From an uncultured Alphaproteobacteria bacterium (lineage in GTDB: Bacteria > Pseudomonadota > Alphaproteobacteria > CAAHEQ01 > UBA3637): DNA of 34,439 bases. The DNA lies in NCBI GenBank assembly GCA_944392145.1, contig CALXVS010000016.1:1-34439 (forward strand), given 5' to 3'. Made by a program: the position numbers and the translations under genes. The notes under the pieces are model-generated. The model was given only the letters and a program-made list of their open reading frames with translations. It did no database searches and was not told where the DNA came from. Positions 1 through 34,439 of the stretch are shown here, piece after piece. Position 1 is the stretch's first letter, and each line of letters starts with the position of its first letter.

Positions 1-138
1 CAAATCAAGCGTAAGTATGAACACTTAACCCAAGTCGCCGCTAAGAAAAAAATGGTCGCTATCACCGCCTGTATGCGTAAAATCATCATAACCTTAAATG
101 CCAAGATGAAATCTATAAATACTTTCAATCACTTATAA
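1..138 (+). CDS. IS110-family transposase, C-terminal fragment
   Basis: The window opens inside a reading frame that runs in frame from base 1 to a TAA at 136-138 and leaves 45 residues. The fragment contains KKKMVAITACMRKIIITLNA, which resembles the extreme C-terminus of IS110/IS1111 (Transposase_20) recombinases, where a Lys-rich stretch leads into 'A.TA.MRKLL.ILNAM'. These enzymes are RuvC-like DEDD recombinases that excise a circle and reinsert it with guidance from a bridge RNA. The catalytic parts lie outside the window. The last seven codons (NTFNHL and stop) recur on the minus strand at the right end of the window, so a second copy of the same element is there. Confidence 0.8.
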   Translation, partial: QIKRKYEHLTQVAAKKKMVAITACMRKIIITLNAKMKSINTFNHL

Positions 139-180
139 AATAAATAATACTTATCCTCATTTTTTTTATTATCTGGGTTG
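1..180 (+). mobile_element. 3' end of IS110-family element
   Basis: This covers the transposase tail plus about 42 bases of non-coding end. The boundary at 180/181 is placed by comparison with the inverted copy at 34376-34439. Both share the sequence up to CTGGGTTG, and both then continue with ATGAC followed by two different versions of the chromosomal dispersed repeat. The short 3' flank leaves little room for a bridge RNA on this side, so the guide RNA would more likely be encoded upstream of the transposase, outside the window. Confidence 0.7.
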
Positions 181-249
181 ATGACGATTGGGGGTGTGTC
201 ACTGTTCGTGACTTTCCCCCGATGTCACCTTTCAAGCTTGCCCCCTTTT
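181..249 (+). repeat. Dispersed repeat fragment, plus orientation
   Basis: The stretch ATGACGATTGGGGGTGTGTC and what follows matches repeat units elsewhere, for example around 19800 and 32770. It is the target in which the left IS110 copy sits. The rest of the gap to 441 holds a 20-bp palindrome (CATAAAAA, loop, TTTTTATG, 305-324) and a possible 19-codon remnant ORF at 267-326 that I cannot assign. Confidence 0.6.
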
Positions 250-324
250 ACAATCGGTTGCAACGCATGAATCAGACAGAATTTCCAGTAACGGTTGAAT
301 ATGACCATAAAAAACCGTTTTTAT

Positions 325-360
325 GAAAAAATGTCTTGCACGGTATAAAAAGATATGATA
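325..360 (+). promoter_or_regulatory. Candidate promoter/operator upstream of the membrane-protein pair
   Basis: The pattern GAAAAAATGTCTTG, 13-15 bases, then GATATGATA is repeated almost exactly at 17410-17444, upstream of a related membrane-protein gene. The site also contains an inverted pair GGTAT...ATACC (342-362). The spacing between TTGCAC and TATGAT is only 12 bases, so it does not fit a standard sigma70 promoter with those boxes. The shared arrangement is what suggests function. Confidence 0.4.
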
Positions 361-441
361 CCAATAGCGTATATGATTCTGTTATGGATTATTTATCTCA
401 CCTTATTTATAACGGTATTTGAACAAAGGGCGTTTTTTTAA

Positions 442-1083
442 ATGATAAGGCAATATAGGCAATTTTTATTCGGGGTGTTGATAGCTTGTGTAGCGGCGAT
501 AACGGGATATTTTGCCAACGGTTTGGGGAACATATTTATCACGGGTATTTTCAGTTATATTGCCGCGTCGCTTTTTTTAATCGGCCGGCCGTTGCCGCAG
601 GGGTGTTTAGGGCGGTCACTGACGCTTGCTGTTTTAGCGATTTTATTGCTGTGGGGCGGTATAGGGGTTGATAGGGCCGAAACGGTGTTTGACGGTGTGT
701 TAAACGCGGCCGTTCTCCCCATGCTTTTTTTGATTGTTGTATATGATGTGTGGCAGGGTGAAAAATGGACATTAACCGGTATTTTACGTGCCGTGGCTTT
801 GTGGGTGTGTATTGCGGCCGCATTGATATGGAGTTTCAGTGTGTTTGCGTGGCTGTATCCCTTTTTTGAACCGCCGTTTGTGTATGAGGGGATGCGGTCA
901 TTTTGGGCAGATACACTGCCGCTTTGGAAACAAATCGGCCTGATGAGCGTTTTGTTGTTGCCCGGTCCTGTGTTGTTGGGTATAAGTGTGCGGCAAAATA
1001 AAAGCGGGCGCGCCGGGGCTTTTTTGTGGGCGGTTTTGGCCTTTATTTGGGCCGGGGTGGCATTCCTTGTCAAAATAATTTAA
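442..1083 (+). CDS. Multi-pass membrane protein of unknown function
   Basis: The protein has 213 residues and about seven predicted membrane segments, roughly at residues 8-25, 31-48, 59-75, 85-101, 113-138, 165-182 and 191-212. I do not recognise a family with a known role. The block around GRPLPQGCLGR and the later ALWVCIAAALIWSF region resemble, at lower similarity, the blocks FLPTGRLGR and CVGAVFLWMF in the two membrane proteins at 17504-19572. It is therefore likely a shorter member of the same lineage-specific family. An AAAGGG about 12 bases upstream is a weak ribosome binding site. The next gene follows after 12 bases, so the two are probably cotranscribed. Confidence 0.75.
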   Translation: MIRQYRQFLFGVLIACVAAITGYFANGLGNIFITGIFSYIAASLFLIGRPLPQGCLGRSLTLAVLAILLLWGGIGVDRAETVFDGVLNAAVLPMLFLIVVYDVWQGEKWTLTGILRAVALWVCIAAALIWSFSVFAWLYPFFEPPFVYEGMRSFWADTLPLWKQIGLMSVLLLPGPVLLGISVRQNKSGRAGAFLWAVLAFIWAGVAFLVKII

Positions 1084-1095
1084 ATTGAGGTTTCA

Positions 1096-1563
1096 ATGCA
1101 TTCATTATTTAAAAATCCCAGTTTTATTTCCTTTTTAAAAGTTATTGCCTGTGTGCTTTTAATTGCCGTCAGTCATAGCGCATTTTTATGGCAACATATC
1201 TTGCCGAACGGATATGAAGCTGTGTCTTTATTGTGGCTTTATTTCGGGGTGCCGCTTTGTTTAATAATGATTTTAACCGGGGGAAAGCCGGCCGCCGCTT
1301 GGACGGGCTTTTGGCCCTTTATGGGAAAATTAGCAGTAAGCTTGATAGGGGTTTTTTTATTACTCTTATTGTTTGTAGGATTTTTAATCGTTCTTTCATT
1401 TGATAAGACACCCGATCCATCCGGTTTATGGATAGGAAGTTGTTTTTATTATCTTTTATTGCTTTTGATTTGGCAGCCGCAGGTTTTTGGAAAAAGCCTT
1501 AAATGGGTGAGGTATGCCGTAATATCGTTATATGTGTTGATTGCTCTTTTTATTTTATTATAA
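1096..1563 (+). CDS. Small multi-pass membrane protein
   Basis: This protein of 155 residues is almost entirely hydrophobic, with about four membrane segments (roughly 13-32, 40-60, 74-102, 110-128) and a hydrophobic C-terminus. A GAGG ribosome binding site lies 7 bases before the ATG. It is coupled to the upstream membrane-protein gene by a 12-bp gap and follows the same T/G-rich composition. I see no catalytic motif and no recognised domain. A chaperone or subunit role with its neighbour is possible but not shown. Confidence 0.7.
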   Translation: MHSLFKNPSFISFLKVIACVLLIAVSHSAFLWQHILPNGYEAVSLLWLYFGVPLCLIMILTGGKPAAAWTGFWPFMGKLAVSLIGVFLLLLLFVGFLIVLSFDKTPDPSGLWIGSCFYYLLLLLIWQPQVFGKSLKWVRYAVISLYVLIALFILL

Positions 1564-1570
1564 GCGGTAT

Positions 1571-1690
1571 CGTTTTTCCTGGATCCAAAGCTTTCGCAAG
1601 GATGACGGTCGGAGGGATGTCAAGGGCGGTGGGTTCCTTTCACCAGGTGGGATGCTCTTCGTCCCTAAAAAGCGGTATCATGTTGCCGGA
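1571..1690 (+). repeat. Dispersed repeat block, plus orientation
   Basis: It contains the units CCTGGATCCAAAGC...CAAGGATGACGG, then a GGGTTCCTTTCACC-type module, then CCCTAAAAAGCGG. The same modules recur in almost every intergenic gap of the window. An apparent 67-codon ORF here is made of repeat sequence and is not called. Confidence 0.8.
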
Positions 1691-1708
1691 ATTTAAAACT
1701 TTCTGACC

Positions 1709-1807
1709 TTTGTGACCTTTAAAAAGCAGCAACGTATTTTGTGGACGCTATTTTTGATTTTAGGGGACACAAAAAAGTTTGTGACTTTTTCAGGGGACAC
1801 AAAATAA
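1709..1807 (+). repeat. Direct repeat flanking the fic gene, left copy
   Basis: About 99 bases recur nearly unchanged at 3073-3172 on the other side of the fic gene, in the same orientation. The unit contains two GGGGACACAAAA motifs, each followed by TTTGTG in this copy, so CACAAA/TTTGTG hairpins can form. It differs from the common dispersed repeat of the window. Confidence 0.85.
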
Positions 1808-1891
1808 TTTGTGGACTGTTTTTTTGTTTTTAGAGTTTACAAGTGCATTAAAATGTGATAGCTTATTGAAACAAGCGGAAAGGAATAAAAA

Positions 1892-2995
1892 ATGAGACCC
1901 TATGTGCCATCGTCACTTCCTATTACGAATTTAGATTGGAAACGCCTTGTTTCTCTTGTCGGAAAGGCCAATGCCGGTTTATCACAATACAATGGTTTAT
2001 TGGAAAGTATGATAAATCCCCATGTTTTATTATCGCCCTTGACGATAAAAGAGGCAACTCTGTCTTCAAAAATAGAAGGCACACAGGCAACATTATCAGA
2101 AGTTTTAGAGTATGAAGCCGGTGAAGCGTATAATATTGAAAAAGAAAGAGATATTAAGGAAATATGGAATTACCGCAGTGCCATGTTAAAAGCCGAAAAA
2201 TTAATAAAAAAAGATGAATGCATACATCTTAACATGATTAAGACACTGCATAAAATTTTGTTAGACGGTGTCCGTGGGGCAAATAAGGCCCGGGGGGAAT
2301 TTCGCACGGATCAAAATTGGATTGGAACCCCGGGCTGTGCTATTCAAGAAGCTAAATTTGTTCCACCCAATCCCATAGATATGAATATTGCTTTAAATAA
2401 TTGGGAAAATTATTTAAACAACGATGATGAAGATATCTTGATACAGTTGGCGGTTGTTCATGCACAATTTGAAATGATTCATCCATTTAAAGATGGAAAC
2501 GGTCGGATTGGTAGGATTTTGATACCGTTATTTTTGTATATGAAAAAGTATTTAAATTTGCCGGTTTTTTATTTAAGTGAATACCTTGAAAGCAACAGAG
2601 AGGAATATTATGCCAAATTAAATGCGATCTCTCAAGAAGGAAAATGGCAAGAATGGATAGAATTTTTCTTAAATGCAGTTATTGAACAATCGGCAATTAA
2701 CATAAAAAAAGCAAAAGCTATTTTAGAATTGTATGATAAAATGAAAGAAAAGATTCAATGCGTTACGCATTCTCAATATGCGATTGCGTCATTAGATGCT
2801 ATTTTTTCTCAACCAATTATGAATTCAACAACCTTTTTAAAGAAAACAAAAATTGATAGAAGAGGAACCGCAAATACTATTTTAAATAAGTTAGTTGAAA
2901 AAGGCATTTTAAAAATTGCTAAAAAAGGAATAGGCAGAACGCCGTCTCGTTATGTTTTTATGGATTTGATTCAATTGGTTGATAGTGGAGCATAG
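1892..2995 (+). CDS. Fic family protein (probable AMP-transferase with inhibitory helix)
   Basis: The protein has 367 residues. Fic proteins usually move AMP from ATP onto hydroxyl groups of target proteins. The active-site motif HPFKDGNGRIGR is complete at residues 197-208, with the catalytic His197. An N-terminal inhibitory motif of the (S/T)xxxE(G/N) form is present as S58-S59-K60-I61-E62-G63, which makes this a self-restrained enzyme of the class with an N-terminal inhibitory helix. Residues about 300-355 look like a winged-helix module, ending in GIGRTPSRYVF. The size is normal for Fic_N plus Fic plus helix-turn-helix proteins. An AAAGGAATAAAAA stretch serves as ribosome binding site. 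The gene is more A/T-rich than its neighbours and sits between two direct repeats, which suggests it arrived as a cassette. Confidence 0.93.
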   Translation: MRPYVPSSLPITNLDWKRLVSLVGKANAGLSQYNGLLESMINPHVLLSPLTIKEATLSSKIEGTQATLSEVLEYEAGEAYNIEKERDIKEIWNYRSAMLKAEKLIKKDECIHLNMIKTLHKILLDGVRGANKARGEFRTDQNWIGTPGCAIQEAKFVPPNPIDMNIALNNWENYLNNDDEDILIQLAVVHAQFEMIHPFKDGNGRIGRILIPLFLYMKKYLNLPVFYLSEYLESNREEYYAKLNAISQEGKWQEWIEFFLNAVIEQSAINIKKAKAILELYDKMKEKIQCVTHSQYAIASLDAIFSQPIMNSTTFLKKTKIDRRGTANTILNKLVEKGILKIAKKGIGRTPSRYVFMDLIQLVDSGA

Positions 2996-3072
2996 TTATT
3001 TTTATACTCTTCGTTTCATTGGATTGATACAACATAAACATAACAAAAAAAGAGGGAAATTTTAAAGGATCA

Positions 3073-3172
3073 TTTGTGACCCTTTAAAAAGCAGCAAGGT
3101 TTTTTGTGGACGCTATTTTTGATTTTAGGGGACACAAAAAAGTTTGTAACTTTTTCAGGGGACACAAAATAA
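3073..3172 (+). repeat. Direct repeat flanking the fic gene, right copy
   Basis: This is the second copy of the 1709-1807 unit and begins with TTTGTGACC and TTTAAAAAGCAGCAA. It differs from the left copy by only a few substitutions (for example GTAAC for GTGAC) and runs directly into the common dispersed repeat at 3173. Confidence 0.85.
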
Positions 3173-3328
3173 GCGGAATATGTTTTTCCTGGATCCTCGC
3201 TTTCTTAAGGAATGACCTTTCCCCTTCCGTCATGCCCGACCCCGATCGGGCATCCAGGGCAAAGAGTCCTTATTTTAGCGGGGTGTCAAGAGTAATAAAA
3301 ATGGAATTGGTTGTCCGCTGGCGCGGGA
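3173..3328 (+). repeat. Dispersed repeat block, running into the next gene
   Basis: It holds the modules AAGCGGAATATG, CCTGGATCCTCGC, CGTCATGCCCGACCCCGATC and AGGGCAAAGAGTCC. Its last part, around 3301-3328, is homologous to the unit at 33981-34010 (ATGGAATGGGTTGTCCGC). That part overlaps the start codon of the following reading frame. Confidence 0.75.
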
Positions 3329-3699
3329 AAGCAAAGATTATTGTAATTTGGGTGGCGTTATCCTTTGTGGGACAAGGATGTTCGGCATTGAATTGGACGC
3401 AAACCCCACTTAAAGTGACGGCATCGGAACCGGATGCCTATATTTATGTTAATGGGGGATATGAAGGGGTTGGTAAAGTTACCACATTGGTTAATCGACG
3501 GGAAAGTGTATCGGTTATGGCCAAAAAGCCCGGGTTTAATCCGGCGGTTGAAAGTATTTCGTATCGGATAGGAACACTGGGAATCATTGATTTTATCGGT
3601 GGGTTTGTATTTCTTTTCCCGTTTTTGGGGTTAGCGTTTCCGGGGGCCTATACGACCAGTGTTGAAAATGTGACGCTGGTTTTAGAACCGATCTCTTGA
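3301..3699 (+). CDS. Small lipoprotein-like protein with PEGA-like region
   Basis: From the ATG at 3301 the product has 132 residues. A basic start (MELVVRWRGKAK) leads into a hydrophobic stretch and then VGQGC. This resembles a lipoprotein signal with Cys27, although the -3 residue is Gly rather than Leu/Val, so the lipobox is weak. Residues about 33-70 (VTASEPDAYIYVNGGYEGVGKV) resemble the PEGA fold seen in surface proteins. A second hydrophobic stretch lies near 95-115. The start codon and first eight or so codons fall inside a dispersed repeat. No better start gives a signal peptide, and the frame extends further upstream only through repeat sequence. The function is unknown. Confidence 0.6.
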   Translation: MELVVRWRGKAKIIVIWVALSFVGQGCSALNWTQTPLKVTASEPDAYIYVNGGYEGVGKVTTLVNRRESVSVMAKKPGFNPAVESISYRIGTLGIIDFIGGFVFLFPFLGLAFPGAYTTSVENVTLVLEPIS

Positions 3700-3735
3700 T
3701 TGAGGAGATATTCATATTTTTTTAGTTGCGTGAAG

Positions 3736-3782
3736 CGGCGGCCGATTAAAATCGGCCGTCGTTTGGCATGGGGATTTTTTGT
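3736..3782 (+). terminator. Terminator-like hairpin after the lipoprotein gene
   Basis: GGCCGAT, loop TAAA and ATCGGCC form the core of an 11-bp stem at 3736-3761. T-runs follow after about ten bases (GATTTTTTGTTTTTG). The delayed T-run makes this weaker than a classical intrinsic terminator. Confidence 0.55.
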
Positions 3783-3830
3783 TTTTGCCCCGGTTATTTT
3801 TATGGGAAAATGACCGCATAAAAACAAAGT

Positions 3831-3860
3831 TCCGCTTTTAAAAAAAAGCGGGATTTTTTT
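3831..3860 (+). terminator. Terminator hairpin
   Basis: CCGCTTTT, an A-rich loop and AAAAGCGGG are followed by A and seven T. The shape is that of an intrinsic terminator. Confidence 0.65.
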
Positions 3861-3862
3861 AA

Positions 3863-3899
3863 GGTGGCGTTCGGATATGTATCCGGGCGCCTTTTTTTC
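3863..3899 (+). terminator. Terminator-like hairpin directly upstream of a phage-like gene
   Basis: GGCG-TT-CGGAT pairs with ATCCG-GG-CGCC around ATGT and is followed by seven T. It ends about 30 bases before the ATG at 3932. It either closes incoming transcription or forms part of the leader of the following gene. Confidence 0.65.
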
Positions 3900-3931
3900 A
3901 TGTTTATTTTTTTTAAGAAAGGACTATTTTT

Positions 3932-4852
3932 ATGGCAAGTTCATCATCAGTCAAAACCATTCGGCCGTCCGTGTCCACGGTGTCGTTGGATTCGGGCCTT
4001 TACGGGTCAACCACGGCGGGTGAAACAAACACGTTCACGCCGAATGCGTTTCAACAAAACTTGGTCAATATGACCGAACAAGGGATTTTAGATTATACCG
4101 ATTATCTGATCAATCCCACTTATGACAATCCGGTTTTTCAAGCGCAAATGGATAACCTGACCCAACAGGCGGACCAAACGTTTGAAAACAACATTATTTC
4201 ACCATTGGCCGAGCGGGGATTGACGCGCGGATCCAATATTAACCAGTTAAGCGCGCAGCATGATCAAAATTTGATAAAAGCCGAGCAAAATCTGATGGCA
4301 AACGATACAACACGCACGTCAAACATTTTATCGCAATTATCCGGTTTGTATCAGTTGCCCTATAACATCTTATCGGGTCTGTATAGTCAGAATCAAAATC
4401 AGCAAATGGCCAACACATCAACGTTAAACGGGCAGTCCATTACAACGGGTAATACCGCTTTAAGTGATCAATTTATGAAGTTGTTTAGCGGTATGAGTAG
4501 TGCACTAACGAGTAATAATAAAAGTTCTGATTCAAGTGTTTTTGACACTGCGGCCAATGCGGCTATAAATGCTGTGATTGGAACCGCTATTAGTGGTGCG
4601 CTTTCCGATGCGCGGTTGAAAGAAAACCTGAAACTGTTAGACACGGTTGAGGGGGTTCACATTTATTTGTTTGACTATATTTCCGGCCCGAAAAATCAGG
4701 TTGGCGTTATCGCTCAGGAAATTTTGGATGCCCACCCCCAAGCCGTCGGCTTGAACGAGGCGGGATATTATTATGTGATTTATCCGATGCTGCCGGCACC
4801 GGTGTTTAATCGCATTGTGGCGTTAAGAAAAGAATTAAACGAAGGAGAATAA
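3932..4852 (+). CDS. Phage virion/ejection-like protein with C-terminal S74-type chaperone segment
   Basis: The protein has 306 residues, with AAAGGA before the ATG. The N-terminal part is Ser/Thr/Gln/Asn-rich and mostly helical. From about residue 225 it reads SDARLKENLKLLDTVEGVHI...VGVIAQEILDAHPQAV...YYYVIYP, which is the pattern of the peptidase S74 intramolecular chaperone (SD.RLKEN, VGVIAQE, PEAV, DY). In tail spikes this segment trimerises the fibre and cuts itself off. Short versions also end many podovirus ejection or tail proteins. The catalytic Ser-Asp start is present. The neighbouring gene follows after 4 bases, so the two are one transcription unit. Virion function is inferred from the domain and neighbours. 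Confidence 0.8.
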   Translation: MASSSSVKTIRPSVSTVSLDSGLYGSTTAGETNTFTPNAFQQNLVNMTEQGILDYTDYLINPTYDNPVFQAQMDNLTQQADQTFENNIISPLAERGLTRGSNINQLSAQHDQNLIKAEQNLMANDTTRTSNILSQLSGLYQLPYNILSGLYSQNQNQQMANTSTLNGQSITTGNTALSDQFMKLFSGMSSALTSNNKSSDSSVFDTAANAAINAVIGTAISGALSDARLKENLKLLDTVEGVHIYLFDYISGPKNQVGVIAQEILDAHPQAVGLNEAGYYYVIYPMLPAPVFNRIVALRKELNEGE

Positions 4853-4856
4853 AACC

Positions 4857-6590
4857 ATGTCACATTATTTTGATCAAATTTTAAATCAAGTTCCGTATTA
4901 TTACCGTATGCGCGAAGACGCGCGCCGTGCCGCCGCTGAAGCGGCCGCGGCCGAGGCCGCCCGTTCGGGCGGGACATCAACCGCCACCGCGGGTGTGGAA
5001 AATACCGGTATGGCACCGGCTGGCGGTATGGGAAGCACACCTTTAACGGGAGGTATGGGGAATGCCCCCTTAACGGGGACTGTGGGCACCGGGACACTGT
5101 CGGGTGCCACAGCACCAACCGTTCTACCGGACGGCGCCCCGTTTGCCGCAACGACCGCGTTTCAACCCACCGATTTACAGGCATCCGCGCTGTCCACGGC
5201 CGACAGAGGCCTGCCGGCGACGGATGTCGGTTTGTTAACCACCGCACTGCGCGGGGCAAGCCCGGCGGGGGCGCATCCGGCCATAGAAAAGGCAACCGGC
5301 GATGCCACGTTGCAACAAACGGCGCAGGGTGTTTTATACCCGTATCCGACGGCTGCCGGTGAAACGGCCGCCCGAATGTTGACCCCCGGCACAGATACGG
5401 GATTGCAAAAATCAATCAATACACCCAAGGTTGAAGTGCACCCGTGGCAACCGGTGACGCCGACCACATGGCAAAACAATTTGGCCGCCGAACAGGCCGC
5501 CGGCACCATGACGGGAACGCCCGGATTGATGAGCGACCCGACGGTGCGCCATGTGCGCGATGTGTTAAATCGGGGGAATATGGCAGAATTGTATTCACCC
5601 GATACGGTGGCCGAAGTTATGGAAGCCATTGAGTATGACCGATCGGCCGAAGATGACCCGTTCAGTATGATGTTTAAATCGTATTTTGACGGTATTATTG
5701 GGGCGGGGTTGGCCGGCACCATCAGCGAATTGGGCGATCAACCGCTGTTCACGGCGTGGGATGCCCTGACATTAGGGGATTATGATGCGTATAAAGAACC
5801 GTTTGAACGGTATAAAAAACGCCATCCGTTAGCCGTGAACCCGCGTGTTTATAATCGGCCGCCCGCGCCCTTTGACGACAGTGTGCGTGTTCAAGATTCT
5901 ACATTAGAGCGGTCGTTTCGTGATTTGAACGAGGCTCAGCGTGCCTTTTTGGTGGACCAAATTATTAAGAATACGCCGGGTAAGTTCAGCGATGCCTTGA
6001 ACAGTTATTTGTTGGGCGTTACGTCAAACGACCCCGCGTTGCGGCCCGTTACGGCCCCCGCATTGGATAAAGAGCCCGTGTGGTATGAAAGCATGTTGAA
6101 TACCGGCCAATTACCCACGCCGCCGCGCACGATGCAAGAATATCGTCAAGCGATTGAGTTAATGGATTTAAAGGAAGAATACGCCGATAAATTGCAGGAC
6201 GAAATTGACCGCCAAAACAATCAATCGTTGTTTATGCGGTTGCCGGTACGGCAGTTGCGACAGGCGTTGAACACGCCCGATTATCACCCGTCGGTGGATA
6301 TTGATGCCGCCGATATCGGCAATCGGACATGGACACCGGCCGAACAAGAGGAAATCAACCGGGCCTTTGTTGAACGCGATCGCGCGCGGTTCCGTGATAC
6401 GGTGCGTCAGATTTTATTGAACAACGGATATAATCCGGCGCGGTTAGATGAAATTCCCGACGGGGCGTTGCGACATGCGTTTGAATCGTATCATCGTAAT
6501 CGGAACGATTATATTAACGAGGTGTTAAAGCCGACGGTTTCCTATATTGAAAAGTTACGGCGTGAATTTATGGGAAATAAACAGTATTAG
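4857..6590 (+). CDS. Phage-like structural protein of unknown function, 577 aa
   Basis: Translation is probably coupled to the previous gene: its ribosome binding site GAAGGAG lies in that gene's last codons and the gap is 4 bases. After an Arg/Ala-rich helix (residues 18-40) comes a low-complexity stretch of Gly-Met-Gly and PLTG units (about 45-85), then a Thr/Ala/Pro-rich linker to about 230. The C-terminal half is charged and mixed, with WTPAEQEEINRAF near residue 490. There is no signal peptide or membrane segment. I recognise no family. Position between an S74-tail protein and a tail-fibre protein suggests an internal virion, ejection or fibre-adaptor protein. Codon use is G/C-rich at third positions compared with the fic gene. 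Confidence 0.7.
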   Translation: MSHYFDQILNQVPYYYRMREDARRAAAEAAAAEAARSGGTSTATAGVENTGMAPAGGMGSTPLTGGMGNAPLTGTVGTGTLSGATAPTVLPDGAPFAATTAFQPTDLQASALSTADRGLPATDVGLLTTALRGASPAGAHPAIEKATGDATLQQTAQGVLYPYPTAAGETAARMLTPGTDTGLQKSINTPKVEVHPWQPVTPTTWQNNLAAEQAAGTMTGTPGLMSDPTVRHVRDVLNRGNMAELYSPDTVAEVMEAIEYDRSAEDDPFSMMFKSYFDGIIGAGLAGTISELGDQPLFTAWDALTLGDYDAYKEPFERYKKRHPLAVNPRVYNRPPAPFDDSVRVQDSTLERSFRDLNEAQRAFLVDQIIKNTPGKFSDALNSYLLGVTSNDPALRPVTAPALDKEPVWYESMLNTGQLPTPPRTMQEYRQAIELMDLKEEYADKLQDEIDRQNNQSLFMRLPVRQLRQALNTPDYHPSVDIDAADIGNRTWTPAEQEEINRAFVERDRARFRDTVRQILLNNGYNPARLDEIPDGALRHAFESYHRNRNDYINEVLKPTVSYIEKLRREFMGNKQY

Positions 6591-6649
6591 GGGATTATGG
6601 CTCCCATTTAAGGACCTCTTCCTTTTTTTTGGGGGGGGCGGTGACGCCC

Positions 6650-6930
6650 CTCATCCCTAAAAAGCGGAATCAGTTTTCCTGGATGCTCGCATGCGCAAGC
6701 ATGACGGGGAGGGGGAGGCAAGGATGACATTTCCCCTCTCTCGTCATGCCCGACCCCGATCGGGCATCCAGGACAACAAAGTCCTTATTTTAGCGATGCG
6801 TCAATGTCAATAAAAGCGGTATTCATGTTGACTGGATGCTCGCATGCGCAAGCATGACGGGGAGAGGGAGGCAAGGATGACGGCCGGAGGAGTATCGCTG
6901 GTGGTGGGTTCTTTCACGAGCGGTGATAAG
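6650..6930 (+). repeat. Dispersed repeat block, plus orientation
   Basis: It contains two units of the CCTGGATGCTCGCATGCGC hairpin module, one CGTCATGCCCGACCCCGATC module and a truncated GGTGGTGGGTTCTTTCACG module. A GGGNAGGG octamer occurs at 6706-6713. No gene is visible from 6591 to 7028. Confidence 0.85.
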
Positions 6931-6970
6931 ACCAAAACATAATACAAAATTTTATTTTAAAACAATTACT

Positions 6971-7012
6971 AAAAGCGGATTATTCAAGCAATACATCCGC
7001 TTTCTTTTTTTT
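6971..7012 (+). terminator. Terminator-like hairpin in the leader of the tail-fibre gene
   Basis: AAAGCGGAT (6972-6980) pairs with ATCCGCTTT (6995-7003), and T-runs follow. It ends 17 bases before the ATG at 7029, and the ribosome binding site AAAGGAG lies just after it. An upstream AT-rich stretch (ATAATACAAAATTTTATT, 6938-6955) could hold a promoter. Confidence 0.6.
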
Positions 7013-7028
7013 ATCAAAGGAGTAACAC

Positions 7029-8612
7029 ATGCAAATTGAAACCATAGAATTGGTGGGCGGAACAAAGGCGCGCGCCAAAGACGTGAATGATAATATCACG
7101 ATTTTAAAAAACGCGATTTATGCGTTAGAGGAAAGCATTGAGGCGCAAAACGCGGTGCTGACAGATTTACAACGTCGGCCGACGCGTCATATGTTTGACA
7201 TTTATTTTTCATTGGAAAATCAGGCGCCGACGGGGGCCTATCCCTTATGGAAAGGGGATTGGATTACGCATTGCGACACCATTTATCCCGAATTTTGGGA
7301 GGCGTTAACCAAGCGGGCCGCGGCCGAAACCATTCCGACCTGTTCGGCGGCCGATTATGAAGAGGCCTTAAGCACATACGGCCAATGCGGTAAGTTTGTT
7401 GTTGACACGTTGAACGGTAAGGTGCGCTTGCCCAAAATCACGCGCTTTATTTCGTCGGTATCAGACATCAGCAGTATCGGCAGCGTTGAAAATGACGCGA
7501 TTCGTAACATTACCGGTTCATTAGAAGGCGGTAATAATACAACGTATTTTTCGGCTTCGTCCGGTGCCTTTTACCGTTCCAGCGACGGGTATGCCGATTC
7601 GGCGGGCAGTTCGGGGCGCAGCGGGCGACCGCGCATGGCGTATTTTGATGCCTCCCGCGTTGTGCCGACGGCGGATGAAAACCGCCCGAAAAACGTGCGT
7701 ATGGGGCTTTATATTCAAATTTCAAACAACACGGCCGACGTGTCGCAATTGGATACGCAAGTGATTGCCAACGAATTAGCCGCGGCCACAGAGGAACTGA
7801 CCGCGTTGAAAGAGGAATTGGCCGCCGCATTAAGCGCCTTGGGCGCCGGTCAGGTATCAGCCATTGAAACGGCGGCCGCCGCGGCCGAGGAAAACGTGCG
7901 CACAACGGCCACTTTGGTGATTCAGGATGTTGAGGCCGCCAAAGAGGAGGCCTTGACAGAGATCGCCGCGCAAAAGGACGATATCATATCGGCCGGTGAC
8001 GATGCTTTGGCGGCGATTGAAGCAGCTGAGGGCGACATTACCACGGCGCGCGACGAAGCGTTAAGCGCGATTGAAGCAGCTGAGGGCGACATTACCACGG
8101 CGCGCGACGAAGCGTTAAGCGCGATTGAAGCAGCCGAGGGTGATATTACCACGGCGCGGGATGACGCGTTAAGCACCTTGGACACTGCCAAAGACGAGGC
8201 AGTGACAGCGGTTTCCGCCCTGGTGGCCGATGCCGAATCGGCCGCCGCGGCGGCAGAAAGTGCGGCGAATCAAGCGGCGGCATCCGTTCAATCGGCGGCC
8301 GACATTGCGGCCGAAACCGCCACGGAAGTAGCCGGGGCTTTGGTCGCGGGTAAAATGGATCAGGTGGTTTCACATGACATCACCTTAACGGCCGCCGGAT
8401 GGGACAGTGTATCGTTCACACAAACGGTCACGGTGAGTGGTATGACGGCGGATAAAATTGTTTGGGTGGCGCCGCGCGTTTCATCCGACAATTTAAACGA
8501 ACAAGCCTATGCGTCTGCGGGTGTGTGGTGCCGCGGGCAGGGGGCAGATACCCTGACCTTTGGGTGCCAAAGCACGCCGACGGCGGATATTTATGTAACA
8601 ATTGTATTTTAA
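7029..8612 (+). CDS. Phage tail-fibre protein with collar-like domain and coiled-coil repeats
   Basis: The protein has 527 residues and a good AAAGGAG ribosome binding site. Residues about 20-55 form a short coiled coil. Residues about 70-160 resemble a tail-collar domain (GAYPLWKGDWI, then YPEFWEAL, then GKVRLPKITRFISS, like 'P.G....G..YPEL...FKLPDLRGRFIRG'). Residues about 240-430 are an Ala/Glu-rich coiled coil that includes three exact 18-residue repeats (AIEAAEGDITTARDEALS). The last 80 residues (ITLTAAGWDSVSF through TADIYVTIVF) match the beta-rich C-terminal domain seen at the ends of many gut-phage tail fibres. The likely role is host-receptor attachment. The next fibre gene follows after 14 bases. 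Confidence 0.8.
   Translation: MQIETIELVGGTKARAKDVNDNITILKNAIYALEESIEAQNAVLTDLQRRPTRHMFDIYFSLENQAPTGAYPLWKGDWITHCDTIYPEFWEALTKRAAAETIPTCSAADYEEALSTYGQCGKFVVDTLNGKVRLPKITRFISSVSDISSIGSVENDAIRNITGSLEGGNNTTYFSASSGAFYRSSDGYADSAGSSGRSGRPRMAYFDASRVVPTADENRPKNVRMGLYIQISNNTADVSQLDTQVIANELAAATEELTALKEELAAALSALGAGQVSAIETAAAAAEENVRTTATLVIQDVEAAKEEALTEIAAQKDDIISAGDDALAAIEAAEGDITTARDEALSAIEAAEGDITTARDEALSAIEAAEGDITTARDDALSTLDTAKDEAVTAVSALVADAESAAAAAESAANQAAASVQSAADIAAETATEVAGALVAGKMDQVVSHDITLTAAGWDSVSFTQTVTVSGMTADKIVWVAPRVSSDNLNEQAYASAGVWCRGQGADTLTFGCQSTPTADIYVTIVF
8013..8174 (+). repeat. Three tandem 54-bp repeats inside the tail-fibre gene
   Basis: Units start at 8013, 8067 and 8121. The first two are identical and the third has a few silent or conservative changes. 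They encode an in-frame 18-residue coiled-coil unit, so copy number can change fibre length without a frameshift. Confidence 0.92.
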
Positions 8613-8626
8613 GTAAAGGAGTTATC

Positions 8627-11600
8627 ATGACAATTATCAATTCAACCATTCAAGGAGGCGGGACTCAAGGCGGCGGTGATGTGGTTACGGCGTATGTCCC
8701 CCATGGCATGACCCCGGCGCAAGGGGATAAAGTGTTGTTAAACCCTGCGGGGGGATATGCATCGGGCGATTATTGGCCCGGTGCCGCCCCCTTTGTGCCG
8801 GTGCGCACATTTTTTTCGCGCGAAACAACACAATTTATTTCGGGGTCAGGCATTTGGGATATTGTGGATGGGCAATTAAAACAAATTGATGTTATTCCCT
8901 ATAACCATGTTCGGGCACAATTGTATAACCAAAGTCATTACACCAACAATTTAATCGGGTTTGTGCCGGTGAACGGAAAAATCAAATTTATTTTGAATTC
9001 ATACGGTATTAGCACACGTCACGAAGACGGGACGTGGTCGTTTAAAACCTATTATGATATTGATTCATCCTTTGAATCCTATAAAATATGGACGTTCGCC
9101 AGTGAAGCACGTTTTGGCGGTGTGGTGATTTCAAGCCGATACGGTTATTCGGGTAACTCTATAAACGGAGCCTTTTTAAAATTATCGGTTGACGCATATG
9201 ACAGCCTTGTCGTTGAACGGTGCATTATCGGCGGTACCAATTTGGGAATAGGATGTGTTTTATCGGAAAGCACCTTTATGGGATATAGCACGCTTTACAC
9301 ATTGACCGAAGACAGTTATACCACAAAAAGTATTACGTCATTTCATAAAACGTATTATGACGAAGAGAACGGGTATATTTATGGCCGTTCTTCTCCTAAT
9401 GCCAGTAATTACAGTGTGGTTCGGTATGATTTTAATTCCGAAACAAATACTCTTTCAAACCGGGTAACCTTTTCAAGTTTGTTAAGCGAGGCCGGACGAT
9501 ATGCATTGATCACAAGCCGCACCGGCAACACCCTTTATTGTATTGGGTGCAATGGTTTTGGGGGTGTTGATATGAATACCGAAACATACGTCAATGAAAT
9601 TGTTTTACCAAACGGTGTCAAAGTAACCATGGATGCTTTATCTTACGGGGATCAGGTTTTAAAAATGAATCCCGTGAATATAAAACAACAAAATAATACG
9701 TTTATTGAAGGGTGCTTTTCCCCCGGACCGCGGTCAAGTTCGTATTATATCCATCCCGGGTTCATTGATTCAAGCAGTATTTTAATTGGCTTGTCTAGTA
9801 ATTTCGGTTATTCCTGTTACGGTAGCAAAACAAACGGTATTTATTCTGTCAATACGGGGAACAGTCAAAACTTTTACGGATCCGGAGCAGATATTATCTT
9901 TGGGCCGAACAATAAAACGTATTATTTTGATAAAGGGATGTTTAACGCCTGGGGCGGATCGTATGCGGTCGGCAAAGCCAATTATAAGTATGAAGTCAAT
10001 ACACGTGTGATTGCGGATCAATATGTCATTGACGATTTTCGCGGATCCGCCGGCCCGACGTTTCGGCAAATGGATAAAGGGGCTCGCACATTAAAAGATT
10101 TGCATTCGTTTGATCGGTGGTATGCATCGTCGGTGTTATTGGCATATCAAGACGGCAACACGCTGGTTGCATACAATGCTTTAATTTCTGCGAACGGGAA
10201 TCCGGGATTGTATCGCGACAGGTATAATCTTGATACCCAATCAGCGGCGTATACCAAGGTTAACAGTGTCACCTATCCCGAAGGGCGCACCGTTCAGACG
10301 TCGGATAATAAATATGCCTTTATTTGTGCTGCAGACGGGGTGTATGCTTATTATGAAAACGAAGCGAAAACCGCCCTTGTGGAAGATACTCAAATGAAAG
10401 CGTATTTTGCCGAAAAAATAACCGATTTTTCGTTCTTGGCGGTTCAATCTTTACCGGAAAATGATATTTATATCATCACAAAAACAGGGGATTATTTGTT
10501 TCATATTGATACAGACACGGGCACGGTGACACAAAAAGCGGCACCATTTGGCGATTTGTTGGCAACCCAAATGATGGGAGGATATTATAATGCCGAACAA
10601 GGTATCGCCATGATGAACACGGTTGATTATGGTGTGTTGGTGCGTGTGTTCAATCCGGTGTTGCAGATTTGGGAAACAAACGCACCGACAGTAACAAAAT
10701 TCGGTGATTATTCATTAACGGGTATTGTTGATGGCGAAACAAAAACGGATGTTTTGGGCAACACCGTTGTTTCGGTTAAAACAATTTTGGATAAAAACAA
10801 TATGCCCGGTATTGATTATGATGCGGTTTCGGGCTTTATGTGTACCCTGAATGGAACGGGGATAGAGGTGAGTAAAGGCATTTTTTATGAAAACCAATCC
10901 CCCAAAGTATTGGCGCAACCCCTTTTAAAAACCTTATCGGCATTTGAAAGCGGTGACGGAAATGGCTCAAGACTTGGCGATGTCAGTGACTTTATGCGCC
11001 TGTTCGCCATAGCGGGCAGCGGCACAACGGATGTGGATATAATAACATATTCCAATCAAAATACTGATAATCCAACGCTGCCGACGGGGTATAATACGTT
11101 GCGTGAAACGGATGATTTAATTGCAACGAACCCTTATACGGGGGAGGCAAAACAAGTGTTTCACCCGTGGACACCGGCAACGGCGGGATTGACTCAAATA
11201 CAGGATTACGGTTATGTTTCTGCCTATGAAACGATTGGTTCTCCCACAATTGAAGCCGGTGTTGTTTCCGGATTCAGTGATGATGATTACCTGACACTCC
11301 CGTCTTATTTGACAAGCACCATGACGTCGTTTGAAGTCGTTGTGCCGTTTGTAACGAATGATATCACCGTTGACAATGCGGGATTGATTGATACAAGTTC
11401 TTCCCCCGGTCACAATTTTCGGTTAACTGTTACGTCCGCCGGCAATTTACGTTTCCGGTTTTCAACATCGGCGAACTCAACAAGTTATGCGGTCAGTATC
11501 ACGGGATCAACCGTGTTGTCTGTCGGGGTTAAATATTGGGCTAAGGTGACCTATAGTTCCTCAAGCGGATATAAGCTGTGGCTTTCATCCGACGGGGAAA

Positions 11601-12799
11601 CATATACCCGGGAAGGCTCGTCGTCAACGACAACACGCCCTTATTACAGCGCCGGTATAACATGGCTTTTGGGTAAAAATGCAGCCGGGGGTTCGGTCCT
11701 TAACGGAACGATTTATTTAGACGGCCTTTCGGTGACGGTGGATAATGTGTTAAAATGGTCTTTGGGATATGTATATCCCGGCAAAGTTGATGTAACAAGC
11801 GGCTATATCAATCAAGATAATCAATCCTATTGGTTTGTTGATACGGATAAAACCCTGACATTAGACAATGATGTTGTGGGGGACAAGGCGTATGAAATGG
11901 GGCTTTATCTTGTCAAATCAGCGGCGTTGGCGGGTGTTGCCCCCAAATTGGCCGGGAACACACCGACGGGGTATGACGCCACCTTGGCATTAGATACATC
12001 ACCTGTTTATTTGTCTGAAGATAAAAGTTTTATCACCACGCCGCCTCATGGGATAGAGGTGAAAGCCGTTTTAGGCAACAACTTAGAGACGGATGCGGCA
12101 TGGACGCGTCCCGATTTGACAAGCGCAACATCTTACGGAACGGTTACGGACAGCCGTAATTCTTCAAGCGAAGCCGGATGGAAAGCCCTTGACGGATCAA
12201 ATTCAACCAATTACGTTGTCCAATCCGGATCGCGCGCGTGGTGGAATTGGGAATTACCAGAATTGATTAAAATATCCAAAATCACATGGGTTCATCGCAA
12301 CAATTCTGAAACGATGGGATCATCCTGCACGTGTCAATTTTTTACCGACGACAGCAAACAAGTGCCCTTGACGGCAACCTTTACCGATCCGTCATCAAGC
12401 AATGCCGTGGTTGAATTGGCGGTTGATAATGTGATAACGAACCGTATTTATTTTGAGGCGAATACACCGTCCGGTTACGGCGGCGCCGCAGAAATTTTAA
12501 TCGAAGCGGTTTTGCCGGCCACAAAAGGATTGATAACCCTTACGACCGGATGGGACCTTTCCGATGATAAACAAACAGCGTTTTATATCAATCAAAACAC
12601 CGTTAAAACATTTGAAGAGTTGACCGACGGTGTGGATAAAGCCCCACAAATGGGTCTGTGGCTGACAAAAACGACAGACGGTGTGACGGACTTTAAGTTA
12701 TATGCAGCCGCGCCGACGGATTTTGCCGGTGTTAAAAAATTGGCCGACGTCACGTTAAGTGATGATTTATCCATGATTGCCGAGGTCACCAATGTGTAA
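8627..12799 (+). CDS. Giant phage fibre/adhesin-like protein with LamG-like and discoidin-like domains
   Basis: The start is set at 8627 because AAAGGAGTTATC precedes this ATG; the frame is open further upstream only through the preceding gene. The product has 1390 residues. An N-terminal Gly-rich turn region is followed by about 750 residues of Tyr/Ser/Gly/Asn-rich beta structure. Residues about 880-1045 resemble a concanavalin/LamG jelly roll (GLIDTSSSPGHNFRLTV, then GVKYWAKVTY, then GTIYLDGLSV). Residues about 1180-1290 resemble an F5/8-type discoidin module (GWKALDGSNSTNYVV, then WWNWELPE). Both fold types usually bind carbohydrate. No signal peptide or LPXTG-like anchor is present, which fits a virion fibre better than a secreted adhesin. 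Its end overlaps the next gene by 8 bases. Confidence 0.8.
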   Translation: MTIINSTIQGGGTQGGGDVVTAYVPHGMTPAQGDKVLLNPAGGYASGDYWPGAAPFVPVRTFFSRETTQFISGSGIWDIVDGQLKQIDVIPYNHVRAQLYNQSHYTNNLIGFVPVNGKIKFILNSYGISTRHEDGTWSFKTYYDIDSSFESYKIWTFASEARFGGVVISSRYGYSGNSINGAFLKLSVDAYDSLVVERCIIGGTNLGIGCVLSESTFMGYSTLYTLTEDSYTTKSITSFHKTYYDEENGYIYGRSSPNASNYSVVRYDFNSETNTLSNRVTFSSLLSEAGRYALITSRTGNTLYCIGCNGFGGVDMNTETYVNEIVLPNGVKVTMDALSYGDQVLKMNPVNIKQQNNTFIEGCFSPGPRSSSYYIHPGFIDSSSILIGLSSNFGYSCYGSKTNGIYSVNTGNSQNFYGSGADIIFGPNNKTYYFDKGMFNAWGGSYAVGKANYKYEVNTRVIADQYVIDDFRGSAGPTFRQMDKGARTLKDLHSFDRWYASSVLLAYQDGNTLVAYNALISANGNPGLYRDRYNLDTQSAAYTKVNSVTYPEGRTVQTSDNKYAFICAADGVYAYYENEAKTALVEDTQMKAYFAEKITDFSFLAVQSLPENDIYIITKTGDYLFHIDTDTGTVTQKAAPFGDLLATQMMGGYYNAEQGIAMMNTVDYGVLVRVFNPVLQIWETNAPTVTKFGDYSLTGIVDGETKTDVLGNTVVSVKTILDKNNMPGIDYDAVSGFMCTLNGTGIEVSKGIFYENQSPKVLAQPLLKTLSAFESGDGNGSRLGDVSDFMRLFAIAGSGTTDVDIITYSNQNTDNPTLPTGYNTLRETDDLIATNPYTGEAKQVFHPWTPATAGLTQIQDYGYVSAYETIGSPTIEAGVVSGFSDDDYLTLPSYLTSTMTSFEVVVPFVTNDITVDNAGLIDTSSSPGHNFRLTVTSAGNLRFRFSTSANSTSYAVSITGSTVLSVGVKYWAKVTYSSSSGYKLWLSSDGETYTREGSSSTTTRPYYSAGITWLLGKNAAGGSVLNGTIYLDGLSVTVDNVLKWSLGYVYPGKVDVTSGYINQDNQSYWFVDTDKTLTLDNDVVGDKAYEMGLYLVKSAALAGVAPKLAGNTPTGYDATLALDTSPVYLSEDKSFITTPPHGIEVKAVLGNNLETDAAWTRPDLTSATSYGTVTDSRNSSSEAGWKALDGSNSTNYVVQSGSRAWWNWELPELIKISKITWVHRNNSETMGSSCTCQFFTDDSKQVPLTATFTDPSSSNAVVELAVDNVITNRIYFEANTPSGYGGAAEILIEAVLPATKGLITLTTGWDLSDDKQTAFYINQNTVKTFEELTDGVDKAPQMGLWLTKTTDGVTDFKLYAAAPTDFAGVKKLADVTLSDDLSMIAEVTNV

Positions 12800-13124
12800 G
12801 CAACGTGTCGCTTTGGATATGATTCAACATCAACCACGGCGGGGAGGGCTGTCAAAAGCAGCCCTTCTGTTACACGAAAAACAATGTGAGGATATGGAAA
12901 AAATGGATGAACGCATAACGGTTATAGAAAAAAAGGTGGATGCCTTGGCGCACCGGTTTGATGCGTTGGATGAAAAGTTGGATCGGATGCTGATGCTTGT
13001 CAGTGCCCGGGGCAGCTTGCGGCGCGGAATTAAAAACCTGTGTGCCAGTAAGGCTTTTTGGTCGTTTATTGCCGCGCTTGTTTGCGCCGCATTTGGTGTG
13101 ACGGTCGGCGAAGGGGGTATGTAA
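12792..13124 (+). CDS. Small coiled-coil membrane protein, holin/XhlA-like
   Basis: The protein has 110 residues and starts inside the last codons of the giant fibre gene (8-bp overlap); GAGG lies 7 bases upstream. Residues about 28-70 form a heptad-like coiled coil (KMDERITVIEKKVDALAHRF). A single membrane segment follows at about 88-106 (FWSFIAALVCAAFGVTV). This layout matches small phage lysis-associated membrane proteins of the haemolysin XhlA type, but also generic tail-module membrane proteins. It closes the left phage-like operon. Confidence 0.6.
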   Translation: MCKQRVALDMIQHQPRRGGLSKAALLLHEKQCEDMEKMDERITVIEKKVDALAHRFDALDEKLDRMLMLVSARGSLRRGIKNLCASKAFWSFIAALVCAAFGVTVGEGGM

Positions 13125-13385
13125 AAGCTTTTCCCCTTTTCATTATACCCACGCAAGGTGGGTATCCTTTTCCCTCCCGTCATGCCTACGGATGCGTGTA
13201 TCCTTTCTCCTCCCGTCATGCCCGCGGATGCGGGTATCCTTTCTCCTCTTGTCATGCCCGACCCCGATCGGGCATCCTTTCCCCTCTGTCGTCACCCTCT
13301 AAGCTTGACCCGAGGGTCCAGGGCAATAATTCCTTATTTTGGCGGGATGTCAAAGGTCTCTAAAAGCGGCATTCATGCTGCCTGG

Positions 13386-13560
13386 ATCCTCGCCTGCGCA
13401 AGGATGACCGCCGGAGGGGTGTTGCCGGTGGTGGGTTCCTTTTACGGGCGGTGACGCCCCTCATCCCCAAAAAGCGGAATTCATGTTTCCTGGATCCAAA
13501 GCATGCGCAAGGATGACATTTCCCCTCTCTCGTCATGCCCGACCCCGATCGGGCATCCAG
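13386..13560 (+). repeat. 175-bp perfect duplication, copy 1
   Basis: By eye this is identical over its whole length to 13733-13907, at an offset of 347 bases. It starts at ATCCTCGCCTGCGCAAGG and ends at CGGGCATCCAG. Confidence 0.9.
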
Positions 13561-13732
13561 AGCAAAGAGTCCGTTTTCCGCGATAGCGCACAACCCATTC
13601 CATGTCATCCTTGGGCTTGGCCCGAGGATCCAGGACAATGATTCCTTATTTTGGCGAAGTGTCAACGCCCCTATAAAAGCGGTATCAGTGTTGCCTGGAT
13701 GCTCGCATTCGCAAGCATGACGGGGGAGGGGT

Positions 13733-13907
13733 ATCCTCGCCTGCGCAAGGATGACCGCCGGAGGGGTGTTGCCGGTGGTGGGTTCCTTTTACGGGCGGTG
13801 ACGCCCCTCATCCCCAAAAAGCGGAATTCATGTTTCCTGGATCCAAAGCATGCGCAAGGATGACATTTCCCCTCTCTCGTCATGCCCGACCCCGATCGGG
13901 CATCCAG
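13733..13907 (+). repeat. 175-bp perfect duplication, copy 2
   Basis: Second copy of 13386-13560. Identity over 175 bases of non-coding DNA points to a recent duplication or to gene conversion between repeats. Confidence 0.9.
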
Positions 13908-14189
13908 GACAACAAAGTCCTTATTTTAGCGATGCGTCAATGTCAATAAAAGCGGAATTAGTTTTTCTGGATGCTCGCATGCGCAAGCATGACGGGGAGA
14001 GGGAGGCAAGGATGACGGTCGGAGGGGTATTGCCGGCGGTGGGTTCCTTTTACGGGCGGGGGTGTCTCTCATCCCCAAAAAGCGGAATTCATGTTGCCTG
14101 GATCCTCGTGTCAAGCTTAGAGGATGACATGGAATGAGTTGTCCATATTTAATACAATTTAAACAAAAACATTCAGAAAGGAATATAAG

Positions 14190-16868
14190 ATGCTTAAATA
14201 TAACGATATATCAATGAATCCGTTTCAGGCGATGGTTTTGGAAAACCGGATGCCGGACAGGATTAACAATCAAAACGGTATGTCCCCGACAGAGGGTGAG
14301 ATGTGCCGGGTGGGCAGCCTGCCGGATGCGGCGATGATGACCCCGTCAAGCGGTATGAGCCCGTCCGAACAGTGCCTGTCCCCGGCGGAGGGTATAAGTC
14401 CCCCTGAATCGGATGTGTCCTCCCCGAACGGTTTGGGGGCAAGGACCGGGGCACCGGTGTCTTTGGCGGCCAACGAAACACGTGCCGCATCGGCGCAGGC
14501 TCTTTATGACACCATCCGGCCGGAAAAAACGGTGTGGGATAAGGCGGATCAGGTTGTGGCAGGGCGCCCGACGCATACCACAACCTGGTCTGACGGGGAT
14601 GCCATAACACAGCAAAAACAGGCCGCCATGCAACGTTATTCGCATGTGCCGCAATGGATATTTGACCTTGCGGAAAAAAAGGCACGCACTGGAGAAAGTG
14701 TTGGGATAAGTGACATATTGGCGGCGGCGTTATCGGGGGCCGGTTGGGGCGCAAGCCAAGCGTTGACCAAGGGGGTTGCCTTAAGCATGCAAGGGGTGAA
14801 CGACTCCTATGCCAATCCTGTGGGATTGGCGCAACGGGCTATCAATGCGACACAGGGCAACGGGTTTGAAGTCATGATGCCAACGGTTGAAGCCGACGGG
14901 ATTGCCGAGCGCGCCTTGACGGAAAGTGCGCATTACTTGACAGACGGATTGCCTGTGTCACGCACTTTAAGCACGGCGGTCAAGGCGGTCAAACCAATTG
15001 CAAAAGCGGCCGAAAGCGCGAACGTGTTTGTGCGCACACCGGCGCGGGTGGTTCAGACACTTGCCGAGCCGTTGCCGGTTGGATACGAAATAACCGGCTT
15101 AATGGGGGCGGCGGGATTAACAACCGCGCTTGAACCCGAAACAACCTGGGGACAAATAGCCACCGGCACTATCGGCGGTATGGCAGCGCCCTTGATAATG
15201 AGTGCGCCGGCGGCGGTTAAAGGCTTGGGCCAGATGCTGTATGAACAAGGGGTTAAATCTTTAACCGATTTTAAAGATGCCCGACAGATTGCACAGCAAT
15301 ACAAGGCCTTGAAAAAAAATCCTTTACGCGGAAACGCCGACGACGTGATGGCAACCATTCATATAGAAAACGAAGACCCCGTGACATTAAAACGCGGTGC
15401 CGCGATTGTTAGAGGTAAAGATACAATCACAAGTGGAAATATATTGCGTTCAGAAGCAGGAACACGAAGAAATTATGGCTTAAATAAAGCGATTTATAAA
15501 CACGATCTCTCAAAAGGGGATGTAAAGAAACTTCCCAAAATTTTAAGGCAATATAAACCGGCTGATGTAAGCACAGGGGGAAAAAAAATTTATGTTGTTC
15601 AAGACGAGGAAAATCCCTTGGTTGTTGTTACTTCACCGACATCCGATGGGTGGACAGTGGTCAGCATGTACCGGGAAACCAGAAACCCTGAAAGGAAGAT
15701 ATCTTCTAAAAAGGAACTTCCCCGATCCCGAATGTGCACTTATCAGGCGCATCAATCCGGATACACAGCGGGGGATTCATCTCTCCGTCCCGCCGGCGGG
15801 GAAGCAAGTGATAGTATAACATCGTTTAATTCGTTTGTCAAGGGGGAAGAAGGTCTTTTTCCGTTTATGCCCGGTATGGTCAACGGAGGACTTATTTCCG
15901 GGGGACAGGAGGTATTATCACATGATGTAAGTCAAGAGGGTGCGCCGGTACAACCTGCTGCTGAATTGATTCAATTCCCCGCAAGTCCTAACGTCCGAAA
16001 CGATACCGGTCGCATTCTTAATATAGACTATCCCAATGCGGTTGTCAAGGGGGGAGAGGAGACCTCATTTACAAAGGTGCTTCCCCGATCCCGGACGATC
16101 GCCGGTCAAGCAGGTCGTTCCGGATACACGGCGGGCGATTCCTCTTTCGTTCCCGCCGGCGGGGAAGCAAATGATAATATAACATCATTTAATTCGTTTG
16201 TCAAGGGGGGAGAGGAGACCTCATTTACAAAGGTGCTTCCCCGATCCCGCCCGACCGCCTGGCAAGCGCGTCAGATCGGATACAAAGCGGGGGATTTCTC
16301 TCTCCGTCCCGCCGGCGGGGAAGCGGATCAAGAGATAGCATATTTTACGCCGTCTGTCAAGAGGGAAAATGAAATAACGTCTTCTTGTGTCGGGTCACCG
16401 GCGCAAGAACCCTTAACCGCCGTATCAGATTTATTGACGTATGATATAGACCCGACGGGAGCCGAGGCATTGCTTGATGCCGGCCTGGATGAAAAGGAGA
16501 TATTATCGCGGCATCGGGCGTATGATATGTCGTTATCGGAAGTAACGGCGCAGCGGATATTGGGTTCCGATGCTGCGTCAAGTCGGTTAAAGGCGTTAAA
16601 GGAAACGCTGTCGGGCATGTTGCCGGGGTTAAAGGAAGCCTCCCGCCGGCAAGGGCACCGGTTTTACAGTGAAGCACCGTCGGTTCAATCCCGTTTGTTG
16701 GAGGAGGCCTATTTGACGGCCATGGGAGCATCGGCGGATGATGTTTCTGTTCCGGAGGCGCATCGGTTAATGGGGCAGGGACGCAAAGAAGCAGCCTATG
16801 GTGTGCACGGTGGTCCGTATTATCAAGATGACCTGTCCGATTTTTGGCATATGATTGCGGCGGTGTAA
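14190..16868 (+). CDS. Phage-like large protein with probable BECR-fold nuclease domain
   Basis: The protein has 892 residues, and AAAGGAATATAAG precedes the ATG. The N-terminal 110 residues are Met/Pro/Ser-rich with repeated SPSE/SPPE turns. Residues about 120-380 are helical with Ala/Gly-rich segments, as in phage ejection proteins. Residues about 405-497 read GNILRSEAGTRRNYGLNKA, then YKHDLSKGDVKKLPKIL, then KIYVVQ and VVSMYRE. This resembles the phage-borne Barnase/EndoU/ColicinE5-RelE-like (PBECR) nuclease domains, with a conserved His in YKHDL and an Arg/Tyr near the end. Three LPRSR...GYxAGDxS..PAGGEA units follow, then an Ala/Arg-rich helical C-terminus. The nuclease call is from pattern memory only. 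A ribonuclease delivered with the phage, or a polyvalent protein, is the inferred role. Confidence 0.6.
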   Translation: MLKYNDISMNPFQAMVLENRMPDRINNQNGMSPTEGEMCRVGSLPDAAMMTPSSGMSPSEQCLSPAEGISPPESDVSSPNGLGARTGAPVSLAANETRAASAQALYDTIRPEKTVWDKADQVVAGRPTHTTTWSDGDAITQQKQAAMQRYSHVPQWIFDLAEKKARTGESVGISDILAAALSGAGWGASQALTKGVALSMQGVNDSYANPVGLAQRAINATQGNGFEVMMPTVEADGIAERALTESAHYLTDGLPVSRTLSTAVKAVKPIAKAAESANVFVRTPARVVQTLAEPLPVGYEITGLMGAAGLTTALEPETTWGQIATGTIGGMAAPLIMSAPAAVKGLGQMLYEQGVKSLTDFKDARQIAQQYKALKKNPLRGNADDVMATIHIENEDPVTLKRGAAIVRGKDTITSGNILRSEAGTRRNYGLNKAIYKHDLSKGDVKKLPKILRQYKPADVSTGGKKIYVVQDEENPLVVVTSPTSDGWTVVSMYRETRNPERKISSKKELPRSRMCTYQAHQSGYTAGDSSLRPAGGEASDSITSFNSFVKGEEGLFPFMPGMVNGGLISGGQEVLSHDVSQEGAPVQPAAELIQFPASPNVRNDTGRILNIDYPNAVVKGGEETSFTKVLPRSRTIAGQAGRSGYTAGDSSFVPAGGEANDNITSFNSFVKGGEETSFTKVLPRSRPTAWQARQIGYKAGDFSLRPAGGEADQEIAYFTPSVKRENEITSSCVGSPAQEPLTAVSDLLTYDIDPTGAEALLDAGLDEKEILSRHRAYDMSLSEVTAQRILGSDAASSRLKALKETLSGMLPGLKEASRRQGHRFYSEAPSVQSRLLEEAYLTAMGASADDVSVPEAHRLMGQGRKEAAYGVHGGPYYQDDLSDFWHMIAAV
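16044..16355 (+). repeat. In-frame 156-bp tandem repeat (2 units) plus a diverged third unit upstream
   Basis: Units start at 16044 and 16200, each with GTCAAGGGGGGAGAGGAGAC followed by TTCCCCGATCCCG and CCCGCCGGCGGGGAAGC. A third relative lies at about 15715-15850. Each encodes LPRSR...PAGGEA. Each unit holds a GC-rich palindrome (CCCGCCGGCGGG), so it looks like a palindromic element tolerated inside a coding frame. Confidence 0.85.
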
Positions 16869-17150
16869 AAAGCGGAATTGTTTTTCCCGGATGCTCGCGT
16901 TCGCAAGCATGACGGCCGGAGGCGTGTCGCCGGTGGTGGGTTCCTTTTACGGGCGGGGACGTTCCTCCCGTCGTCATGCCCGACCCCGATCGGGCATCCA
17001 GGGCAATGATTCCTTATTTATGCGGGGCATCAACGCCCCTATAAAAGCGGAATTGTTTTTCCTGGATGCTCGCGTTCGCAAGCATGACATTTTTCCCCTG
17101 CCGTCATGCCCGCGGATGCGGGTATCCGGGATAACAATACCTTATTATAC
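16867..17150 (+). repeat. Dispersed repeat block, plus orientation
   Basis: It starts one base before the stop codon of the 892-aa protein ends and contains two hairpin modules (GGATGCTCGCGTTCGCAAGC), one GGTGGTGGGTTCC module, one CGACCCCGATC module and a CCGCGGATGCGGGTATCC variant. Confidence 0.85.
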
Positions 17151-17160
17151 AAGAATGTTT

Positions 17161-17238
17161 AAAAACCGGTGGATAAAATATTCGCCGGTTTTTGCATACG
17201 TGCCTCCTTTTTTTCATCCGCTAAAAAGGGGGCACGTT
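17161..17238 (+). terminator. Double-hairpin terminator element, copy 1
   Basis: Hairpin 1 (17161-17193) pairs AAAAACCGG with CCGGTTTTT. Hairpin 2 (17198-17237) pairs ACGTGCCTCCTTTTT with AAAAAGGGGGCACGT. Both have A- and T-runs at the stem base, so they could stop transcription from either side. The same pair, nearly unchanged, lies at 22533-22613 just before the lysozyme gene. Confidence 0.75.
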
Positions 17239-17271
17239 TAAAAAAATAGCTTTTTTTTAAGGCGTGTCTTT

Positions 17272-17310
17272 GCCGGCCGTGTCTTTGTCAGAGATGCGGC
17301 CGGTTCTTTT
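17272..17310 (+). terminator. Intrinsic terminator
   Basis: GCCGGCCG pairs with CGGCCGGT across a 17-base loop and is followed by TCTTTTT. Confidence 0.7.
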
Positions 17311-17409
17311 TATGGGAATTTAATTTATTTAAATCCGATAAAAGAATAAAATGAGTTATCTGTTTAACATCTAAAAGTTGTAATGATAAAAAAAATAAAT
17401 CTTTTTTTA

Positions 17410-17444
17410 GAAAAAAGTCTTGAAATATCCTTTCGGATATGATA
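17410..17444 (+). promoter_or_regulatory. Candidate promoter/operator of the membrane-protein pair
   Basis: GAAAAAAGTCTTGAAA and GATATGATA stand at the same spacing as in 325-360. The middle holds a perfect palindrome ATATCC-TTTC-GGATAT (17425-17440), a likely protein-binding site. TATCC/GGATA palindromes recur in the promoters at 21830 and 24607. Confidence 0.5.
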
Positions 17445-17503
17445 GGGTAGACATGTTTCTTGTTTAAAAGAATGGGATGTGTTTTAAAAAAAGGATGGGC
17501 TGT

Positions 17504-18502
17504 ATGGCATTTTTAAAAAAGTTTTCTGTCGCGGCAGAAGGAATTGTTGCGGTTTTGATGATTTTTTTATTTTTGTATTTTGTCAGAATCTTTGACACGT
17601 TGTGGGCCCCGTTCCTGGTGGGGGGATATGTGTTGGTATCAAAAGTTATGGGCGGATCATTCCTGCCGACGGGACGTTTGGGCCGTTGGATGATGCGGCC
17701 GTTTATCGGGGTGTTTTGCTTGTTTTTGATTCTATTTTGTGTCAGTTTTTACTATATGTCATCGGATCCGACCTATTTATCCGAGGCGTGGTATGGGGAT
17801 AAGTCGTTTTTGCTGTTGTATATAAACCTGTTTGTATCGGGTGTTTATTTGTTCTTGAGTTTAAAAGGCGGCCGGTTGTGGAATGAAACGGATATTGTGC
17901 GGCTGTTTTGCCGAACGTTGTGTGTGGGGGCGGTGTTTTTGTGGATGTTTGAATGCGCGATGTATGAAGATTTGTGGGACGGCACATATATGAAATATCC
18001 ATGGTATCGGATTGCGCCGCTTTTGAACATGTTTTCACCCGATGAACGCATGTCATTCACGGTGGCCGTGCAAAGTGTTTCACTGGCTTTTTTAATTACC
18101 GCGTGTGTCAGTGCCGTTCGCTTTAACAAACACCAAACGCCTTTTTGGGTGGCGGCAGCACTGTTTATGATTTTTTTAATGTCGCACAAAACGTTTTATT
18201 TATGGTGGCGGTGGGGAACACTGTTGCCGTGGACGGGGCATTTGCTTGGGCTGACAGCGGTGATTCTGGTAATGTTTCGGGCGGCCACCGGCACCTTTTT
18301 TCCGCAAGGCAAGACGTTATCGGTCATGCGCGGCCTCTTACTGGCTTTGGTTGTGGGCAATGCCCTTATTTGGATGCAGGGGCGCGTTGTTTTGATTATG
18401 CCTGACAGGATTGTGAATTTGATTACCCTGATGGGAATCGGCGGGTGGTTTGTTCTTTCAAGCGAGCCCGGCGGGTCCCGTCGTTTGGAAAAGAAATGTT
18501 AA
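17504..18502 (+). CDS. Multi-pass membrane protein, paralogue 1 (unknown function)
   Basis: I start at 17504 rather than the in-frame ATG at 17477 because AAAAGGA lies 8 bases upstream of the former. The product has 332 residues and about nine or ten membrane segments. Blocks FLPTGRLGRWMMRPFIGVFC, RLWNETDIVRLFCRTLCV, LWDGTYMKYPWYRIAPLL and RFNKHQTPFWVAA are shared, with conservative changes, with the next gene, so the two arose by tandem duplication. A shorter relative is at 442-1083. There is no recognised transporter or enzyme motif. Clustered Trp, Tyr and Asp residues in the loop LWDGTYMKYPWYR are the best-conserved feature and may form the functional site. Confidence 0.75.
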   Translation: MAFLKKFSVAAEGIVAVLMIFLFLYFVRIFDTLWAPFLVGGYVLVSKVMGGSFLPTGRLGRWMMRPFIGVFCLFLILFCVSFYYMSSDPTYLSEAWYGDKSFLLLYINLFVSGVYLFLSLKGGRLWNETDIVRLFCRTLCVGAVFLWMFECAMYEDLWDGTYMKYPWYRIAPLLNMFSPDERMSFTVAVQSVSLAFLITACVSAVRFNKHQTPFWVAAALFMIFLMSHKTFYLWWRWGTLLPWTGHLLGLTAVILVMFRAATGTFFPQGKTLSVMRGLLLALVVGNALIWMQGRVVLIMPDRIVNLITLMGIGGWFVLSSEPGGSRRLEKKC

Positions 18503-18552
18503 ATTTGTGATTTAAAAAACATAAATACCATATTGAATAAAGGAGTTTTTTT

Positions 18553-19572
18553 ATGTCATTTATAAAAGGGTTTCGTTGGGTAACAATGGCGGCGGTTATC
18601 ATCCTGTTAGCGGTTGGTTTTGTTTTTATCATAAATAAAAGTGCATCGGCGGCGCACTTATGGGGATTGGTGCTGATAGCGGAAAGTGTGCTGCTGACAA
18701 TGATGTTCGGGGGAACTTTTTTGCCCGCCGGTGCGGTCGGGCGCGGGGTAATGCGCGTGATGATCGGTGTGTTTTGTGCTCTATCGCTTTTTTTCATGTT
18801 GTATTTTTATAATTTTAAGTCGGGACCGGCGTGTGGCCATTGCATTTTGCATCAGCCTGAAGAGTTGTTCTTTTCCCTGTTAAACGGGGTAATTATCGGC
18901 GGATATGTGCTTTTTAATCTTTGGCGCAGCCGGTTGTGGGATGAAACGGGTCTTGTGCGGGTGTTTTGCCGAATGCTGTGTGTGGCGGCGGCCCTGATTT
19001 GGATGTTTGACAGCGTGACATATCAAGACCTGTGGGATGGGGAATACTTTAAATATCCATGGTATCGGGTTGCCCCGTTTTTTAAAGCGTTTTCACCCGA
19101 TGAGCGTATGCTGTTTACCGTGTTGGTGCAGGGTGTTTCACTGGCTTTTTTAATTGCCGCGTGCGTCAGTGCCGTTCGCTTTAACAAACGCCAAACGCCT
19201 TTTTGGGTGGCGGCGGCCGTGTTTATGATTTTTTTAATGTCCGAAGACACGTTTTATTTATGGGACGAGCGGGGAACATTGTTGCCGTGGACAGGGCACT
19301 TGTTGTGGATAATCGCGCTGGTTTTCCTGACTGTTCGGGCGGCGGCCGGCACCTTTTTTCCGCAAGGGCGCACTTTATGGATGATGCAGGCGGTTGTTAT
19401 TGCCTTGGTTGCGGGGAACGCCTTTATTTGGATGCAAGACGGTGTCACGCTTTCGGTGGTTGAAACGGCATTGAACCTTGTCACCTTGATAGGGGTCAGT
19501 TGGTGGTTATGGGGCGGTTGTGACCGGGCGTTTTTGTCTGTCTGTCCGCATTTTGAATCAAAGCATACATAA
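18553..19572 (+). CDS. Multi-pass membrane protein, paralogue 2 (unknown function)
   Basis: The protein has 339 residues. AAAGGAG precedes the ATG by 7-8 bases, and the gap from paralogue 1 is 50 bases with no terminator, so cotranscription is likely. It has the same membrane topology and the same blocks as paralogue 1 (FLPAGAVGRGVMRVMIGVFC, LWDGEYFKYPWYRVAPFF, RFNKRQTPFWVAA). It differs mainly in the N-terminal third, which has an added loop with CGHCILHQPEE (two close Cys and two His, possibly metal-binding). The function is unknown. Confidence 0.75.
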   Translation: MSFIKGFRWVTMAAVIILLAVGFVFIINKSASAAHLWGLVLIAESVLLTMMFGGTFLPAGAVGRGVMRVMIGVFCALSLFFMLYFYNFKSGPACGHCILHQPEELFFSLLNGVIIGGYVLFNLWRSRLWDETGLVRVFCRMLCVAAALIWMFDSVTYQDLWDGEYFKYPWYRVAPFFKAFSPDERMLFTVLVQGVSLAFLIAACVSAVRFNKRQTPFWVAAAVFMIFLMSEDTFYLWDERGTLLPWTGHLLWIIALVFLTVRAAAGTFFPQGRTLWMMQAVVIALVAGNAFIWMQDGVTLSVVETALNLVTLIGVSWWLWGGCDRAFLSVCPHFESKHT

Positions 19573-19574
19573 GA

Positions 19575-19870
19575 ATGACATCCCTCTTTCGTCATACCTG
19601 ACTCCGCTTTTCCCGCATCAGCGGACAACCAAGTCCATGTCACCCTCTAAGCTTGACCCGAGGGGCTGGGGCAATGAGTCCTTATTTTAGCGGGGTGTTA
19701 ACGCCCCTATAAAAGCGGAATTAGTTTTCCTGGATGCTCGCGTTCGCAAGCATGACGGGGAGGGGGAGGTAAGCATGACGGGGAGGGGGAGACAAGCATG
19801 ACGATTGGGGGCGTGTCAGCGTTCGGGACTCTTCTCCACTGTCATGCCCGACCCCGGCTTAAAACATTCA
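19575..19870 (+). repeat. Dispersed repeat block, plus orientation
   Basis: The modules CTCTAAGCTTGACCCGAGGG, TCCTTATTTTAGCGGGGTGT and GGATGCTCGCGTTCGCAAGC are followed by two tandem GCATGACGGGGAGGGGGAG units. KOPS-type octamers occur at 19757-19764 and 19780-19787. The block keeps plus orientation although the next gene is on the minus strand. Confidence 0.85.
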
Positions 19871-19883
19871 AGTCAATCATACC

Positions 19884-21800
19884 TTATTTTACTTTATTCA
19901 GCGGTTGAGGTTCACTTGCGCGGGTTGTTAAATCTTTTTGTATCACGGCGGCAACATCAACATTTAAAATCGTAAAACGCTCGGTATTTTGGGCAAGGCG
20001 GTCAATATCGTCCGGTGTATAAACGGGTGCTGTGATTGGCCCCTCGTCGGGATGGGGAGAGTCGGTATCCACGGCTTGAACAATATAACAGGCGGACGTA
20101 TCACAATCGCGAACGGCCAAGGTAACGAATGCCTTTTTCGGCAATGAAACGGTGGGGGGTGTTCCCGGCTGCGCATTTAAATCACAATCAAAAACCAATG
20201 CATTGAAATCATCGCGTGCCAGGGTGCAATAGCGGTCATAAAGGGCCGAATTACCCGCATTATCTTTCACCACAAGCGGGGGCATTTTTTGCCCCGGTGT
20301 CAAGCCGAACAAACCGCCCGGTTGATCGGGTGCCTCATCGGCCCGGCGCAAGGGATGTGAAAACAAATCGTTTTGAAACACCTTGGCTGGTGTTGCATCG
20401 GTTGTTTCGGTGATAGCCTTGTTTTCAGCCGCTTTTTTAGCAAATGCCTTTAACACAAGGCGCGTTATATCCGTATCAAACCGACCGATTGTTTCCGTGC
20501 CCGTTAACGCATTTGTTTCACCGATTTTTAAACGAACCCGTGGCGGTGTGTCATCGGTTATTTGAAACGTCCGAAACACCCGTTTCGGGGGCAGGGTGCC
20601 GGTTGCATCCGTTGTAATGCATTCAAACGAAAGCTGTTTTCCGTCGTCTTGCAATAAAGCACATTGTTCAACCGTGCCCCCCGCCGAGGTGATATGGGTG
20701 ATATAATCGGGGTGCAGGCGCCACGTTTCCCCATTGATCAAAATGTCCCCGTAAAAACGGGTGTCTTTAAACGTTTCCGGTGTCGTGTGTGGTGTGATAA
20801 AAGAGGGCGTCACATTGGGTTTTACACCAACATCACCGCAAGACGCAGCAGGTGTTTGAACCAAATCAACACCGACAATTTCGCTTGCCCCCGTTATCAC
20901 GCGGTGAATCAGGCAATATCCTGCCCGATCAGGGTTTTCACCCAAAGCCGTAACCTGATACGTCAGTAAATGGTCTTGCGGTTTTAATCCCGGCAGTTCG
21001 GGGGTTAAATCAAGACCACCGCCCGGTTTTTCCGTTACGTGGAATCCCAATGTGTCATAGGCGCATTCAAATACGGCCGCTGTGTCGGTATTTTGTGTGA
21101 CCGAACACGTCATGTTTTTCGGCATCAGGGAAAAAGGCGTTACCGTATCGGCATTTTCCGGGATGAACAGCGGAAACATGTCACCGTTAAACAACGTGTT
21201 TTGAAACACGCCCCCTGTTGTTTCCAAAGGAGCCGAATCTATATCGCTCACGGTATCGCCGGCGGGTGTTGGTTCATCGGAAACGGGGGGAACATCGGCG
21301 GGTATATCGGTCGCGGGTTCGGTTGTTTTGGCCGCGGTATCAGGTTCCGGCAGCGGTGCGGCCGCCTCTGCTTCTATTGTTGGGGCGGGGGTATCCATGT
21401 CGGTCACTGAATCGTCAGGGAGTGCCTCTCCCGTTGGTTCAAAGGATACATCTGCAGCCGCAGGTGCGGGGACAAGTTCCTGTGATGTTTCTAAAAGGGC
21501 AGATTCTTTGGCCGTTTCAGAGGGGACAAGTGGTTCGGGCACCGGCGGCAATTGGTTTAATACATCGGCCATATCATCGGATATTGTCGGTTGCTCAGGT
21601 GTTTTTGCCGTTGGCTTTTGCGGCACAACCGGTAACGGGGGCAGGGCTTTCAGGCGGTCAAACAATGCTTCCATATCACCGGCCAGGTCATCAAAATTGA
21701 CCGGATCGGCGCGTTCGGGCAGGGCCGGCGGTGTTGCCCCGGCGGTGAGGGCCGTTAATGTCAACGCCACAATACAGGTTCCGTATAAAAAGCGATGCAT
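19884..21800 (-). CDS. Large secreted protein with three C-x13-C repeats
   Basis: The protein has 638 residues, and AAGGAG precedes the ATG. A typical signal peptide spans residues 1-22 (cleavage near TAGA/TPP). Residues about 25-205 are Pro/Glu/Thr/Ala-rich and probably unfolded. Three related units follow, each opening with a phrase like VFQNTLFNGDMF, TFKDTRFYGDIL or VFQNDLFSHPLR. Each then has an exact C-x(11)-F-x-C pair: Cys232/246, Cys380/394 and Cys525/539. A trailing CYIV-type strand is clear in unit 3 and weaker in unit 1. The same signature occurs in the secreted protein at 23928-24560. I know no named family with this pattern. It is likely periplasmic or exported, with disulfides. 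A strong promoter with a palindrome lies just upstream. Confidence 0.75.
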   Translation of the reverse strand: MHRFLYGTCIVALTLTALTAGATPPALPERADPVNFDDLAGDMEALFDRLKALPPLPVVPQKPTAKTPEQPTISDDMADVLNQLPPVPEPLVPSETAKESALLETSQELVPAPAAADVSFEPTGEALPDDSVTDMDTPAPTIEAEAAAPLPEPDTAAKTTEPATDIPADVPPVSDEPTPAGDTVSDIDSAPLETTGGVFQNTLFNGDMFPLFIPENADTVTPFSLMPKNMTCSVTQNTDTAAVFECAYDTLGFHVTEKPGGGLDLTPELPGLKPQDHLLTYQVTALGENPDRAGYCLIHRVITGASEIVGVDLVQTPAASCGDVGVKPNVTPSFITPHTTPETFKDTRFYGDILINGETWRLHPDYITHITSAGGTVEQCALLQDDGKQLSFECITTDATGTLPPKRVFRTFQITDDTPPRVRLKIGETNALTGTETIGRFDTDITRLVLKAFAKKAAENKAITETTDATPAKVFQNDLFSHPLRRADEAPDQPGGLFGLTPGQKMPPLVVKDNAGNSALYDRYCTLARDDFNALVFDCDLNAQPGTPPTVSLPKKAFVTLAVRDCDTSACYIVQAVDTDSPHPDEGPITAPVYTPDDIDRLAQNTERFTILNVDVAAVIQKDLTTRASEPQPLNKVK

Positions 21801-21829
21801 GGTTTTCTCCTTGGGAATAAAAGGGATAG

Positions 21830-21867
21830 GTTATCCTTATTGGATAACGTTTTGACCCGATTGTCAA
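21830..21867 (-). promoter_or_regulatory. Promoter with palindromic operator for the large secreted protein
   Basis: Read on the minus strand: TTGACA (21867-21862), 17 bases, TCCAAT (21844-21839). A perfect palindrome GTTATCC-N5-GGATAAC at 21830-21848 covers the -10 box, as a repressor site would. The -35 context CCCTTGACA resembles that of the 24592-24620 promoter (CTCTTGACA). Confidence 0.6.
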
Positions 21868-21930
21868 GGGAAAAAACGGGGGATGTTTTTGTCCTTCGTA
21901 ATTTTAAAGAGTGAAAGGAGGTGAAAAAAA

Positions 21931-22107
21931 ATGTCTTTTTTTTCAGATGAAAGCAAAGTGAAACAAGTTGTCTTTTGGTTGGGATTAACGATCAGTCGTT
22001 TGGTTTTAAAGGGATTGGCCGCTTTAGCGCGCAAAACAAAAACGTCGGCCGATGACGCGGCGATTGCCCAATTGCAAGAAACATTGGACAGCCTTAAAAA
22101 CGATTAA
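21931..22107 (+). CDS. Small amphipathic protein heading the lysis cassette (holin candidate)
   Basis: The product has 58 residues and a near-perfect AAAGGAGGTG ribosome binding site 7 bases before the ATG. The segment VVFWLGLTISRLVLKGLAAL (residues 13-32) is hydrophobic with one Arg and one Lys, so it is a marginal membrane helix. A charged helical tail follows (IAQLQETLDSLKND). It is transcribed divergently from the large secreted protein and precedes the spanin-like pair and lysozyme, which is where a holin or antiholin would be expected. Sequence alone does not prove that role. Confidence 0.6.
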   Translation: MSFFSDESKVKQVVFWLGLTISRLVLKGLAALARKTKTSADDAAIAQLQETLDSLKND

Positions 22108-22168
22108 ATATTTTGTGGGGGAGGGGTGTCTTTTAGGGCATCTTTCCCTTTTTATATAAGGAGGATAC

Positions 22169-22369
22169 ATGGACGGTTATACGTTAATTTTTATGGCGGC
22201 CGGTTTTATGGTTGCCCTTGCGTTTGCGTATGTTGCCGGTAAAGAAAAAGGAGAAAATCAAACCCGTGAAGCATATACCATTGATGCCCGCAAAGCGGCA
22301 AAAACGTGTCATCGGATTAATGCTGTTGATTTTGATGAGCTTAAGCGCCTGCCGGACGAATACGAATGA
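22169..22369 (+). CDS. Rz-like (inner-membrane spanin) candidate
   Basis: The product has 66 residues with TAAGGAGG before the ATG. One N-terminal membrane segment (residues about 5-23, LIFMAAGFMVALAFAYVAG) is followed by a charged region EKGENQTREAYTIDARKAAK and an acidic tail. Its DNA contains the start of a lipoprotein in another frame, the classic Rz/Rz1 arrangement. It is short for an Rz protein, most of which exceed 100 residues, so the periplasmic reach would be small. Confidence 0.6.
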   Translation: MDGYTLIFMAAGFMVALAFAYVAGKEKGENQTREAYTIDARKAAKTCHRINAVDFDELKRLPDEYE

Positions 22370-22487
22370 TTTATATTGTGTCATTTATGCGCCGGTTACG
22401 GGATACGGCACTTTACAAGAAACGCACCCCGATATATATGCGCAAATTAAACGAAATAATTTAAAATATGCCGCGTTTTGCGGATAA
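22284..22487 (+). CDS. Rz1-like outer-membrane lipoprotein (o-spanin candidate)
   Basis: I choose the ATG at 22284 rather than 22212 because it gives a compact 67-residue lipoprotein: basic start MPAKRQKR, hydrophobic VIGLMLLILMSL, then lipobox LSAC with the lipidated Cys at residue 23. The mature part CVIYAPVTGYGTL...IKRNNLKYAAFCG follows a pattern common in small phage proteins near lysozyme genes (C-x-x-x-x-P-[IV]..., N-N..., final C-G). It starts inside, and out of frame with, the preceding gene (86-bp overlap) and runs 118 bases beyond it. Together they would link the inner and outer membranes in the last step of lysis. Confidence 0.65.
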   Translation: MPAKRQKRVIGLMLLILMSLSACRTNTNDLYCVIYAPVTGYGTLQETHPDIYAQIKRNNLKYAAFCG

Positions 22488-22491
22488 GATG

Positions 22492-22519
22492 ACCCCGATC
22501 GGATAGGTTCCGGTCGGGG
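22492..22519 (+). terminator. GC-rich hairpin after the spanin-like pair
   Basis: ACCCCGATCGG pairs with CCGGTCGGGG across ATAGGTT. There is no strong T-run, so this is a stable stem rather than a clear terminator. Confidence 0.45.
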
Positions 22520-22532
22520 GGATTTGTATCAT

Positions 22533-22613
22533 AAAAACCGGTGGGTAAAATATCCGCCGGTTTTTGCCTACGTGCCTCCTTTTTTTCATCCGCTAAAAAG
22601 GGGCACGTTTTTT
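22533..22613 (+). terminator. Double-hairpin terminator element, copy 2, upstream of lysozyme
   Basis: This is nearly identical to 17161-17238. AAAAACCGG pairs with CCGGTTTTT (22533-22565), and ACGTGCCTCC... pairs with ...AGGGGCACGT (22570-22608), which is followed by seven T. It ends 40 bases before the lysozyme ATG and separates that gene from the spanin-like pair. Confidence 0.75.
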
Positions 22614-22653
22614 TACAGGAGCGGATTTATTTACAACTCATAAGGAGACAAAA

Positions 22654-23931
22654 ATGAGTGATTTTAATATTTTTTTAACAGAAGAAGTCAAACAACAACT
22701 GCGTGAGCGGGAAGCCCGTGAGCGGCGACAGGCAGCAACAATGGGGGCCCCTGCGCCCATGAGTGTTGCCTCCAATCGGGCGTCAGGAATGGGTGCTATG
22801 AGCGTTTACGGTGCCGTAAAAGAACCGTGTGACGGAACGGTAGATGTGCGGGCGCACCTGCGGGGTGAGGTGCCGGTTCGGGCCTATACGCGCGCGTGTC
22901 GGGTGCATGGAAATCGGGCCGTAGCGAGTAAGCGGGCCGAGACCTCCAACCCGCGGGGTGTTCCCGAATTGGGTATCATGCAAACGTTTTTAAGGACGGG
23001 CACACAAGAGGTGTTGCCGTTAATAGACAGCGTGATTGACCGGGCGAACAGGGGGAATTTGGAAGACCTGCCGCAAATGGAAAAAGATATGGACCATATT
23101 CGGTTTTATTTAGAGGGAATGACATCTGTTTTGGGAACGGCCCGTGTGCCGATGCCGCCGCCGAATATTCTGTCAAATGAGGAGGTTGCATTTTACACGG
23201 ATCGGTTGATTGATGTTACGGTGGATGATATTATAGCGCAGGAGGGGTTTGTCTGGCACCCGTATGCAGATACGAAAGGGAAAGAAACCATAGGTGACGG
23301 GCATTTGATTGAGACAGAAAAAGAGTTTTTAAGGTATAGAGTATTTAAAATGAAAGATGGTGTTGTTATCGGTGAAATCACGGATCCGAAAAAAAAGGAA
23401 GAAAAATTTCGTGAAATACAAAGGATCGCCAAGCTTTATACCAAAAAAGTTTTGAATCCCGAAACTGGTGAATATGAAGATAAATGCACCACACCGCCCT
23501 TACAACAAACCGAAATGCAAGCCTTGGGCATTGGGTGGGATGAAGCCTATGCACGTCAGGTTTTAAAAAAGGATATGCAGGCGGCCGTTGTAGAAGTTCG
23601 GAACCAAGCGGCGAAACACGGGATAGAGTTGTTTGCACTACCGGTATCGCAACAACGGCAATTATTAGATTGCCGGTTTAACATGGGACCCAAATTCTTA
23701 TTATCCACTCAAAAAAGGACAAAGAAACACCCCAGTTGGCCGAAGTTCACGCGTTATTTTAAAGAGCATGCCTATACGGGCATGATGGATGAAATTGAAA
23801 GCAAGGATGTGGCCGATCGCCGGAATTTGTTGCGGCAGGCCTTACTGGCCCGGGCCCAATTAGAACATTGGGAAGAGGCGTATTTTTTGTGGCCCAAGGC
23901 AAAGAGGGAACGTGTGTTCAGGGGATATTAA
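22654..23931 (+). CDS. GH24 (T4-type) lysozyme with N-terminal extension
   Basis: The protein has 425 residues, and AAGGAG precedes the ATG. Residues about 175-425 form a lysozyme-like domain. IIAQEGFVWHPYADTKGKET and IGDGH carry the T4-type triad Glu197, Asp206 and Thr212 at the exact E-x8-D-x5-T spacing, followed by GDGH for the usual G.GH. Later LDCRFNMGP matches the family's '..L.SF.FN.G' helix. It cleaves the glycan strands of peptidoglycan. The first 170 residues (Met/Ala/Arg-rich, then helical) are not found in simple endolysins. No signal peptide is visible, so export would need a holin, or the protein could be a virion-carried lysin used during entry. Its stop overlaps the convergent next gene. 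Confidence 0.88.
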   Translation: MSDFNIFLTEEVKQQLREREARERRQAATMGAPAPMSVASNRASGMGAMSVYGAVKEPCDGTVDVRAHLRGEVPVRAYTRACRVHGNRAVASKRAETSNPRGVPELGIMQTFLRTGTQEVLPLIDSVIDRANRGNLEDLPQMEKDMDHIRFYLEGMTSVLGTARVPMPPPNILSNEEVAFYTDRLIDVTVDDIIAQEGFVWHPYADTKGKETIGDGHLIETEKEFLRYRVFKMKDGVVIGEITDPKKKEEKFREIQRIAKLYTKKVLNPETGEYEDKCTTPPLQQTEMQALGIGWDEAYARQVLKKDMQAAVVEVRNQAAKHGIELFALPVSQQRQLLDCRFNMGPKFLLSTQKRTKKHPSWPKFTRYFKEHAYTGMMDEIESKDVADRRNLLRQALLARAQLEHWEEAYFLWPKAKRERVFRGY

Positions 23932-24560
23932 TCTATTTTGCATTCTTCATGCCTGCAGGGTTCGAAGGGGATACCCAGCTTTTGGCGTAACTGTCGGTCG
24001 CGTTTAAAATCGCTGCCATACAGGTCACCATGGAACGTGTCCCCATCTCCCTTGGTGGATTTTAACCACTCGTCCCGCGGGGCGGCGGGGCCACACCCCT
24101 CTTTTTCCGCGGGACGATAAAAAATGGTTTGATTGGGTTCACAAGAATCGTCATAACATGTTTGTTCAACGATATAGCAGTTTTTGCCATCTTTGCTTCG
24201 ATATGAGTGGGGATCTGAAATGTTCAGGTAATGGTGTGTTTCCCACTCTTCATTATATAAACATTTAAAAACAACCCGGTCCAGCTCATTAACGATAAGC
24301 GTGCATTGACCGTAGTCCCTATTTCCTTTGGGGTCAATGGGGCCGTCAGGGTATAATTGGATTGCTCTGGTCCGTCGGTTAGGTATTCCCATAAAATCAC
24401 CGTTAAACATGGGGTTTTTAAAGGCGGGCAGGTCGGGTGACACAGCGTGCCGTTCTTTAAACCAGTATTGATAGGCCTCATAAAAACCATCTGCCCGTGT
24501 CGGGGCAGGTGTTATCAGGGCCAGTGTTAATATAAATCCGATTACGTGAAGAGGGCGCAT
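23928..24560 (-). CDS. Secreted Cys-rich protein sharing the C-x13-C signature
   Basis: I start at the internal Met (24560), because AAGGAA lies 7-8 bases before it and a clean signal peptide follows (residues 1-23, ending in PTRA/DGF). The product has 210 residues. The unit AFKNPMFNGDFMG, then Cys86-x11-F-x-Cys100, then NCYIV is the same arrangement as in the three units of the 638-aa protein. A second partial opening, DTFHGDLYGSDF, lies near the end. Extra cysteines after CYIV suggest two or more disulfides. Its last bases overlap the lysozyme stop, tail to tail. The function is unknown; periplasmic or secreted location is inferred. Confidence 0.75.
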   Translation of the reverse strand: MRPLHVIGFILTLALITPAPTRADGFYEAYQYWFKERHAVSPDLPAFKNPMFNGDFMGIPNRRTRAIQLYPDGPIDPKGNRDYGQCTLIVNELDRVVFKCLYNEEWETHHYLNISDPHSYRSKDGKNCYIVEQTCYDDSCEPNQTIFYRPAEKEGCGPAAPRDEWLKSTKGDGDTFHGDLYGSDFKRDRQLRQKLGIPFEPCRHEECKID

Positions 24561-24591
24561 GGTGTGTTCCTTGTTTGTTCTATATGAAAAA

Positions 24592-24620
24592 AGTATAGAG
24601 TGTTTTGGATATCCTGTCAA
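24592..24620 (-). promoter_or_regulatory. Strong sigma70-type promoter of the secreted Cys-rich protein
   Basis: On the minus strand: TTGACA (24620-24615), exactly 17 bases, TATACT (24597-24592). The perfect palindrome GGATATCC (24607-24614) abuts the -35 box. Confidence 0.75.
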
Positions 24621-24629
24621 GAGAAAAAA

Positions 24630-24915
24630 GCGATGACCTTACCCCTCCCGTCATGCCCTTTCCTGTCGGGCATCCTTTCCCCTCTATCGTCACCCTCTAA
24701 GCTTGACCCGAGGGGCTGGGGCAAAGAGTCCTTATTTTGGCGGGGCGGTGACGCCCCTCATCCCTAAAAAGCGGAATTCATGTTGCCTGGATGCTCGCTT
24801 TCGCAAGCATGACGATTGGTGTTGTGTCAGTGTTCGGGACTCTTCCCCACCGTCACCCTCTAAGCTTGGCCCAAGGGTCCAGGACAAAAAATCCATATTT
24901 TAGTGGGGTGTCAAG
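24630..24915 (+). repeat. Dispersed repeat block, plus orientation
   Basis: Two CTCTAAGCTTG modules, one hairpin module (GGATGCTCGCTTTCGCAAGC) and the CCTCATCCCTAAAAAGCGG linker are present. The block stays in plus orientation between two minus-strand genes. Confidence 0.85.
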
Positions 24916-24944
24916 GGTTGGAAAAAATAGTTTCAAAACATCAT

Positions 24945-25202
24945 TTATTCGTCATAGACTTCTTTTCGGTGGCCTATTTTGACAATTTTAACGGTTGTTC
25001 CTTGAATTAGATAAATGATTCGGTAATCACCAACTCTTAACCGACGCAACCCGCTTAATGAATACCGCAAAGGTTTCCCCAGTCCGACCGGGTCAACAGT
25101 CAATCGTTCTTCAATAGCGCGTTTAATTTGTTCTTTATTGCGGACAGGCAATGCCGGAATGTCTTCCATAACGACAGAATCTGCATAGAAAATGTGATAC
25201 AT
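24945..25202 (-). CDS. RelE/ParE-family toxin
   Basis: The start at 25202 is an ATG that shares one base with the antitoxin stop (TAATG), with GAGG 9-10 bases upstream. An alternative TTG lies 9 bases earlier. The product has 85 residues: the N-terminal strand YHIFYADSVV, a helix with IKRAIEERL, then GLGKPLRYSLSGLRRLRVGD and YRIIYLIQGTTVKIVKIGHR. This is the RelE/ParE layout (P...L.G..RLRVGDYR.IY, I...GHR...Y). RelE members cut mRNA in the ribosome and ParE members poison gyrase; the sequence does not decide between them. The terminal His-Arg and Tyr are in place, so it looks intact. Confidence 0.9.
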   Translation of the reverse strand: MYHIFYADSVVMEDIPALPVRNKEQIKRAIEERLTVDPVGLGKPLRYSLSGLRRLRVGDYRIIYLIQGTTVKIVKIGHRKEVYDE

Positions 25203-25423
25203 TATTTCCAAACCTCATCATGTGAGTGCCATTTTTGAGTTGTAGCAAGTCTTTTTTCCCCTAAAGAGGCGAAATAAAGATCCTCATCTTTTTCAATGGC
25301 CGACACAATAAGGTCAAGTGCGACTTTTGAGAGTGATTTTTTTTGTAATTCAGCTTTTTTAGATAAAGTAGCACTCACTTCCGGTGGAATGGTAATATTG
25401 ATACGGGGAGACAATGTTGCCAT
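25202..25423 (-). CDS. Ribbon-helix-helix antitoxin of the RelE-like toxin
   Basis: The product has 73 residues, with AGAGG before the ATG. The N-terminal strand PRINITIPPEVSATLSKKAE and the helix KKSLSKVALDLIVSAI give the ribbon-helix-helix DNA-binding fold. The C-terminal tail (EKRLATTQKWHSHDEVW) would wrap the toxin. It precedes the toxin in the same transcript and overlaps it. It probably represses its own promoter, where the direct repeats ATCACTTT lie. Confidence 0.88.
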   Translation of the reverse strand: MATLSPRINITIPPEVSATLSKKAELQKKSLSKVALDLIVSAIEKDEDLYFASLGEKRLATTQKWHSHDEVWK

Positions 25424-25445
25424 GATAACCTCTCTTTCAAGAAAA

Positions 25446-25474
25446 ATTGTATCACTTTTACATCACTTTGTCAA
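25446..25474 (-). promoter_or_regulatory. Promoter of the toxin-antitoxin operon
   Basis: On the minus strand: consensus TTGACA (25474-25469), 17 bases, TACAAT (25451-25446). The spacer holds two direct copies of AAAGTGAT (minus strand) 11 bases apart, a likely operator for the antitoxin. Confidence 0.8.
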
Positions 25475-25504
25475 TAGTGTTTTGGGCATTTTAGCAAAAA
25501 AAGC

Positions 25505-25860
25505 TTTATTTTGGCGGAGTGTCAAAGGCCAAAAAAAGCGGTATCAGTGTTGCTGGATCCTCGCATACGCAAGCATGACGGCTGGGACAACTTGTCGCGA
25601 ACGGTGGTTCCCCCTCTGTTGTCACCCTCTAAGCTTGACCCGAGGGTCCAGGGCAAAGAGTCCTTATTTTAGCGTGGCGGCAAGGGTTGGAAAAGTGGTA
25701 TTCATGTTGCCTGGATGCTCGCTTTCGCAGGAATGACGGGGAGGGGGAAGTAAGGATGACGGCCGGAGGGGAAGCAAGGATGACGGCCAAAGGGCGTGTC
25801 GTGGGCCGGGATGAGGGGCAAAGGGGTGTGTTGCCGGCGGTGGATTTTTTTCACGGGCGG
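25505..25860 (+). repeat. Dispersed repeat block, plus orientation
   Basis: The modules TTTTGGCGGAGTGTCAAAGG, GGATCCTCGCATACGCAAGC, CTCTAAGCTTGACCCGAGGG and GGATGCTCGCTTTCGCAGG occur here, with a KOPS-type octamer at 25738-25745. Together with the two promoters, this accounts for the gap between the antitoxin and rpmH. Confidence 0.85.
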
Positions 25861-25900
25861 GGCATTCGTGCAGCTTTTTTCTGTTTTTGCAAAAAAAAGC

Positions 25901-25929
25901 TTGACTTTTGTGACAAAAATCAGTATACA
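25901..25929 (+). promoter_or_regulatory. Promoter of the rpmH operon, with a structured leader
   Basis: TTGACT (25901-25906), 17 bases, TATACA (25924-25929). Transcription would start near 25936, giving a leader of about 110 bases. GC-rich pieces in it (GGCCGGCGCG and CGCCGCCGGC) can pair over most of its length, so the leader is probably folded. I do not recognise an RNA family in it. Confidence 0.8.
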
Positions 25930-26043
25930 AAAAGCCTGTTTTTAAAAATAAAGTCGGCCGGCGCGACGGTTTGTCCGAAAAATGCCGTTTTTGACGGGGT
26001 ATCCGGACGCCGCCGGCAGCACAGGTTTAAGGAGAAATAAGTT

Positions 26044-26178
26044 ATGAAACGCACATATCAACCCAGTAAGCTGGTTCGCACGCGCCGTCACGGTTTTCGT
26101 GCCAGAATGGCAACCGCCGGGGGCCGTTTGGTGTTAAACGCCCGTCGTCGTAAGGGGCGCAAAGTTTTAAGCGCATAA
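26044..26178 (+). CDS. rpmH: Ribosomal protein bL34
   Basis: The product has 44 residues, [20 protein letters not shown] and so on, ending in [11 protein letters not shown]. This is the full-length, very basic L34 of the large ribosomal subunit and agrees with the family along its entire length. AAGGAG lies 9-10 bases before the ATG. It is the first gene of the block continuing to rnpA and yidD, in the usual bacterial order. The consensus-like promoter at 25901 drives it. Confidence 0.98.
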
Positions 26179-26206
26179 AAACCGGCGCTTTTGGCTTTCG
26201 GTTGAG

Positions 26207-26252
26207 AAAAGATTTAAGTGCCTTAAATAAAAAAAGGTATCTTAAATCTTTT
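26207..26252 (+). promoter_or_regulatory. Long hairpin between rpmH and rnpA
   Basis: AAAAGATTTAAG (26207-26218) pairs perfectly with CTTAAATCTTTT (26241-26252), and inner bases GCCTT/AAGGT extend the stem. The stem ends in TTTT, so it may partly stop transcription or act as an RNase processing site that sets the L34 to RnpA ratio. Confidence 0.65.
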
Positions 26253-26274
26253 GTCGTATAAAAAAGGGAAGATG

Positions 26275-26724
26275 ATGAAACCGCGCCGTTTGAAAAAAAG
26301 AAAAGAATTTGTTGCCGTGACCAAACAGGGGGTATCGCTGCCAACCTGTGGCATGGTGGTTCAGGTTTTATCCCATAATTTAAAGGCCGTGCGCTTGGGC
26401 TTTACAACGACCAAAAAATTGGGGCATGCCGTGGTGCGCAATCGTATTCGCCGGCGCTTAAGGGCGGTGGCCGATGCGGTTTTTGCCGAGTGGCCGATAC
26501 AACAGGGCGATTTTGTGTTAATCGGCCGCCGGGCAACGTTTGATCGGCCGTTTGACGCCCTGAAGCAAGATTTAACCTTTGCGCTTTATGAATTGGCGCG
26601 GCAGGGGGCCTTTCCCCTGACGGATAAGACCCTGTTAAGGACAGGGGGTGCGCCTCAAGTGCTGTGCGATCCTAAAGAGAAAAGCACGCCGTCCCCCGTG
26701 CAAACGGCGGATAAGGGCGCATGA
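26275..26724 (+). CDS. rnpA: Ribonuclease P protein component
   Basis: I use the second of two adjacent ATGs (26272/26275), which suits the AAGGGAAG ribosome binding site. The frame is open upstream only through the rpmH-rnpA hairpin. The product has 149 residues. MKPRRLKKRKEFVAV and the family signature KKLGHAVVRNRIRRRLR (about residues 46-62), which contacts pre-tRNA and P RNA, are clear. It helps the RNA enzyme remove 5' leaders of tRNAs. The C-terminal 30 residues after about 120 (Pro/Lys/Thr-rich) are longer than in many RnpA proteins. It overlaps yidD by 4 bases. Confidence 0.96.
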   Translation: MKPRRLKKRKEFVAVTKQGVSLPTCGMVVQVLSHNLKAVRLGFTTTKKLGHAVVRNRIRRRLRAVADAVFAEWPIQQGDFVLIGRRATFDRPFDALKQDLTFALYELARQGAFPLTDKTLLRTGGAPQVLCDPKEKSTPSPVQTADKGA

Positions 26725-27011
26725 AATATCCCCTGTCACACGTGGCAGCAAAAGGGGCGGTCGGGTTGATTCGCCTGTATCAACTGGTTGTTTCCCCGTT
26801 TAAAGGGCCGTGTTGCCGGTTTACGCCGACGTGTTCGGCCTATGCCAAGCAAGCTTTTTTGTTGCACGGCCCCGTAAAAGGTGCTATCTTAACCCTCAAT
26901 CGTTTATGTAAGTGCCACCCGTGGGGCGGGTGGGGGTTTGATCCCGTTCCGCCCGCACCGGGAAATTTGAAAGAAAAAGGAAAAGAAAATGACACGCAAG
27001 TTAGAGGATGA
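26721..27011 (+). CDS. yidD: Membrane protein insertion efficiency factor YidD
   Basis: The product has 96 residues. The family core LIRLYQLVVSPFKGPCCRFT, then PTCSAYAKQAFLLHGPVKG and LCKCHPWGGWGFDPVP is complete, including the conserved cysteines. The N-terminal helix is amphipathic and would lie on the inner membrane, where YidD aids YidC. It overlaps rnpA by 4 bases and yidC by 23 bases, so the three are translationally coupled. The usual order is kept. Confidence 0.96.
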   Translation: MKYPLSHVAAKGAVGLIRLYQLVVSPFKGPCCRFTPTCSAYAKQAFLLHGPVKGAILTLNRLCKCHPWGGWGFDPVPPAPGNLKEKGKENDTQVRG

Positions 27012-28662
27012 AAAACAAGAACAACGCAATTTATTTGTGGCCATGTTGGCGGTCATTGCGGTTTTGTTTTTATCAAAAATGTTGTTTCCCGCGGCGGATA
27101 TAAAAACACCCGCCACCCGCGAAGCCGCGGTTATTGCCGCCGAAGATAAAGCCGCCGCCGCACCGGCCCCCACCTTTACCGTATCGTCAACCGATGCGGC
27201 GGATGCGGTCGCGCCCCAGCCGGCACAGCCCGTTACAATACGATCCAATCTGTTGTCGGGATCTTTGACCACAAAGGGCGGGCGCATTGACAATTTGTCG
27301 TTGACCGCCTATCGTCAAGACAACACGCCCGATTCGCCGTTTGTTCAGTTGTTGGATGCACGGTATCAGGTGGGCTGGCAATGGACCAGCACCGATGTCA
27401 TGATGCCCGATTCATCCACTGTGTGGCAGGTTCAGGGTGACGAATTGACCCCCTTTACCCCCGTTCAATTAACGTGGCAAAGCCCGCAAGTTAAAATCAC
27501 CCGCACCCTGTCGGTGGATGAGGGGTATTTAGTAACCGTTCAAGACACCGTCACCAATTTGACCGGGCACCCGATTCGGGTGGCGTTATCCGGTCGGTTG
27601 GACCGTGAATTAGACCACATGCCCGTCCCTTCAACGGTGCACGAGGGCTTTTTGGGCTATTTGAACGGTAAGTTGGTGGAGGAAACATACGAAGCCGTTC
27701 GGGACGATTCGTTTTCATCAAAAACGCACGGCGGATGGATGGGCATGACCGATAAGTATTGGCAAAGCGTTTTTATTTTTGATGCTGCCGATACGCCACG
27801 GGTTGATTTTTCGGCCAATGGACAAACATTTTCGGCCGCGTTTCAAATGCCGGCCGAAACCATTCCGGCGGGCGGCAGTGTGCAAAAAACCGCCCGTTTG
27901 TTTGCCGGCGCCAAAGACATGGATATGATTGACGGGTATGAAAAAAGCCTGAACATCCCGCGGTTTGATTTAAGCATTGATTTCGGTTGGTTTTACTTTT
28001 TGACGCGGCCGTTTATGATGTTTTTAAATTGGCTGTATGCCATGGTGGGCAACATGGGAATTGCCATTTTGATTTTTGCGACTTTGTTGCGCATTGCCCT
28101 GTTACCGATTGCAACCAAATCGTATGAAAGCATGGCCAAAATGCGCAAAATTCAACCCAAAATCAAAGCCCTGCAAGACCGGTTTAAAGACGATCGCATG
28201 CGGTTGCAGCAAGAGATGATGAACCTTTATAAGCGTGATAAGGTTAATCCGGCGTCGGGATGTTTGCCGATATTGATTCAAATTCCGGTCTTTTTTGCAT
28301 TGTATAAGGTGTTGTCTGTATCCCTTCACATGCGGCAGGCGCCCTTTTTCGGGTGGATTCAGGATTTGTCTTTGCCCGATCCGGCGTCGGTATTTACGGC
28401 GTTCGGGTATGTGCCGTGGCCGATTCCGTCCTTTTTGGATATCGGTATATGGCCGGTGTTGATGGGATTAACCATGTGGATTCAGCAAAAGTTAAACCCC
28501 GCACCGACGGATGCAACACAAGCGACGCTGTTTAAAGTCATGCCGGTGTTGTTCACGTTTATGTTGGGTAACTTTGCCGCCGGATTGGTCATTTATTGGA
28601 CATGGAGCAATATTTTATCCATTTTACAACAAAAATATATCATGAAGAAAGTGGGGGTATAA
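26989..28662 (+). CDS. yidC: Membrane protein insertase YidC
   Basis: The product has 557 residues, with GAAAAAGGAAAAGAAA upstream of the ATG inside yidD. An N-terminal anchor (about residues 15-31) is followed by a linker rich in Ala/Pro and the periplasmic beta domain (about 75-330), as in Gram-negative YidC. The insertase core is about 345-555. It holds the conserved Arg368 in the first core helix (LLRIALLPIATKSY), the coiled-coil cytoplasmic hairpin (MRKIQPKIKALQDRF) and SGCLPILIQIPVFFALYKVL. It inserts and folds inner-membrane proteins, alone or with Sec. The next gene starts one base after its stop. Confidence 0.97.
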   Translation: MTRKLEDEKQEQRNLFVAMLAVIAVLFLSKMLFPAADIKTPATREAAVIAAEDKAAAAPAPTFTVSSTDAADAVAPQPAQPVTIRSNLLSGSLTTKGGRIDNLSLTAYRQDNTPDSPFVQLLDARYQVGWQWTSTDVMMPDSSTVWQVQGDELTPFTPVQLTWQSPQVKITRTLSVDEGYLVTVQDTVTNLTGHPIRVALSGRLDRELDHMPVPSTVHEGFLGYLNGKLVEETYEAVRDDSFSSKTHGGWMGMTDKYWQSVFIFDAADTPRVDFSANGQTFSAAFQMPAETIPAGGSVQKTARLFAGAKDMDMIDGYEKSLNIPRFDLSIDFGWFYFLTRPFMMFLNWLYAMVGNMGIAILIFATLLRIALLPIATKSYESMAKMRKIQPKIKALQDRFKDDRMRLQQEMMNLYKRDKVNPASGCLPILIQIPVFFALYKVLSVSLHMRQAPFFGWIQDLSLPDPASVFTAFGYVPWPIPSFLDIGIWPVLMGLTMWIQQKLNPAPTDATQATLFKVMPVLFTFMLGNFAAGLVIYWTWSNILSILQQKYIMKKVGV

Positions 28663-28663
28663 G

Positions 28664-29305
28664 ATGTCAGAGGAACAAAACATTCCATTTATTGAAGCGG
28701 GCAAAGAGCTGTTCAAAACACCGGCCGTGTTTGAACGCGGGGTGACGACGGTGGAACAACTGCCAACGGATAATTTGTTGGAGTTTGCCTTTGCCGGCCG
28801 GTCAAACGTGGGCAAGTCCAGTTTAATCAATGCCTTGACCGGGGTCAGCGGCTTGGCACGAGCCTCGAACACACCCGGTCGGACCCAGGAGTTAAACTTT
28901 TTTAAATTGGGCAACACATGTCATATTGTGGATTTGCCGGGATACGGTTATGCCGCTGCCCCCGAAAAAGCGGTGCAAGCGTGGACGCAGTTGATTCATG
29001 CCTATTTGCGCGGGCGGGTGCAATTACGGCGCGTGTTTTTGTTGATTGATGCGCGTCACGGCGTTATGAAAAACGACCAAAACATTATGCGCATGTTGGA
29101 TAAAGCCGCCGTGACCTATCAAATTGTTTTGACCAAGACCGATAAAGTGCCGGCCGTTTTGCTGCCAAGTAAGGTGCGGTCGGCGCATACGGCAGGGCAC
29201 CGGCATGTAGCGTGTTATCCCCAAGTGTTGGCAACCAGCGCCCAAAAGAAACAAGGAATTGACCTGTTACGGGCCGAGTTTGCCAAAGCGTTAAGCGGCG
29301 TTTAA
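28664..29305 (+). CDS. engB: Ribosome-biogenesis GTPase EngB/YsxC/YihA
   Basis: The product has 213 residues. The GTPase motifs are G1 GRSNVGKSSLINAL (about residue 45), the G2 Thr in NTPGRTQ, G3 DLPGYGYA and G4 TKTDK, followed by the G5-like TSAQKKQG. This is the compact EngB family needed for late assembly of the 50S subunit. The N-terminal 25 residues before FKTPAVFERG vary in the family. It is tightly packed between yidC (1-bp gap) and mnmE (1-bp gap). Confidence 0.96.
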   Translation: MSEEQNIPFIEAGKELFKTPAVFERGVTTVEQLPTDNLLEFAFAGRSNVGKSSLINALTGVSGLARASNTPGRTQELNFFKLGNTCHIVDLPGYGYAAAPEKAVQAWTQLIHAYLRGRVQLRRVFLLIDARHGVMKNDQNIMRMLDKAAVTYQIVLTKTDKVPAVLLPSKVRSAHTAGHRHVACYPQVLATSAQKKQGIDLLRAEFAKALSGV

Positions 29306-29306
29306 C

Positions 29307-30632
29307 ATGGGGGATTATTGCTTAACCGATACGATTTTTGCCCCCGCGACCGGGGCCGGTGCGGCGGGGGTGGCCATTGTGCGCGTATCGGGTTCTTTGG
29401 CCCGAACGGCGGCGGAACAATTGGCGGGCCTTAAAAATCCCGCGGCGCGGTATGCGTATTTTCGCCCGATTCGGGACAAAAACGGGGAATTGATTGACAA
29501 GGGCCTTGTCCTTTACTTTGCCGCGCCGGACAGTTTTACGGGCGAAGACGTTGTTGAATTTCAAGTGCACGGCGGGCGCAGCGTGATTCGCGCCGTGTTG
29601 GCGGCGTTAGGGGACATAGACGGGTGCCGGCCGGCCGAACGCGGGGAATTTTCGCGGCGGGCCGTTTTAAACGGCAAAATGGATTTGACCGAGGCCGAGG
29701 GGTTGTTAGACCTGATTCATGCGGAAACAGACCGTCAACGGGTGCAGGCTGCCGCCCAAATGTCGGGGGCGCTGAAAACACTGTATGACGCGTGGCGCGA
29801 TTTGTTAAAGCGTCACATGGCGTATTTGGAAGCCTTTATTGATTTTCCCGAAGAAGAAATCCCCGCGTCTGTGTTAAACACCCTGAATGCCGATGTGACC
29901 GAATTGGCCCGTCAAATCACCGCGCATTTAAATGATCAACGGCGCGGGCAAACGCTGCGCGACGGGTTTCACATGGCCCTGATCGGGCCGCCGAATGCGG
30001 GGAAATCAAGCCTGATAAACGCGTTAAGTCAAAAAGAGGCCGCGATTGTTTCGGAAACGGCCGGCACCACCCGGGATGTGGTTGAGGTGCACTTGGACGT
30101 GGATGGCTTCCCCGTGATTTTGGCCGATACCGCCGGGTTACGAGAGCAAGCCGATGCGCTTGAAGCCGAAGGGATTCGCCGTGCGGTGCGGCAGGCCGAA
30201 ACGGCCGATTTAATTTTAAACGTATCGGATGCCCGCACTTATCCCATCCCCAATCCGTTACCAAACGGCCTGTCGGGCGATAAGGTTATGGTTGTGTGGA
30301 ACAAAGCGGATTTGGCCGAATCGCCTCCGCCGGATGCGGTCAGTGCCCGCACGGGGGCCGGAATAGACGCCCTGTGGGCACGCCTGTGCGGGGTATTACA
30401 CGACCGTTTTTGTGACAGTGCCGGTGCAACCGCCCCCGTAACGCGGGAACGGTATCGTGTGGCGTTGGGGGAGGCATTGGCGGCCTTAACCCGTGCGGGG
30501 CAGGTTGATGAAATTGAATTAAAAGCCGAAGAGCTGCGCTTGGCCGCCCGGGCAATCGGTCGCATCACGGGGCGGATTGAAACAGACGAAGTGCTGGATG
30601 TGATTTTTCGGGATTTTTGCATCGGCAAATAA
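29307..30632 (+). CDS. mnmE: tRNA modification GTPase MnmE
   Basis: The product has 441 residues. The N-terminal tetrahydrofolate-binding domain begins DTIFAPATGAGAAGVAIVRV and has HGGRSVIRAVLAAL and the ERGEFSRRAVLNGKMDLTEA block. The G domain has GPPNAGKSSLINAL (about residue 227), TTRDVVEV, DTAG and NKAD. The C-terminus is FCIGK, whose Cys438 is the conserved C-[IVL]-G-K residue. With MnmG it adds the (carboxymethyl)aminomethyl group to C5 of wobble uridine 34 in several tRNAs. The ribosome binding site is weak, and translation is likely coupled to engB. mnmG follows after 15 bases. Confidence 0.97.
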   Translation: MGDYCLTDTIFAPATGAGAAGVAIVRVSGSLARTAAEQLAGLKNPAARYAYFRPIRDKNGELIDKGLVLYFAAPDSFTGEDVVEFQVHGGRSVIRAVLAALGDIDGCRPAERGEFSRRAVLNGKMDLTEAEGLLDLIHAETDRQRVQAAAQMSGALKTLYDAWRDLLKRHMAYLEAFIDFPEEEIPASVLNTLNADVTELARQITAHLNDQRRGQTLRDGFHMALIGPPNAGKSSLINALSQKEAAIVSETAGTTRDVVEVHLDVDGFPVILADTAGLREQADALEAEGIRRAVRQAETADLILNVSDARTYPIPNPLPNGLSGDKVMVVWNKADLAESPPPDAVSARTGAGIDALWARLCGVLHDRFCDSAGATAPVTRERYRVALGEALAALTRAGQVDEIELKAEELRLAARAIGRITGRIETDEVLDVIFRDFCIGK

Positions 30633-30647
30633 AGGATAAACAAGGCG

Positions 30648-32507
30648 ATGAACAAGACACAAACAAGGTTTGACGTGATTGTGGTCGGGGGCGGCCATGC
30701 GGGGTGTGAGGCTGCCGCGGCCGCCGCGCGCACGGGGGCAAAGACGGCGTTAATAACGCATCATTTACATACGATTGCCGCCATGTCGTGCAATCCCGCC
30801 ATCGGCGGTTTGGGCAAAGGCACGTTGGTGCGTGAAATTGACGCGCTGGACGGCTTGATGGGGCGGGTGATTGATGAAACGGGTATTCAGTTTCGCATGT
30901 TGAATCAATCCAAAGGGCCGGCGGTGCAAGGGCCGCGCGCGCAAGCCGATAAGGAACGCTATCAGGCCTGTATGCGGCATATGTTGGAAAATTACCCGAA
31001 TCTGACGCTGTTGGAAGGGGAGGTAACGGATTTATTCAATGACGGGGAGCGCGTTACAGGTGTTGGTGTGGGAGATGTATGTTTGACGGCCGCTGCCGTG
31101 GTGGTGACGACCGGCACGTTTTTAAACGGTGTGATGCATATCGGACCTGAACAAATCCCCGGCGGGCGTTACGGGGAGGAGGCCGCCGTCGGACTGACCG
31201 CTGCTTTACGCCGATTGGGGTTACAGGTCGGGCGCCTGAAAACCGGCACACCGGCGCGGTTGGATAAAAACACAATTAATTTTTCGGTCTGCACGCGTCA
31301 AGACGGCGACACACCGCCGCGGCCGTTTTCGTTTTTAAGCGATGCGTTTGCCCCCGAACAAGTGCCGTGTTACATCACACACACAACCCCCGCCACGCAC
31401 AAAATTATTTTGGATAATTTAAGCCGTGCGCCCCTTTACAGTGGTCAGATTAAATCCATCGGCCCGCGGTATTGTCCCAGTATTGAAGATAAACTGGTGC
31501 GCTTCAGCGGCCGGGACAGTCATCACATTTTTTTGGAGCCCGAAACGCGTGCGGGGAACAGTATTTATCCGAACGGGATTTCCACATCTTTGCCAAAAGA
31601 TGTGCAGGACGCCTTTTTGCGCACGATTCCCGGCCTTGAGAACGTGCGGATTTTGCGCTATGCCTATGCCATTGAATATGATTATGTGGATCCGCGTGCG
31701 TTAAAGCCCACTTTAGAAACCAAACAGGTGCGGGGGTTGTATTTGGCCGGTCAAATCAACGGCACCACGGGATACGAGGAAGCGGCCGGCCAAGGTCTGA
31801 TTGCCGGTGTGAATGCGGCCCTGAACGCAACGGGGCAGGGGCAAGAACTGATTATTGACCGGACCGAAGGGTATTTGGGCGTCATGATTGACGATATCAC
31901 CACGTTGGGGGTGGATGAGCCCTATCGGCTGTTCACATCGCGGGCGGAATATCGGTTAAGCCTGCGTGCCGATAATGCGGACATGCGCCTAACGCCCAAA
32001 GGCATCGCGGTGGGATGTGTCGGCCATAAGCGGCGCGACCGGTTTTTAAAGAAACAGGCTGCTTTCACGGCCGCGATGGCACAGGCGGCCGCATTGACCT
32101 TTACGCCGTCCGAGTTAAAACGCCGCGGGTTTAAAAGTGCTTCGAACGGGCAAAAACGGCATGTGTTGGAGCTGTTAACCTGGCCGGATGTTACGTGGGC
32201 GGATGTGTGTGCCGTGGCGCCGTTTTTGGCGGATTTATCCCTCGATGTGGCCGAACAGTTGGAAATATCGGGGCGTTACGCCGGCTATTTGGCACGGCAA
32301 CAAGCGGACATTGACGCCTTTCGCAAGGATGAGGGCCTGAAACTGCCCGATACACTTGATTTTGACAAAATCGGCGGGCTGTCAACGGAAATTGTGGGCC
32401 GCTTGAAAAAATTTAAACCCGCAACCATCGGGGCCATGCGCCGGTTGACGGGTGTGACGCCCGCCGCAGTGACCGCCGTCATCGCCGCCCTTAAAAAAGG
32501 GAAATAG
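30648..32507 (+). CDS. mnmG: tRNA wobble-uridine modification enzyme MnmG (GidA)
   Basis: The product has 619 residues. The FAD-binding Rossmann motif [20 protein letters not shown] is at about residues 10-29. [32 protein letters not shown], the second block [20 protein letters not shown] and [20 protein letters not shown] are all present. The C-terminal helical domain ends in [14 protein letters not shown]. It works with MnmE on U34 of tRNAs. The usual following genes (rsmG, parA, parB) are absent; repeats and the dif region begin after the stop. Confidence 0.97.
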
Positions 32508-32524
32508 AAAGGACGCCCGTTGCC

Positions 32525-32815
32525 GCGGGGAGCGGAATAAGTTATGGCCCGGATGCGCGCATGCGCATTTCTCCTTCTCTTGTCATACCCGCGCAGGCGG
32601 GTATCTTTTCCTCTCATGTCATGCCCGACCCCGATCGGGCATCTTTCTCCTCTCCACCGTCACCCTCTAAGCTTGACCCGAGGGTCCAGGGCAATGAGTC
32701 CTTATTTTAGCGGGGCGTTAAGGGTAGGGAAAGCGGAATCAGTTTTTTCTGGATGCTCGCTTTCGCAAGCATGACGATTGGGGTTGTGTCAGCGTCCAAG
32801 ATTCCTCTCCGCCGT
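32525..32815 (+). repeat. Dispersed repeat block, last one in plus orientation
   Basis: The modules CATACCCGCGCAGGCGGGTATC, CATGCCCGACCCCGATCGGGC, CTCTAAGCTTGACCCGAGGG, TCCTTATTTTAGCGGGGCGT and GGATGCTCGCTTTCGCAAGC are followed by GACGATTGGGG...GCCGTCATGCC, where the repeat breaks off. It ends about 280 bases before dif. Confidence 0.85.
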
Positions 32816-32913
32816 CATGCCTTTATTTCGCGTTTTATGGAAAGCAGGCGTTCACAAAGGGCTTTTGTTTGGGTAAGTATCTCTTTCGCGGGGTTTTGGA
32901 TGTAACGGGTCAT
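32815..32913 (-). CDS. Small ORF of 32 codons with a strong ribosome binding site
   Basis: AAAGGAGGC lies 5 bases before the ATG on the minus strand, the best type of ribosome binding site in this region. The product, MTRYIQNPAKEILTQTKALC followed by ERLLSIKREIKA, is a basic amphipathic helix with one Cys. The stop codon and last bases belong to the adjacent dispersed repeat (GGCATGACGGC on the minus strand). It may therefore be the surviving N-terminus of a longer gene cut by the repeat, or a true small protein. No family is recognised. Confidence 0.5.
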   Translation of the reverse strand: MTRYIQNPAKEILTQTKALCERLLSIKREIKA

Positions 32914-33095
32914 TTTTGCCTCCTTTTTTCAAAAAGTAACATTTTTAAAAGGCGTAAAAAAACGAATTAAAATCAACATTTTGTTGATTATTCTTCATTT
33001 TAACGCGTTTTTTAAAAAAGCGCAATAAATCAAAAGAAATCTTATATAAATCAAATAGTTGCAGGATGTATATTATATATAACGATTTTTCAAAA

Positions 33096-33123
33096 GTTAT
33101 ACATAATATACATTATGCGACAA
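33096..33123 (-). other. dif-like XerC/XerD recombination site
   Basis: On the minus strand the 28 bases read: XerC arm TTGTCGCATAA, centre TGTATA, XerD arm TTATGTATAAC. The E. coli dif arms are GGTGCGCATAA and TTATGTTAAAT around the same TGTATA. The inner 19 bases, CGCATAATGTATATTATGT, are identical; the differences are in the outer four bases of the XerC arm and three bases of the XerD arm. XerC and XerD resolve chromosome dimers here at division, activated by FtsK. The polarity switch of repeats and KOPS-type octamers at this spot supports the call. A mobile element using Xer sites is the main alternative. Confidence 0.85.
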
Positions 33124-33178
33124 TTTATTATAAAAAGAAGAATAAAAAATTATTAAAAAACAAAGTGTAATATAAAAA

Positions 33179-33187
33179 TGTGGATAA
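33179..33187 (-). promoter_or_regulatory. Isolated DnaA-box-like 9-mer
   Basis: TGTGGATAA is the reverse complement of the consensus DnaA box TTATCCACA. A one-mismatch relative, TGTGTGTAA, follows at 33190-33198. Two sites are too few to define an origin. Confidence 0.35.
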
Positions 33188-33229
33188 GTTGTGTGTAAGT
33201 TATGGAACAAAGGGTGTTTTTCACTTTCG

Positions 33230-33294
33230 GTCCGGCACGTATTTTACCTTGTTATGGTAAGGGGATGTCTCATCGCACAAAAAAAATACCGGAC
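33230..33294. repeat. 65-bp inverted-repeat element next to dif
   Basis: GTCCGG at 33230 pairs with CCGGAC at 33289-33294. T-rich and A-rich arms (GTATTTT and AAAAATAC) flank it, and an inner hairpin TACC-TTGTTAT-GGTA (33245-33259) lies inside. It resembles a miniature inverted-repeat element or a structured RNA. It occurs once in the window. The following 33295-33540 has no convincing gene; a 20-codon minus-strand frame at 33373-33435 (MKSHNRISYGLEALKTMFSG) may be a transposase remnant. Confidence 0.5.
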
Positions 33295-33544
33295 TTAAAA
33301 ATCAGGATTCATTAAGACACGGATTTTAACCACTGCATTTTTTTAGATGCGCTAATCAATCCCCTAACCTGCTCATCCCGAAAACATCGTTTTTAGGGCT
33401 TCTAAACCGTAACTGATACGGTTGTGGGACTTCATCGGCCTGAAAATCGCCTTAAAAAGATGCTAAAATTTCATTTAATATTTTAAAAAATAAAGTTTTT
33501 TTTAAAATTTTCATTGTTTTTTGAATAATGAAAATCCACCACCG

Positions 33545-34375
33545 GCAACGCACCCCGGCGGGCATCCTTGCTTCCCTCCCCTCCCTTGACACCACATCAG
33601 GAAGCATCACCGCCCATGAAAGAACCCACCACCCGCAACACCCCTCCGACCGTCCTCCTTGCGCAGGCGAGGATACCCCTCCCCCGTCATGCTTGCGAAT
33701 GCGAGCATCCAGGAAAACTAATTCCGCTTTTCCTGCCCTTAACGCCCCGCCAAAATAAGGAATTATTGCCCTGGACCCTCGGGTCAAGCTTAGAGGGTGA
33801 CGACAGAGGGGAACCACCGTTCGCGACAAGTTGTCCCGGACGGCGACACCACCTCCAGCGGTCATCCTTGCGTATGCGAGGATCCAGGCAGCATGAATGC
33901 CGCTTTTAGAGACCTTTGACATCCCGCCAAAAATAAGGATTCTTTGTCCTGGATCCTCGGGCCAAGCCCAAGGATGACATGGAATGGGTTGTCCGCTATC
34001 GCGGAAAACGGACTCTTTGCTCTGGATACCCGATCGGGGTCGGGCATGACGGGAGGGGGAGGATGTCCTCCTTGCGCATGCGAGCATCCAGGCAGCATTG
34101 ATACCGCTTTTATTGACATTGACACCTCGCTAAAATAAGGATTCTTTGTCCTGGATCCTCGGGCCAAGCCCAAGGATGACGACAGAGGGGAACCACCGTT
34201 CGCGACAAGTTGTCCCGGACGGCGACACCACCTCCGGCGGTCATCCTTGCGTATGCGAGGATCCAGGCAACACTGATACCGCTTTTATAGGGGCGTTGAC
34301 ACTTCGCCAAAATACGGTATTGCTATCCTGGATGCCCGATCGGGGTCGGGCATGACGAGAGAGGGGAAATGTCAT
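33545..34375 (-). repeat. Large composite dispersed-repeat block, minus orientation
   Basis: The same modules as left of dif appear here, all reverse-complemented: GTCAAGCTTAGAGG, CCCGATCGGGGTCGGGCATG, GCATGCGAGCATCCAGGC and CGCTAAAATAAGGA. About 90 bases at 33801-33892 recur nearly identically at 34181-34272, and about 50 bases at 33931-33980 recur at 34131-34180. KOPS complements (CCCTNCCC) lie at 33574-33581 and 33677-33684. Open frames of 60-210 codons crossing the block are repeat sequence. Confidence 0.9.
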
Positions 34376-34439
34376 CAACCCAGATAATAAAAAAAATAAG
34401 TGTAAGTATTATTTATTTTATAAGTGATTGAAAGTATTT
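34376..34439 (-). mobile_element. 3' end of a second IS110-family element, inverted
   Basis: Read on the minus strand this repeats 115-180, with a few changes in the non-coding part. It abuts the repeat at the same internal position (ATGAC) as the left copy. The rest of the element lies outside the window. Confidence 0.7.
34418..34439 (-). CDS. IS110-family transposase, last codons only
   Basis: Only NTFNHL and the stop are inside the window, identical to the end of the left fragment at 118-138. The stop codon is the complement of 34418-34420. Confidence 0.65.

Follow-up and report, generated by a model that had tools for sequence, protein, structure and literature searches.

The question raised by this locus is whether the 28-nt sequence lying shortly beyond mnmG is the chromosomal dif site, at which the two replication arms would end, given that mnmG lies near the replication origin in many bacteria. 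The window, by which we mean the whole stretch of 34,439 nt that was analysed, is the entire contig C16, and the stretch beyond the site measures only 1.3 kb. The site is composed as follows:

33096-33123, minus strand: chromosomal dif (very probable), with the XerC arm TTGTCGCATAA at 33123-33113, the centre TGTATA at 33112-33107 and the XerD arm TTATGTATAAC at 33106-33096

Direct comparison confirmed the claim of the preliminary description that a 19-base run on the minus strand is identical to E. coli dif in the correct 11-6-11 layout: the full minus-strand 28-mer (33123-33096, TTGTCGCATAATGTATATTATGTATAAC) has arms and centre of 11, 6 and 11 nt, and its 19-nt core CGCATAATGTATATTATGT (33101-33119) is the same as that of E. 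coli K-12 dif. In addition, the first 22 nt of the 28-mer are the corresponding 22 nt of the Magnetospirillum dif (PMC2731167). With the dif sites of E. coli K-12 and Magnetospirillum magneticum AMB-1, on which the proteobacterial XerCD recombinases act, the site therefore shares the layout and the 19-nt and 22-nt identities, respectively, and also the low GC content, the intergenic location, the single copy and the position at a skew turn. The gene-free, AT-rich setting described earlier was likewise borne out, since the 28-mer has a GC content of 25%, is intergenic with GC below that of the chromosome, and lies 588 nt from the end of mnmG (32507); from there to the contig end (34439) no credible gene was found, and Rfam and tRNA scans gave no matches.

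A scan of the whole genome (1.45 Mb, 49 contigs) found no better dif elsewhere. The 28-mer was the sole match at two or fewer mismatches, and the 19-mer core occurred once genome-wide. The only other match at three or fewer mismatches, C19:8417, lies inside an ORF and is without the XerC arm, and shuffled windows gave zero matches at three or fewer mismatches over 24 positions. Orthologs of the site were present in 28 genomes of the same family, with the consensus TTGTCGCATAATTTATATTATGTATAGT or a near variant and a single copy per genome in most relatives. A chance match of the 28-mer is ruled out by its uniqueness together with these orthologs. The family is, by sequence, related to the Rhodospirillales, its members forming one clade beside a Rhodospirillaceae sequence in the MnmG tree.

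The genome also encodes the machinery expected to act at such a site: a XerD-like gene (C4:26117-26977), a XerC-like gene (C11:4303-5178) and an FtsK-gamma domain (C3:10969-11142). The two Xer proteins scored best against PRK00283/XerD and XerC, respectively, both below the XerC/XerD equivalog cut-offs. From established knowledge of Xer systems, septal FtsK would load at KOPS and translocate DNA toward dif, where it would activate XerD and next XerC, and chromosome dimers would be resolved; XerCD cleavage and recombination at the 28-mer are predicted on the same grounds. The single copy, the 28 family orthologs and the presence of these genes uphold the identification as dif, and we consider it very probable that 33096-33123 is the chromosomal dif at the terminus of this small-genome alphaproteobacterium.

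The assignment to the terminus was supported by strand composition and by the polarity of the octamer GGGNAGGG, which is KOPS (PMC13342612). The octamer used here is identical, its polarity switches at dif and there is no notable difference from the known system. The copies in the window are distributed as follows:

6706-32729, plus strand: 14 copies of KOPS, all on this strand and directed to dif
33574-33684, minus strand: two copies of KOPS beyond dif, directed back; both read GGGGAGGG, are low-complexity and near repeats, and are weak

GC skew in the window was +0.117 before dif and -0.050 after it, the latter over the 1.3 kb beyond dif only, so that the turn near 33.1 kb runs from plus to minus, opposite in sign to an origin. 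In relatives with enough contig, skew turned from plus to minus at dif (G019, G029, G008 and G001) or within about 5 kb of it (G013, G018, G020 and G004), and G010 showed no flip at dif. KOPS were still more consistent, with 39 directed toward dif versus 0 away in seven relatives and 42 of 42 on the same strand across 220 kb in G025. Letter permutations of GGGNAGGG were also strand-biased, as skew predicts, and none was equally common or pure; KOPS polarity is a far better marker of the terminus than GC skew. The placement of the terminus at dif thus stood in the window and in most relatives. Genome skew was assessed on sampled stretches of unordered contigs, and these included, on C5 (at about 36 kb), a second plus-to-minus turn where KOPS converge and dif is absent, and an extra minus-to-plus turn with matching KOPS polarity on C15 (at about 6-8 kb). 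Either an inversion or a misjoin would account for these extra turns, which complicate the view of the genome as a whole.

The preliminary description had overlooked two features beside the site, a conserved DnaA box and an inverted copy of dif. The first belongs to a small module on the XerC side:

33179-33187, minus strand (the dif strand): DnaA box TTATCCACA, starting 64 nt upstream of dif
33190-33198, minus strand: degenerate second DnaA-box-like 9-mer TTACACACA, starting at -75, with one mismatch to TTATNCACA

The exact TTATCCACA was found at -62 to -64 from dif in 21 of the 29 family genomes, the window's included, and within 100 nt of dif in 25, with all 12 genera that have a dif locus represented, although the 29 genomes are not independent of one another. 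Four genomes (G028, G029, G017 and G024) have dif without a DnaA box. The local background was 2 exact boxes in a total of 76 kb of flanks at the same loci. A second box is usual in relatives, at -74 to -76 with a spacing of 12, where the window has a spacing of 11; hence most relatives carry a pair, and the window one exact and one degenerate box. Across 2.1 Mb of sequence from the family, 10 tandem pairs were counted, 9 of them at dif and one in an origin cluster. A relaxed motif resembling the IHF site consensus WATCAANNNNTTR (PMC4585315) was present in 21 of the 29 genomes, nearly always at -46 to -49, with the perfect consensus in 7, and the dif flank of the window had no IHF-like match.

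The genes on the XerC side were mostly unrelated between genomes and often pointed toward dif. Since the gene neighbours vary in this way, the box, as judged from the sequence comparison, travels with dif through changes of neighbourhood. Ancestry without constraint is an unlikely cause of a 9-base match kept at fixed spacing across 12 genera with diverged flanks. A box fixed near -63 on the XerC side distinguishes the family from the dif sites of E. coli and Magnetospirillum, and no DnaA box was found near E. coli dif or seven other alphaproteobacterial dif sites. A genome of a different family, G053, carries TTATACACA at -85 along with an IHF-like motif resembling that of the family, and the module may therefore be older than the family. 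In a literature search of partial coverage, DnaA boxes beside dif were not found reported.

Viral contigs were compared as well. Among those with a similar dif (11 matches), none had a box at the spacing of the family, and the pattern of box plus dif appeared in 5 viral contigs that were merely loosely similar or chance cases. Two viral contigs of unrelated sequence, L286 and L288, have TTATCCACA upstream of a dif-like site, at distances of 51 and 69 nt, and a third, L257, contains three closely spaced dif-like sites.

The usual view assigns the control of initiation and that of termination to opposite ends of the chromosome. That 12 genera with changing neighbours hold a DnaA box at a fixed distance from dif suggests a direct link between initiator and terminus. 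We tentatively propose that DnaA binds at the dif module and has a role at the terminus. More specifically, and just as tentatively, the initiator may be tied to the terminus by a module for DnaA binding (with an IHF-like motif) that keeps its distance from dif throughout the family, and that would reset DnaA or license the next round, or would make dimer resolution dependent on DnaA. That DnaA and IHF bind the module, and that it has a function, are predictions from sequence. By analogy with known systems, a datA/DARS-like or Xer-accessory DnaA site at the terminus is the most likely reading of the module. As a site of the former kind, being replicated last, it would alter DnaA activity at termination in the manner of datA and DARS2; as one of the latter kind, it would carry an accessory complex aiding Xer synapsis. 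E. coli datA and DARS2 combine DnaA boxes with an IHF site, conserved in spacing and outside genes, and the putative module resembles them in this at the level of the family. They lie away from dif, and the family has one or two boxes, adjacent to dif at the terminus; the window further differs from them by the absence of an IHF-like match.

That the module serves Xer recombination as an accessory site for DnaA, with or without IHF, and is not a regulator of initiation appears rather unlikely. Accessory sequences of plasmid cer, where ArgR and PepA act, also lie on the XerC side, and the fixed spacing of the module on that side resembles them; against this, four family genomes keep dif without the box, and chromosomal dif elsewhere requires, to our knowledge, FtsK only. 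It is improbable that the conserved box is a promoter or operator element of a neighbouring gene, unconnected with dif. The box does lie upstream of ihfB-accD in the g5 and g8 genomes, in which this gene pair recurs on the XerC side of dif, but the XerC-side gene varies, and in G001, G019, G003, G026, G021, G013 and G006 it points toward dif while the box is kept. A promoter role is unlikely because these genes are mostly unrelated and often directed toward dif, and in the window there is no gene on the XerC side for 1.3 kb.

The second overlooked feature is peculiar to the genome of the window, and distinguishes it from the dif sites of E. coli and Magnetospirillum:

33056-33083, plus strand: inverted degenerate dif-like site TAGTTGCAGGATGTATATTATATATAAC, with the XerD arms of the two sites facing and 12 nt between them

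This partner is identical to dif at 23 of 28 positions, where a local Markov null reached a maximum of 21 in 2000 trials, and among the 30 dif loci compared it was present in the window's genome only. With five positions differing between the arms, an artefact of fold-back assembly is unlikely. In single-stranded form, the two sites together fold more stably than shuffled sequences (z -4.3). Phages of the CTX type use a folded inverted att pair (PMC5357621), and this likeness, together with a partner 12 nt away in this genome alone and phage-tail-like genes within the window, would fit the attachment scar of a mobile element that exploits Xer (IMEX), or else a dif module left empty, in place of a plain dif. 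The folded attP of CTX-phi (attP1/attP2) likewise consists of two inverted dif-like sequences capable of forming a hairpin; its spacing, however, is about 90 nt versus 12 nt here, and no phage is attached here. Unlike in CTX-phi attP, the partner keeps the XerD arm and the centre and has a decayed XerC arm. No second direct copy of dif and no element between the two sites were found, and it is the main 28-mer that is orthologous across the family. A scar of this kind is thus very improbable, and the site is better read as the plain chromosomal dif of the family.

Least of all do we credit the idea that the AT-rich, DnaA-box-bearing pocket by mnmG is the replication origin and the dif-like motif incidental: the exact DnaA box at 33179, the AT-rich DNA and the origin-near mnmG of many bacteria favour it, but it was rejected because the skew, plus before and minus after the site, is the reverse of an origin, KOPS converge on the conserved 28-mer, and the DnaA-box clusters and the minus-to-plus turn of relatives lie near parA instead.

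With dif rather than an origin at this position, the location of the neighbouring gene block becomes the remaining point of the preliminary description, which had claimed a rearranged chromosome. The block is as follows:

26044-32507, plus strand: rpmH-rnpA-yidD-yidC-engB-mnmE-mnmG, transcribed toward dif and codirectional with replication

At nearly all non-family alphaproteobacterial mnmG loci compared, rsmG-parA-parB directly follows mnmG. In the window's genome this order is broken, with rsmG-parAB on contig C13 and rpmH-mnmG at dif. The dnaQ/rsmG-parAB region marks the origin, as the adjacent skew turns from minus to plus and DnaA-box clusters are found there in relatives. The claim of a rearrangement was therefore sustained as to the broken order, with the qualification that mnmG and rsmG are separated across the family and not in this genome alone: rsmG was absent beside mnmG at every family mnmG locus, within the flank of up to 1.5 kb that was fetched. 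The distance from mnmG to parA was 16-74 kb in five relatives, and that from mnmG to dif was 56 kb in G013, at least 136 kb in G028 and 210 kb in G025. The 0.6 kb between mnmG and dif in the window's genome was unique among the genomes that could be placed. Since rsmG is absent beside all family mnmG genes and the distances from mnmG to dif vary, mnmG and rsmG were parted long ago and throughout the family, and mnmG came to lie beside dif at a later time or only in this lineage.

Many relatives have an MBL-fold gene and tatD on the XerD side of dif, where rpmH-mnmG stands here instead; the MBL gene of the window's genome sits on contig C8. In this genome the rpmH-mnmG block, in which mnmG would normally adjoin the rsmG-parAB of the origin, has been relocated next to dif, and the locus is a clear case of genes that usually lie near the origin being moved to dif. 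Repeats surround the site on both sides:

32658-32776, minus strand: copy of a dispersed repeat of about 120 bp in the interval from mnmG to dif, opposite in orientation to the copies on the far side of dif
33683-34376, plus strand: array of the same dispersed repeats of about 120 bp beyond dif, reaching near the contig end

The repeat arms flanking dif (I1) are 99 nt long and 90% complementary, and these inverted repeats could have mediated the rearrangement. The repeat of about 120 bp had 91 matches in the genome. On almost all contigs that have both, it runs opposite to the KOPS, so that the repeat is polarised along the replication arms, and some copies contain KOPS.

Several other genes were recorded in the window. 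The phage-tail-like genes, with an S74 chaperone domain and tail collar/fibre matches, occupy 3932-12799, ahead of the rpmH block and within the terminus region, and 1892-2995 encodes a Fic/DOC-family protein with a Fic_N domain. Predicted membrane proteins with no Pfam match are encoded at 442-1563 and 17477-19572, and the latter region is made up of two apparent tandem paralogs (17477-18502 and 18553-19572).
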